Assembly (NCBI GenBank): GCA_902765305.1
Contig: CACWZI010000077.1
Span: 1 to 49,261, forward strand
Source: an uncultured Eubacteriales bacterium
GTDB lineage: Bacteria; Bacillota; Clostridia; Christensenellales; Aristaeellaceae
Direction of reading: 5' to 3'
DNA: 49,261 bases
Position numbers and translations under genes: made by a program. Below the pieces are notes generated by a model. It saw only the letters and a program-made list of their open reading frames with translations. It was not told where the DNA came from and searched no databases. Of this stretch, positions 1-49,261 are shown in pieces (the stretch's first letter is position 1; every line of letters starts with the position of its first letter).

Positions 1-27
1 GCGAAGCGTTAAGGGATTTGCACCACC

Positions 28-98
28 CCTAAAACCTAAAACCTAAAACCTAAAACCTGAATACTGATTTATCGAGCATAGCTCGATAAATCAGTATT
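28..98. repeat. CCTAAAA heptamer array plus 18-bp-stem palindrome
   Basis: Four perfect copies of CCTAAAA (28-55) are followed by a hairpin with arms at 60-77 and 81-98 and a 3-base loop. Read on the minus strand this is a palindrome followed by TTTTAGG repeats, the same layout as the copy at 49094-49166. It belongs to the dispersed family described in the findings. It lies upstream of the first gene and has no coding capacity. Confidence 0.85.
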
Positions 99-305
99 TA
101 CCAAACCGGTTTCCGACAAATCTCAGCATGAGTCCGGGCATCGAACGGACCGATCGCGGTCTCCAAAAGGCCGGCGTCGCGCGTCCGAAAAGCAATCCAC
201 TGGGCTGCGTGGCCTCTTCGTACAGACGGCACGCATTTACCGCGGTCACGGAATGCGTTTTCAACATGATTATATTCGAAATGCCACTTCATTTCAATCG
301 GGATA

Positions 306-314
306 TGCTATAAT
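306..314 (+). promoter_or_regulatory. Extended -10 promoter for the SpoIIE-type phosphatase gene
   Basis: TGC followed directly by TATAAT (309-314) forms an extended -10 element. No good -35 hexamer is visible 16-18 bases upstream, which fits an extended -10 promoter. The start codon lies 59 bases downstream and is preceded by a GGAGG ribosome site at 361-365. Confidence 0.6.
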
Positions 315-372
315 CGATGGATAGACAACCCCCATCGCCCATCCAAAGGCATCGGGATATCGGAGGCGGATC

Positions 373-2538
373 ATGAAAAAAATCAGGAACATCGTCATCG
401 GCGGCATCCAGCAGAAGGTCTTCAACCTGGTGCTGGTCGTCATACTGCTGATGATGGCGGCCTATACCGTGGTCATCATCCACCAGACCGGCAGGATCGG
501 CAGCCTGGTCGCGGAGACCAACGAACGGCAGAAGCAGTCCATATCGGCCATATCAAAGGAAACCATGGACGCCGTCATCTCCGGGAGCATGGGCCAGAGC
601 ACCCAAATGGAGGCCTATATCGCCAACGACCTGTTCACCGACCTGGCGGGCACGGTGAATATGCTCGGAAATTACGCGGGCAATATCTTCCGCGTGCCCG
701 AAGCCTACGCCGCCAAGCCCTATGCCCTGCCCGACCCGGCGCTGGAGGGAAAGATCACGGTGCAGCTGCTGACGGAGGCCGGGCTGGACACCGACGAGGC
801 GGCGCTGGCGCAGCGGCTGGGCCTGGTGGCCAACATGTCCGACATGATGAAGGCGCTGTACGCCAATGGCGTCGTCAACTCGTGCTACATCGCCCTGCCC
901 GAGGGCGCCATGCTGCTGGCGGACGATCACTCTGCGGCCAAGTTCGCCGAGGACGGCACGCTGACGCCCATTCCCATTCGCGAGCGCGACTGGTACAAGG
1001 GCGCGGTGGAGACGGGAAGGCTCTACTATACGGACGTGGTGCAGGACGTGTTCACCGGCCAGATCGGCATCATGTGCGCGCTGCCCGTCTACCAGGGCAA
1101 CCGGCTGGCCGCCGTGGTGGGCGCGGACCTCTTCCTGGACAGGATGGCCGCCTCGATCGCTTCCTCCGATAAAAGCGGCGCCTTCAACTTCATCGTGAAC
1201 CAGTACGGCCACGTGGTGTTCTCCCCCAGGACGGAAGGCGCGCTGCGGGTGCGTCCGCCGATGGAGGCGGAGGACCTGCGCAATTCTTCAGAAGAAACCC
1301 TGTCGGCCTTCATCGGCAGCGCCCTGACCGGCGTCACCGACGTGACCGAGGTCTCGGTGGACGGACAGGACTACTACATGGTCGGCGCGCCCATCGAATC
1401 CGTGGGCTGGACAGTGGTCTCCGCCGTGAGCCAGGCATCCGCCCGTCAGCCCACCGAAATGCTGGAGTCCCGGTACGACGGCATCGTCGAAGAAGCCATG
1501 TCCACCTATAGGGACGGCTTTGGAAACGCCCGGTGCACCATCATCGTGCTGCTGGCCGTGATACTGGTGCTGGGCATCACCGGGGCACTGGTGCTCTCCA
1601 AGCGCATCGTCCGCCCCCTGGGCGTGATGACCGAGCGTATACAGTCACTGGGCGGCAGGGACCTTCAGTTCTTCATGGAGGACACCTATCGCACCGGCGA
1701 CGAGATCGAGGCGCTGGCCGAGGCCTTCGCCACGCTGTCCGCCCGGACCCTGCAATACGTGGACCAGGTGCAGCGGGTCACCGCCGAGAAGGAGCGCCTC
1801 GGCGCGGAGCTGAGCATGGCCAGGGACATCCAGGCCAGCCAGCTGCCCCGGCTGTTCCCCGCCTTCCCGAACCGGCCCGAGTTCGACGTGTACGCCACCA
1901 TGACCCCGGCCAAGGAGGTGGGCGGCGACTTCTACGACTTCTTCCTGGTGGACGACGACCACATCGGCCTGGTGATGGCGGACGTCTCCGGCAAGGGCGT
2001 ACCCGCGGCGCTGTTCATGATGATCGCCCGGGTGCTGATCAAATCCCATCTGCAGAACGGCGAGACCCCCGGCGAGGCGCTGGAGAACGTGAACGACCAG
2101 CTCTGCGAGGGCAACGAAACCGAGCTGTTCGTGACGGTCTGGGCGGCCGTGCTGGAGATCTCCACGGGCAAGGGCATCGCCGCCAACGCCGGCCACGAGC
2201 ACCCGGCCCTGCGCCGCGCGAACGGCGAATACGAGCTGGTCGTCTACCGCCACTCCCCCGCCGTCGCCACCATGGATGGCATCCCCTACAAGGAGCACAC
2301 CTTCCAGATGTACCCTGGCGACAGCCTGTTCGTCTACACCGACGGCGTGGCCGAGGCCACCAGCGCCGAAAAGGAGCTCTACGGAACCGAGCGCATGCTT
2401 AAGGCCCTGAACCGGAATCCCGACGCGAGCCCCGAGGACACGCTGCGCCACGTGATGGACGGCATCAACGCCTTCGTCGCCGGCGCCGAGCAGTTCGACG
2501 ACATCACGATGATGTGCCTGAAGTACGTCGGGAAGTGA
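373..2538 (+). CDS. Membrane sensor SpoIIE/RsbU-type protein phosphatase
   Basis: A 721-residue PP2C-type Ser/Thr phosphatase with an extracytoplasmic sensor. A membrane helix (about 16-38) is followed by a large outside region resembling a double Cache ligand-binding domain, a second helix (about 389-411), a HAMP-like linker, a short coiled coil and the catalytic domain (about 500-718). The metal-binding motifs are intact: GGDFYD (Asp519), MADVSGKG, TDGVAEA and FDDITMM. Family members dephosphorylate anti-sigma-factor antagonists in partner-switching pathways. No such partner is encoded here, so the target is unknown. It has its own promoter and ends at a hairpin shared with the convergent gene. 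The fold is clear; the ligand is not. Confidence 0.88.
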   Translation: MKKIRNIVIGGIQQKVFNLVLVVILLMMAAYTVVIIHQTGRIGSLVAETNERQKQSISAISKETMDAVISGSMGQSTQMEAYIANDLFTDLAGTVNMLGNYAGNIFRVPEAYAAKPYALPDPALEGKITVQLLTEAGLDTDEAALAQRLGLVANMSDMMKALYANGVVNSCYIALPEGAMLLADDHSAAKFAEDGTLTPIPIRERDWYKGAVETGRLYYTDVVQDVFTGQIGIMCALPVYQGNRLAAVVGADLFLDRMAASIASSDKSGAFNFIVNQYGHVVFSPRTEGALRVRPPMEAEDLRNSSEETLSAFIGSALTGVTDVTEVSVDGQDYYMVGAPIESVGWTVVSAVSQASARQPTEMLESRYDGIVEEAMSTYRDGFGNARCTIIVLLAVILVLGITGALVLSKRIVRPLGVMTERIQSLGGRDLQFFMEDTYRTGDEIEALAEAFATLSARTLQYVDQVQRVTAEKERLGAELSMARDIQASQLPRLFPAFPNRPEFDVYATMTPAKEVGGDFYDFFLVDDDHIGLVMADVSGKGVPAALFMMIARVLIKSHLQNGETPGEALENVNDQLCEGNETELFVTVWAAVLEISTGKGIAANAGHEHPALRRANGEYELVVYRHSPAVATMDGIPYKEHTFQMYPGDSLFVYTDGVAEATSAEKELYGTERMLKALNRNPDASPEDTLRHVMDGINAFVAGAEQFDDITMMCLKYVGK

Positions 2539-2540
2539 GG

Positions 2541-2575
2541 AAAAAATATCGCGCCTTCAATGCGCGATATTTTTT
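2541..2575. terminator. Bidirectional intrinsic terminator
   Basis: A perfect 14-bp stem (2541-2554 with 2562-2575) starts with an A run and ends with a T run, so it can stop transcription from either side. It lies between the convergent phosphatase gene (stop at 2538) and solute-binding protein gene (stop at 2593). Confidence 0.9.
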
Positions 2576-2592
2576 ATATCATTCGCCCTCGC

Positions 2593-3852
2593 CTACCCCG
2601 CGTCTTCGACGGCCGCGCGGGCGATCGCCCATTCTTCGTCGAAGGCGTCCAGCTCGGCGGACACGTCCGCGCCCATGGCGATGTTCAGGGTCAGCTGGTT
2701 GGTGAAGTAGTCCTTGAGTCCCGGCAGGAAGGCGTCGTCGCCGGTCATGCTCTCAAAGCCCTCGACCTCCACCATGCCGGCGATCTGCGCCTCCATGTCC
2801 CTGCGCAGCGGGATCATTTCGTATTCCACGGCTTCCTTGGTGGTGCTGAACAGCTGCTCGCTCTTCAGGAATTCGCCGTAGAGCGCCTTGTCGGTGAAGA
2901 AATAGCGGATGAAGTCCTTGCAGATTTCGGGATACCGGGTGTTTGCGCCGATGGAAAGGCCCTCGTTGACGTACACCGAGACCACATCGGCGTTCGCTTC
3001 GCCCGGGATCGGAAACCAGCCGACCTCGAAGTCCTGCCCGTCCTTGGCGACCTCCGCGTTCACCCAGGAGCCGATGGGCAGCATGGCGGCCTTGCCGGTG
3101 AAGAACTGCTCCAGCATCTGGGTGTAGGTGATGCCGGCGATGTTGGGTCCCGAGTACCGGGTGCAGATGGTCTGGTACTTCTCCATGGCCCGCGCCAGGT
3201 CGGGGTTGTTGAACTTCACCGCGTCGGCGTTGCGCTTCGCGCCCCAATGGACATCCTTCGCCAGCAGCTCGGTGCCTGCCAGCATGTTGGCCAGCTGGCC
3301 CTGGGGCCAGCCGTCCTTCAGGCCGATGGAGAAGGGCTGTATCCCCGCGGCCAGCAGCTTTTCACAGGCATCCATCAGCGCCTGCCAGGTCTCGGGAACT
3401 TCGATGCCGTTGGCGGCGAACATATCCACGTTGTAGAACACGCCGATGATCTGCTTCTTGTAGTTCGCCACGTACTGCTTGCCGTCGATCATGCCCACCC
3501 TTGGATCCACCAGATAGTCCAGGTCGCCCTCGTCAAAGGCCAGCAACGCGCCGGAGGGCACGAAGTCGGCCGGGTTCTGCATCACCATCACGTCCGGAAA
3601 CTGGTCCGTGACCAGCAGGGTCTTTTCGTACTGCGGCAGCGTGACGTTCAGCGACGGGTTGCCGATGATCTCCACCCTGACGTCGGGGTTGGCGGCCATG
3701 TAACGGTCCGCGATGGACTGCCAGAACGTCCTGGGCAGCTGGGGCTGTATGTTGACGCAGAATACGATGCTGACCTCGTCTGCGGCCAGGGCGGCGCAGG
3801 CCGTCCCGCAGGCCAGGATCAGGCACATGACGATCGACAAAACCCTTTTCAC
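2593..3852 (-). CDS. Extracellular solute-binding protein (family 1-like), no transporter beside it
   Basis: A 419-residue secreted binding protein of the type that serves carbohydrate ABC importers. It starts at GTG (3852) with GGGAGAG seven bases upstream. A signal peptide ends near the AALAAD segment; a cysteine in ILAC could alternatively be a lipobox, so the anchoring is uncertain. The body has the usual two-lobe features, including a central segment on placing the protein among N-acetylglucosamine/sugar-type binders, but no substrate can be named. It is the last gene of an operon behind a YesM-like kinase and YesN-like regulator, with no permease or ATPase gene. It may feed a ligand signal to the kinase or work with a transporter elsewhere. 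Confidence 0.82.
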   Translation of the reverse strand: MKRVLSIVMCLILACGTACAALAADEVSIVFCVNIQPQLPRTFWQSIADRYMAANPDVRVEIIGNPSLNVTLPQYEKTLLVTDQFPDVMVMQNPADFVPSGALLAFDEGDLDYLVDPRVGMIDGKQYVANYKKQIIGVFYNVDMFAANGIEVPETWQALMDACEKLLAAGIQPFSIGLKDGWPQGQLANMLAGTELLAKDVHWGAKRNADAVKFNNPDLARAMEKYQTICTRYSGPNIAGITYTQMLEQFFTGKAAMLPIGSWVNAEVAKDGQDFEVGWFPIPGEANADVVSVYVNEGLSIGANTRYPEICKDFIRYFFTDKALYGEFLKSEQLFSTTKEAVEYEMIPLRRDMEAQIAGMVEVEGFESMTGDDAFLPGLKDYFTNQLTLNIAMGADVSAELDAFDEEWAIARAAVEDAG

Positions 3853-3870
3853 GCTGATGCTCTCCCTTTT

Positions 3871-5424
3871 TTAATTTCGCATATCCCTCGGCGTGGCGCC
3901 CGTCACCTTTTTGAATATCTTGAGAAAATAGTGGTAGTCGGTGAAGCCCACCTGCTCGGCGACCTCGTACACCTTTAATGTCGGGTTTGTCAGCAACCGC
4001 TGGGCTTCCCGGATGCGCAGGCCGTTGACATAATCGGTAAAGGCGCAGCCCATCTCCTTCCGGAAGATCTGGCCGAGGTAGGAGGTGTTGATGCGGCAGT
4101 CCGCCGCCACCTGCTTGAGCGTCACGCCCTCCCGGTAGTGCTTGGCGATGTAAGCCACCGCCAGCCCGACGAGGGACGAGCTCCTGCCCAGCACCGCGGC
4201 GTTTTCCGAAAACAGGCGTTCACAGAGCGCGTGCAGCCATTGGCGCATATCCGAAAAATGGCGCAGCCTGAACAGCCCTCCGAAGTCGAATTCCGTCGGT
4301 TCCCGATAGGTGTTCATGCCGCCGTAGATCTCATGAAAGCAGTCGGTCATGCGCACGGCGATGTGCATCAGCAGGTTGTGGGCCTGGTTGGGGGTAAGCG
4401 GGTTCTCCTTGACGACCATGGACAGCGCTTCGTCCAGGTAGGCTTGCGCGGCCGCCGGGTCGCCCCGGCGGATCAGTTCCTCGAGCTTGCCAAAGTCGAA
4501 CTTATCCAGCGTCCGCCCCGGCGACGGCACCTCGGGCACGCCGTCAAACCAGATGACGCCGCTGCCCTGCATGAACATGCCGTACTCCAGGCATTTGCAC
4601 GCCCGTTCATAGGAAAAGTGCGCTTCCTCCAGCCGGTTCACCGGTTGCCCGACGCCAACCGTCAGCGTGCTTTGAGATTGCCGGGCCTTGGCCACGATGC
4701 CCTCCAGCGCCGCCTGGATCCCCTTGCGGTCGTTAAGGACGCTGTCCAGCGCCATCAGCAGCACCAGGTTGTTCTCGCTGTCATTGAACGCGATCGTGCT
4801 GGCCCCGGGAATCGCCTTCGCCAAAGCCTCGATCCCGTTCCTGCCAAGCGGCTCGCGCAGGGGTGTCGAGGCCTGGGGGCTCACGGCAATGACGACGCAC
4901 AGGCAGGCCTCCGCCGTGAAGGGGATGTCCAGGAAGTCGGCCTTCTCCCGAAGCTCCTCCGGGCTGATGTTGCCGGTCACCAGTCGCCTGAGGGTATTGG
5001 TGCGCAGCAGCTCGCTGCCCTGGCGGTTGCGCTGGTCGACGATGGCCTCCTTCTCGATTTCGCTCACCGCGTTTTTCAGGTTGGAAATCAATTCGTCGTT
5101 GTCGATGGGCTTGAGCAGGTAGTTGTCCACCCCCAGCTTGATGGCGGCCTTCAGGTAATCATAGTCGCTGTAGCCGCTCAGTATGGTGATCTTGACGTCG
5201 AAGTCCAGCTGCCTGACCTCTTGGATCAGCGCCAGGCCGTCCATTTCCGGCATGCGAATGTCCGTAATCAGTATCTCCGGCCGTATGCTGCGCACCAGCC
5301 GAAGCGCCTCCACGCCGTTCGCCGCCTCGCCCGCCACCTCGAGGCCAAGGCTGTCCCACTCGATGGTCTCCCGCAACCCCTTGCGAATGATGGGCTCGTC
5401 ATCCACGATGATCACTCTGTACAT
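3871..5424 (-). CDS. YesN-like response regulator, receiver plus AraC-type DNA-binding domain
   Basis: A 517-residue transcriptional regulator. The N-terminal receiver (about 1-120) has the acidic pair near the start (VDDEP) and phospho-acceptor Asp55 in TDIRMPEMDG. A long middle region has no family I can name. The last 100 residues form two helix-turn-helix units of the AraC type (motifs such as YLGQIFRKEMG and YHYFLKIFKKVTG). The start overlaps the 3-prime end of the kinase gene by 26 bases, so the two are translationally coupled. It is the expected partner of that kinase, probably controlling a sugar-uptake gene set, perhaps including the binding protein just downstream. Confidence 0.9.
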   Translation of the reverse strand: MYRVIIVDDEPIIRKGLRETIEWDSLGLEVAGEAANGVEALRLVRSIRPEILITDIRMPEMDGLALIQEVRQLDFDVKITILSGYSDYDYLKAAIKLGVDNYLLKPIDNDELISNLKNAVSEIEKEAIVDQRNRQGSELLRTNTLRRLVTGNISPEELREKADFLDIPFTAEACLCVVIAVSPQASTPLREPLGRNGIEALAKAIPGASTIAFNDSENNLVLLMALDSVLNDRKGIQAALEGIVAKARQSQSTLTVGVGQPVNRLEEAHFSYERACKCLEYGMFMQGSGVIWFDGVPEVPSPGRTLDKFDFGKLEELIRRGDPAAAQAYLDEALSMVVKENPLTPNQAHNLLMHIAVRMTDCFHEIYGGMNTYREPTEFDFGGLFRLRHFSDMRQWLHALCERLFSENAAVLGRSSSLVGLAVAYIAKHYREGVTLKQVAADCRINTSYLGQIFRKEMGCAFTDYVNGLRIREAQRLLTNPTLKVYEVAEQVGFTDYHYFLKIFKKVTGATPRDMRN

Positions 5425-7258
5425 AGGTCTCCATCTCTTCCTTTCTCATAGCGGGCATGGCGATCGTGACGACGGTACGCACCCCCGGTTCGCTCTCGAT
5501 GGACATGCCGTAGGGCTCGCCGAACAGTATCCTCAGGCGCTGGTGCACGTTGCTCAAGCCGATGCTGTAGGAATCCTCCGTCGTCTCGGCCCCCGGATCG
5601 TCCAGTCGCGCCTCGATGCGCCGCAGGGTTTCCTCGTCCATGCCCCGCCCGTTGTCGCACACGGCGATCACCAGTTGGGCCTCCGCTTCCAAACGGGCTT
5701 CTATGGTGATCAGCCCGCCCTCAATGACGCCCATCTGCCCATGCTTGATCGCGTTTTCCACCAGGGGCTGCAATATGAATTTCGGCACCCCCAGCTGCAT
5801 CAGCTTCTGGGGCACCTCGGTTTTGACCTCGAAGGCGTCGGCGTAGCGCATCAGCTCCAACTCGATGAAGGCGCCGGCATACTCGATCTCCTGCCTCAAC
5901 TCCACGAACATTCCCCGGGTCTTGATGTTCCAGCGGAACAGGTTGCCCAGCAGGTGGATCATCCTGGCCGTCTGCTCGTCCTTGTTCATCAGGGCGTTGA
6001 TGCGTATGGATTCAAGGGTGTTGAACAGGAAGTGGGGATTGATCTGCGCCTGCAACGCCCTCAGCTCCGCCGTCTTGGACTTGAGCTGGTAGACATAGGC
6101 GGTCTGGATGTGCTTCTCCAGGCGACTCGTCATGCGGTTGAAGCTCTCCTCCAGATAGCCGATCTCGTCCCGGGAGCGCGGCTGGGGCCAGGTCCTGAAC
6201 TCGCCCCGCTCCACGGCCTGCATTCGAAACACCAGCCGCTTGATCCGCCTGGTAAACAGCATCGCGGACACGAGGCTTATGACCAGCGCCAGCAGCACGC
6301 AGGCCACCAGCGCCCCGTACAGGCTGCGGCGCATGGCCCCGACCTCCCGGTGGATCACCTCTCGGCTGACGACATTCATGAACCAATAGCCCGTCCGCTC
6401 GGATTGCTGGGCAGAGATCACATAGGCGTCGTTGGAGGCCGCATTCCTGAAATCCGCTATGCCGTAGGGCGTGCCGTCAAAGGGCTTCCCCGCGCCCTCG
6501 CCGGAGGAATCAAACAGCGTCATGCCGTTGCGGTCCACCACGAAAAGCGTGCCGTTCAGGCTCTCGGCGTTTCGATAGGCCTGCTTAAAGTGGTCCGCCC
6601 ATACGTTTACCACGATGTAGCCCAGGGGCTGGTTGAACCGGACCGCGTTCACGTCGAACAGGTAGATGCAGTAGGAGATGACCGCATAGTCGTTGACGCT
6701 GCTGGCGTTGATGTACGCCGGGATGTGGTTCGGGATGATGCGTATGCGATTGTCGATGTCCTCGCCGGGAATGCCCCTGTCGTAGAAGTCGTAATCCAGC
6801 GACGTATCCCTGCCGGCGATGCTGGAAAAGAAGTATATATCCCGGTCGCCGTAATCCACGATGAAAATATCCGATATGAAGTCGTTGGCCCCGCAGATAT
6901 CCTGGAGGTAGCCGGAGATGAGCTCGCGCTTGATCCGGCTGTCCATGGGCGCCCGCTTCCTCGGGTTCAGGTAATCGGTGATGCTGTAGTTGTTGTAATA
7001 GCTCTTGGGCATGTACAGCTGGGCAAATATGCTCTGCACGGTTCTGTACTTTTCGTCGCTGTACGTCTGCACCTGCTGGACCATTTCGCTGTCCATGCGC
7101 AATTCCTTTTCCGTCAGCGCGCCAACGACCCTGGAGGTGGTGAGCACGGCGACCAGGCCCAGCCCGACGAATATGACCAGGCAGTAGGACAGCATCATCT
7201 TGAAAAAATACCGGTTCGCAAGGCGCGGCTCGCGCCTTGAAGCCTCCTCGCCAGCCAA
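5399..7258 (-). CDS. YesM-like sensor histidine kinase
   Basis: A 619-residue membrane kinase of the LytS/YesM class. I chose the TTG start at 7258 because a strong GGGGAGG lies eight bases before it; the next ATG (residue 21) lacks such a site. A membrane helix (about 20-42), an extracytoplasmic region of about 270 residues, a second helix (about 312-335) and a HAMP segment lead into the His_kinase domain with phospho-acceptor His409 in QINPHFLFN. A C-terminal ATPase domain has N-box and DNGRGMD motifs. It heads a three-gene operon with its response regulator and a solute-binding protein. The ligand is unknown; the neighbours suggest a sugar or glycan fragment. Confidence 0.9.
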   Translation of the reverse strand: MAGEEASRREPRLANRYFFKMMLSYCLVIFVGLGLVAVLTTSRVVGALTEKELRMDSEMVQQVQTYSDEKYRTVQSIFAQLYMPKSYYNNYSITDYLNPRKRAPMDSRIKRELISGYLQDICGANDFISDIFIVDYGDRDIYFFSSIAGRDTSLDYDFYDRGIPGEDIDNRIRIIPNHIPAYINASSVNDYAVISYCIYLFDVNAVRFNQPLGYIVVNVWADHFKQAYRNAESLNGTLFVVDRNGMTLFDSSGEGAGKPFDGTPYGIADFRNAASNDAYVISAQQSERTGYWFMNVVSREVIHREVGAMRRSLYGALVACVLLALVISLVSAMLFTRRIKRLVFRMQAVERGEFRTWPQPRSRDEIGYLEESFNRMTSRLEKHIQTAYVYQLKSKTAELRALQAQINPHFLFNTLESIRINALMNKDEQTARMIHLLGNLFRWNIKTRGMFVELRQEIEYAGAFIELELMRYADAFEVKTEVPQKLMQLGVPKFILQPLVENAIKHGQMGVIEGGLITIEARLEAEAQLVIAVCDNGRGMDEETLRRIEARLDDPGAETTEDSYSIGLSNVHQRLRILFGEPYGMSIESEPGVRTVVTIAMPAMRKEEMETYVQSDHRG

Positions 7259-7297
7259 TGCAGTCGCCTCCCCGCCGATTTACACAGATCACCTGTT

Positions 7298-7326
7298 ATA
7301 TTACTTATTCGATTTTTATTTGTAAA
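7298..7326 (-). promoter_or_regulatory. Promoter of the YesM/YesN/binding-protein operon
   Basis: On the minus strand TTTACA (7321-7326) and TAATAT (7298-7303) are 17 bases apart, in a locally AT-rich stretch. The TTG start of the kinase lies 39 bases beyond the -10 element. Confidence 0.65.
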
Positions 7327-7359
7327 TTCCTCTTGATTTTATAAATTCCTTGTGTCTAA

Positions 7360-7597
7360 AAATACTGATTTGTCGGGCTGATAGCGGAAAAGCAAAGGGT
7401 AGTGCAAAGGGAACAGGGAACAGTCAACAGGGAACAGGAAAAGCCACGCACGGAATGTTACCGCTAAGACATAGGATACGTTCCCGCGACGAAAACAAAG
7501 CAAGGGATACACCAAAACGCTGTAGCGGCCCTAAAGGACTAGCTTGTTCCCTGTTCCCTGTTCCCTGTTCCCTCGTCTCCCCGACAAATCAGTATTT
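7360..7597. mobile_element. MITE-like 238-bp element with 18-bp terminal inverted repeats
   Basis: The ends are a perfect 18-bp inverted repeat (7360-7377 and 7580-7597, outer motif AAATACTGATTTGTCGGG). Inside lie three GGGAACA heptamers near the left end and four tandem TGTTCCC copies (7545-7572) near the right, which are themselves inverted relative to each other, so the whole element could fold. No plausible protein is encoded and no clear target duplication is visible. It fills most of the gap between the YesM operon promoter and the GH94 gene. Its right end matches the end of the array at 10476-10563. Confidence 0.65.
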
Positions 7598-7643
7598 GCA
7601 CACACCTGTATATCTGCTCCGGCAGTTTTATGCCCCCCATTCC

Positions 7644-7672
7644 TTGACAGCGCGTCCTGAATCTGGCACAAT
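7644..7672 (+). promoter_or_regulatory. Promoter of the GH94 phosphorylase gene
   Basis: TTGACA (7644-7649) is a perfect -35 hexamer, and CACAAT (7667-7672) lies 17 bases later. The leader contains a small GC-rich hairpin (7682-7702) and an AGGAGG ribosome site at 7759-7764. Confidence 0.6.
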
Positions 7673-7681
7673 AGAGATGCA

Positions 7682-7702
7682 GCGGCGGTATCAGGCCGCC
7701 GC
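7682..7702 (+). repeat. Small GC-rich hairpin in the GH94 leader
   Basis: Arms GCGGCGG (7682-7688) and CCGCCGC (7696-7702) enclose a TATCAGG-type loop. Similar short AGCGGCG hairpins occur at 35250-35267 and 49237-49253. There is no T run, so it is not an obvious terminator. Confidence 0.5.
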
Positions 7703-7768
7703 AGGACCGCTATCCCACACAGCGTCGCACGAAGACGCCCCCCTTTATTCAACCGATCAGGAGGCAAC

Positions 7769-10171
7769 ATGCAGTACGGATACTTTGACGAGGCCCATCG
7801 GGAATACGTGATCACCCGACCGGATACGCCCCAGCCGTGGGCGAACTACCTGGGCTCCCCGGAATACGGCGCGCTCATCTCGAATAACGCCGGCGGCTAC
7901 AGCTTTGCCCGTTCCGGAGCCAACGGGCGCATACTGCGTTACGTGTTCAACCAGTTCGACCAGCCCGGGCGCTACATCTATATCCGGGACAACGCCGACG
8001 GCGATTTCTGGTCCGCCAGCTGGCAGCCCGTGGGCAAGGACCTGGACGCCTACGCCTGCCAGTGCCGCCACGGCCTGGGCTACACCCGGCTCACCGCCGA
8101 CTATCGGGGTATCCACAGCGAGGCGCTGTACTACGTGCCCCTGGGCGCCACCCACGAGGTCTGGGCGCTGACGGTGGAAAACCGCAGCGAAACAAAGCGC
8201 GCGCTGACGCTGACCGGCTACGCGGAATTCACCAGCCACCCCAACTACGAGCAGGACCAGGTCAACCTCCAGTATTCCCAGTTCATCACCCGCACGCTGT
8301 ACGACGAGGGCCGCATCCGCCAGCAGATCAACGGCAACCTGGACAAGCAGCCCGGCATCAACGGCGACGCCGTCACCGAGCGCTTCTTCGGCCTGGTCGG
8401 GACGGAGACCGCCTCCTGGTGTGGCGACAAGGCTGGCTTCCTCGGCCCCTATCGCCAGTACGGCAACCCCATCGGCGTGGAACGGGGCGACCTGGGCAAC
8501 CTGTCCAACTACAACGGCAACAGCTGCGGCGCGCTTTCCGCCGTCGTCGAGCTGGCGCCCGGCGAGGCCGTGACCGTCGCCTTCCTGCTGGGCCAGGTCG
8601 CAAGCGCCGAAAGCGCGGCGATCATGGCGCGGTATGCCGATCCGAAGCCGCTGGTCGATCGCGAGCTCAAGGCCCTGAAGGACGACTGGGCCCGGCGCCT
8701 CTCCGCCCTCAGGGTGAAGACCCCCTGCCCCGAATTCGACACGATGGTCAACACCTGGAACGCCTACAACTGCTTCATGACCTTCATCTGGTCCCGGGCG
8801 GCCTCGTTTATATACTGCGGGCTGCGCAACGGCTACGGCTATCGGGATACCGTGCAGGACATCCAGGGCGTCATCCACCTGGCCCCGGAGATGGCGAAGG
8901 AGAAGATCCGCTTCATGCTCTCCGCCCAGGTGCACCACGGCGGCGGCTTGCCGCTGGTGAAGTTCACCCACGACGCCGGCCACGAGGACACCCCGGAGGA
9001 CGCCAGCTACGTGAAGGAGACGGGCCACCCCTCCTACCGCGCCGACGACGCGCTGTGGCTGTTCCCGACGGTCTACAAGTACATCGCGGAATCCGGCGAC
9101 ACCGCGTTCCTGGACGAGGTGATCCCCTTCGCCAATAAGGACGAGGGCAGCGTCTACGAGCACCTGAAGCGGGCGCTGGACTTCTCGATGAAGCATCTGG
9201 GCCCCCACGGCCTGCCCGCCGGGCTGTACGCCGACTGGAACGACTGCCTGCGGCTGGGCGCGAACGGGGAATCCACCTTCGTGGCCCTGCAGTACTATTA
9301 CGCCTTCACCGTACTGCGCCGCTTCTCTGAGGAAAAGCGGGACGGCGAATACCTGGCCTGGCTGGAGGCCGAGCAGCGGGCCTTTGGCGAAAAGCTCCAG
9401 GCGCTGTGCTGGGACGGGGATCGCTTCATCCGCGGCTTCACCGAGGCGGGCGAGACCATCGGCGCGGGCAGCGCGCCGGAGGCGAACCTCTGGCTCAATC
9501 CCCAGAGCTGGTCGGTCATCAGCGGCCTGGCCGACGCAGCGCAGGCAAGCGCCGCGATGGACCAGGTTTGGAACCGGCTGAACACCGCCTACGGCGCGGT
9601 GCTGATGGACCCGCCCTACCACGCCCACGCCTTCGACGGCGCGCTGGCCGTGATCTTCAACCAGGGCGTCAAGGAAAACGCCGGCATCTTCTCCCAGTCC
9701 CAGGGCTGGGTGATCCTGGCCGAGGCGCTGCTGGGCCACGGCGAGCGGGCCTTCGCCTACTTCGCGGAAAACGCCCCCGCCATGCAGAACGACCGGGCAG
9801 AGATCCGCGGCATCGAGCCCTACTGCTACGGCCAGTTCACCGAGGGCCCCGCCAGCCCGCGCCACGGCCGCTCCCACGTCCACTGGCTCACCGGCACGGC
9901 CTCCACGGTCATGGTCGGCTGCGTGGAGGGCATACTGGGGCTGCGCCCCGACCTGCACGGCATCAAAATCGCCCCGTCCATCCCGAAGGACTGGAAAGAG
10001 CTTGAAATTGAAAAGACCTTCCGCGGCCGCCGGCTGCACATCCGGGTGGAAAACCCGAACGGCAGGGAATCCGGCTGCGCGACGATGACCGTCAACGGAA
10101 AGGCCGTCGAGGGCAACACCATCCCCGAGGAGATGCTGAGCGCGGAGACGGAGATTTTGGTGGTGATGTAG
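7769..10171 (+). CDS. GH94 beta-disaccharide phosphorylase
   Basis: An 800-residue intracellular enzyme that should cleave a beta-linked disaccharide with phosphate, giving a sugar 1-phosphate and the second sugar. The start (YGYFDEAHREYVITRP), the WNAYNCF region, the GYRDTVQD segment and the YADWNDC motif (residues 487-493, containing the family's general-acid aspartate) are typical of GH94. Length equals that of cellobiose and chitobiose phosphorylases. Wording of the N-terminal third is closest, from memory, to N,N'-diacetylchitobiose phosphorylase, but middle regions differ, so cellobiose, laminaribiose, cellobionate or chitobiose remain possible. No signal peptide. It has its own promoter and AGGAGG site and stands alone between repeat clusters, without a sugar transporter beside it. 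Confidence 0.9.
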   Translation: MQYGYFDEAHREYVITRPDTPQPWANYLGSPEYGALISNNAGGYSFARSGANGRILRYVFNQFDQPGRYIYIRDNADGDFWSASWQPVGKDLDAYACQCRHGLGYTRLTADYRGIHSEALYYVPLGATHEVWALTVENRSETKRALTLTGYAEFTSHPNYEQDQVNLQYSQFITRTLYDEGRIRQQINGNLDKQPGINGDAVTERFFGLVGTETASWCGDKAGFLGPYRQYGNPIGVERGDLGNLSNYNGNSCGALSAVVELAPGEAVTVAFLLGQVASAESAAIMARYADPKPLVDRELKALKDDWARRLSALRVKTPCPEFDTMVNTWNAYNCFMTFIWSRAASFIYCGLRNGYGYRDTVQDIQGVIHLAPEMAKEKIRFMLSAQVHHGGGLPLVKFTHDAGHEDTPEDASYVKETGHPSYRADDALWLFPTVYKYIAESGDTAFLDEVIPFANKDEGSVYEHLKRALDFSMKHLGPHGLPAGLYADWNDCLRLGANGESTFVALQYYYAFTVLRRFSEEKRDGEYLAWLEAEQRAFGEKLQALCWDGDRFIRGFTEAGETIGAGSAPEANLWLNPQSWSVISGLADAAQASAAMDQVWNRLNTAYGAVLMDPPYHAHAFDGALAVIFNQGVKENAGIFSQSQGWVILAEALLGHGERAFAYFAENAPAMQNDRAEIRGIEPYCYGQFTEGPASPRHGRSHVHWLTGTASTVMVGCVEGILGLRPDLHGIKIAPSIPKDWKELEIEKTFRGRRLHIRVENPNGRESGCATMTVNGKAVEGNTIPEEMLSAETEILVVM

Positions 10172-10173
10172 GG

Positions 10174-10243
10174 AACTACTGATTTGTCGCTACGCGACAA
10201 ATCAGTAGTTAAGGGGTTAGGGGTTAGGTTTTAGGGGTTAGGG
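10174..10243. repeat. 17-bp-stem palindrome plus TTAGGGG-type array
   Basis: Hairpin arms at 10174-10190 and 10194-10210 (core ACTGATTTGTCG) are followed by irregular TTAGGGG/TTTTAGG repeats to 10243. It begins three bases after the GH94 stop codon, so it might also act as a transcript end, though no T run follows. Same family as the copies at 28, 18981 and 49094. Confidence 0.8.
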
Positions 10244-10260
10244 AATATAGCGGGCAAACC

Positions 10261-10454
10261 AAAAGCCTTCCCCAGCGACCGCAGGGAGCGGTTCAGGGGA
10301 AGGTGGGCCGCCGCTTGCGGCGGGTCGGAAGAGGTCGTTCTCTTGGAAGGAAACGAGCAAATCATCGTTACCGCAGGGGGACCGACCTCATCCGACCCGC
10401 TACGCGGGCCACCTTCCCCTGAAACGCAGGCTTCGCCTGCTGGGGAAGGCTTTT
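10261..10454. repeat. Large imperfect inverted repeat (about 190 bp), MITE-like
   Basis: The outer 13 bases match perfectly as an inverted repeat (10261-10273 with 10442-10454), and further matching blocks, including the GGGGAAGGTGG and GGTCGGA segments, pair inward from both sides. The centre (about 10337-10379) is unpaired. No coding potential is seen. It sits inside the compound repeat cluster between the GH94 gene and the hybrid-kinase operon. Confidence 0.7.
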
Positions 10455-10475
10455 GGGGGCGGCAGCCGCCATTCC

Positions 10476-10563
10476 TGTTCCCTGTTCCCTGTTCCCTGTT
10501 CCCTGTTCCCTGTTCCCTGTTCCCTGTTCCCTGTTCCCTCGTCTCCCCTACAAATCCATATTT
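10476..10563. repeat. Nine tandem TGTTCCC heptamers plus degenerate element end
   Basis: Nine perfect TGTTCCC units run from 10476 to 10538. They are followed by CTCGTCTCCC and a decayed copy of the ACAAATCAGTATTT end seen intact at 7584-7597. Four units of the same heptamer precede that intact end, so copy number varies between loci. Confidence 0.85.
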
Positions 10564-10570
10564 CCCGAAT

Positions 10571-10615
10571 AAAGCGCTCCCCCTGTCGACGCTTCGTCGA
10601 CAGGGGGAGCGCTTT
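10571..10615 (-). terminator. Strong hairpin terminator of the hybrid-kinase operon
   Basis: A perfect 20-bp stem (10571-10590 with 10596-10615) has a five-base loop and lies ten bases after the last stop codon of the minus-strand operon. On that strand it ends in CTTTATTC, a modest T tract. Confidence 0.85.
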
Positions 10616-10624
10616 CGCATCTGT

Positions 10625-13150
10625 CTACGCCCTGCCCCCCTTGACCCGCCGGATCTCCCTGATCACCAGCTTCAGGTCCACCGGCTTGGCGATGTGGCCG
10701 TCCATGCCCGCCTCCAGGCAGGCGGTGACGTTCTCCGAGAAGGCGTCCGCCGTCATGGCGACGATGGGGATGGACCGGGCCCATTGGTTGTCGAGGCCGC
10801 GTATGGCCCGGGTGGCGTCCAGGCCGTTCATCTCCGGCATCTGCACGTCCATGAAGATCAGCGCGTAGCGGCCCTCGGGGGCCTTCTTCATCATGTCCAC
10901 GCAGATCCGGCCGTTCTCCGCCCGCTCGGTCTCGATGCCGAACATGCCCAGCATGGCGGAGATGATCTCCCAGTTGACCGGGTTGTCCTCGGCCACCAGT
11001 ATGCGCAGGCCCGCCAGGTCGGAATAGTCGTCCTCTGGCTCGGCGGAACGGGACTCCTTGCCCAGCAGCTCGTTGATCTTGTCGTAGAGGGTGGATCGGA
11101 ACAGCGGCTTGCTGATGAAGCCGTCCGCCCCCGCGCCCCGGGCGGCGTCCTCGACCTCCGACCAGTCGTAGGCGGACACCAGCAGGATCGGTATGCGGGC
11201 GTCCACCTCCGCGCGGATGCGCCGCACCGTCTCCACGCCGTCCATGCCGGGCATCTTCCAGTCGACGATGACCACGGCGTAGTCCCGGCCCTGTTCGTGC
11301 CGGTGGGCGATCATGCCCAGCGCCTCCAAGCCGCCGCCCGCCCGCTCCGGCGTCGCGCCCAGCGATTCGAGGGTGTCCATCGCCGTGTCCAGCAGGATCT
11401 CGTCGTCGTCCACGATCAGCACGTCCATGGGCTCCAGCCGCATGTCCTCCCGCTGCCGCTCGGCCACGGCGATGTCGATGGTGACGGTGAAGGTGGTGCC
11501 CTTGCCCACGGCGCTCTGGCATTCGATGGTCCCGTTCATCAGCTCCACCATCTGCTTGGTGATGGCCAGGCCCAGGCCCGTGCCCTGGATGCTGTTGACG
11601 CGACTGTCGACCTGGCGGGAGAAGGGCTGGTACATCCTTGCCATGAATTCCGGGGTCATGCCGATGCCGGTGTCGCTGACCACGTAGGTCATTCGCACAA
11701 AGCCGGGCGCGGCGGCTTCCTGCTTCAGGTCCACGCAGACCCTGCCCCCCGGCTCGGTGTACTTGATGGCGTTGGACAGCAGGTTTATGTAGATCTGGTT
11801 CAGCCGGAGCTGGTCGGCGTGCAGGTATTCCACGTCCATTCGGCTGACGTGGAAGCTGAAATCGATGTTCTTTTCCTTGATCATCGGCTGGGAGAGGTTC
11901 ACCAGGTTTTCCACCGTCTCCACGACGGAGAAGGTGACCGGGCTGAGGTTCAGCTTGCCGCTCTCCACCCTGGAGATATCCAGTATGTCGTTGATCAGCG
12001 TCAGTAGGTGATTGCTGGCCAGGGTGATCTTGCGCAGGTTCTCCCGCACCGACTCCCCGTCCCCCAGGTTGCGCTCGGTCAGCGTCGTCAGGCCGATGAT
12101 GGCGTTCATCGGGGTGCGGATGTCGTGGGACATGGTGGACAGGAAGTCGGTCTTGGCCTTGTTGGCCTGGGCGGCCTCCCGGGCGGCAGTCTGGAACCGG
12201 TGGTTGAGGTATTGCATATGGCAGAGGTCGATGATGAACAGCAGCAGCAGCCCCGCCGAGACGACGCCCACCAGCAGCCAATTCTCGTTCACCACGCGAA
12301 ATTCCGCCGTCGGGTTGTAGCCCAGCAGCACCCAGCCGCCGGTGGGCGTGATGGGCGTATAGACGATGGCGCACTCCTGGCCCTGGGCGTCCAGCATCGT
12401 AAACACGCCCTTGCCGGAGACGATCCTGTCGAACAGCGCCTGGCTGTCCCGTTCCCCGGGATTGCAGGCGCTGTAGAAATCAAAGAAGCTGGCATCCTTG
12501 AAGGCGCTGCCCTTGACGATGTAATTGCCCCTCGCGTCGATGATGGAGAACGCGGCGTTCCGGTAGCTTTCGCTGGGAAAATCCCACTTCTGCTCCAGCC
12601 CGCTGACGGGCAGCACCCGCAAAAGCAGCGCCTCCCGCTGCCCTCCGTCCGCCCCCCGCAGCGCGATCCGGTTGCAGAAGGCCAGCGACGGCTCCCCGTT
12701 CATCGGGTTGGTATAGGCCCGGGTGACGTTGACGGACTCCCCCACCCCCTTGATCCAAGCGGTGTCGTCCAGCAGCTCCAGGCGCTCGTAGGAGACGTCG
12801 TAGCTGGCGTCGTCGTCCTGGCGCGGGCGGGTGGAGAGGCCCGTCAGCGTGTCCGCATAAATCAGGTGGGCCGAGGCCTCCCGCATGACGTGGGAGCTGC
12901 GTATGAAATCCGTCGCCTGCTCGATGGTCAGCAGCTGGTTGTTGATGTAGCGCGCCCAGACGTCGCAGATCTGCTGCTCGCCGAGCAGGTAGTTCTCGGT
13001 CACCTGCTCCATGGCCTCCGAGGTGCCCTCGAAGGCCTCCATCTGCCGGCGGTAGTAGGTTTTGCCCTCGTAATTCGCATAGAAGGCCACAAAGCCCAGT
13101 ATGGCGGCGATCAGAACGACGTTGACGACGATGACCCAGGTCTTTTTCAT
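10625..13150 (-). CDS. Membrane hybrid histidine kinase with two receiver domains
   Basis: An 841-residue kinase. Two membrane helices (about 5-25 and 285-306) flank an extracytoplasmic region of about 260 residues that looks like a Cache-type sensor. A HisKA domain carries phospho-acceptor His342 (MSHDIRTPMN), then an ATPase domain with SDTGIGM and GTGLGLAI motifs. Two receivers follow, with Asp630 in VDWKMPGMDG and Asp768 in MDVQMPEMNG. No HPt domain is visible here or in the neighbours, so phosphotransfer must end in these receivers, the receiver of the divergent cyclic-di-GMP protein, or a distant protein. Its ATG overlaps the previous gene's TGA (ATGA), showing it is the third gene of one operon. 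Confidence 0.92.
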   Translation of the reverse strand: MKKTWVIVVNVVLIAAILGFVAFYANYEGKTYYRRQMEAFEGTSEAMEQVTENYLLGEQQICDVWARYINNQLLTIEQATDFIRSSHVMREASAHLIYADTLTGLSTRPRQDDDASYDVSYERLELLDDTAWIKGVGESVNVTRAYTNPMNGEPSLAFCNRIALRGADGGQREALLLRVLPVSGLEQKWDFPSESYRNAAFSIIDARGNYIVKGSAFKDASFFDFYSACNPGERDSQALFDRIVSGKGVFTMLDAQGQECAIVYTPITPTGGWVLLGYNPTAEFRVVNENWLLVGVVSAGLLLLFIIDLCHMQYLNHRFQTAAREAAQANKAKTDFLSTMSHDIRTPMNAIIGLTTLTERNLGDGESVRENLRKITLASNHLLTLINDILDISRVESGKLNLSPVTFSVVETVENLVNLSQPMIKEKNIDFSFHVSRMDVEYLHADQLRLNQIYINLLSNAIKYTEPGGRVCVDLKQEAAAPGFVRMTYVVSDTGIGMTPEFMARMYQPFSRQVDSRVNSIQGTGLGLAITKQMVELMNGTIECQSAVGKGTTFTVTIDIAVAERQREDMRLEPMDVLIVDDDEILLDTAMDTLESLGATPERAGGGLEALGMIAHRHEQGRDYAVVIVDWKMPGMDGVETVRRIRAEVDARIPILLVSAYDWSEVEDAARGAGADGFISKPLFRSTLYDKINELLGKESRSAEPEDDYSDLAGLRILVAEDNPVNWEIISAMLGMFGIETERAENGRICVDMMKKAPEGRYALIFMDVQMPEMNGLDATRAIRGLDNQWARSIPIVAMTADAFSENVTACLEAGMDGHIAKPVDLKLVIREIRRVKGGRA

Positions 13151-15951
13151 GATCTTCTCCCCCTCAGCACTTCCTGCAGCGTCCTGTGCAGCACGGCGAT
13201 GTCCACGGGCTTGGCGATGTGGGCCTGCATGCCGGCTTCCCTGGCAGCCTGCACGTCCTCGGCAAAGGCGTTTGCGGTCATGGCCACGATGGGCACGCCG
13301 GCCAGCGCAGGGTCTTCCAGGGCCCGGATGGTCCGGGTGGCGGTATAGCCGTCCATGACGGGCATCTGTATGTCCATCAGCACCAAATCGTAATAACCGG
13401 GCTCAGAGGCCGCCACCCTGTCCACCGCGATCTGGCCGTTCTCAGCCGTCTCCACCGCAAAGCCCATCTGGGTCAATATCATATTGGCGATCTCCATGTT
13501 GATCTGGTTGTCCTCCACCAGCAAAAGGCGCATGCCGTTGAAATCCACCGGCTTATCCGCCGCCTGCGGCTTCGCGGGCTCGTCCACCTGTTCCCGGGGC
13601 ATGTCCGCCGCCTCCGCCAGCTTCAGCCGCACGCGGATCACCAGCTCGGTGCCGCTGCCCGGCGAGGTGAGCACCTCGATGGTGCCGCCCATCAAATCGA
13701 CGATGCTTTTTGTGATGGAAAGGCCCAGGCCCGTGCCCTCCACGCCGCTGTCGGTGGAGGTGCGCTCGCGCTCGAAGGCGTTGAACATCTTTTCGACGAA
13801 CGCGCTGGACATGCCGATGCCGCTGTCGCGGACCCGGATCTCATAGTTGCCGTAGCTCTCGTCGGAGGCGACGCTCTCCCACAGCGAGGCGTCGATCGTG
13901 CCGCCCTCGGGGGTGAACTTGTAGGCGTTGCTGACGACGTTCAGCAGTACCCGGGTCAGGTTCTTCTTGTCGCACCAGGCATAGCGGTGCTGCACCTGGC
14001 CGGTGTGGACGGTGAAATCCAGCTGCTTCTGGCGCATCTGCTCGGCAAACAGGTCGTGGATCTCGTCGAACAGCGCCTTCAGGTCCGTGGGGACGAAGGC
14101 CAGCTCGATCTTGCCGCTCTCGATGCGGCTCATCTCCAGTATGTCGTTGATCAGCGTCAGCAGGTGGTGGCTGGAGGTGTCGATCTTGCCCAGGTAATCG
14201 TGCAGAACGGCGGGGTCCTCCTCCTTGCGGGCGAGGGTCGTGTAGCCGATGATTGCGTTCATGGGCGTGCGGATGTCGTGGGACATGTTGAACAGGAATT
14301 GGCTCTTGGCCAGGCTCCCCTCCACCGCGCGGATCTTCTCCCGCTCGATGACCTCGTGCTTTTTGCGGATCAGGTTCTGGATGTACATCATCACCGCCAG
14401 CCCGACGAACACGATCAGCATCAGCACGACGCCGCCCCTGACGACGATGCCCCGCACCGCCGCGTCGCCTTCGGCCACCAGGCGCTTGGCGATCCACATC
14501 AGCGCCGAATACAGCAGCAGCGCGAACAGCGTCACGCCGGAGGTGGACATGCCGGTGAACTCCGCCAGGGTCGTCTCGTTCACCGTGCGCAGGTAGAATA
14601 TGAAGCCCAACAGGCACCAGATGGCCAGCAGCAGGAACGCCTCGCTGCCCATGGCCTCCAGCGCCGTCATGCGGGGCACCAGTTGGACCACGGCGAAGGC
14701 CACGGAGATCGCCGTGCCCGCGATGCCGCTGGCCACGACCCGCCGCTCGCCCTCCATGCGCCCCAGCTTCCAGGCCGCCGCCGAGGTGTAGCCGAAGCCG
14801 ACGATGGCCCCGAAGGCGGTCAGGTCCACGAACCAGTCCAGGGTGTTGCGGCCCAGCATCGACAGCAGCACCGATATCACCATGATGAACACGATGCTGT
14901 ATTCGGTCCTGGCGAATTTTTCCGAGAGGATGTGGTCCTCCGCCATCGTGGACAGCACCCGAAGCGCCACGCGGTACGCGCCGATGATGCCGGTGAATAT
15001 GGCGGCCAGGGCGCTGACCGCCATGACGGCCAGGCCGAAATTGCCCATGTATGCCCGTGCGGCGTTGAAGGTGGGCACGGAGGCCACGCCGCTGAGTTTG
15101 TCCAGGTCGGCCACGTAGGCCCCCCAGGAAGCGTAGCCGTCCGGCACAAAGGACACCGCCACCACGGGCATGGTGGCATAGATGAACCCGGCGACGAGTA
15201 TCGCGGCGAAAATCACCCATTTGGCACGCTTGGCAGCGAATTTGAAGTGGGCCGTGTCGAAGCAGATGCTCTCAAAGCCCACGAACGCCCAGGGGGCCAG
15301 TATGACCAGCGTGAACACCCCATAGCCCCTGCCCAGGCCAAGGGTTCCGAAATCCCGGAAGGCGCCGCTTGATATCGCGTGGGGCACGCACACCGCCACC
15401 GTCAGGATCACCCCGGCGACCAGCGCCACGGCCAGCGCGCGAAACAGCTTTTGCAAAAAGGGCTTAGCCTTGACAAACAGCAGGCCCACCAGCGCGAAGG
15501 CCGCCACCGACACCAGCACCTCGCTCAGGTAGATGTCGTTTCCGGCGATGGTGTAGTGCAGGCCCGACACCGTCGCGCCGTTCATCATCGTGCGCACGAC
15601 GACGAACAGGGCCGTGCCGTTCAAAAACACGACGGTCAGGTAGGACAGGCACAGAAACCAGGAGGACAGGAAGGCGTGATCCCGCCCGAAGGCCTCCTTC
15701 GTGTAGGCGTACACGCCGCCCGTCCGGGAGCTGCGCCGCATCAGCCAGGCGAAGTTTGCCCCGATGACCAGCATGAGCAGGGCGCCGATGGCCAGCGCCA
15801 GCACCGAGCCCGCCGGTCCAGCGACGGGCAGGAAGGTGGTGCCCGGCATCACGAACGCGCCCCAGCCGACCATCACGCCGATGGCCATGGCAAACACGTC
15901 TGTTCTCGACAGGTACCTGTCCATGGGCTTTTGCGAAAGCTCATCCATCAT
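13147..15951 (-). CDS. APC-family permease fused to hybrid histidine kinase
   Basis: A 934-residue fusion. Residues about 14-455 form a 12-helix amino acid/polyamine/organocation (APC) permease with the family's first-helix glycine region (here GWG, 29-31) and the APWAFVGFES segment. Two extra helices (about 470-488 and 505-525) joined by a short loop lead to a HisKA domain with His558 (MSHDIRTPMN), an ATPase domain (RDSGIGM, GTGLGLSI) and one receiver with Asp860 (MDIQMPVMDG). The likely idea is a sensor that reads an amino acid or amine, by transport or binding, and signals by phosphorylation. SLC5-type transporter-kinases such as CbrA are a known parallel; I do not know an APC example that has been studied. 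It overlaps both neighbours by ATGA junctions. A sequencing join is unlikely because the reading frame is unbroken and the linker is a proper membrane-to-kinase coil. Confidence 0.92.
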   Translation of the reverse strand: MMDELSQKPMDRYLSRTDVFAMAIGVMVGWGAFVMPGTTFLPVAGPAGSVLALAIGALLMLVIGANFAWLMRRSSRTGGVYAYTKEAFGRDHAFLSSWFLCLSYLTVVFLNGTALFVVVRTMMNGATVSGLHYTIAGNDIYLSEVLVSVAAFALVGLLFVKAKPFLQKLFRALAVALVAGVILTVAVCVPHAISSGAFRDFGTLGLGRGYGVFTLVILAPWAFVGFESICFDTAHFKFAAKRAKWVIFAAILVAGFIYATMPVVAVSFVPDGYASWGAYVADLDKLSGVASVPTFNAARAYMGNFGLAVMAVSALAAIFTGIIGAYRVALRVLSTMAEDHILSEKFARTEYSIVFIMVISVLLSMLGRNTLDWFVDLTAFGAIVGFGYTSAAAWKLGRMEGERRVVASGIAGTAISVAFAVVQLVPRMTALEAMGSEAFLLLAIWCLLGFIFYLRTVNETTLAEFTGMSTSGVTLFALLLYSALMWIAKRLVAEGDAAVRGIVVRGGVVLMLIVFVGLAVMMYIQNLIRKKHEVIEREKIRAVEGSLAKSQFLFNMSHDIRTPMNAIIGYTTLARKEEDPAVLHDYLGKIDTSSHHLLTLINDILEMSRIESGKIELAFVPTDLKALFDEIHDLFAEQMRQKQLDFTVHTGQVQHRYAWCDKKNLTRVLLNVVSNAYKFTPEGGTIDASLWESVASDESYGNYEIRVRDSGIGMSSAFVEKMFNAFERERTSTDSGVEGTGLGLSITKSIVDLMGGTIEVLTSPGSGTELVIRVRLKLAEAADMPREQVDEPAKPQAADKPVDFNGMRLLLVEDNQINMEIANMILTQMGFAVETAENGQIAVDRVAASEPGYYDLVLMDIQMPVMDGYTATRTIRALEDPALAGVPIVAMTANAFAEDVQAAREAGMQAHIAKPVDIAVLHRTLQEVLRGRRS

Positions 15952-18866
15952 TGATCACGCTCCCGCGCTTCATCGGCCTCCCAGACCAGCTCCTCCAGCG
16001 TCCGGAACAGGTGCTCCGGCTCCACGGGCTTGGACAGGTGGGCGTTCATGCCCACCTGCAGGCTGCGCTGCACGTCCTCGTCGAAGGCGTTGGCGGTCAT
16101 GGCGATGATGGGTACGCGCTTCGCGTCCGCCCGATCCAGGGCGCGGATCGCCTTCGTGGCCTCCAGGCCGTCCATCTCCGGCATGCGCACGTCCATCAGT
16201 ATGGCGTCGTAGTAGTCCAGTGGGCCGGCGTCGAACATCTCCACGGCGATCCTGCCGTTGGCGGCGTGCTCGATCTCGGCGTCCTTCATGGTGATCAGCT
16301 GCTTCATGATCTCAGCGTTGATCAGCACGTCCTCGGCCAGCAGCACCCGCCGGCCCTTCAGCTCTGCCCGCTTCTTTTCCTCGAACAGGCTCATGTTGTT
16401 CTTGCGGGCGATGCGCTCGAACTCGTCCACCACGTTGGTGGCGAACAGCGGCTTGGCCAGGAAGCTGTCCACGCCGGCGTGCAGCGCCTCGTCCATGATG
16501 TCGTCCCAGTTGAACGAGGTCAGTATGATGACGGTGGTCTCGTTGTCGTAGCGCTTGCGGATGCGCCGGGCCACCTCAAGGCCGTCCATGCCGGGCATCT
16601 TCCAGTCCAGCAGCACCAGGTTGTAGCCCTCATGCCTGGCGTGCTGTGTCTCCAGCATCTGCAGGGCCTGAGCGCCGCCCAGGCAGGTGTCCGCCTGTAT
16701 GCCGACCTCCTCCAGCACCAGCCTGGCGTGTTCCGCGGCGATCTCCTCGTCGTCCACCACCAGCACGCGCATGTCCTTTGGCCGGATGCTGCGCACAACG
16801 GCGTCCCGGTGGGCGCAGTTCTGCAGCGACACGATCACCGTAAACGCCGTGCCGACGCCCTTTTCCGATTCCACCGAGATGGTGCCGTTCATCAGCTCCA
16901 CGATGTTCTTGGTGATGGCCATGCCCAGGCCCGTGGAGCCGTACTTGCTGCTGCGGCTGCTGTCCTCCTGGGTGAAGGAATCGAATATCTTCGGTATGAA
17001 CGCCTTGTCCATGCCGATGCCGGTATCCCTGATCACGAATTTGATGGTCGACTGGCCGTTGAAGCTGCCGGTGCGCTCCACGGACAGGGTCACGCTGCCG
17101 GGGGCGTCGGTAAACTTGATGGCGTTGGATAATATGTTGATCAGCACCTGCTTCAGCTTCATGTCGTCGCCGATGTAATAGTCGCTGACCCCGCCCACCA
17201 TCGTGCATTCGTATTTCAGGCCGCGCTCGCTGCACTGGGACATGACCATGGTGTTGATCTGCTCCAGCATGGTCCTGAACGAGAATTCCTCCCGGCGGAT
17301 GACCATGCGGCCGGATTCGATGCGGCTCATGTCCAGTATGTCGTTGATCAGCCCCAGCAGGTGCCGGGCGCTGCCCCCGATCTTCTCCAGGTACTCCCGT
17401 GTCTCAGTCTCCAGCCTGGGATTGCGCAAGGCCAGGCTGTCCAGGCCGATGATGGCGTTCATCGGCGTGCGGATCTCGTGGCTCATGTTGGACAGGAAGG
17501 CCGTTTTGGCGTTGTTGGCCTGCTCTGCAGCCGCCAGCGCGTCGGCCAGCACCCTGCGCTGCTCCAGGCTCTTGCGCATCTCGGCGTCGATGATCGTAAA
17601 GCCCACACCCACGGCGTGGACCACGTGGTCGTCCCGATCCGCCGGGTGCCGCACGCCCGCCATGCGCAGCATCTCGTAGTATTCCCTGCCACTGCGCCGC
17701 GCCAGGTAGCGGTAGGCGATGATGTTCTCGGTGGCCAGCGCCCTGCGGATGTTGTCGGGCTCGATGAAATCCATGAAGCCCGCCCTGTACGCCTCGTCTA
17801 CATAATTATCGCAGTATTCGGCAAAGCGCCGGTAGAAGGGGAAGCGCATGCCCTCGGTATAGTGGTCCGGGTCCCCGGCGTCGGCCCGATAGCAGATGGC
17901 GACGTCCGCGTCCAGGTCCACGTGGTACACGCTGCGGTAATCCGAGGCCATGGCGGTGATCATGTTGTCCAGCTGCACCCGGTGCTGCTCCTGCCGGAGC
18001 AGCGCCTGCTGCACCGCCTGCTCCTGGCGGACTTCGTCGTCCACGTCCTTGAAGCCGCACACGACCCCCAGCTTGCCGCCGGGCATGTCGACCTTGGCGA
18101 ATTCAATGCGGAAGAAGCGCTCGCTGCCGTCCTTCATCGTGCGCAGGTAGTTGACCGCGAACTGGGGCTTCTCCGACAGGCGCTTGGTGATGTTTTTCAG
18201 GGTCAGCTCCTCCTGGAGCCGCGCTTGGTCGGCGGGGGCTACCGTGGTGCGGATGTAATAATCCTTGGCCTGGGAATACTTCATCCGGCCCAGGGCGTCC
18301 CGGATGGGCACGGCGTGGTCGGTCAGCCCCTCGGTGTCGCCCCGGTACAGCGAGAAGGTCTCCGTCTCCACGTCCTTGATCAGCCACACCGTGTGGTAGG
18401 CCTCGCTGAGCGCCTCGATCACCGCCGTGCGGATGGCCGCGTCCGAGGCGACCCGCTCCCGCTTCTCGGTGATGTCGGAGATAAACACGTAGTAGATGCC
18501 GCCGTAGGCGTCGGTGTCGGTGTAGTGGCCGAAGTCGTCCACCCAGCGCACCGCCCCGTCCCGACGGATGATGCGGTACTCCGCGTAGTCCATCTGGTCC
18601 TCGCTGCGCTCGATCTGCTCGACGATGGACTGGGAGACCGCGTCGTAGTCGTCCGGGTGGAGCATGCCCTTGAAGGTCCACCCGGTCAGGGCCTCGAACT
18701 GGGCCCTGTCCGCGCAGCCAAAGATTTCAAACACGGCGCGGTTGGCGTACAGCAGCGTCTCCGGCGGCGCGGCCTTGTAAATGAAGAATCCGCCCGGCAT
18801 GTGCTTCCCAATCTCCTCGATGATGGCGAGATTCTGCTCATTCAGTTCAAACTTTTTGCCAAACAT
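15948..18866 (-). CDS. Cytoplasmic PAS hybrid histidine kinase with two receivers
   Basis: A 972-residue soluble kinase with no membrane helix. A PAS domain (about 15-140; ANRAVFEIFG and RDGAVRWV motifs) is followed by about 300 residues containing at least one more PAS-like unit, then HisKA with His463 (MSHEIRTPMN), an ATPase domain (RDTGIGM, GTGLGMAI) and two receivers with Asp754 (LDWKMPGMDG) and Asp892 (MDVRMPEMDG). It is the first gene of the three-kinase operon, behind a good promoter and a GGGGGAAG ribosome site, and its TGA overlaps the next gene's ATG. Being cytosolic, it may sense an internal metabolite or redox state. No HPt domain is present. Confidence 0.92.
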   Translation of the reverse strand: MFGKKFELNEQNLAIIEEIGKHMPGGFFIYKAAPPETLLYANRAVFEIFGCADRAQFEALTGWTFKGMLHPDDYDAVSQSIVEQIERSEDQMDYAEYRIIRRDGAVRWVDDFGHYTDTDAYGGIYYVFISDITEKRERVASDAAIRTAVIEALSEAYHTVWLIKDVETETFSLYRGDTEGLTDHAVPIRDALGRMKYSQAKDYYIRTTVAPADQARLQEELTLKNITKRLSEKPQFAVNYLRTMKDGSERFFRIEFAKVDMPGGKLGVVCGFKDVDDEVRQEQAVQQALLRQEQHRVQLDNMITAMASDYRSVYHVDLDADVAICYRADAGDPDHYTEGMRFPFYRRFAEYCDNYVDEAYRAGFMDFIEPDNIRRALATENIIAYRYLARRSGREYYEMLRMAGVRHPADRDDHVVHAVGVGFTIIDAEMRKSLEQRRVLADALAAAEQANNAKTAFLSNMSHEIRTPMNAIIGLDSLALRNPRLETETREYLEKIGGSARHLLGLINDILDMSRIESGRMVIRREEFSFRTMLEQINTMVMSQCSERGLKYECTMVGGVSDYYIGDDMKLKQVLINILSNAIKFTDAPGSVTLSVERTGSFNGQSTIKFVIRDTGIGMDKAFIPKIFDSFTQEDSSRSSKYGSTGLGMAITKNIVELMNGTISVESEKGVGTAFTVIVSLQNCAHRDAVVRSIRPKDMRVLVVDDEEIAAEHARLVLEEVGIQADTCLGGAQALQMLETQHARHEGYNLVLLDWKMPGMDGLEVARRIRKRYDNETTVIILTSFNWDDIMDEALHAGVDSFLAKPLFATNVVDEFERIARKNNMSLFEEKKRAELKGRRVLLAEDVLINAEIMKQLITMKDAEIEHAANGRIAVEMFDAGPLDYYDAILMDVRMPEMDGLEATKAIRALDRADAKRVPIIAMTANAFDEDVQRSLQVGMNAHLSKPVEPEHLFRTLEELVWEADEARERDQ

Positions 18867-18930
18867 GTTCCGCTTCCCCCGTTTGCGCGTCGATGCGTCC
18901 TTTCACGCTATTATGGCTTCATTTTTCCAT

Positions 18931-18960
18931 ATTATAGCATTTGCTTGAAAGGGTTGTCAA
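18931..18960 (-). promoter_or_regulatory. Promoter of the three-kinase operon
   Basis: On the minus strand a perfect TTGACA (18955-18960) and a perfect TATAAT (18931-18936) are 18 bases apart, with TGC before the -10 (extended -10). The first ATG is 64 bases further on. Confidence 0.85.
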
Positions 18961-18980
18961 TTCGCTGTTGGGAATGTTGC

Positions 18981-19049
18981 AAATACTAATTTGTCGCGCT
19001 GCGACAAATCAGTAGTTAGGTTTTAGGTTATAGGTTTTAGGTGTTAAGG
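18981..19049. repeat. Imperfect palindrome plus TTTTAGG-type array
   Basis: Arms at 18981-18997 and 19001-19017 share the ACTRATTTGTCGC core and are followed by irregular AGGTTTTAGG repeats up to about 19049. It lies between the two divergent signalling promoters. Two mismatches in the stem show that this copy is decaying. Confidence 0.75.
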
Positions 19050-19055
19050 AAGGTA

Positions 19056-19148
19056 GAAATCCTGACGGATTTCTTTTATTCAAAGGACCGAGAAACGTAG
19101 TAACTACTGCCGTTTCCTTTGAATCAAACAAATCCCGAAGGGATTTTC
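19056..19148. repeat. Imperfect palindromic element, about 93 bp
   Basis: Nested inverted matches are visible: GAAACG (19092-19097) with CGTTTC (19111-19116), TTCAAAGGA with TCCTTTGAA, and outer GAAATCC with GGGATTTTC. It directly follows the heptamer array and precedes the promoter of the APC/cyclic-di-GMP gene. It resembles a short non-coding mobile or extragenic palindrome; no gene is seen. Confidence 0.55.
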
Positions 19149-19169
19149 TCCCAAAATCCACAAAAGCTA

Positions 19170-19199
19170 TGGACAATCCCCTGCCTGGCATGATACAAT
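19170..19199 (+). promoter_or_regulatory. Promoter of the APC-GGDEF-EAL gene
   Basis: TGGACA (19170-19175) and TACAAT (19194-19199) are 18 bases apart. The start chosen for the gene is 61 bases downstream. Confidence 0.6.
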
Positions 19200-19259
19200 A
19201 CAATAAGGTAAATGCGGTATTGTCTGCGCATTATCGATCCTTTCAAAAGGGGTATGTCT

Positions 19260-22200
19260 ATGGAGACCAACAATCAAACCCGGCTGGGCGCGCGGCTGTC
19301 GCCCTTCAACGCCTGGGCGTTCGCGCTGGGCACGGCGGTGGGCTGGGGCTCGCTGGTGGTGACGGCGAACAGCTATCTCGGGCAGGCCGGACCGATGGGC
19401 AGCGTATTGGGCATCGTGCTGGGCACGCTGATCATGCTGTTCATCGGCCGGAACTACAGTTACATGATGCAGGTCTTTCCCGACGCCGGCGGCGCCTATA
19501 CCTACAGCCGCAAGGTCTTCGGCTACGACCACGGCTTTCTGACCGGCTGGTTTTTGACGCTGACCTACCTGGCGGTGCTGTGGGCCAACGCCACGTCGAT
19601 CCCCCTGTTCACCCGCTACTTCCTGGGCGGGGTGCTTCAGATCGGGAAGATGTACACCATATTCGGCTATGACGTCTACCTCGGCGAGACCGTGGTCACC
19701 ATCGCGGTGATCCTGGCCACGGCCTATCTGTGCACCCACAGCCACAAGCTGACCGTGGGGCTGATGACCGGCCTGGTCTGCGTGTTCTGTGGGGGAATCG
19801 TCGCCGTGTTCGTCGCGGCGATGCTCGGTTTGAAGATACCCCTCGAGCCCCGCACTATTCCCGACGCCGGCGTCCTGGGACAGATCGTCAAGATCGCGGT
19901 CATCAGCCCCTGGGCCTTCATCGGCTTCGAGAGCATCTCCCACCGCACCGAGGAGTTCGCCTTCCCCCACAGGAAGATCTTCCGGGTGATGGTGGCGGCG
20001 CTGATCGCCACGGGGCTGCTGTACGCCCTGGTCACGCTGCTGTCCGTCACCGCCTACCCGGACCGCTACGGCTCCTGGCTGGAATACATCCGGGATCGGG
20101 GCAACCTGTCGGGCATCGAGGCCGTGCCGGCCTTCTACGCCGCCCACCACTACCTGGGCGAGGGCGGCGTGTGGATACTGATGGCGTCGCTGATGGCACT
20201 GATACTGACCTCCCTCATCGGCAACACCACCTGCCTGAGCCGCCTGTTCTACGCCCAGAGCCTGGACGGCATACTGCCCAAGAAGATCTCCGAGCTCAAC
20301 AAACATGGCGTGCCCGCCAACGCCATGATGCTGATCGCGGCGGTGTCGTCGGTGGTGCCCTTCGTGGGCCGCACGGCCATCGGCTGGATCGTGGACGTCA
20401 CCACCATCGGCGCCACGCTGATCTACGGCTTCGTGTCGGCCGCGGCCTACAAGACGGCGAAGAACCGCAGGGACAAGGTGGAGAAGTGGACCGGCCTGAT
20501 CGGCCTGGGGCTGATGATCGCCTTCGGCCTGTACATACTGCTGCCGAACCTGGTCTCCTACGGCTCGATGGAGCCCGAGACCTATTTCCTGTTCGTGGTG
20601 TGGAGCGTCATGGGCTTCCTGTTCTTCCGCGCCATACTGCGCAACGACAGGGAAAAGCGGTTCGGAGGCTCGGTGGTGGTGTGGATCGCGCTGCTGTCGC
20701 TGGTGCTGCTGATCAGCCTGATCTGGATGCGCCAGTCGATGATCGTGGCCAACGACCAGATGCTGGGCAGCATCAAGGCCTACTACGCCGAGATCGGCGA
20801 CGCCACCCGCATGGCCGACGAGGCCTATATCGAACAGCAGGCCAACTGGCTGGACACCCAGAACTCCCGCACGCTGCTGATGGCCATCGTCATGTTTGCC
20901 ATCGCCGTAGGCATGATGTTCTCGAACCACGCCTACCTGAGCCGGCGGGCGAACGAGAGCGAGCAGGCGGCCAACGTCGACCCGATGACCGGCGTGAAGA
21001 GCAAGCACGCCTTCCTGAAGAAGGAGCGGGACATCGACGGAACCATCTCAGACGGCACCGTCAAGGATTTCGCCATAGCGGTCTGCGACGTGAACGGTCT
21101 GAAAAAGATCAACGATACCCTCGGCCACAAGGCCGGGGACGAATACATCTGCAAGGCCTCGAAGCTGATTAGCGAAATCTTCAAGCACAGCCCCGTCTAC
21201 CGCACCGGCGGCGACGAATTCGTGGTCGTACTCACGGACCGGGATTACGCCGTGCGCAAGGAACTGATGAAGGTGCTGCACGACCGCTCCGTGGATCACA
21301 TCTCCACCGAGGGCGTGGTGGTATCCGGCGGCATTTCCGACTTCGCCAAGGGCGAGGACGTCAGCTTCCACCAGGTGTTCGAGCGCGCGGACGCGCTGAT
21401 GTATGAAGAAAAGCAACTGCTGAAGGGCCTGGGCTCCATCAGCCGGGACGAGGACCCCGAGGAGGAAAAGCCCGGCGACGAGGCCTCCGTGCTCAACGTG
21501 CGCAAGAAGGTGCTGGTGGTCGAGGACGAGGCGGTCAACCGGATGATGCTGGGCAACGTCATCGAAGCCGATTACGACGTGCTCTACGCCGAGGACGGCA
21601 TCGAGGCCATGCACCTGATCGAAGCCAACAAGGGCGACCTGGCGCTGCTGCTGCTGGATCTGCAGATGCCCCGCATGAACGGCATGGAGGTCCTCAAGGC
21701 CGTCAAAGCGGACAAGGACCTGCGGCAGCTGCCCATCATCGTGCTCACCGCCGATCAGAACGCGGAGCTGGAATGCCTGAAAATCGGAGCCGTGGATTTC
21801 ATACCGAAGCCCTACCCCGCCTGGGAGATCGTCAAGGCCCGGGTGGACCGTTGCGTGGAGCTGTCCGAGAGCCGGGAGACCATCAAATCCACGGAGCGCG
21901 ACGGCCTGACCCGGCTTTACAACATCGACTACTTCCTGCGCTACGTCAACCTGTACGACCAGCGCTACCCCGAGATGGCCATGGACGCCGTGGTGGTGGA
22001 CATCAACCAGTTCCACATGCTCAACGAGCGCTACGGCAAGCACTATGCCGACGATATTCTGCGAAAGATCGGCGAGCGCATTCGCCACGCGGCCCGCAAG
22101 ATGGGCGGCGTGGGCTGCCGCCAGGGGGCCGACACCTTCCTGCTGTACTGCCCCTTCCACGAGGATTATTCCCCGCTGATGGAGCAGCTGGCCGCGGACG

Positions 22201-23567
22201 TGGCCGTGGACAACAGCGCCGCGGACCGGGTGCGCCTGCGCATGGGCGTCTATCCCCATGTGGACAAGACGCTGGACATCGAGCGCCGCTTCGACCGAGC
22301 CAGGATGGCCGCCGATTCGGTCAAGAGCGGCCAGGCCCGGGCCATCGGCATCTACGACGCGAAGCTGCACGAGGCCGCGCTGTTCCGCGACCGGCTGCTG
22401 GAGGACTTCCACAGCTCTGTGGAAAACCGGCGCTTCAAGGTCTACTTCCAGCCCAAGTTTGACATCCGGCCCGACAAGCCGGTGCTCTCCAGCGCCGAGG
22501 CGCTGGTGCGCTGGGATCACCCCGAGCTGGGCCTGATCAGCCCGATGGTGTTCATACCGCTGCTGGAGGAGAGCGGCATGATACTGGAGCTGGACCGCTT
22601 CGTCTGGCGCGAGGCCGCCGCGCGCATCCGCCTGTGGAAGGACAAGTACGGCTTCGCCGTGCCCGTGTCCGTGAACGTGTCCAGGATCGACATGCTGAAC
22701 CCGAACCTGAAGGGCATATTCAACGAGATCCTGGAAGCCTGCGACCTGGACACCGAGGACTTCATGCTGGAGATCACCGAGTCCGCCTACACCCGCGAAT
22801 CCGACCAGGTGCTGTCCACCGCCCGGGAGCTGCGGGGCATGGGGATGGGCTTCCGCATCGAGATGGACGACTTCGGCACCGGCTATTCCTCGCTGGGCAT
22901 GCTGACCAAGCTGCCCATCGACGCGCTGAAGCTGGACATGTCCTTCGTGCGCAGCGCCTTCGGGGAGAGGCGGGACGTGCGCATGATCGAGCTGATCATC
23001 GACATCGCCGAATACCTGCGGGTGCCCGTGGTGGCCGAGGGCGTGGAGACCGAGGAACAGCTGCTGGCGCTGAAGGCGCTGGGCTGCGATTACGTGCAGG
23101 GCTATTACTTCTCCAAGCCGGTGCCCGCCGAGGCGTTTGAGCGCTTCCTGGTGGAGCGCGGCAGGGACAGCGCCGAAATCAGCCCCGAGGTGCGCACCCG
23201 CTTCATGGGCGCTTCCGACTTCCTGGACAGCGACTGCGAGCGCATCTACTACGTCGACACGCGCACCGATTGCTACCTGGAGTTCTACAGGGGCTCCCGT
23301 GGCGTGCTGGAGATCCGCCCCGGCGGCACTGACTTTTTCCGCGACGCCCCCATGAAGCTGCTGGACGGCGTGGCCGAGGAGGACGCCGAAAGGGTTCGTG
23401 ACGCGCTGCAAAAGTGCCGCCTCACTCCGGCGTCCTCCGGCGAGGCCGAGACCGTGACGACCTATCGCTGCCTGCGCGGCGGCGTGCTGAAGCCCTGCCG
23501 ACTGGTGACGATCCCCGCCCGCGACGACGACGGCCACCACATCGTGATCGGCGTGAAGGCGGATTAA
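19260..23567 (+). CDS. APC-family permease fused to GGDEF-receiver-GGDEF-EAL cyclic-di-GMP enzyme
   Basis: A 1,435-residue fusion. I chose ATG 19260 because AAAAGGGG lies about seven bases upstream; ATG 19254 would be too close. Residues about 12-460 form a 12-helix APC permease (GWG at 28-30; SPWAFIGFES), followed by two more helices (about 470-492 and 537-555) around a 45-residue loop. Then come a GGDEF domain with intact active site (650-654), a receiver with Asp800 (LDLQMPRMNG), a second GGDEF with degenerate GADTF (956-960), an EAL domain with EAL (1080-1082), DDFGTG and EGVE motifs intact, and about 125 C-terminal residues of unknown type. It can plausibly make and degrade cyclic di-GMP in response to a transported or bound solute and to phosphorylation. 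The divergent kinases are candidate phospho-donors. The architecture is certain; its substrate and net activity are not. Confidence 0.92.
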   Translation: METNNQTRLGARLSPFNAWAFALGTAVGWGSLVVTANSYLGQAGPMGSVLGIVLGTLIMLFIGRNYSYMMQVFPDAGGAYTYSRKVFGYDHGFLTGWFLTLTYLAVLWANATSIPLFTRYFLGGVLQIGKMYTIFGYDVYLGETVVTIAVILATAYLCTHSHKLTVGLMTGLVCVFCGGIVAVFVAAMLGLKIPLEPRTIPDAGVLGQIVKIAVISPWAFIGFESISHRTEEFAFPHRKIFRVMVAALIATGLLYALVTLLSVTAYPDRYGSWLEYIRDRGNLSGIEAVPAFYAAHHYLGEGGVWILMASLMALILTSLIGNTTCLSRLFYAQSLDGILPKKISELNKHGVPANAMMLIAAVSSVVPFVGRTAIGWIVDVTTIGATLIYGFVSAAAYKTAKNRRDKVEKWTGLIGLGLMIAFGLYILLPNLVSYGSMEPETYFLFVVWSVMGFLFFRAILRNDREKRFGGSVVVWIALLSLVLLISLIWMRQSMIVANDQMLGSIKAYYAEIGDATRMADEAYIEQQANWLDTQNSRTLLMAIVMFAIAVGMMFSNHAYLSRRANESEQAANVDPMTGVKSKHAFLKKERDIDGTISDGTVKDFAIAVCDVNGLKKINDTLGHKAGDEYICKASKLISEIFKHSPVYRTGGDEFVVVLTDRDYAVRKELMKVLHDRSVDHISTEGVVVSGGISDFAKGEDVSFHQVFERADALMYEEKQLLKGLGSISRDEDPEEEKPGDEASVLNVRKKVLVVEDEAVNRMMLGNVIEADYDVLYAEDGIEAMHLIEANKGDLALLLLDLQMPRMNGMEVLKAVKADKDLRQLPIIVLTADQNAELECLKIGAVDFIPKPYPAWEIVKARVDRCVELSESRETIKSTERDGLTRLYNIDYFLRYVNLYDQRYPEMAMDAVVVDINQFHMLNERYGKHYADDILRKIGERIRHAARKMGGVGCRQGADTFLLYCPFHEDYSPLMEQLAADVAVDNSAADRVRLRMGVYPHVDKTLDIERRFDRARMAADSVKSGQARAIGIYDAKLHEAALFRDRLLEDFHSSVENRRFKVYFQPKFDIRPDKPVLSSAEALVRWDHPELGLISPMVFIPLLEESGMILELDRFVWREAAARIRLWKDKYGFAVPVSVNVSRIDMLNPNLKGIFNEILEACDLDTEDFMLEITESAYTRESDQVLSTARELRGMGMGFRIEMDDFGTGYSSLGMLTKLPIDALKLDMSFVRSAFGERRDVRMIELIIDIAEYLRVPVVAEGVETEEQLLALKALGCDYVQGYYFSKPVPAEAFERFLVERGRDSAEISPEVRTRFMGASDFLDSDCERIYYVDTRTDCYLEFYRGSRGVLEIRPGGTDFFRDAPMKLLDGVAEEDAERVRDALQKCRLTPASSGEAETVTTYRCLRGGVLKPCRLVTIPARDDDGHHIVIGVKAD

Positions 23568-23580
23568 AGGAGAATGACTC

Positions 23581-24081
23581 ATGACCATCTATTTCGACAT
23601 GGACGGCGTGCTGGCCGACTTTGACCGGGGTTTGCGGGAGCTCTGCGGCATCGAGCCCCTGTCCGTCAACGAAGCGCGCTCACCGGAATATGAGGATGCC
23701 ATGTGGGCCGCCATTCGCGCCGTGCCCCACTTTTACCTCTCGCTTGAGCCGATGCCCGGCGCGTTGGAGATGTTTGAGCAGCTCTCCCGCCGGGAGGGCG
23801 CGCGTTGCGAGATCCTCACCGGCATACCCAAGCCCCGGCGTGGCATCGCCACCGCCGGCGAGGACAAGGCCGAATGGGTACGGCGTTACCTGTCCGCCCG
23901 GGTGCCCTGCAACATCGTGTTCAAGGAGGAAAAGCCCCGCTTCTGCAAGGGCCCGGACTGCGTGCTGATCGACGACACTCAGGCCAACATCGCCGCATGG
24001 GAAGCGATGGGCGGCACGGGGGTCCTGCATCGCTCGCCCGAAAAGACGCTGCGCGCCCTGTCCCCGCTGCTGTGCATGTGA
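23581..24081 (+). CDS. 5'(3')-deoxyribonucleotidase-like HAD phosphatase
   Basis: A 166-residue HAD-superfamily hydrolase of the 5'-nucleotidase type C group, which removes phosphate from (deoxy)nucleoside monophosphates. The nucleophile motif is DMDGVLADFD (Asp6 and Asp8), and the metal-binding motif near the C terminus is LIDDTQANI. Length fits the bacterial family. It begins 13 bases after the APC-GGDEF-EAL stop codon with an AAAGGAG site, so it is probably co-transcribed with it. Whether that reflects a role in cyclic-nucleotide breakdown is only a guess; the enzyme may simply serve nucleotide salvage. Confidence 0.8.
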   Translation: MTIYFDMDGVLADFDRGLRELCGIEPLSVNEARSPEYEDAMWAAIRAVPHFYLSLEPMPGALEMFEQLSRREGARCEILTGIPKPRRGIATAGEDKAEWVRRYLSARVPCNIVFKEEKPRFCKGPDCVLIDDTQANIAAWEAMGGTGVLHRSPEKTLRALSPLLCM

Positions 24082-24117
24082 TACGGAAAATCCCCATCAT
24101 AAAAAAGGAGAACACCG

Positions 24118-25425
24118 ATGAAGAAGAAGCTGATACTGCTGTTCACCGTCGCCCTTTCCCTGTGTCTGATCGCCCAGGCCGCGCTGGCCGCGCCCGAGGG
24201 TTACACCCTGCGCCAGGTCACCATCCTCAGCCGCCACAACCTGCGGGCGCCGCTGTCCAGCAACGGCTCCGTGCCCGAGGAGCTGACCCCCCATAACTGG
24301 AACGAGTGGACCGGCAATTCCAGCGAACTGACGCTGAAGGGCGGCGCGCTGGAGATACGCATGGGCCAGTACTTCCGCAAGTGGCTGGAGCGCGAGGGCC
24401 TGATTCCGGAAAACTACGTGCCCGCCGACGGCGAGGTGCGCTTCTTTGCCCGAAACAAGCAGCGCTGCATCGCCACCGCCCGCTATTTCGCCACCGGCAT
24501 GATGCCCCTGGCCGACACGGTCGTTGAATACACCGGCGACGCCAACCACCCCGACGACATCTTCAAGCCTGTGCTGCACTACTACAGCGACGCCTACGCC
24601 GAAGCCGCCATCGCCAACGTCAACGAAATCGCCGGTGAAAACGGCTTTGCCAGCGCCAGCGCGGCCCTGAAGGACGGCATCGCGCTGGTGATGGACGTGG
24701 TGGACATGGCAGGCAGCGAAATCTACCAGAGCGGCAAGTACGGCGATCTGCTGGCCGACCCCTCGGGCATCAACCTTGAACCCGACAAGGAGCCGGACCT
24801 CTATGGCCCGATCAAGACCGCCAACCAGGTGGCCGACGCCCTGATGCTGCAGTACTACGAGATGCCCGACCCGGTGGCCGCCGCCTTCGGCCACGAGCTG
24901 ACCGAGGCGCAGTGGAAGCAGATCGTGGACGTGAAGGAGACCTTCGGCATGCTGCGCCACGGCGCGCCGCTGGTAGCCCTGTCCATCGCCAACCCGGTGG
25001 TAAAGGACCTGTACGGCGAACTGAAGAACGAAGGCCGCGTGTTCAGCTTCAGCTGCGCCCACGACTGCACCATACTGGGCGTGCTGTCCTCCCTGGGCGT
25101 GACGGACTACACATTGCCGGACACCCTGGAGATGCACACCCCCATCGGCGTGAAGCTGGTGTTCCAGCGCCTCACCGACGAGGCCGGCGCGAACTGGTAC
25201 GACGTGAGCCTGGTCTACCAGAGCACCCAGCAGACCCGGGACGTCTCGGAGCTGACCCTTGAAAACCCGCCGATGCGGTACGCCCTGGATTTCAAGGGCG
25301 TGGAGAAGAACGCCGACGGCCTGATCGCCGAGGCGGACCTGCTGGGCCTGTTCGAGGGGGCCATGGAGGCCTTCGACCGGCTGGACGACCAGTACGGCGA
25401 GATGGAGACGGACGCCGCGGCGTAA
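24118..25425 (+). CDS. Secreted histidine acid phosphatase (AppA/glucose-1-phosphatase-like)
   Basis: A 435-residue exported phosphatase of histidine phosphatase clan branch 2, the group of phytases and periplasmic glucose-1-phosphatases. A signal peptide ends around AQAALA. The catalytic RHNLRAP motif places the phospho-accepting His at residue 40, and the proton-donor HD pair is His315-Asp316 (CAHDCTI). Length matches the family. It follows the HAD gene by 36 bases with an AAAAGGAG ribosome site and ends before a bidirectional hairpin. It would release phosphate from phytate or sugar phosphates outside the membrane; the exact substrate cannot be told. Confidence 0.87.
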   Translation: MKKKLILLFTVALSLCLIAQAALAAPEGYTLRQVTILSRHNLRAPLSSNGSVPEELTPHNWNEWTGNSSELTLKGGALEIRMGQYFRKWLEREGLIPENYVPADGEVRFFARNKQRCIATARYFATGMMPLADTVVEYTGDANHPDDIFKPVLHYYSDAYAEAAIANVNEIAGENGFASASAALKDGIALVMDVVDMAGSEIYQSGKYGDLLADPSGINLEPDKEPDLYGPIKTANQVADALMLQYYEMPDPVAAAFGHELTEAQWKQIVDVKETFGMLRHGAPLVALSIANPVVKDLYGELKNEGRVFSFSCAHDCTILGVLSSLGVTDYTLPDTLEMHTPIGVKLVFQRLTDEAGANWYDVSLVYQSTQQTRDVSELTLENPPMRYALDFKGVEKNADGLIAEADLLGLFEGAMEAFDRLDDQYGEMETDAAA

Positions 25426-25440
25426 TGCGCCGGGCAAGGC

Positions 25441-25475
25441 AACGGGATGCTGGCATTTGAAGCCGGCATCCCGTT
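25441..25475. terminator. Intrinsic terminator between convergent genes
   Basis: A 14-bp stem with one mismatch (25441-25454 with 25462-25475) is followed by TGTTTGG on the plus strand and lies between the acid phosphatase stop (25425) and the stop of the minus-strand lipoprotein gene (25493). Confidence 0.8.
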
Positions 25476-25492
25476 TGTTTGGCCCGAGTTCT

Positions 25493-26347
25493 TCACACTC
25501 CCGGTATCTTCATCGTGATATTGCTGAACTCGGCATCGCAGCCTGAGGCGAAAACGCCGATGTGCGCGCCGTCTGTAGAGTGACCGATGCGGGAGCTGAG
25601 GGCCTTTTGATCGTCGATGTACAGCACGACGATCTCATTCTCGCAGACCAGGGTCACGTGGTGGCGCTGGTCTGCGGAGAAATCGAACCGCGTGACCGCC
25701 ATCGGGGGATAGTCGTCAAGCTCCGTCAGCTCATACCCCTCATAGTGCAGCAGGTTTCGCCCGGCGTCCAGGCAGAGCGCCGTCCAGGCCGCATCCGACT
25801 CACTGCCGCCGAAGGCAAATCCGGCGCAGCCGTCCGCGCCCAGCGTCACGTCGCACTCCAGCAGCATCGTCGGGGCGCGCACGCCCATATCCGCCAGCGC
25901 GATTTCGCCGTCTCCGGCCGAAAGCGCGACGGCGTTTCCCCCGATTTCTGCCTTCCCCTCGACATCCCCGGCCTCGAAGGCCAGATCCTGTGCGAAGTAA
26001 TCCCCAAAGGACTCCGGCGCCTTCACGCCCAGCGTCCCGTCCCCGCGCCGGACCAGCTGGTGGTTGAGCGCGTTGCCCGCCCACTGGTAGATGCCGGAAT
26101 CCGCGGACAGCCCGGCCCGGCCCAGCCAGCCGCACAGGTAGGTATTCCCATCCCACTCGGCGGTCTTGGCCGCGTAGAACACGAAGCCGTTGCCCTCCAT
26201 CAGGCCCTGGCCGTCCAGTATGTTGTCCTCCGGCGCGGGATAGAGGCGATAGTCCACCGGCGCATAGGGCTCCGCCAGGGCGCATGAAGCGACGATCGAA
26301 ACGAGGAGCGCCATCAGGGCCGCCAAGGCCACCGATCTTCTGCTCAT
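25493..26347 (-). CDS. Putative lipoprotein resembling the C-terminal half of GH32 enzymes
   Basis: A 284-residue exported protein. I chose ATG 26347, which has AAAGGAG eight bases upstream. The signal sequence ends in a lipobox-like VASC (Cys22). The mature part contains FYAAKT, GWLGR and YQWAGNALNHQLV followed by DGTLGVK; these align by eye with the fifth propeller blade of GH32 fructan hydrolases (compare FYAPQT, AWLQNW and LPRELS in the GH32 at 28778). A beta-sandwich-like region follows. The three GH32 catalytic motifs (NDPNG, RDP, EC) are absent. It may bind fructan or be a relic. It is last in the sucrose/fructan gene row. Confidence 0.6.
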   Translation of the reverse strand: MSRRSVALAALMALLVSIVASCALAEPYAPVDYRLYPAPEDNILDGQGLMEGNGFVFYAAKTAEWDGNTYLCGWLGRAGLSADSGIYQWAGNALNHQLVRRGDGTLGVKAPESFGDYFAQDLAFEAGDVEGKAEIGGNAVALSAGDGEIALADMGVRAPTMLLECDVTLGADGCAGFAFGGSESDAAWTALCLDAGRNLLHYEGYELTELDDYPPMAVTRFDFSADQRHHVTLVCENEIVVLYIDDQKALSSRIGHSTDGAHIGVFASGCDAEFSNITMKIPGV

Positions 26348-26386
26348 ATCCTGTTCTCCTTTCTCGTAAGGGCGGCGAATAAGCAA

Positions 26387-26422
26387 GGGACTGGAGGCCA
26401 GTCAAGTCCGGCATCCAGTCCC
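26387..26422 (-). terminator. Hairpin after the MsmK-type ATPase gene
   Basis: A 9-bp perfect stem (26387-26395 with 26414-26422) lies just after the ATPase stop codon at 26440. The T tract on the minus strand is poor (CTTGCTTATT), so it may be a weak terminator or a processing hairpin. Confidence 0.5.
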
Positions 26423-26439
26423 GGTTGTGTACACTCAGA

Positions 26440-27594
26440 TCAGAAGTCGTAATTCTTGCACATCGGCGCGTTGTTCCTGTAGGATTCCTCGTCGAACCAG
26501 ATCAGGTTGTTGCTCGTGGCCTTGTCGAACAGCTGGATCAGCCTGGGCTGGGTGGTGAAGCGGATCGTCTTGCCCATGGAGACGTCCACGGTCAGGTCGA
26601 CGGTGGGAATCACCATGACCACCTCGTCGTTGTTGCTGCGGGTGTGCAGGTTGACCTCGGTGCCCAGCATCTCGGAAACCTCGATCAGCGCGGTCAGCTC
26701 GCCCTCGCCCACGGTGATGTGCTGGGGACGGATGCCCGCCACGATGTCGCAGGGCTGCTGGTGCTTGTCGCGCAGCACCCTCTGCTGGAAGGCATCCAAC
26801 TCAAACCGCACGCCGCGAATCTCGGCGTAATAGACGCCGTTTTCCAACAGCAGCTTGCAGTTGTCGAAGAAGTTCATCACGGGCATGCCGATGAAGCCGG
26901 CCACGAACAGGTTCACGGGCTTGTTGAACACCTCCACCGGCGTGCCGATCTGGTTCACAAAGCCGTCCTTCATGATGACGATGCGGTCGCCCAGGGTCAT
27001 GGCCTCGGTCTGGTCGTGGGTGACGTACATGAAGGTGGTGTTGATGCGCTGGCGCAGCTTGATGATCTCGGCGCGCATCTGGTTGCGCAGCTTCGCGTCC
27101 AGGTTGGACAGGGGCTCGTCCATCAGGAACACCTTGGGGTCGCGCACCATGGCGCGGCCGATGGCAACGCGCTGCCTCTGGCCGCCGGACAGGGCCTTCG
27201 GCTTGCGGTCCAGATACTGGGTGATGTCGAGGATCTGGGCCACCTCCCGCACCTTCTTGTCGATGACCGCCTTGGGCGTCTTCTTCAGCTTCAGCGCGAA
27301 GGCCATGTTGTCATAGACCGACAGATGGGGATACAGCGCGTAGCTCTGGAAGACCATGGCGATGTCCCTGTCCTTGGGGGCCACGTCGTTGCAAAGCCTG
27401 CCGTCGATGTACAGCTCGCCGTCGGAGATGTCCTCCAGGCCGGCGACCATGCGCAGGGTGGTGGACTTGCCGCAGCCGGAGGGGCCGACCAGCACGATGA
27501 ATTCCTTGTCGGCGATCTCCAGATTCACGTCGTGAACGGCCACGACATTGCCCTCATAAACCTTCTTCAGATCCTTCAGCAAAACAGTAGACAT
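26440..27594 (-). CDS. msmK: MsmK/UgpC-type sugar ABC transporter ATPase
   Basis: A 384-residue ATPase that energises CUT1-type sugar importers. Walker A is GPSGCGKST (about 38-46), the signature is LSGGQRQRVAIGRAM, Walker B is VFLMDEPLSNLD, and the last 130 residues form the OB-like regulatory domain of MalK relatives. It is on the same strand as the binding protein and permeases further upstream, whose gene set otherwise lacks an ATPase, though one MsmK may serve several importers. The 218-base gap before it shows no clear promoter, and no good ribosome site precedes the ATG, which is unusual for this window. Confidence 0.88.
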   Translation of the reverse strand: MSTVLLKDLKKVYEGNVVAVHDVNLEIADKEFIVLVGPSGCGKSTTLRMVAGLEDISDGELYIDGRLCNDVAPKDRDIAMVFQSYALYPHLSVYDNMAFALKLKKTPKAVIDKKVREVAQILDITQYLDRKPKALSGGQRQRVAIGRAMVRDPKVFLMDEPLSNLDAKLRNQMRAEIIKLRQRINTTFMYVTHDQTEAMTLGDRIVIMKDGFVNQIGTPVEVFNKPVNLFVAGFIGMPVMNFFDNCKLLLENGVYYAEIRGVRFELDAFQQRVLRDKHQQPCDIVAGIRPQHITVGEGELTALIEVSEMLGTEVNLHTRSNNDEVVMVIPTVDLTVDVSMGKTIRFTTQPRLIQLFDKATSNNLIWFDEESYRNNAPMCKNYDF

Positions 27595-27812
27595 AGCGTA
27601 TTGCTCTGGCAGCCGGGATTCCTCCGGGGCGGCCTCGCGTCACGTATCAAACGCCATCGCGCCTCTCGTGAACCGCATTACGACAGGTCTCCACACTGCC
27701 GCACCGCGAGCCTGCGGACTTGCTTCCTCCTTCTTGAATGTGAACGGGACCAATATGTGGAGTGGCGCCGTCCCATTGGAATATGGTCGAAAGTTCAATC
27801 CTATCGGTCGTG

Positions 27813-28778
27813 TCAGTGTTCCTTCAGTATCGCTTCCACCTGCTGGCGCTGGGGCATGGAGCGAATCGCGCCCCGCCTCGTGGTCACCATGTAGGCCGCC
27901 GCGTTGGCGAAGCGAAGCATGGCCTTCAAGTCATCCTTGGAAAGGCCGTCCGTGCCGTGCGCCAGTACGAAATCCAGAACGCTTGCGCAGAAGGTATCCC
28001 CCGCGCCGGTGGTCTCGATGGTGCCGCCCAGCAGGAAGCTGGGCACAAAGGTCTTCCTGTCCCCGCAGAAGGCATAGCTTCCGTTGGCCCCGGCGGTGAC
28101 GTTCAGCAGGCGTATGCCCGGGAAGCGCTCCCTCAGGAACCTTGCGCCTTTATCGTAGTCCGATGTATCCGTTAGGAACTCGATCTCGTTGTCGGCAATC
28201 TTCACCACGTCCGCCTGGGAAAGGCCCCAGAGCATCTGGGCCCTGGCCTCGTTCAGGCTGTCCCAGAGGGGCGGGCGCAGGTTCGGATCGAAGGAGATGA
28301 TCGCGCCGGCCTGCTTCGCGGCCAGCACCGCAGCCCTGGTGGCCTGGCGCACGCCCTCATGGGTCATGGACAGCGTGCCGAAGTGGAATATCCGCGTATC
28401 GCGAATCATGTCCATGGGCAGTTCGTCCTCGGTGAGCATCATATCCGCGCCGGGATTCCGGTAAAACGAGAAGTCCCTGTCGCCGTCTTCGTACGTCTTG
28501 ACGAAGGCCAGCGTGGTGTGGACGGTATCGTCCATGCGCAGGCCGCTCATGTCGATGCCGGCCTCCTCGGCGACGGCCTTCAGCTGCTGGCCGAACATGT
28601 CGTTGCCCACCTTGCCGACGAAGGCGCAACGCCTGTCCAGCTTCCGCAGCATCGCCAGCACGTTGCAGGGCGCGCCGCCGGGATTGGCCTCGAAGACGGG
28701 ATTGCCCTGCGCGCTCGTGCCATTCTCGGTAAAGTCGATCAACAGCTCGCCCAACGCGACGACATCATAACGCTTCAT
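27813..28778 (-). CDS. scrK: Fructokinase (PfkB family)
   Basis: A 321-residue carbohydrate kinase that should phosphorylate fructose released by the GH32 enzyme. The N-terminal GGAPCN motif and the C-terminal ETTGAGDTFCA motif with catalytic base Asp261 are intact. Its ATG overlaps the GH32 stop codon by one base (TAATG), so expression is coupled. Ribokinase-family members with other substrates are possible, but the neighbour strongly points to fructose. Confidence 0.88.
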   Translation of the reverse strand: MKRYDVVALGELLIDFTENGTSAQGNPVFEANPGGAPCNVLAMLRKLDRRCAFVGKVGNDMFGQQLKAVAEEAGIDMSGLRMDDTVHTTLAFVKTYEDGDRDFSFYRNPGADMMLTEDELPMDMIRDTRIFHFGTLSMTHEGVRQATRAAVLAAKQAGAIISFDPNLRPPLWDSLNEARAQMLWGLSQADVVKIADNEIEFLTDTSDYDKGARFLRERFPGIRLLNVTAGANGSYAFCGDRKTFVPSFLLGGTIETTGAGDTFCASVLDFVLAHGTDGLSKDDLKAMLRFANAAAYMVTTRRGAIRSMPQRQQVEAILKEH

Positions 28779-30277
28779 TATTCTTCTTCCTCTTTGTCAA
28801 AGATCAGGTCGTGCTTGTCCACGTCCATCAGCACCTCGCCCTCGGCCTCGAAGCTGATCACGTCCGCGCTGACGGGGGTATACATCACGAAGCTGGCGGC
28901 CTGCTCGCCGTCGTTGACGAACAACTCCAGGCTGTGCCTGTCCATGACCACCCTCAGCTTGATGCAGCCGTGGCGGGAATAGACCGGGAATTCCCGCACA
29001 TGCACGATGTCAAACGGGTATCCGCAGCGGGAGCGGTCTACGCGCACGATGGCCTGGCCGGGCTTGTAGCGGATCGTGGTAACGTGCTCGCCGTCCTTGG
29101 CCAGGTTCATCCTGAAGGCGTGGTACATATCGCTGCCATTGGCCGGCCGCACGTTCACGGTCATGTCGATGGTGCGCCCGCGTATGCCCGTCAGGAAGGT
29201 TTCGGTGGACAGGGGCACGTTCTTGTAGCTGATCTTTTCGCCGTAGTAGTTCTCGATCTCCCGCACGGGCTGCTGGATCAGCCGGCCGTCCCGTATGGAC
29301 AGCTCCCTGGGCAGGGTCATCTGACCGCAGATGCGGTCGGTGACGGGGTGGCTGCGCGCCGTATCCCAGTTTTGCAGCCAGGCGATCATGATGCGCCTGC
29401 CGTCCAGCGCCTTGAGCGTCTGGGGCGCGTAGAAGTCGATGCCGTAGTCGATGGCATGGACGTTCTCGCGGATCAGGTGCTTCTTCTCGTTTTCCTCGCC
29501 GATCATGCAGACGGTACCGTTGCCCGCGTGGAATTCCAGCCCCATCGGGCTCATCTCCTGGGGGCTGACCATCAGCACGTCCTTGCCGTCCAGCTTGAAG
29601 TAATCCGGGCATTCCCACATCATGCCGTACTGGCGATGGTTGGAGGCCACGCGGCCCTGGTAGGTCCAGTGGAAGGCGTCCTCGCTCTTGAAAAGCAGGA
29701 TCGAGCCGCTGCCGTCGGAGGGGCGGTTGCCCACCACGGCATAGTAGCTGTCGCCCTCTTTCCACATCTTGGGGTCGCGGAAATCCTCGGTGCTGCCGCC
29801 CTTGGGCAGGTCCTTCGCCGTGAGCACAGGGTTTACGTCGAGCTTTTCATAATCCACGCCGTCGCCCACGGCCAGGCACTGGGTCTGCCAGGGCTTCAGA
29901 GAGCCGTCCTCTTGCCGTTCCTCGCGCACGCCGGTGTACATCAGCAGCTGGCGGCCGTCGGGCAGCTCGATGGCGCTGCCGGAAAAGCAGCCGTCCTTGT
30001 CGTAGGGCATGTCCGGGGCCAGCGCCGCAGGAAGCCGCTCCCAGCGGATGAAATCCTTCGTCTTGAGATGGCCCCAGTGCATCGGCCCCCAGATCGCCTT
30101 GTAGGGATAGTACTGGTGAAACAGGTGGTACTCGCCCTTGTAGACGGAGAACCCGTTGGGATCGTTGATCCAGCCGATGGCTCCGGTGACGTGAAATTCC
30201 GGACGTTCCTCCTCCGGTACATAGGACATGTACTGGGATTCAAAATCCCGCGCCTTCTGCAAAGTCTGGCTGATCAT
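28778..30277 (-). CDS. scrB: GH32 sucrose-6-phosphate hydrolase / fructosidase
   Basis: A 499-residue intracellular glycoside hydrolase, no signal peptide. The nucleophile is Asp39 in WINDPNG, the transition-state stabiliser is Asp168 in FRDPKMW, and the acid/base is Glu222 in WECPDYF. A C-terminal beta-sandwich follows the five-bladed propeller. It cleaves the fructose unit from sucrose, sucrose 6-phosphate or short fructans. Because import here is by an ABC transporter and not a PTS, unphosphorylated sucrose or fructo-oligosaccharide is the likely substrate. It is followed by fructokinase at a one-base overlap and preceded by a stem-loop after the binding-protein gene. Confidence 0.9.
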   Translation of the reverse strand: MISQTLQKARDFESQYMSYVPEEERPEFHVTGAIGWINDPNGFSVYKGEYHLFHQYYPYKAIWGPMHWGHLKTKDFIRWERLPAALAPDMPYDKDGCFSGSAIELPDGRQLLMYTGVREERQEDGSLKPWQTQCLAVGDGVDYEKLDVNPVLTAKDLPKGGSTEDFRDPKMWKEGDSYYAVVGNRPSDGSGSILLFKSEDAFHWTYQGRVASNHRQYGMMWECPDYFKLDGKDVLMVSPQEMSPMGLEFHAGNGTVCMIGEENEKKHLIRENVHAIDYGIDFYAPQTLKALDGRRIMIAWLQNWDTARSHPVTDRICGQMTLPRELSIRDGRLIQQPVREIENYYGEKISYKNVPLSTETFLTGIRGRTIDMTVNVRPANGSDMYHAFRMNLAKDGEHVTTIRYKPGQAIVRVDRSRCGYPFDIVHVREFPVYSRHGCIKLRVVMDRHSLELFVNDGEQAASFVMYTPVSADVISFEAEGEVLMDVDKHDLIFDKEEEE

Positions 30278-30315
30278 ACATGATACCTTCCTGTTATGTG
30301 ATGTCGATTGAAAGA

Positions 30316-30362
30316 GGGCTTTCCTCCCCTGGAGAGGGGAGAAGAAACGGGGAGGAAAGCCC
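30316..30362 (-). terminator. Intercistronic stem-loop between binding protein and GH32 genes
   Basis: A perfect 14-bp GC-rich stem (30316-30329 with 30349-30362) lies right after the binding-protein stop codon (30375). It lacks a long T run on the minus strand. Such hairpins often protect the upstream mRNA or let only part of the transcripts through, so binding protein is made in excess; that role is inferred. Confidence 0.6.
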
Positions 30363-30374
30363 GGAGGGGATCAA

Positions 30375-32009
30375 TCAGCCCGCGAAGTAGGCGTCCAGGT
30401 ACTTCTGGTGGATCTCCAGGTAACGGTCCAGGCCGTAGGCCTTCAGGTCGTTCTGGAACTGATCCCAGTCGGCGTCGGTGAAGCCGTTCATCACCCAGTC
30501 GGACTTGGCGGTGTTGACGCACTTGGTCAGGTCGGCCTCCAGGTTGGAGATCTCCTTGATGTCGTCCGCATTCATGAACACGTTGGGATACACGTAGTCA
30601 TGGGTCATGTCGGGGGTGTAGACGTCCTTGATCCAGTTCAGGCGATAGGCCGCGTCGTCGGGCAGGGTCACGTACTTGTTATAGTAGGTGTCCAGGATGG
30701 CCAGGGGGCCGTTCACGCTCTCGGCCTCGCGGACCTCAACGGGAGAGGCATCGCCCAGCCAGGTATGCTTCAGCATGGGCTCGCCGGCGTCGTTGGTGCT
30801 CATCTCGAAGATATCGAACTCGTCGTCCTCGCCGTAGGTGCCCCAGTTGTTCTGGGGGGACTGGATCGGATCATACATCTGGTCGATCCAGGCGCAGACC
30901 AGCTCGGGGTTCTTGCAGGTGGCGGTCACGACGCAGCGGCCGCGATCGAAGCCGGAGGTGTAGGAGCCGTTCTGGGGGGTGATGTTGCGCACGTCGGCGG
31001 TCAGCGCGGGCAGCGGCACCCAGCCCTTGCCGGCGATCAGGTCGTCCATGCTGACCTGGGCGATGTTGGCCACGTCCCAGGAGAACAGCACGCCGTAGCG
31101 GCCGGACTTGCCCTTGGCCACGTAGGTGGACCACTCCTGAGTAAAGGCCTCGGGATCGATCAGGCCCTCGGCGTACAGCTCGTGCAGCCAGGCGATGCCT
31201 TTCTTGAAGCCTTCGGTGGTGGCGACGCTGATGACCTGCTTGTCGTTGGTCACGGCGATGTGGCGGCCGCGATCGGGATCGCCGTAGCCCTCGCCGAAGC
31301 CGTTGATCAGGATGGCGGGATCCTGGTCGCCGTCATTCATGATGCAGGACATGGGGATGATGGAGCCGTCGATGTTGAACTCGGCCTTCAGGGCGTCGGC
31401 GTTGTCGCGGAAGGCGATCAGCACGGCCTTGAACTCGTCCACGGTGGTGGGCATTTCCAGCTTCAGGAAGTCCAGCCAGTTCTTGTTGATGAAGCTCATG
31501 TCGCCGATGGTCTGGATGGCGGTCTTCTCATAGCCCAGCTGCTCGATCCAGGGGAACGCCCAGATGTGGCCGTTCTCGTCGGTGCACATCACGCGATACT
31601 CGGGCGCCTGCTCGAACACCTTCTGCAGGTTGGGCATGCAGGAGTCGATGTACTTCTCCAGGGCGATGATGGCGCCCTGCTTGGCGTACTTCAACAGGGA
31701 ATTGGTGTCGAAGCCGGCGTTGAACACCAGCTCGGGCAGGGTCTTGGGGTTGGACATCTCCAGGGTGATCTTGTCGCCCCACTGATCGGACTGGATGGTG
31801 CGCCACTCGACGTGGACGTTGGTGGCTTCCTCAAGGCGCTTGAAGATGGTGCGGTTGTTGGGGTCGGCCTCGGTGCCCACCGGATAGTTGGTCAGGGCGG
31901 TGAAGCTCTCGGTGTTTTCCAGCGGGAAGGTGTAGCCGTCGGCCAGGGCGGCGCTCGCCAGCATCGCCAGGCACAGGCACAGGGCCAGGATCATGGAAAT
32001 CTTACGCAT
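30375..32009 (-). CDS. YtcQ/LipO-like sugar-binding protein of an ABC transporter
   Basis: A 544-residue exported solute-binding protein of the large type that pairs with LplB- and YtcP-like permeases for oligosaccharides. A signal peptide ends near ASAALADG; no lipobox cysteine is present, so it appears to be released or held by another means. It lies directly after the two permease genes and before GH32 and fructokinase genes, which points to sucrose, kestose or another small fructan as ligand. The start codon ATG is preceded by AAAAGGAG. Confidence 0.88.
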   Translation of the reverse strand: MRKISMILALCLCLAMLASAALADGYTFPLENTESFTALTNYPVGTEADPNNRTIFKRLEEATNVHVEWRTIQSDQWGDKITLEMSNPKTLPELVFNAGFDTNSLLKYAKQGAIIALEKYIDSCMPNLQKVFEQAPEYRVMCTDENGHIWAFPWIEQLGYEKTAIQTIGDMSFINKNWLDFLKLEMPTTVDEFKAVLIAFRDNADALKAEFNIDGSIIPMSCIMNDGDQDPAILINGFGEGYGDPDRGRHIAVTNDKQVISVATTEGFKKGIAWLHELYAEGLIDPEAFTQEWSTYVAKGKSGRYGVLFSWDVANIAQVSMDDLIAGKGWVPLPALTADVRNITPQNGSYTSGFDRGRCVVTATCKNPELVCAWIDQMYDPIQSPQNNWGTYGEDDEFDIFEMSTNDAGEPMLKHTWLGDASPVEVREAESVNGPLAILDTYYNKYVTLPDDAAYRLNWIKDVYTPDMTHDYVYPNVFMNADDIKEISNLEADLTKCVNTAKSDWVMNGFTDADWDQFQNDLKAYGLDRYLEIHQKYLDAYFAG

Positions 32010-32072
32010 GGTATTATCTCCTTTTCTTTTATTGTACAGGCTTTCACGCCTGCAGGGTTATGGGTTGACGGG

Positions 32073-32947
32073 TTATCCCTTGACGGCGCCGGCCATGATT
32101 CCGCTGTCAAAGTACCTCTGGAAGAAGGGATACATGATCAGCAGCGGCAGGCTGGAGATGATGATGGTGGCGTACTTCAGAAGCTCGGCCAGCTGGGCGC
32201 GGGCGGCGGTGGACTGCATGTCGGAGACCATGCCGGGCTCCGGCTGGCTCTGGATCAGTATGCCGCGCAGCACCAGCTGCTGTTCCACATGCCCACGAAC
32301 TGCCACATGCAGATGGTGGCGATGATCGGCGTGCAGACCGGCAGCAGGATCTTGAAGAAGTAGACCATCTCGCTCGCGCCGTCGATGGAAGCCGCCTCCT
32401 CAAGGTCGCGGGGGACGCCCTGGTAGTAGGTGCGGGCGATGATCATGTTCCAGACGCTGAAGGCGCCGGGCAGCAGTATGGCCCAGATCGTGTCGAGCAT
32501 TCCCAGGTTGCTGATGAGCAGGTAGGTGGGAATCAGGCCGCCGCCGAAGAACATCGTGATCACGTAGATCGTGTTAAAGAACCCCTTGAACCTGAAGTCT
32601 GAGCGGGACATCGGGTAAGCGGCCAACAGCGTCACGATGACGGAGATGATGGTGAACAGCACCGAGTAGATCAGCGCGTTCTTGAAGCCCACCCAGATCT
32701 GCGCATTGCCCAGCACGCGGCTGTAGGCCGTGGTGGTCCACTTGCTGAAGTCAAAGGTTACGCCCTTGTTCTGCAGCGTGATGGGATCGATGAAGGAGGC
32801 CAGTATGATGTACAGCACCGGGATGATGATGGCGGCCAGGAAGATACCCAGGATCACATAAGCGACGATCAGTATCACCTTGTCCCCGGTGGGATACTTG
32901 GCAAATTCACTCTTCTTCTTCCTTGGTGTAACATTCGCAACACTCAT
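32073..32947 (-). pseudogene. YtcP-like ABC permease, disrupted near the C terminus
   Basis: The gene starts at ATG 32947 (SD AAAGGAG) and encodes six-helix permease sequence including the EAA loop (EEAASIDGASEMVYFF). After CMWQFVGMWN the frame runs into SWCCAAY and a stop at 32255. The missing end (from LVLRGILIQ to the final AGAVKG and stop at 32073) continues in another frame from about 32290. Comparison with family wording suggests about 15 residues that normally lie between the WN segment and the LQLVLRG segment are gone, so this is a deletion plus frame change, possibly at a short CAGC repeat. It could be a true mutation, a mixed population or an assembly error. If real, the importer would lack one permease. 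Confidence 0.75.
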
Positions 32948-32965
32948 TCTCAATCTCTCCTTTCT

Positions 32966-33907
32966 TTAAATACCCTTGCCTTCGTTCATCTTCTTGACAA
33001 TGGCATTCATGGAGATCAGCAGGACGATGTTGATGACGGTGTTGAACAGGCCGACGGCGGTGGAGAAGCCGTAATCGCCGTCCAGAAGGCCCTTCTTGTA
33101 CACGTAGGTGGAGATGATCTCGGAAGCGCTCATGTTCAGGTCGGTCTGCAGGGCGTAGGCCTTTTCAAAGCCGACGCTCATGATGTTGCCGACTGCCATG
33201 ATGAACTGGATGAGCACGGTATCCTTGATCGCCGGCCACTCAACCGTCTTGATCTGCTGGATGAGGTTCGCGCCGTCGATGACAGCGGCCTCCTTCAAAT
33301 CCTTGCTAGCGTTGGACAGCGCAGCGGTGTAGATGATGGAGGACCAGCCAGCGCCCTGCCAAATGCCACTGGCAATGTAGATCGTGCGGAACGCCTGGGG
33401 CATGGTCATGAAATTGTAGTTCGTTCCAAGGAACATGTTCACCATGCCGGTCGGCGAGAGAAGGATGCGGACGATACCGCAGAGAACGATGACCGAAATG
33501 AAGTTGGGCATGTACAGCACCAGCTGAACCTTCTGCTTGATCTTGGAGCTGAGTATGCGGTTGAGCAGGAACGCCAGCAGGATCGGCGCCGGGAATCCCC
33601 ACAGAAGGCCGAACACGCTCAGTTTCAGGGTGTTCATCAAGTAGGTCATGAAGTCGGGCGAGGACAGGAAGCGCTTGAAGTGCGCCAGTCCCACCCATTC
33701 GCTGCCCAACAGGCCGCGGAAGGGATTGTAGTCCATGAAGGCGATCGCCACGCCGCCCATCGGAATGTAGCGGAAGATGATCGTCAGCACGAACGCCGGC
33801 AACATGAAGATCAGGTAGAGCTGCCAGTGCTGCCGCAGATACACCATGGTGTTGTGACGTCTCTGCTTGAAAGACGCCTTTTCCTTGGCAGGCAAGGGCT
33901 TGTTCAT
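32966..33907 (-). CDS. LplB/YteP-like ABC transporter permease
   Basis: A 313-residue inner-membrane permease with six predicted helices and the EAA loop (LKEAAVIDGANLIQQ). I chose ATG 33907, preceded by AAAGGAGG, over an upstream in-frame start within the leader. It is the first gene of the sugar-import operon, behind a consensus promoter, and should form a heterodimer with the YtcP-like protein encoded next. Confidence 0.9.
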   Translation of the reverse strand: MNKPLPAKEKASFKQRRHNTMVYLRQHWQLYLIFMLPAFVLTIIFRYIPMGGVAIAFMDYNPFRGLLGSEWVGLAHFKRFLSSPDFMTYLMNTLKLSVFGLLWGFPAPILLAFLLNRILSSKIKQKVQLVLYMPNFISVIVLCGIVRILLSPTGMVNMFLGTNYNFMTMPQAFRTIYIASGIWQGAGWSSIIYTAALSNASKDLKEAAVIDGANLIQQIKTVEWPAIKDTVLIQFIMAVGNIMSVGFEKAYALQTDLNMSASEIISTYVYKKGLLDGDYGFSTAVGLFNTVINIVLLISMNAIVKKMNEGKGI

Positions 33908-33939
33908 TATAATCCTCCTTTTGCTGTTCTCCCCGAATG

Positions 33940-34043
33940 TGCAATTGCATTGGCAGGTTGCATTTGCACATTCAATTCGGGGGCTTCGCCTATATATTAT
34001 CATTATCTGGCCCCTGTGTCAATACCAAATTAATGCATATGCA
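33940..34043. promoter_or_regulatory. Candidate LacI-family operators (TGCA-N2-TGCA palindromes)
   Basis: Three 10-bp sites with the form TGCANNTGCA occur at 33940-33949, 33959-33968 and 34034-34043. The last lies just upstream of the -35 box of the ABC operon, and the first two lie in its leader. More TGCA half-sites follow up to 34140. The adjacent divergent LacI-type gene makes these natural operators, but binding is inferred from position and symmetry only. Confidence 0.5.
33994..34022 (-). promoter_or_regulatory. Promoter of the sugar ABC/GH32 operon
   Basis: On the minus strand a perfect TTGACA (34017-34022) and TAATAT (33994-33999) are 17 bases apart. The operon's first ATG is 87 bases downstream of the -10 element. 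Confidence 0.8.
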
Positions 34044-34147
34044 CAATTTTTTCCATTTGTAACCGCCATAAAGCCGGCCTTCCCCCGGGTTATTCGCTGC
34101 AAAAAGGTGCAAAAGCCCCAAATGCACAAAAGCTGCACATTTATGAT

Positions 34148-34176
34148 TTGACATTTGCATCATTGTATGTTACAAT
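34148..34176 (+). promoter_or_regulatory. Promoter of the LacI-family regulator gene
   Basis: A perfect TTGACA (34148-34153) and TACAAT (34171-34176) are 17 bases apart. A TTTGCAT half-site lies in the spacer, so the regulator may control itself. Confidence 0.8.
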
Positions 34177-34205
34177 ATCTGCGAAACGCCAAGGAGGATC
34201 CATTC

Positions 34206-35231
34206 ATGAAAAAAGTGACCATACAGGATATCGCCGACGAGCTGGGCGTCTCCCGAAATACCGTATCCAAGGCCATCAACAACGCCGATGGCCTGGCGGA
34301 GGCGACCCGGGAGAGGATATTGCAAAAGGCCATCGAAATGGGCTACAAACAGTTTTCTTATATTAAGGAACAAACCAGGGTCAGCCCCGAACAGGAGGCG
34401 CCGGGCAAGGGCGAGATCGCGCTGCTCATCGGCGACGCCATCGACGGGGCGCACTTCGCTTCGCTGATGCTGGACAAACTGAAAAAGGAGCTTTCCCAGT
34501 GGGGCTATACCCTGATCACCCACCGGGTGGAGCGGGAAAACTTCCTTTGCCGCACGCTGCCCTTCACCTTCAACGCCAAACAGGCGCGGGCCGTCATTTG
34601 CATCGAGATGTTCGACCGGGCCTATGACGAGATGGTCTGCACCCTCGGGCTGCCGGTGCTGTTCGTGGACGGCCCCCACAAGCGGGACGGCATCGACCTG
34701 CACGCCGACCAGCTGTACATGGACAACACCACCGCCATCACCCGCTTTGTCAACGACATGCTGGTGCGGGGCAAGCGCCGGATCGGCTTCATCGGCGACT
34801 ATGAGCACTGCCAATCCTTTTTCGAGCGCTACACCGCCTTCCGCTGCGCCATGCTGATGGCCGGCGTGCCCGTGGACGAGCGGTTCTGCATCAAGCTCCT
34901 GAACCCGGAGCAGCTGGTGAACACGCTGCTTTCCATGAAGGACTTCCCGGAGGTGTTCATCTGCGCCAACGACTTCGTCGCCGACGACGCCATCTATGCC
35001 CTGCGCAAGCTGGGCAAATCCGTGCCCGCGGACGTGCTGTTCTGCGGCTTCGACGATTCCCCCCAGTCCCGCATCATGACGCCCTCGCTGACCACCGTGC
35101 ACATCCATACCCAGATCATGGCCGTCACGGCGATGCAGCTGCTGCTCTCCCGCATCGAACAGCCCAGCCTGGACTATCGCACGGTCCACACCGAGACCGA
35201 GCTGATCTACCGGGATTCCACGAAGCTGTAA
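34206..35231 (+). CDS. LacI-family transcriptional regulator
   Basis: A 341-residue repressor. I chose ATG 34206, which has AAGGAGGA eight bases upstream. The N-terminal helix-turn-helix is VTIQDIADELGVSRNTVSKAI, followed by the hinge and a periplasmic-binding-like effector domain ending with the usual DDSPQSRIMTPSLTTV segment. It is divergent from the sucrose/fructan ABC operon and probably regulates it in response to an imported sugar or a phosphorylated derivative. Low-copy self-regulation is suggested by sites near its own promoter. Confidence 0.9.
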   Translation: MKKVTIQDIADELGVSRNTVSKAINNADGLAEATRERILQKAIEMGYKQFSYIKEQTRVSPEQEAPGKGEIALLIGDAIDGAHFASLMLDKLKKELSQWGYTLITHRVERENFLCRTLPFTFNAKQARAVICIEMFDRAYDEMVCTLGLPVLFVDGPHKRDGIDLHADQLYMDNTTAITRFVNDMLVRGKRRIGFIGDYEHCQSFFERYTAFRCAMLMAGVPVDERFCIKLLNPEQLVNTLLSMKDFPEVFICANDFVADDAIYALRKLGKSVPADVLFCGFDDSPQSRIMTPSLTTVHIHTQIMAVTAMQLLLSRIEQPSLDYRTVHTETELIYRDSTKL

Positions 35232-35249
35232 CAGGGATTAAGCTGTAGC

Positions 35250-35267
35250 GGCGGCCTCCGGGCCGCC
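35250..35267 (+). repeat. GC-rich hairpin between lacI-type and DUF624 genes
   Basis: A 7-bp perfect stem (GGCGGCC, 35250-35256, with 35261-35267) follows GTAGC. No T run follows, so it is probably not a full terminator and the downstream genes may be co-transcribed with the regulator. Confidence 0.45.
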
Positions 35268-35297
35268 ACAATACGCAATAATCGAGGAGGTTCCGCC

Positions 35298-35975
35298 ATG
35301 CGATTCTTTTCCTACGACAGCAAATTCGGCCAGCTCTTTCTGAAGCTCGCCTACGGCTGCTGCCTGAACGTCATGTGGCTGGTTTGCTGCCTGCCCATCG
35401 TGACCATCGGCGCGTCCACCACGGCGCTCTACTACACCTCCTTCAAGATCGCGAAGGACGAGGGCAGCTACATCACCACCATGTTCTTCCGTTCATTCAA
35501 GCAGAACTTCAAGCAGGCCACCGTCATCTGGCTGATCATGCTGGCCACCGGCCTGTTGATCGGCGCGGACGCCGTGCTCCTCTACCGCCTGCGCGCCACC
35601 TCCACCGGCACCGCCGCCGTGGTGTGGACGCTGTTGCTGGCGGTCATATTCGCCAGCATGATCCTCTATGCCATCGTGCTGGCCTACGTCTTTCCGCTGC
35701 TGTCCATCGTCAGCAACACCACGGCCAACATGTTCAAGAACGCCTTCCTCATCGGCACCCACTACCTGTTCCTCACCCTGCTGATCTTCTTCATCCATTG
35801 GGCAATGTTCTTCCTGGTGGTGAACGTGTTCACCCCACTGATCATATTCGGCGAGGGGCTCTGCGCCCTCATCAGCGCCCATCTGATGCTGAAGGTGCTG
35901 CGCCCGCTGATCTACGACCCCAACGCGGATAAGCAGGAGGAATCGGACGAAGACGATACGGGGGCGGAGCTGTGA
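35298..35975 (+). CDS. DUF624 (YesL-like) membrane protein
   Basis: A 225-residue integral membrane protein with about five helices, recognisable as the YesL/DUF624 family by the start (MRFFSYDSKFGQLFLKLAYG) and MWLVCCLPIVTIGASTTALYY-type second segment. The family is commonly encoded with YtcQ/LplB-type sugar importers, as here, but its biochemical role is unknown. It ends in an acidic tail, and its stop codon overlaps the GTG start of the next gene. Confidence 0.85.
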   Translation: MRFFSYDSKFGQLFLKLAYGCCLNVMWLVCCLPIVTIGASTTALYYTSFKIAKDEGSYITTMFFRSFKQNFKQATVIWLIMLATGLLIGADAVLLYRLRATSTGTAAVVWTLLLAVIFASMILYAIVLAYVFPLLSIVSNTTANMFKNAFLIGTHYLFLTLLIFFIHWAMFFLVVNVFTPLIIFGEGLCALISAHLMLKVLRPLIYDPNADKQEESDEDDTGAEL

Positions 35976-36748
35976 GGCTGACCGAATCGGAGCGGGCGGA
36001 AAACCGCGAGGCGCTGTCGAAGATGGGCCTGTCCGCCAAGCTCGGTTACGTCTTTGAATACTACAGGTTTCCACTGGTATTGGCGCTGATCGCCGCCGTC
36101 GCCCTGGGCAGCGTGCTGTACTACAGGCTCACCCGCAAGGAGGCGCTGCTGTTCGTCGGCTTTGCGAACATCGCCGTCGGCGACGACCTCGACCGGGCGC
36201 TGAACGAGGGCTTTGCCCGCGCCATCGGGGAAAACCCCAATAAAAAAGAGGTATCCCTCTACCGCGGGCTGTACCTGAGCCGGGACGCCACCCAGCAAAA
36301 CCACGAATATGCCTACGCCTCCCAGCTGAAGGTCCTGGCCGCCATGGCCAACCGGCAGCTGGACGTCGTACTGATGAACCGGGAGGCCTATGACATACTG
36401 TCCGCCGGCGGGTACCTGCTGCCCCTGGACGACCTTATAAAGCAGGATGAAGGGCTGTACCGCCGGGCCTCCGACCGGCTGACCGAAAACACGGTGATCC
36501 TCGAGGACAACGACATCGAGCACCGCCTGGATGAGGCGGTGCCCTACAGCGCTGTCACCGAGTCGGTCGCCAACGGCCTGCTCATCTCCGCGTTTCCACT
36601 GTTCGAAGGCGCGGAGTTTTCCGGTGACGTCTACCTCGGCGCAATAGGAAACAGCGCCCGTTCGGACGCTGTCTTGCGGTATATCGATTATCTTACGACT
36701 GCACTCCCCCTCAACAGCGCCCTGACGCAGTTGCAGGCCATGTCGTAG
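35972..36748 (+). CDS. Single-pass membrane protein of unknown function, encoded beside DUF624
   Basis: A 258-residue protein starting at GTG, with a GTGA overlap to the DUF624 gene, so the two are coupled. A cytoplasmic N-terminal segment is followed by one membrane helix (about 33-51) and an outside domain of about 200 residues with no motif I recognise. The phrase on a variable MNREAYDILSAGGYLLPLDD segment is reminiscent of substrate-binding-protein fragments, and it may act as an accessory to the sugar importer. Its last 61 bases overlap the convergent TetR-type gene. Confidence 0.65.
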   Translation: MRLTESERAENREALSKMGLSAKLGYVFEYYRFPLVLALIAAVALGSVLYYRLTRKEALLFVGFANIAVGDDLDRALNEGFARAIGENPNKKEVSLYRGLYLSRDATQQNHEYAYASQLKVLAAMANRQLDVVLMNREAYDILSAGGYLLPLDDLIKQDEGLYRRASDRLTENTVILEDNDIEHRLDEAVPYSAVTESVANGLLISAFPLFEGAEFSGDVYLGAIGNSARSDAVLRYIDYLTTALPLNSALTQLQAMS

Positions 36749-37326
36749 ACGCTCATGTAGACGAAATCCAGCCCGGCCTCGGCCATCGCCTGGCGCTGCT
36801 TCCCGGAGACCGTGGTATAGGGATACAGGCCGTACAGGAAGGGAAGGAAGGCATACAGGAAATCCTGCCGGGCCTTCGCGTCCATGCCGGGAAAGAACTT
36901 CACCAGGCAGCGCCTCAGCGCCTCGATGGATGCGCCATAGGCCTCCTTGAATTCCCGAAGGCACTCCGGGCGGCTGTTCTCCTCCATGTCGAAGTGGTTC
37001 ATGCTCAAAAGCTTCAGCAGCATGCCCCGCTTTTCCAGCGTATGCGCCAGCGCCCCGGAGAAGGCCTCCACGCTCATGACGGTGTAGGACGCCGCCAGGT
37101 CGTCCAGCGCCGCCACCCAGCGCTCGTATTCCTTTTGCATCAGGGCAAGGAATATCTCTTCCTTGGTCTGGAAGTAATTATAGATCGAGGTGCGCGTGAA
37201 GCTCGTCGCCCCGGCGATGTCCTTCAGCGTGATCTCCTTGAAGCTCATGGTTTGGTAGAGCTGCGCGCAGGCCGAGATGATCTCCTCCCTGCGCGCGTTC
37301 GTCAGTTCAGCGGAACCCCTGGGCAT
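36688..37326 (-). CDS. TetR/AcrR-family transcriptional regulator
   Basis: A 212-residue regulator. I prefer ATG 37326 over 37332 because the AAGGGA site is eight bases from it and only two from the other. The helix-turn-helix is ITLKDIAGATSFTRTSIYNYF. The C-terminal domain should bind an unknown ligand. It has a consensus promoter, and its 3-prime end overlaps the convergent membrane-protein gene by 61 bases. No obvious efflux pump or target is nearby; the tannase-like gene behind it is upstream on the same strand. Confidence 0.88.
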   Translation of the reverse strand: MPRGSAELTNARREEIISACAQLYQTMSFKEITLKDIAGATSFTRTSIYNYFQTKEEIFLALMQKEYERWVAALDDLAASYTVMSVEAFSGALAHTLEKRGMLLKLLSMNHFDMEENSRPECLREFKEAYGASIEALRRCLVKFFPGMDAKARQDFLYAFLPFLYGLYPYTTVSGKQRQAMAEAGLDFVYMSVYDMACNCVRALLRGSAVVR

Positions 37327-37361
37327 GTTCATGCTCCCTTCAATCGCATTTGACCGCTCTT

Positions 37362-37390
37362 ATTATAGCCCATTGGTGACGCTGTGTCAA
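37362..37390 (-). promoter_or_regulatory. Consensus promoter of the TetR-type gene
   Basis: On the minus strand a perfect TTGACA (37385-37390) and perfect TATAAT (37362-37367) are exactly 17 bases apart. Confidence 0.88.
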
Positions 37391-37423
37391 TTATTATTTT
37401 GTGCCCATAATTTATTTCATACC

Positions 37424-39655
37424 TTATCCCTCAAACAGCACCTCCAGCGTCTCCCGGTTCGCCTCCAGCGCCTTCAGTACAAAGGCGCTCCAGTGGCGGG
37501 CATCGGTGTCGCTGTCGCCGAACACATAGTCCTCCTGGCCATAGTCGATCACATCGAAGCCGGGTACTGCCTTGCTGGCGCCGCTGGTGCGATAGGCCAT
37601 GGCGCCTGCAAGCGTGAAGGACACCTGGCCTTCGCCGTCGAGGCTGACCCAGCCGGACAGGTCGGTGCCGGTGGCGGATTCGGCAGTGCCGTTGGCCGTC
37701 TGCTTCACAGCGTCAGCCTTGACAGTTTCCACGCCGCTGACATACCTGCCGACCATCATGTCCACCCACAGGGGCAGGCTGTTGCCCAGCACCTCGCTGG
37801 GCACGTGGCCGCCGTCCCACTGCCATTCGATGGTGGCATCGATGCCCGCGTTCAGGGCCGCCAGCTGCATATTCAGGGAATCGAACATGGCGATGTCGCC
37901 CTCCACCGCGCCGCAGACGATGCGCATCCAGGCCGGGTCTTCGGTGTCCTCCGCGCCGATGTAATTCAGCGGGTTGTACAGGTCCACCAGGTTGTTGCCG
38001 TAGATATCACCGGCCTCGATCTCAGCCACGTCGGCCGCATAGGCCGCCAGCATCTCGTCGTAGCTGGCATAGTTGTTGGAATTGGCGCTGCTCCCCGCCG
38101 CCTGGGTCGTGCCCGCGTCGGGGGTGCCCACGTCCATCTCGTCGCCCGCGCTGTTTTCGGCCACGCCGACGTTGTCGAAGCCGCGTCCGCCGCCGAAGTC
38201 GGGCATCTCGCCGTTCGCGAAGTCGGGCATCTGGCCATCGGCGAAGTCCGGGCGTCCGCCGCCCATGCCGCCTTTAAAGTCGTCCGCGCCGTTCATGCCG
38301 CTGGGGCCCATGCCCCCGGGGCCGCCCATGCCGCCGCGTCCGCCGCTGCTGCCCTTGGCGTAGCGGCCCTCGATGAAGGCCCGGGCCTTGTCCGCCGCAG
38401 TCATCGCGGCCACCGCCTCGTCGGAGAGGGCGTTTCCCTCGGCGTCGAACCAGGTCCAGTCGGTGGCATAGTCCAGGTTGTCCACGTACCACTGGAGGTT
38501 CTCGGTCAGCTCTGCCAGGTACAGGTCCATGTAGTTGCCGCCGTAGCCGTTGGTGTCGGCGTATTGCTCTTCGTCGAACTCGATGGTCAGCGCCACGGTG
38601 CTGCTGAGCGCGCCGTCGCCGTCCAGGTCAAAGCCCACCTTCGCCTCCTCGACGGTCAGGCCCTGGGCGTTGATGTAGGCCATGTATTCATCCGACAGCG
38701 CCTTCGCCAGCGCCTGCTGGAAATCGGTATTGAAGCTGAAATCCTTTGTCAGCGTGTACTCCATCGCCTGGGCCATGTCGGCCTCGGCCAGCGGGGTGAT
38801 GGCGCTGTAGGCCACGCAGCCCCAGGCGCCGTCGGAGAGCTCGACGGCTTCGCCATTGACGGTGACGGTGGTATCGTAGCTGCCGTCCGCGTTTTTGTAG
38901 ACGCCCACCGCGCCCACCGCGATCTGGTAGTCGTAAAAATCGGGGTTGTTGGAGGTGGCCGCGAACATCGTCGCGTGGGCCCCGCCGCCGCTGCCGCCGG
39001 TGGACACCCAGTATTCCACGCTGCCCGGCAGGTTGCCCAGCAGTATGTTGTACTTCACGAAGCGGGTCGCCGCCTTCTGGTCGGCCAGGCAGGAGGGCGC
39101 GTCGCCGGTGTAGACGGTCTCCCCCGCCTCGTTGGTAAAGCTGTCCTGCTTGCCCCGGTTGCCGCAGGCCACGTTGATATAACCCTCGGCGGCGTAGGTT
39201 GCGGCGGCGGGGGTGCTGCTGGAATTGCCGTAGCCCGCCGCGCCGGTGTTCAGGATCACCGGGGCCGTGGCCGCGGTGTAGGTCTGGCCGCCCGTGCTGG
39301 TGATTTCGGCAGCGTAGTCGATCACCAGGGCGCCCTTGACGGCCCCGTCCGCGCCCTCGGCGGTCACGTCCGCCGCGCCGTCGCCGTCGGTATCGATGCC
39401 CGTGACGTAGGCCCCGGGCACGCACACCGATACGCCCTCCTCGTCCTCGATCACAGGCCGGGTCACCGCCGTCACCACGGACAGCGTCCAGGCGTCGGAA
39501 TCGGCGCTGTAGGTCCATTCCTGGTCCATGTTCTTAAGGTCCAGCGCCGCCTCGATGGCCGTTTTGTCGGAAGCCCCCGCGGCCTCATCGGCCAGACAGG
39601 CGGTGGACAGGACCAGCGCCAGCGCAATTGCCATTGCCATCCATTTTTTCAACAT
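37424..39655 (-). CDS. Secreted tannase-like (subtype B) alpha/beta-hydrolase
   Basis: A 743-residue exported esterase-like protein. ATG 39655 is chosen because of the nearby AAAGGAGG; the signal peptide ends near STACLADE, where the cysteine might be a lipobox. The segment YINVACGNRGKQ, the nucleophile motif TGGSGGGAHA with Ser222, and the C-terminal GAVEGDIAMF and DGGHVPS segments match the order and spacing of subtype B tannases, supplying a possible Ser-Asp-His triad. A Gly/Met/Asp-rich stretch of about 90 residues (around 455-545) interrupts the fold. Natural substrates may be galloyl or other phenolic esters; this is inferred from family resemblance. It has its own promoter with possible activator sites. 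Confidence 0.7.
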   Translation of the reverse strand: MLKKWMAMAIALALVLSTACLADEAAGASDKTAIEAALDLKNMDQEWTYSADSDAWTLSVVTAVTRPVIEDEEGVSVCVPGAYVTGIDTDGDGAADVTAEGADGAVKGALVIDYAAEITSTGGQTYTAATAPVILNTGAAGYGNSSSTPAAATYAAEGYINVACGNRGKQDSFTNEAGETVYTGDAPSCLADQKAATRFVKYNILLGNLPGSVEYWVSTGGSGGGAHATMFAATSNNPDFYDYQIAVGAVGVYKNADGSYDTTVTVNGEAVELSDGAWGCVAYSAITPLAEADMAQAMEYTLTKDFSFNTDFQQALAKALSDEYMAYINAQGLTVEEAKVGFDLDGDGALSSTVALTIEFDEEQYADTNGYGGNYMDLYLAELTENLQWYVDNLDYATDWTWFDAEGNALSDEAVAAMTAADKARAFIEGRYAKGSSGGRGGMGGPGGMGPSGMNGADDFKGGMGGGRPDFADGQMPDFANGEMPDFGGGRGFDNVGVAENSAGDEMDVGTPDAGTTQAAGSSANSNNYASYDEMLAAYAADVAEIEAGDIYGNNLVDLYNPLNYIGAEDTEDPAWMRIVCGAVEGDIAMFDSLNMQLAALNAGIDATIEWQWDGGHVPSEVLGNSLPLWVDMMVGRYVSGVETVKADAVKQTANGTAESATGTDLSGWVSLDGEGQVSFTLAGAMAYRTSGASKAVPGFDVIDYGQEDYVFGDSDTDARHWSAFVLKALEANRETLEVLFEG

Positions 39656-39722
39656 GTGACAACCTCCTTTGTTTCGGCAGGCGCGGCCCATTTGCGTCCG
39701 CCCCTGCCCCTTGACAGTCACG

Positions 39723-39755
39723 ATTATAAGGGATAAACCTTAAACACAGCTTAAA
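39723..39755 (-). promoter_or_regulatory. Promoter of tannase-like gene with 11-bp-spaced direct repeats
   Basis: On the minus strand TATAAT (39723-39728) has a poor -35 region. Two TTTAAG direct repeats, at 39750-39755 and 39739-39744, are exactly 11 bases apart and cover the -35 position. This layout is typical of OmpR/PhoB-class activator sites; the regulator is unknown. Confidence 0.45.
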
Positions 39756-39757
39756 GC

Positions 39758-41260
39758 CTATTTCGTTTTTTCGGAGACGGTGACCTTGCAGGTGAGCTTC
39801 CTGCCGCCGGACAGGCTGGCGGTGACGGTGCAGCTGCCGACCTTGCGGGCGACGACCATGCCGCCGTGGACGGTGGCGACGGCGCTGTTGCTGGAGGACC
39901 AGGTCACCGCGCGGTTGCCGCGATCGACGACCTTCAGCGCCTGGAACCCGCCCACCTTCAGGGAGAGGCTCGTCCTGGAGAGCTTCGCCGCGTCCTTGAC
40001 GGTGACCTTGCACTTCAGGCTCTTGCCGTTCTGGACCTGGGCGGTGATCGTGCATTTGCCGGCCTTCAGCGCGGTGACGACGCCGTCCTTCACGCTGGCG
40101 ACGCTGCTGTTGCCGGAGGACCAGTGGACCGTTCGCCCACCCAGCCCGCTGACGCCCAGCCTGTGGGTGTAGCCGGCCTTCATGGAGAGGCTGGTCCTGG
40201 AGAGGGCGGCATTGTCGGTGACGGTGACCGCGCAGGACAGGGCCGTGCCGTCGCTGAGCCTGGCCGTTATGGTGCATTTACCCGGACGGATGGCGGTGAC
40301 CAGGCCGCCCCTGACGCTGGCGATGCCCATTTCGCTGGAAAACCAGCTGACGGTGCGGCCCGACAGGTTGTCGACGCTCAGCGTCCTGGCGCCGCCCACG
40401 CCCAGCGAAAGGGACCGGTCGGAAAGGCTCGCCTCGGGAAAGGGCACGCTGAGGGTAATATACTGCGGCGTCCAGTCCTCCAGCCAGACCGTGATCTGCG
40501 TCGTGCCGCCGCCCCTGACGCTGACGGTTCCGTCCCGGCTGACGGTGGCCACCGAGGCATTGCTGGAATAGAAGGATATCGCCTTCCTGCCACTCGTGAA
40601 GATCCGCAGGTTATCGCCGATGGCGGCTGCCATGCGCACGTCCTTGCCCGGCACCACGAGGTTGTCCTCCACCCTGAAGCCCTTCCTGCGGGCCCATGCG
40701 GCCGCGTCGGAGCCGACGACAGTGCAAAACAAGGGCTTCGCGCCGCTGAAGGCGTTTGACGCGATGGTGATCTCCCCGGCGAGCACATTGACGGTGGCCA
40801 GCCTTGCGCAGCCGGAGAAGGCCTTTGCCTGGATGGCGGTAACGCCCGCGGGGATCGTCACCTCGGTCAGGCGGGTATTGCCCTTGAAGGCGTTCCTCCC
40901 GATGGCGACGACCGTGTCGGGGATCGTGACGGCCCTGTTGCTCCCGCTGTATTTGACCAACACGCCTTCAGCATTGATGCTGAACGGGTCCGCATCCGCA
41001 TTCGGGCTTGCCGGTGCGGCAGTGTCAGCCATGTCGGAAGTGTCAACGGCAGGTTCGACCGGCTCCAGGCCGTCGGACAGTGCCAGGTCGTCCGGCAACG
41101 CCAACGACGTATCCTGCCAATCCCCGACAATTTCCGATTCAACGCTTTCGGCCAACTCCGGAACTTCTATCGCGTCCTGTGGCTTGGCGAGGGCGCCAGG
41201 CATGCCCCAGAGCATCAGGCCGGCCAGCAGCGCAGCCAGGATTCGATTCAGGCCTTTCAT
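39758..41260 (-). CDS. Secreted protein with BspA-type LRR and BIG2 (Ig-like) repeats
   Basis: A 500-residue exported surface or secreted protein. ATG 41260 has GAGGAGG eight bases upstream; a signal peptide ends near GALAKP. An acidic low-complexity stretch follows, then two to three BspA-type leucine-rich repeats (IGRNAFKGNT, IQAKAFSGCA, IASNAFSGAK), then about four BIG2-like repeats with the recurring WSSSNSAVATV and GKCTITA signatures. It has no sortase motif. Its acidic N-terminal region resembles that of the BIG2 protein at 43790-44737, so the two are likely paralogues. A role in adhesion is possible but unproved. Confidence 0.82.
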   Translation of the reverse strand: MKGLNRILAALLAGLMLWGMPGALAKPQDAIEVPELAESVESEIVGDWQDTSLALPDDLALSDGLEPVEPAVDTSDMADTAAPASPNADADPFSINAEGVLVKYSGSNRAVTIPDTVVAIGRNAFKGNTRLTEVTIPAGVTAIQAKAFSGCARLATVNVLAGEITIASNAFSGAKPLFCTVVGSDAAAWARRKGFRVEDNLVVPGKDVRMAAAIGDNLRIFTSGRKAISFYSSNASVATVSRDGTVSVRGGGTTQITVWLEDWTPQYITLSVPFPEASLSDRSLSLGVGGARTLSVDNLSGRTVSWFSSEMGIASVRGGLVTAIRPGKCTITARLSDGTALSCAVTVTDNAALSRTSLSMKAGYTHRLGVSGLGGRTVHWSSGNSSVASVKDGVVTALKAGKCTITAQVQNGKSLKCKVTVKDAAKLSRTSLSLKVGGFQALKVVDRGNRAVTWSSSNSAVATVHGGMVVARKVGSCTVTASLSGGRKLTCKVTVSEKTK

Positions 41261-41306
41261 GTGGTCTTCCTCCTCGATGATGGTATTGCTCATTTGCAGT
41301 ATAACG

Positions 41307-41338
41307 AAAAAAGCGGCGGAACGCAAGCGCGTTCCGCC
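41307..41338 (-). terminator. Terminator of the rplS-rbgA-rnhB-yraN gene row
   Basis: A 10-bp stem (41315-41324 with 41329-41338) is followed on the minus strand by GCTTTTTTCG. It lies seven bases after the yraN-type stop codon (41345). Confidence 0.88.
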
Positions 41339-41344
41339 AAAAAC

Positions 41345-41701
41345 TCAATAGATCGCCGAAGCATCGAAAGCATTTTCGATGTGCCGGATCTCGCCCGGCA
41401 GCACCTCGATCACGTCGAAGCGCACGGGAGCGTCGGCGAGGCGCTTTTCCTGGAGGTACAGCTGGGCCGTGCGAAGTATGTGGGCCTGCTTCTGCCGGTC
41501 CACGGCCTCGGCGGGCCTGCCGTAGCGCAGCGAAGATCGGCGCTTGACCTCCACGAACAACAGCGTGCCGCCCTGTTTGGCGATGATATCGATCTCGCCG
41601 GTGGGACGTCGGTAGTTCGTTTCCAGCACCTTCGCGCCCTTGCGAATCAAAAACGCCCGGGCCTCGGCCTCGCCCTGGGCGCCGATGCTTCGCCGGTTCA
41701 T
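41345..41701 (-). CDS. YraN-family endonuclease-like protein
   Basis: A 118-residue protein of the UPF0102/YraN family with a restriction-endonuclease-like fold. ATG 41701 overlaps the rnhB stop (ATGA). The conserved core is GEIDIIAKQGGTLLFVEVK. The family commonly sits beside rnhB and is thought to act on nucleic acid, but its exact job is unsettled. Confidence 0.88.
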   Translation of the reverse strand: MNRRSIGAQGEAEARAFLIRKGAKVLETNYRRPTGEIDIIAKQGGTLLFVEVKRRSSLRYGRPAEAVDRQKQAHILRTAQLYLQEKRLADAPVRFDVIEVLPGEIRHIENAFDASAIY

Positions 41702-42348
41702 GGATTCTCCCCCAGTATGCCCCCGATAAAGCTGCGCCGGTGGGCCGGGCACGGACCGTATCGCTTCAACGCCGCGATGTGCTCGGCGGTGCCGTAGCCC
41801 TTGTTCCGGGCAAAGCCGTACATCGGGAACCGGGCGTCCAGCTCCACCATGTAGCGGTCACGGGTGACCTTGGCCACGATGGATGCCGCCCCGATCATGT
41901 AGCTGAGGGCGTCGCCGTGCACCAGCGAACGGGCCTCGCAGGGCAGGCGCAGGCCCTGCACCGCGTCGACGAGCAGGATGTCTCCCCTAAAATCCGCCGC
42001 GCAGGTCTCCATGGCCTTTTTCGTGGCGTTCAGTATGTTGACGGCGTCGATCTCCTCCGGCCAGATGAAGCACGTCCGGGCGTAGTCCGCCGCTTCCATC
42101 AGCAGCGGATACAGGGCTTCCCGCCGCTTTTCCGACAGCTTCTTGGAGTCGTCCACGCCCATGACCAGCCTGTCCGGCGGGATGGACACGCAGGCGGTCA
42201 CCACCGGCCCGGCCAGCGGTCCCCGCCCCACCTCGTCGATGCCAGCGATCACATGGCCGTCCGCCCACAGGCCGCGCTCGATCTCCGTCAGCTGATGCAG
42301 CTTCTCCGCCGGGGTCTCCCGCCTGCGGCGGGGCTTTTCGCTCTGCAT
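41698..42348 (-). CDS. rnhB: Ribonuclease HII
   Basis: A 216-residue enzyme that removes ribonucleotides and RNA from RNA-DNA hybrids. Motifs IDEVGRGPLAGPVV, DDSKKLSEK, the VDAV aspartate and AASIVAKVTRD are complete. A GTG at 42357 that overlaps the rbgA stop is an alternative start, but the ATG at 42348 is better spaced from GAGAGG. It is joined to yraN by ATGA. Confidence 0.94.
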   Translation of the reverse strand: MQSEKPRRRRETPAEKLHQLTEIERGLWADGHVIAGIDEVGRGPLAGPVVTACVSIPPDRLVMGVDDSKKLSEKRREALYPLLMEAADYARTCFIWPEEIDAVNILNATKKAMETCAADFRGDILLVDAVQGLRLPCEARSLVHGDALSYMIGAASIVAKVTRDRYMVELDARFPMYGFARNKGYGTAEHIAALKRYGPCPAHRRSFIGGILGENP

Positions 42349-42353
42349 GGTCG

Positions 42354-43202
42354 TCACGCCCTCTCAATCGTGATTTTGCCGATCTTGCCGGCCCGGAACT
42401 CGTCCAGCACCAGCGCGGCGGCCCTTGCGGTGTCGAAGCGCCCCCCGGACAGCAGCCAGCCCCTGCCCCTGCAGGCTGCTTCCAGCAATTCATGGGGGGC
42501 CGAACCGCAATCCTCGGGCAGCCTGTAGCGGGTGGCGAGGGCGGTAGGGTTGATGTCGTTCAGCAACGCCATCAGGCCGCCGGCCAGGTCCTCGGTGTCC
42601 ATGATCTCATCGCGAATGGAGCCAAGGTAAGCCAGCAGCCGCGCCCCCTCCTGGTCGTCCATGCGGGGCGGCAGCATGCCGGGGGTATCCAGGATCTCCA
42701 GGAACGGCCCGAGCTTCACCCACTGGTTGGCCCGGGTGACGCCGGGGCGGTCGCCGGCTTTCACGATGGCTGAGCCGTGCAGCCGGTTGATGAAGGTGGA
42801 CTTGCCCACGTTGGGGATGCCGATGACCATGAAGCGGACCGTCTTGCGCACGCCCCGGGCGGCATAGCGCTCAAGGGCGGGCTTCGACGCGGCCTCTATG
42901 TGACCCAGTATATCCTTGACCTTTCCACAGTTGGAGTTGAAGCGCAGGGCGGTGAGCTCCTCCCGGCGAAAGCGCTCCAACCAGCGGGCGGTCTGGCTGT
43001 CGTCGGCCAGGTCGGCCTTGTTCAGCACCAGTATGCGCGTCTTGCCCCGGGTCAGCCTACCCAGGTCGGGGTTGCGGGTAGCCTGCGGCGCGCGGGCGTC
43101 GCAGAGCTCGATCACCGCGTCCACCGCCCGAAGCTGATCCTGCAAGAGCCGCCGGGATTTCGCCATGTGGCCGGGATACCAGTTGATTCTGTCGTTTGCC
43201 AT
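42354..43202 (-). CDS. rbgA: Ribosome biogenesis GTPase RbgA (YlqF)
   Basis: A 282-residue circularly permuted GTPase needed for late assembly of the 50S subunit. The G4 motif (NKADL) precedes G1 (GIPNVGKST) and G3 (DTPGM), as expected for the permuted order, and the N terminus has the WYPGHMAKS family signature. It follows rplS after a hairpin and precedes rnhB, the common Firmicutes order. Confidence 0.95.
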   Translation of the reverse strand: MANDRINWYPGHMAKSRRLLQDQLRAVDAVIELCDARAPQATRNPDLGRLTRGKTRILVLNKADLADDSQTARWLERFRREELTALRFNSNCGKVKDILGHIEAASKPALERYAARGVRKTVRFMVIGIPNVGKSTFINRLHGSAIVKAGDRPGVTRANQWVKLGPFLEILDTPGMLPPRMDDQEGARLLAYLGSIRDEIMDTEDLAGGLMALLNDINPTALATRYRLPEDCGSAPHELLEAACRGRGWLLSGGRFDTARAAALVLDEFRAGKIGKITIERA

Positions 43203-43225
43203 ATGCGTTCCTTTGCTTTTGATTA

Positions 43226-43256
43226 GAAAAAACGGGAACCGCCATAGCGATTCCCG
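43226..43256 (-). terminator. Hairpin with T run after rplS
   Basis: An imperfect stem (CGGGAA at 43251-43256 region with the TTCCCG complement near 43233-43238) is followed on the minus strand by a TTTTTT run. It separates rplS from rbgA and may stop part of the transcription. Confidence 0.75.
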
Positions 43257-43271
43257 AGTGTGGCCAGGAAA

Positions 43272-43616
43272 TCAGGTCCTCTCCTTGACCTTGGCCGCCT
43301 TGCCGCTGCGCTGACGCAGATAGTACAGCTTCGCGCGACGAACCTTACCGCGACGGACAACCTTGATGCTGTCCACGCGGGGGCTGTGCAGCGGAAACGT
43401 GCGCTCGACGCCGACGCCGTAGGAAGTGCGGCGCACGGTGAATGTCTCGCGGACAGAGCCATTGCGACGGGCGATGACCACGCCTTCAAAGGCCTGCAGA
43501 CGTTCGCGGGAGCCTTCGACAACCTTCACCTGAACGCGAACGGTATCGCCGACCGCGAACTGGGGGATGTCCTTCTTGAGCTGGGCGCTCTCGATGGAAC
43601 GGATGATCTCATTCAT
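43272..43616 (-). CDS. rplS: 50S ribosomal protein L19
   Basis: A 114-residue ribosomal protein of normal length with typical segments ([44 protein letters not shown]). It has its own promoter and a leader with a 31-bp duplication carrying its ribosome site. The usual rimM-trmD-rplS order is broken here by a BIG2 gene. Confidence 0.96.
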
Positions 43617-43618
43617 GG

Positions 43619-43680
43619 GATGTTCCTCCTTTCCTCACCAGGACGTTCGGATGTTCCTCCTTTCCTCACCAGGACGTTCG
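43619..43680 (-). repeat. Perfect 31-bp tandem duplication in the rplS leader
   Basis: Units 43619-43649 and 43650-43680 are identical and directly adjacent. Each contains an AAAGGAGG ribosome-binding sequence on the minus strand; only the copy nearer the gene is at the right distance (eight bases) from the L19 ATG. Confidence 0.95.
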
Positions 43681-43722
43681 TGACCAGCCTGTGGCAGCGG
43701 ACCGTCCGAATTCAACCTGCAT

Positions 43723-43751
43723 ATTATAGCACGCAGTGTGGAAAGGGGCAA
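43723..43751 (-). promoter_or_regulatory. Promoter of rplS
   Basis: On the minus strand TTGCCC (43746-43751) and TATAAT (43723-43728) are 17 bases apart, with TGC before the -10 (extended -10). It lies inside the gap behind the BIG2 gene, so L19 has independent expression. Confidence 0.75.
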
Positions 43752-43789
43752 GTAAGCGTGTGTTAAACTTCCGAATTACAGTGCTGCGC

Positions 43790-44737
43790 CTATTCGACGA
43801 CGACCCTGCAGGTGTACGTCTGGCCGCCCTTCACCCTGGCAGTGACGGTGCATTCGCCCTTCCTCAGGGCACGGATGAGACAAATCGAACCCTTTGTCAC
43901 AATCCTGATGATGCTGGGGTCGCTGCAGGACCAGGAAACCTTGCGTAAGATGCGATCCTTGAGCCTCACAGTTGTCAGTTTACGGAGCTTCAGCCTGACA
44001 TAGTTACTGGTCAGCCCTTCACTGCCCTTGACCTCAACACTGCATCTCAAAAACCCGCCGTTGCTGATCCCGGCGGAAATGACGCACGTGCCCTCGCCCA
44101 CGGCGGTGACCATGCCGTTGTCGACCGTGGCGACCTCGGGGTTGCTGGAGGACCAGGATCTGACACTGCGTTTGCCGAGGTTGCTGACATTCAGCTGGAA
44201 GGTTTCGTTGATGCGCAGCGTCTTTTCGGTCTCCGAGAGCACGGGGCCGCCGACGACGGTGACGTCATATTTCCACACCCTCGTCAGACCACCTCCCCAG
44301 CGGCGGACGGCTGTCACGGTGATGACGCACTTGCCTGCGGTAACAGCGGTGATGATGCCGCCGGAACTTATCCTGGCGACATTCGGGTCGCTGGAGGTAT
44401 CCGTGATGATATGGCTATAATACGTTCGTACATGATTATGGACCTTTCTCTGGTCCCCGACTTCCATCGTAAAGGATTCGTGGTATACCGTGGATGTCTC
44501 CTCATCGGCATTGCTGACGACGGTGGCAGCTTCAGGCGCTTCTTCGACCAGGGAGAGGTCATCGGACAGCTCGAACGCTTCCGGGGAGATGTCCAGGTCA
44601 AGGCCGTCGATGTCCTGCGGGACTTCGATGTCCTGAGACACGACGAGATCCACATCACTTTCCGCATAAGCGGTCATCGCGCCGATAAGCAACAGCACAG
44701 CCAGCAACATGGCCAGTACACGGTCGTAATTCTTCAT
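43790..44737 (-). CDS. Secreted BIG2 (Ig-like) repeat protein
   Basis: A 315-residue exported protein. ATG 44737 has a GGGAGGA site; a signal peptide ends near TAYAESD. An acidic stretch (ELSDDLSLVEE) is followed by about three BIG2-like repeats with WSSSNPEVATV and GEGTCVISA signatures. No cell-wall anchor is seen. The acidic part resembles that of the protein at 39758-41260. Its place between trmD and rplS suggests a later insertion. Function is unknown, possibly surface or adhesion related. Confidence 0.8.
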   Translation of the reverse strand: MKNYDRVLAMLLAVLLLIGAMTAYAESDVDLVVSQDIEVPQDIDGLDLDISPEAFELSDDLSLVEEAPEAATVVSNADEETSTVYHESFTMEVGDQRKVHNHVRTYYSHIITDTSSDPNVARISSGGIITAVTAGKCVITVTAVRRWGGGLTRVWKYDVTVVGGPVLSETEKTLRINETFQLNVSNLGKRSVRSWSSSNPEVATVDNGMVTAVGEGTCVISAGISNGGFLRCSVEVKGSEGLTSNYVRLKLRKLTTVRLKDRILRKVSWSCSDPSIIRIVTKGSICLIRALRKGECTVTARVKGGQTYTCRVVVE

Positions 44738-44760
44738 ACGCGTTCCTCCCATCGTTTGCT

Positions 44761-44790
44761 TGTATATCCATTGTAATCTTTTTAGGTCAA
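44761..44790 (-). promoter_or_regulatory. Promoter of the BIG2 gene at 43790-44737
   Basis: On the minus strand TTGACC (44785-44790) and TATACA (44761-44766) are 18 bases apart, placed between the trmD stop codon (44814) and the BIG2 start. Confidence 0.6.
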
Positions 44791-44813
44791 AAATGCAAGC
44801 AAAAAGAAAATTA

Positions 44814-45986
44814 TTATTTGGGCAGAACAGCGGCAGCCTGTCCCGCCTCACAATAATAGGGCCCCCTGGCAGGACTTCCCGTCTGCATCCACACGTGCGT
44901 CAACGTCTCATCCGCGAGGATGGCACACCCGAAAGCGGCGAGGACATCCGGTGAAATACCCTGTACCCGGTACAGCAGGGCGTCGTCCGGCAGGCAGAGC
45001 AGGCAGCGCTGTGCGCCGCAGGCCTGCCACCGTTCCCATGCCGCGTCGCCCGCTGCAAAAACGGGGATGTAGCCCATGGAAAACGCCTGCCACAGGAAGC
45101 CCTTGTGCCGCCGTCCGGAGAAGCACTGCTTCTTCGCGGCCTTGCGGCTGGCCTCGGGCACGAAGACACCGAGCCACTGCTTGGGCCACTGTTCGGCCGC
45201 CTTCAGCGGGAGGCGCTCAAAGGCGATGTCGTGGGCCGCGAGCAGCGCCTCCACCTCCCCCGCCCGCTTGAGCCGCGCCAGCATGGCCCGGTCATTCTCA
45301 TCCAGCGGCGCGCTGTCCAGCAATTCGGGCCGTCTTTGGAGCGTCAGCGCCAGGGACTGCTCCCGCCGCCAGGCGGTGATGTCGGCATGATTGCCGCCCA
45401 GCAGCACCCCTGGCACCTTTTCGCCCCGAAAGTCAGCAGGGCGGGTGTACTGGGGATATTCCAGCAGCCCCGTGGTGAAGCTCTCATCCTCGCTGGATTC
45501 GTCGGAGCCCAGCACCCCGGGCACCAGCCGGGCCACCGCGTCGATCACCACCAGCGCCCCCAGCTCGCCGCCGGTGAGCACGTAGTCGCCGATGGACAGC
45601 TCCTCGTCGATCACCGCGTCCAGCGCCCGCTGGTCCACGCCCTCGTAGTGGCCGCAGAGCAGGGCCAGTTCTTCCTCCCTCGCCAATTCCTCGACGACGC
45701 GCTGGTTCAGCGTGCGCCCCCGGGGCGAAAGGTATATGCGCCTTCCGTGAAAGTCCTCCGGCAGGTTGGCCGCGAAGGCGTCCACGATGGGCTGGGCGGC
45801 CATCACCATGCCCGCGCCGCCGCCGAAGGGATAGTCGTCGGTGTTGCGGTGCTTTTCCTTCGAGTATTCGCGGATGTCGATCAGCTCCACCTGCAAAAGC
45901 CCCGCTGAAATCGCCCGCCCCAGTATGGACTGGGCCAGCATGGGCCGCAGCATGTCGGGAAACAGCGTAAAGACCTTAATCCTCAT
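44814..45986 (-). CDS. trmD: TrmD tRNA (guanine37-N1)-methyltransferase with extra C-terminal domain
   Basis: A 390-residue protein, about 140 residues longer than ordinary TrmD. The N-terminal 235 residues are a complete TrmD: FTLFPDM, YPFGGGAGMVM, LLCGHYEGVDQR, IGDYVLTGGE and a YTRPADFRG-type C-lobe. This part methylates G37 of tRNA with S-adenosylmethionine through the knotted fold. The tail (about 250-390) contains GFLWQAFSMG, a cysteine-rich middle, LTHVWMQT and GPYYC; by eye it resembles the DUF4275 family. ATG 45986 overlaps the rimM stop by 11 bases. The tail's role is unknown. Confidence 0.9.
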   Translation of the reverse strand: MRIKVFTLFPDMLRPMLAQSILGRAISAGLLQVELIDIREYSKEKHRNTDDYPFGGGAGMVMAAQPIVDAFAANLPEDFHGRRIYLSPRGRTLNQRVVEELAREEELALLCGHYEGVDQRALDAVIDEELSIGDYVLTGGELGALVVIDAVARLVPGVLGSDESSEDESFTTGLLEYPQYTRPADFRGEKVPGVLLGGNHADITAWRREQSLALTLQRRPELLDSAPLDENDRAMLARLKRAGEVEALLAAHDIAFERLPLKAAEQWPKQWLGVFVPEASRKAAKKQCFSGRRHKGFLWQAFSMGYIPVFAAGDAAWERWQACGAQRCLLCLPDDALLYRVQGISPDVLAAFGCAILADETLTHVWMQTGSPARGPYYCEAGQAAAVLPK

Positions 45987-46503
45987 CGAACACCGCCACC
46001 TCATTGAGCCGCCTGCCGTCCAGGCGCATCTGACCCGCCTGGAGGTCAACGGCCAGCACCACGCTCTTCAGCGCCGGCACCAGCACCTCGCCCAGCGGCC
46101 CCTTGAACACATACACGTCGTTGCCGCCGGGCTGCATGACCTCGGTGAGCTTTCCCAGGTCCCGCCCGTCGTCCACCACGCCGCGCAGGCCGTACAGGTC
46201 GGTGATGAAGTTGCTGTCCCCGTCCAGCTCGACGGCGTGGGCCCGGTCGATGTACAGCCGCATACCCCGCAGCTTCTCCGCCATGTCCCGATCCGTGACG
46301 CCCGCCACGTTCATGAACACCGCGTCCGTGCCCAGGCGGTTCACGGTGATCTTCAGCGGCGCATAGCCGCCGTCCTTTTCGATGTATACGGTATCAAGCC
46401 CCTCGAAGCGCTCCGGGTCGCAGGTGCAGGGCCGCACCTTGACCTCCCCCCGCACCCCCTGGGGCTTGGTGATCTCGCCGATCATCAGGTATTGTGAAAG
46501 CAT
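45976..46503 (-). CDS. rimM: Ribosome maturation factor RimM
   Basis: A 175-residue 16S rRNA processing factor of normal length, with the typical GEITKPQGVRGEVKV start and a PRC-barrel C-terminal domain (LTEVMQPGGNDVYV). It overlaps trmD, as in most Firmicutes, but rpsP is not upstream here; instead a divergent AT-richer gene follows. Confidence 0.93.
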   Translation of the reverse strand: MLSQYLMIGEITKPQGVRGEVKVRPCTCDPERFEGLDTVYIEKDGGYAPLKITVNRLGTDAVFMNVAGVTDRDMAEKLRGMRLYIDRAHAVELDGDSNFITDLYGLRGVVDDGRDLGKLTEVMQPGGNDVYVFKGPLGEVLVPALKSVVLAVDLQAGQMRLDGRRLNEVAVFDED

Positions 46504-46534
46504 GGGATTTCCTCCAATAAATCATATTGGATAT

Positions 46535-46563
46535 ATTATAGCTTGATTGGAACGGAAATGCAA
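46535..46563 (-). promoter_or_regulatory. Promoter of rimM-trmD
   Basis: On the minus strand TTGCAT (46558-46563) and a perfect TATAAT (46535-46540) are 17 bases apart; the rimM ATG lies 32 bases beyond the -10 element, with GGAGGAAA as ribosome site. Confidence 0.7.
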
Positions 46564-46584
46564 ACAACTTCTTGCCAATTGTGA

Positions 46585-46613
46585 TTGTCGAAAGCACGAT
46601 TATATGCTATGAT
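46585..46613 (+). promoter_or_regulatory. Promoter of the AT-richer gene at 46660
   Basis: TTGTCG (46585-46590) and TATGAT (46608-46613) are 17 bases apart, with TGC before the -10 (extended -10). It is back to back with the rimM promoter. Confidence 0.55.
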
Positions 46614-46659
46614 ACTCGGGAAAGACGATGATTTTGTGAACAGTACAGTGGAGGTATCC

Positions 46660-47709
46660 ATGCAAAACCGCTACGTGGGTGATATTGGCGACTTTGGTAA
46701 GCTCGGGCTGCTGCGTGTATTGAGCAGCAACGGCCTTTCAATCGGCGTCAACTGGTACCTTACAGACGACGAAAACCACAATGGCGATGGGCGTCATATA
46801 GGGTACTTGGCCAAGACTGAATACCGCGATTGTGACGAAGCGCTCTGGTATGCGCTGAAGCGCATCGTAACATCCAATCAAAGAGAAACAGCGGCTATTG
46901 AAAATTCGGGCATCCTTTCAGCGACATATTATTCAGTTCCCATAGCCTGCGCATGTAAGAACAAAATAGAAAGGCTGGAGCAGAGAAAGAGTTGGCATAT
47001 GAGCGCCCTGAAGGCGCTTAGAGGCATAGATGTGGTATATATCGATCCTGACAACGGTCTGATGGTTCCCTCTGCGCAGGGAACGACCAAAATGGGCAAA
47101 TATGTAGAACTGCAAGAGATTGCAGATTACTACAGGCAGGGCTCAAGCATCATCTACTATCAACACAAAGCCCGATTACAGGATAACGAATACGCAGTAC
47201 AGTTTCACAACCTGCTCGCAAGCATCAATATCCCCGATGCGAGAGGACTTGGCCTGAAATTCATATCTACATCTCAGAGGTTTTACTTTTTTGTGATACA
47301 ACCAAGGCATGAGTCAATTATCAGGAAATGCGTTGCGCAGATGTTGACAACAGAATGGAAGAAACACTTCTGCCTCATTGAGCCGCATGGAACAAATGAC
47401 ACCATTTCCCAAAGGAGAGAGATAAACATGAACGAAACCAAAAAAGCGGTCATCAGCGTGCTGGGCATGGACAAAAAGGGCATCATCGCCCAGGTCAGCC
47501 GGATCCTCTATGAGAACGACGCCAACATATTGGACATCACCCAGACCATCGTCTCCGGGCTGTTCAGCATGATACTGATCGCGGACGTGTCGTCCGGGAA
47601 CTGCTCCTTCGACGCGCTGAAGACCGAGCTGGACGCCCTTTCAGGCCGCATCGGCGTGCAGATCCGCACCCAGCGCAGCGAAATCTTCGAAGCGATGCAC
47701 CAGATCTGA
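46660..47709 (+). CDS. Unknown-family protein (DPDNG motif) fused in frame to an ACT domain
   Basis: A 349-residue reading frame. ATG 46660 has GGAGG about seven bases upstream. Residues 1-256 begin MQNRYVGDIGDFGKLGLLR and contain YIDPDNGL, a recognisable but unnamed family in my memory; the IDPDNG segment is vaguely like a methyltransferase-type loop, and no function is assigned. This part is visibly richer in A and T than its neighbours, suggesting horizontal acquisition. It has no stop codon and runs through the former untranslated leader of the ACT gene into residue 257, the ACT start. The product may be a fusion, or both a fusion and free ACT protein may be made. Confidence 0.65.
   Translation: MQNRYVGDIGDFGKLGLLRVLSSNGLSIGVNWYLTDDENHNGDGRHIGYLAKTEYRDCDEALWYALKRIVTSNQRETAAIENSGILSATYYSVPIACACKNKIERLEQRKSWHMSALKALRGIDVVYIDPDNGLMVPSAQGTTKMGKYVELQEIADYYRQGSSIIYYQHKARLQDNEYAVQFHNLLASINIPDARGLGLKFISTSQRFYFFVIQPRHESIIRKCVAQMLTTEWKKHFCLIEPHGTNDTISQRREINMNETKKAVISVLGMDKKGIIAQVSRILYENDANILDITQTIVSGLFSMILIADVSSGNCSFDALKTELDALSGRIGVQIRTQRSEIFEAMHQI
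47428..47709 (+). CDS. ACT-domain protein (UPF0237), internal start
   Basis: A 93-residue ACT-domain protein (GMDKKGIIAQVS and ANILDITQTI motifs) that in many Firmicutes is a separate gene directly before the UPF0210 gene. An AAAGGAGAG site eight to ten bases before ATG 47428 shows it can be translated on its own, although it lies in frame inside the longer reading frame starting at 46660. It is probably a small-molecule or amino-acid-binding regulator of the next gene's product; the ligand is unknown. Confidence 0.85.
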   Translation: MNETKKAVISVLGMDKKGIIAQVSRILYENDANILDITQTIVSGLFSMILIADVSSGNCSFDALKTELDALSGRIGVQIRTQRSEIFEAMHQI

Positions 47710-47723
47710 GGAGGTACTGAGCC

Positions 47724-49082
47724 ATGCACATGATCAACACCTCTGAAATTCTGGAAACCCTGAACATGATCGACCACCAGAAGCTGGACGTGCGCACGAT
47801 CACCATGGGCATATCGCTGTTTTCCTGCGTCACCGACGACGAGGACCGGCTGTGCAGTAACATCTACGACCTGATCACCCGCCGGGCAGAGCACCTGGTG
47901 GAGGTGGGCCAGGCGATCGAGCGGGACTACGGCGTGCCCATCGTCAACAAGCGCATCTCCGTGACCCCCGCGGCGCTGGTCACCGGGGCGATCAAGAACC
48001 CGGTGAAGGTGGCCCGGGCGCTGGACCGGGCGGCCAAGACCGCGGGCGTGGACTTCATCGGCGGCTATTCGGCACTGGTGCACAAGGGCATCACCGAGGC
48101 CGACCGGCGGCTGATCGAATCGATCCCCGAGGCGCTGGCCACCACCGACCTGGTCTGCTCGTCGGTGAACGTGGGCTCCACCCGGGCCGGCATCAACATG
48201 GACGCCGTGCGCCTGATGGGCCAGACGGTGAAGGCTACCGCCGCCTCCACCGCTGAAAGCGGCGGGCTGGGCTGCGCGAAGCTGGTGGTGTTCTGCAACG
48301 CCGTGGAGGATAACCCCTTCATGGCCGGCGCGTTCCACGGCCCCGGCGAGGGCGATTGCGCCGTCAGCGTGGGCGTCAGCGGCCCCGGCGTGGTGAAGGT
48401 GGCCCTGGAGGGCGTAAAGGGCGCGCCCTTCGACGAGGTGGCTGAGACCATCAAGCGCACCGCCTTCCACATCACACGAGTGGGCCAGCTGGTGGCCCGG
48501 GAGGCCAGCCGCCGCTTGGGCGTACCCTTCGGCATCGTGGATCTGTCCCTGGCCCCCACTCCGGCAGTGGGCGATTCCGTGGCCGCGATCCTGGAGGAGA
48601 TGGGCCTTGAGACCTGCGGCGCCCACGGCACCACCGCGGCGCTGGCGCTGCTCAACGACGCGGTAAAGAAGGGCGGCGTGATGGCCTCGTCCCACGTGGG
48701 CGGGCTCTCCGGCGCGTTCATCCCGGTCTCCGAGGACATCGGAATGATCCAGGCCGCCCAGAAGGGGGCGCTTTCGCTGGAAAAGCTGGAAGCCATGACC
48801 TGCGTCTGCTCGGTGGGCCTCGACATGATCGCCATTCCCGGCGACACCCCCGCCGAGACCGTCGCCGCCATCATCGCCGACGAGGCTGCCATCGGCATGG
48901 TCAACAACAAGACCACCGCCGTGCGGGTGATCCCCGCCCCCGGCAAGGACGTGGGCGACAGCGTGGAGTTCGGCGGCCTGCTGGGCCACGCCCCGATCAT
49001 CCCCGTGCGCACGCTGGATTCCAGCCCGTTCATCCAAAGGGGCGGCAGGATCCCCGCCCCGCTACACAGCTTGAGGAACTGA
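47724..49082 (+). CDS. UPF0210 (DUF711, PFL-type) protein
   Basis: A 452-residue cytoplasmic protein of the conserved UPF0210 family ([11 protein letters not shown]-like region, [20 protein letters not shown]-like and [12 protein letters not shown] segments). The family has a fold related to pyruvate-formate-lyase-type barrels, but no agreed activity. An AGGAGG sits nine bases before ATG 47724; ATG 47730 is an alternative. It is 14 bases behind the ACT gene, the typical pairing. No terminator other than the repeat at 49094 follows. Confidence 0.9.
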
Positions 49083-49093
49083 TCGAGGATGAC

Positions 49094-49166
49094 AAATACT
49101 GATTTATCGAGCTGTGCTCGATAAATCAGTATTTAGGGGTTAGGTTTTAGGGGTTAGGGGTTAGGG
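49094..49166. repeat. 19-bp-stem palindrome plus TTAGGGG/TTTTAGG array
   Basis: Perfect arms at 49094-49112 and 49116-49134 (core ACTGATTTATCGAGC) enclose a TGT loop, followed by irregular TTAGGGG repeats up to 49166. It starts 11 bases after the UPF0210 stop codon and may serve as its transcript end. It is the mirror of the copy at 28-98. Confidence 0.88.
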
Positions 49167-49236
49167 CAATGTCGTCAACTTAGCAAAAGTTGTAATAGGA
49201 AAAGAGTTCACAACAAGCGTCAAAACCTCCGTAGCG

Positions 49237-49253
49237 GCGACTATCAGTCGCCA
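49237..49253. repeat. Short GGCGAC hairpin with TATCA loop
   Basis: Arms 49237-49242 and 49248-49253 enclose TATCA, preceded by GTAGC. It resembles the small hairpins at 7682-7702 and 35250-35267. The rest of 49167-49261 shows no gene. Confidence 0.5.
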
Positions 49254-49261
49254 TGCCATCT

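Follow-up and report, generated by a model that had tools for sequence, protein, structure and literature searches.

Relatives across many gut bacteria suggest that an APC permease serves as a plug-in nutrient sensor on a cyclic di-GMP enzyme

What does a permease do at the head of a protein that carries the domains for both making and degrading cyclic di-GMP? In our judgement, few cases have been worked out in which a transporter fold turned into a receptor, and how this happens is still an open question. In the window (the whole stretch of DNA analysed, 49,261 nucleotides), positions 19260-23567 of the forward strand form a single stop-free frame that translates into 1,435 residues (Table 1). 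An earlier note had described it as one protein of this length joining a permease to cyclic di-GMP synthesis and breakdown, with a receiver in between. The frame is exact, Pfam finds APC and GGDEF/EAL matches together in it along with every other domain named, and the positions given for GGDEF (650-654), GADTF (956-960) and EAL (1080) are all correct. An in-frame ATG is also present upstream, at 19212; this start is disfavoured by the position of the Shine-Dalgarno-like AAAAGGGG, which stands 7 bases ahead of the ATG at 19260 and therefore favours the latter.

Table 1. Position of the fused gene, its parts and the neighbouring kinase genes in the window
Feature	Position	Strand	Evidence
Whole gene: APC permease-2TM-GGDEF-REC-GGDEF (degenerate)-EAL-C-terminal domain	19260..23567	+	1,435 aa; layout in 81 different frames
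Shine-Dalgarno-like AAAAGGGG	19245..19252	+	7 bases upstream of ATG 19260 (sequence)
AA_permease_2 domain, residues 13-428, LeuT/APC fold	19296..20543	+	Pfam, AF2 model, Foldseek
Two further helices, residues 471-511 and 518-565	20670..20954	+	AF2 model; common to permease-kinases
Helical linker, N556 to D574 of GGDEF1	20928..20978	+	Alignment rows
GGDEF1, residues 571-719, GGDEF at 650-654	20970..21416	+	Pfam, residue conservation
Receiver, residues 751-859, phospho-acceptor D800 with D756, T830, K850	21510..21836	+	Pfam, conservation
GGDEF2, about 880-1023, degenerate GADTF at 956-960	21897..22328	+	Pfam 4e-15
EAL phosphodiesterase domain, residues 1050-1287, catalytic set complete	22407..23120	+	Pfam, conservation
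C-terminal domain, residues 1303-1435	23166..23564	+	64/81 relatives
PAS-hybrid histidine kinase, two receivers, 972 aa; divergent neighbour, candidate phosphate source	15948..18866	-	ORF, Pfam
Second permease receptor: APC permease-2TM-HisKA-HATPase-REC, 934 aa	13147..15951	-	ORF, Pfam
Further hybrid histidine kinase, two receivers, 841 aa	10625..13150	-	Profile matches

Relatives and exchange of modules

The architecture search proposed by the earlier note shows that the layout recurs. Permease, receiver and EAL stand together in one open frame 94 times in the loci fetched, and removal of exact duplicates leaves 81 different frames (window included); near-identical rows such as L067/L069 and L063/L124 stay in this set, so that 81 frames are not 81 independent events. 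Four of them are shorter than 1,300 aa, owing to contig ends or to a stop within the permease, and at least one more relative (L027/L060) also has a stop within the permease. Such in-frame stops or splits, together with the fragmentation of the source assembly (177 contigs), are what an artefact, either an assembly chimera or a fused pseudogene, would have in its favor, but it is hardly credible against 81 different frames with best-segment identities of 53% to 86% and the catalytic residues kept; a chimera in particular is ruled out by the recurrence of the same layout. The host rpoB tree (frames picked by similarity; two of the 27 genomes searched gave no rpoB) groups the hosts as their titles predict, i.e., Clostridia, Erysipelotrichia, Coriobacteriia, and Chloroflexota. 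One MAG has a second rpoB (L085b) on a very long branch, and its bin looks mixed. The G+C content of the flanks is always lower than that of the host rpoB piece, by 0.6 to 8.0 points, which is a weak test of misbinning as the origin of the distribution across phyla.

The permease and its two extra helices are found in front of several outputs. Among 111 permease rows (frames with fewer than 440 permease residues were left out of the tree), they head the full core in 78, a PAS-like domain and a histidine kinase in 11, a histidine kinase in 8, a GGDEF domain in 8, and a PAS-like domain and GGDEF in 2, with the remaining 4 having no output in frame ("PAS-like" is our own label for repeat domains without a Pfam name here). 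Conversely, the same core follows PAS-like domains in two rows, which nest at two places within the 87-member permease-fused clade (support 100). The genome of the window contains four AA_permease_2 matches. Three belong to frames that also encode output domains; the other is a 551-aa permease that has the two extra helices and no output. Across 28 genomes of the genus, 62 AA_permease_2 matches lie in frames of at least 700 aa, 19 in frames of 506 to 666 aa and 7 in frames of ordinary size (446 to 499 aa), while in 24 genomes from other families of the order frames of at least 700 aa account for only one of 14 full-length matches. Judging by these sequences, this is a large family of permease-headed receptors, which the earlier note did not report in its finding, nor that the neighbour at 13147-15951 (permease-kinase-receiver) is a further member. 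The occurrence of relatives in many gut bacteria suggests a role of the permease as a plug-in sensor of nutrients.

The permease domain and its connection to the first GGDEF

The permease part matches AA_permease_2 (104.9 bits, where the cut-off is 27; 6e-30 over the whole protein) and AA_permease in Pfam, but not SLC5 (SSF), and all 63 aligned rows match the AA_permease_2 profile. An AF2 model of residues 1 to 566, based on an alignment of 63 of 82 permease pieces (the two from the window were re-cut or kept), has a mean pLDDT of 88.9, and Foldseek recovered AdiC, y+LAT1, and GkApcT as its best matches (E < 1e-12 for the top match of each), i.e., the LeuT-type fold of the APC members. Gaps apart, G28, W29, G30, N110, W218, A219, and E224 are never substituted in the 111 permease rows. 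The domain keeps the TM1/TM6 amino-acid-binding motifs of APC carriers, and ligand binding is predicted. Among 78 rows, the pocket has two co-varying types: 32 rows have T102/N322, and 40 have M322 together with I or V at 102.

The residues involved in transport are a different matter. In GkApcT, Glu115 is responsible for proton coupling, and Lys191 is needed for transport but not for binding, according to the portions of PMC5803215 consulted. Here, the position of Glu115 is occupied by T, I, V, or S and never by an acidic residue, and the TM5 stretch corresponding to Lys191 is free of K and R in 109 of the 111 rows, although the placement of this lysine rests on a gapped alignment; the acidic TM3 residue and the TM5 lysine of a proton-coupled GkApcT-type carrier are not matched here. 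The domain may have lost transport activity, although missing GkApcT residues are no proof of this, since other APC carriers work by different means; the genus also has seven permeases of ordinary size, and we count both points against our preferred explanation. A true transceptor, i.e., a permease that still transports and whose transport cycle, rather than mere binding, is read by GGDEF1, would agree with the APC fold of the model and the intact binding motifs, and also with CbrA, a studied transporter-kinase that the consulted parts of PMC13022988 name a transceptor and treat as a transporter. Nevertheless, the substitutions at both GkApcT sites (with the caveat just given for the lysine) make it doubtful.

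Residues 469 to 566 form two long helices in the AF2 model and have no significant Pfam match, though Pfam may hold no STAC model. From the model, they can be read as TM13, an extracellular helical hairpin, and a TM14 that would continue into the GGDEF linker. The spacing from N556 to GGDEF1 takes only two lengths, 7 residues apart, in 86 of 86 rows, as it does when the count is repeated from the alignment with 81 rows; since one change on the tree accounts for both lengths, this step is a single event. A permease acting merely as a membrane anchor for the bifunctional enzyme would agree with there being no known ligand, but we see very little chance of this, given the binding motifs kept across different outputs, the two co-varying pocket types and the restricted linker lengths.

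Output domains, phosphorelay, and a proposed two-input mechanism

In GGDEF1, D610, N618, D619, D652, and E653 (metal and substrate residues) are kept in 81 of 81 relatives, the only exceptions in the motif being one R for G650 and one Y for F654. The RxxD I-site is absent from this domain, with H643-S644-P645 in its place in all 81. The receiver set (E or D at 755, D756, D800, T830, and K850), comprising the acidic pair, phospho-acceptor Asp, Thr, and Lys, is likewise complete in 81 of 81, and so is the catalytic set of the EAL domain (EAL, N, E, DD, K, E, and Q), or in 80 plus one row truncated at the last sites. GGDEF1 and EAL therefore carry the residues of active enzymes and may well be active, as the earlier note had supposed; GGDEF2, which it took to be probably a nucleotide-binding or regulatory relic, is degenerate here and in the 21 stand-alone receiver-GGDEF-EAL rows examined. 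The C-terminal domain has no Pfam match up to an E value of 10 and is PAS-like solely in the order of its helices and strands. With a pTM of 0.43, the model of the output core (built on 56 of the 80 core pieces) is of low confidence overall, and the domain arrangement is not readable from it. All 81 rows have the same spacing between receiver and GGDEF2, while that between GGDEF1 and receiver has at least 12 values, with 53 of 81 rows sharing one.

Control could also run in reverse, with the cyclic di-GMP level or phosphorylation regulating transport by the permease in cis. A single chain contains all the parts, and the nucleotide could bind to GGDEF1 and EAL; however, the swaps of sensor and output follow the usual receptor pattern, the same permease module also feeds kinases, and the GkApcT transport residues are lost, so that we consider this very unlikely.

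Of 45 loci with flanks, 16 have a hybrid kinase within 1.6 kb of the fused gene and 29 have none; 6 of the 17 such kinases are permease-headed. In 6 loci an HPt gene is adjacent to the fused gene, and 5 more have one in the same gene run (11 of 81 in total); in the other 70, HPt was not found in the available DNA, often because flanks are short. No HPt adjoins the fused gene in the window, and the only HPt match of this genome, which is 93% complete, lies on another contig (C9), next to another permease-kinase. As for targets of cyclic di-GMP, the genome has one MshEN pilus-type ATPase, while PilZ and flagellin were not found in it, and cyclic di-GMP riboswitch searches gave zero matches there and in control genomes alike.

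With the domains, near-invariant residues, module swaps, restricted spacing, and kinase and HPt genes beside some copies all directly observed, we consider it rather likely that the protein is a two-input controller in which permease occupancy sets cyclic di-GMP synthesis, while breakdown is set by a phosphorelay that starts in part from permease-headed kinases. The ligand of the APC domain would be a small molecule, most probably an amino acid, bound at the conserved TM1/TM6 site, and the conformational change would pass through TM13, the extracellular hairpin, TM14, and the fixed-length helix to gate synthesis by GGDEF1. The receiver would obtain its phosphate via HPt from hybrid kinases, some of which carry a permease of this type at their head, and, at its fixed spacing, would move the degenerate GGDEF2 to gate the EAL phosphodiesterase; the variable linker between GGDEF1 and receiver would let the two halves work separately. 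The MshEN ATPase is a candidate target. A bolder version is possible, although we would not call it probable: this family of gut bacterial receptors would have made the APC amino-acid permease into a plug-in sensor that no longer transports, and one type of permease sensor would act twice on a single messenger, controlling its synthesis directly by way of a heptad-locked helix and its breakdown by way of permease-kinase, HPt, and the receiver of the same enzyme. The result would be a ratio or coincidence detector for nutrients, carried from phylum to phylum by gene transfer.

These proteins point to amino-acid-like nutrients as inputs of cyclic di-GMP signaling in rumen and gut bacteria. They also provide a natural series: the same permease sits on kinases, on a cyclase, and on a cyclase-phosphodiesterase, the linker comes in two lengths that differ by 7 residues, the pocket comes in two types, and some versions are split or have another sensor in front. 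This makes signal transfer by the APC fold testable by comparing variants.

Comparison with known systems

The earlier note knew of no described system with this layout. This stands insofar as no APC-GGDEF receptor was among the matches listed in the literature searched, but other transporter-kinase fusions are in print. SLC5-STAC fusions are the known kind of transporter-headed receptor, and their coupling to GGDEF is mentioned in the consulted part of PMC5715377. In a published review of how cyclic di-GMP networks sense their inputs, the portion of the main text consulted has "permease" and "symporter" zero times and "transporter" once (PMC8846402).

The C-terminal half is about 43 to 56% identical to stand-alone REC-GGDEF-EAL regulators of the same genus, among the matches listed (not every frame was screened for other domains), which lack the permease and GGDEF1 in front. 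The permease shares its fold and TM1/TM6 ligand motifs with GkApcT, CAT, LAT, and AdiC, which are carriers, whereas Glu115 and Lys191 of GkApcT are unmatched in it. GerAB, a subunit of the spore germinant receptor, is also an APC-superfamily fold turned amino-acid sensor, with a GkApcT-like pocket (PMC8617281, in part), but it is a separate subunit of a receptor complex, without a fused enzyme. Ks-Amt5 likewise uses a transporter domain, that of an ammonium transporter, as a sensor fused to a histidine kinase, although with the Amt and not the APC fold; the words cyclase, diguanylate, and fusion are absent from the main text of the source as far as consulted, the only matching passages being in its reference list (PMC5764959). 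The SLC5-STAC kinases CbrA and CrbS also have a transporter-fold N-terminus in one signaling chain, CbrA being called a rare transceptor (PMC13022988, in part). They consist of SLC5 with 13 helices plus STAC and have a kinase as output, while the protein described here has an AA_permease_2 APC domain plus two helices and, as output, a cyclase, a receiver, and a phosphodiesterase.

Architecture and conserved residues of the fused protein

The earlier note had read, from the sequence alone, an APC permease and GGDEF, receiver, GGDEF and EAL domains in one protein, and this is borne out by Pfam and profile matches along a single frame. Its motif positions were also right (GGDEF at 650-654, GADTF at 956-960 and EAL at 1080), and the start of the gene is supported by the Shine-Dalgarno-like AAAAGGGG preceding it.

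Features of the window and related loci of the same genome (residues are those of the fused protein)
Feature	Position	Strand	Remark
Fused gene	19260-23567	+	single stop-free frame, 1,435 residues
AA_permease_2	residues 13-428		Pfam
GGDEF1	residues 571-719		Pfam (GGDEF)
Receiver	residues 751-859		Pfam
GGDEF2	residues ~880-1023		weaker profile match
EAL	residues 1050-1287		Pfam
C-terminal domain	residues 1303-1435; window 23166-23564		conserved, ~130 aa
Permease-kinase	13147-15951		934 aa
dCache-HAMP-SpoIIE phosphatase sensor	373-2535
GH94 glycoside phosphorylase-type enzyme	7769-10168		amid sensor genes
Permease plus two helices, no output	contig C106:2412-3653 (locus L008:1360-3012)		551 aa
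Cassette	contig C9:2580-6539		permease-kinase-REC-REC, HPt, REC-GGDEF-EAL

Relatives were sought in 60 related genomes (59 with some match) and in genome_contigs (84,980 species), from which the best 80 of 161 stretches encoding a relative were used. Full-length relatives are numerous, with best-segment identities from 86% downward. All frames of at least 90 aa in the collected loci were scored with domain profiles; permease, receiver and EAL occur together in 94 frames, or 81 without exact duplicates and with the window counted in (near-copies still included, four under 1,300 aa).

In the alignment of these 81 proteins, GGDEF1 always keeps D610, N618, D619, G651, D652 and E653, the exceptions in the motif being R at 650 and Y at 654 in one row each. 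The EAL catalytic set is kept in all rows, apart from the final sites of a single truncated row, and the receiver residues D756, D800, T830 and K850 in 81/81; in GGDEF2, D958 and F960 are invariant but the GGDEF motif itself is not retained. The roles of these positions are those generally ascribed to them in these families. Since no I-site RxxD was found for GGDEF1 in this alignment, where H643-S644-P645 is invariant, product inhibition through the I-site would not be expected.

The C-terminal domain gave no match in a Pfam search; it is present in 64 of the 81 frames and absent from 17. Domains of this ~130-aa type also stand in tandem before or behind other outputs (loci L039, L042, L116 and L128), and they possibly form an undescribed PAS-like family, 'PAS-like' being our term for repeat domains that Pfam leaves unnamed here.

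The permease part

Structure prediction gave a confident AlphaFold2 model of residues 1-566 (mean pLDDT 88.9, pTM 0.89), with helices 471-511 and 518-565 beyond the permease fold. AdiC, y+LAT1 and GkApcT head the Foldseek ranking, and GkApcT and CAT transporters are the nearest solved structures by sequence. The ligand contacts of GkApcT in TM1 (carboxylate-binding) and TM6, as described in PMC5803215, align to W29 and G30 (after G28) and to W218, A219 and I221, respectively. Gaps apart, G28, W29, G30, W218 and A219 show no substitution in 111 permease rows, while I221 is V in 7/8 kinase rows and one other row. The position of GkApcT Glu115 is T, I, V or S, and the TM5 stretch lacks K/R in 109/111 rows; the same source reports that GkApcT mutated at Lys191 still binds alanine, although transport is lost in the Ala and Arg mutants and lowered in the Asn mutant. 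Two pocket types dominate the 78 fused rows, T102/N322 in 32, including the window's protein, and I or V102/M322 in 40 (otherwise in 6). N322 aligns to GkApcT position 321, which limits substrate size in that transporter, and a single change on the tree suffices for the N/M switch.

Four AA_permease_2 matches, the only permease family counted, were found in the window's own genome (93% complete), three with output domains in frame and one being the 551-aa protein. This last may be a carrier bearing an unusual tail, or else a sensor whose partner is a separate protein; many genomes of the genus have frames of about this size (541-597 aa). Across the 28 genus genomes, matches fall in frames of at least 700 aa in 62 cases, of 506-666 aa in 19 and of ordinary permease size (446-499 aa) in 7; this leaves aside nine fragments, three second stretches and two copies of the fused gene that are split or broken. 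In 24 genomes from the order's other families, a frame of at least 700 aa holds 1 of the 14 full-length matches (one fragment set aside); neither count includes the eight genomes from the family's other genera. These counts would favor a sensor over a carrier role for the permease module.

Module exchange, probable origin and possible spread

The permease and its two additional helices (read as TM13 and TM14) head the full GGDEF-REC-GGDEF-EAL core in 78 of the 111 rows, PAS-like-HK-receivers in 11, HisKA-HATPase-receivers in 8, a lone GGDEF in 8, PAS-like-GGDEF in 2 and no output in frame in 4. Two such receptors, the fused protein and the permease-kinase, are encoded in the window. Permease-PAS-like-kinase receptors of 1,419-1,940 aa, unless cut by a contig end, were also seen (L160-L168, L170 and L172), several adjoining a PAS-like-GGDEF gene. 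In the tree of REC-GGDEF-EAL sequences, every fused protein belongs to one clade of 87 rows with support 100 (80 permease-headed, five cut or split, two PAS-like-headed), and 21 stand-alone response regulators fall outside it. The PAS-like-headed rows (L128, and L039, which with L116 is a single gene) sit at two places within this clade. Genomes G007 and G033 (loci L177 and L176) have the halves as adjacent separate genes: in L177 a 746-aa permease-GGDEF precedes a 741-aa REC-GGDEF-EAL, as in the fusion, and in L176 the order is reversed; these are the unfused form of the gene. Given these module swaps, the clade nesting and the side-by-side halves, the gene looks like a permease-cyclase fused with a response-regulator phosphodiesterase, the sensor having been exchanged at least twice. 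At L038 and L129 the permease is encoded in one frame and the signalling part in another that overlaps it, through either a frameshift or a natural split of the gene.

Counted from N556, close to where TM14 ends, GGDEF starts after 25 residues in 62 rows and after 18 in 24, the window's protein among the latter, with no other value in the 86 rows; a separate 81-row alignment gave the same two classes, likewise 7 apart (55 and 26 rows). One change on the tree suffices for this pattern, which we therefore take as one event, and the absence of other insertions would be as expected of a helix that must keep register. In the eight directly fused kinases, N556 is 33 residues from the phospho-histidine block. 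The receiver-GGDEF2 spacing is 31 in 81/81, and that from GGDEF1 to the receiver takes at least 12 values, one shared by 53/81. From these spacings we would read permease-GGDEF1 and receiver-GGDEF2-EAL as two tightly coupled units, more loosely joined.

In an rpoB tree of 25 host genomes (26 rows, host rows only), Clostridia, Erysipelotrichia, Coriobacteriia and a Flexilinea/Chloroflexi pair group as their titles predict. In the output-core tree of the same 25 loci these groups are intermixed at short distances, the copies of L085 (Chloroflexi) and L117 (Erysipelotrichaceae) lying close together, which points to transfer between phyla. Binning errors may instead underlie this spread: two rpoB genes occur in the MAG of L085, and the composition comparison was a weak test of misbinning. 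Of the 80 best genome_contigs relatives (of 161), 79 are titled MAG or uncultured organism; the exception, Lachnospiraceae bacterium C6A11 (L128), has the core behind other sensor domains and no permease.

Putative phosphate supply and comparison with known systems

A kinase lies within 1.6 kb in 16 of the 45 fused loci whose flanks reach 2.5 kb or more on both sides. Of the 17 neighbor kinases, 14 share the strand of the fused gene and 6 have a permease at their head; kinase midpoints number 17 in 111 adjoining 2-kb bins versus 7 in 195 further bins (Fisher p 0.0006, bins not independent). An HPt gene directly adjoins the fused gene at six loci (L053, L054, L120, L029, L103 and L127), and five have the run REC-GGDEF-EAL, HPt, permease-kinase, fused gene (L063, L070, L098, L100 and L124), 11/81 altogether. 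The only HPt match of the window's genome lies on contig C9, with a permease-kinase on one side and REC-GGDEF-EAL on the other. By position, REC-GGDEF-EAL, HPt and a permease frame stand in a row in at least 19/28 genus genomes, the frames not all being confirmed kinases, and an HPt match was obtained in 26/28. A simple phosphorelay is disfavored by the 29/45 loci without a kinase, the 70/81 fused genes for which no HPt was found in the flanking DNA examined, the lack of an adjoining HPt in the window and the many genomes with more than one HPt.

On balance, we favor, with moderate confidence, a permease-derived, amino-acid-type receptor with direct control of cyclic di-GMP synthesis and phosphorelay control of its breakdown. 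The permease part, with its putative ligand class, would act directly on synthesis, and a phosphorelay would govern breakdown by the same protein. Of the cyclic di-GMP effectors sought in the genome, a pilus-type MshEN ATPase is the only one found.

The earlier note knew of no described system with this layout. This stands for APC permeases fused to GGDEF/EAL, none of which was found in the literature searched on this domain set, mostly non-subscription papers, but not for transporter fusions at large. Transporter-kinase fusions are in print (the SLC5-STAC proteins CbrA and CrbS, PMC13022988 and PMC5715377; Ks-Amt5, PMC5764959), and PMC5715377 describes STAC as the link from SLC5 to either kinases or GGDEF. 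GerAB is an APC fold acting as an amino-acid sensor (PMC8617281), and PMC11109136 names an NRAMP-5TMR assembly as the only one of its set with a fused transporter. We therefore call the APC permease-GGDEF/EAL fusion new in the literature searched, and a variation on the already known fusion of transporter domains to signaling outputs.
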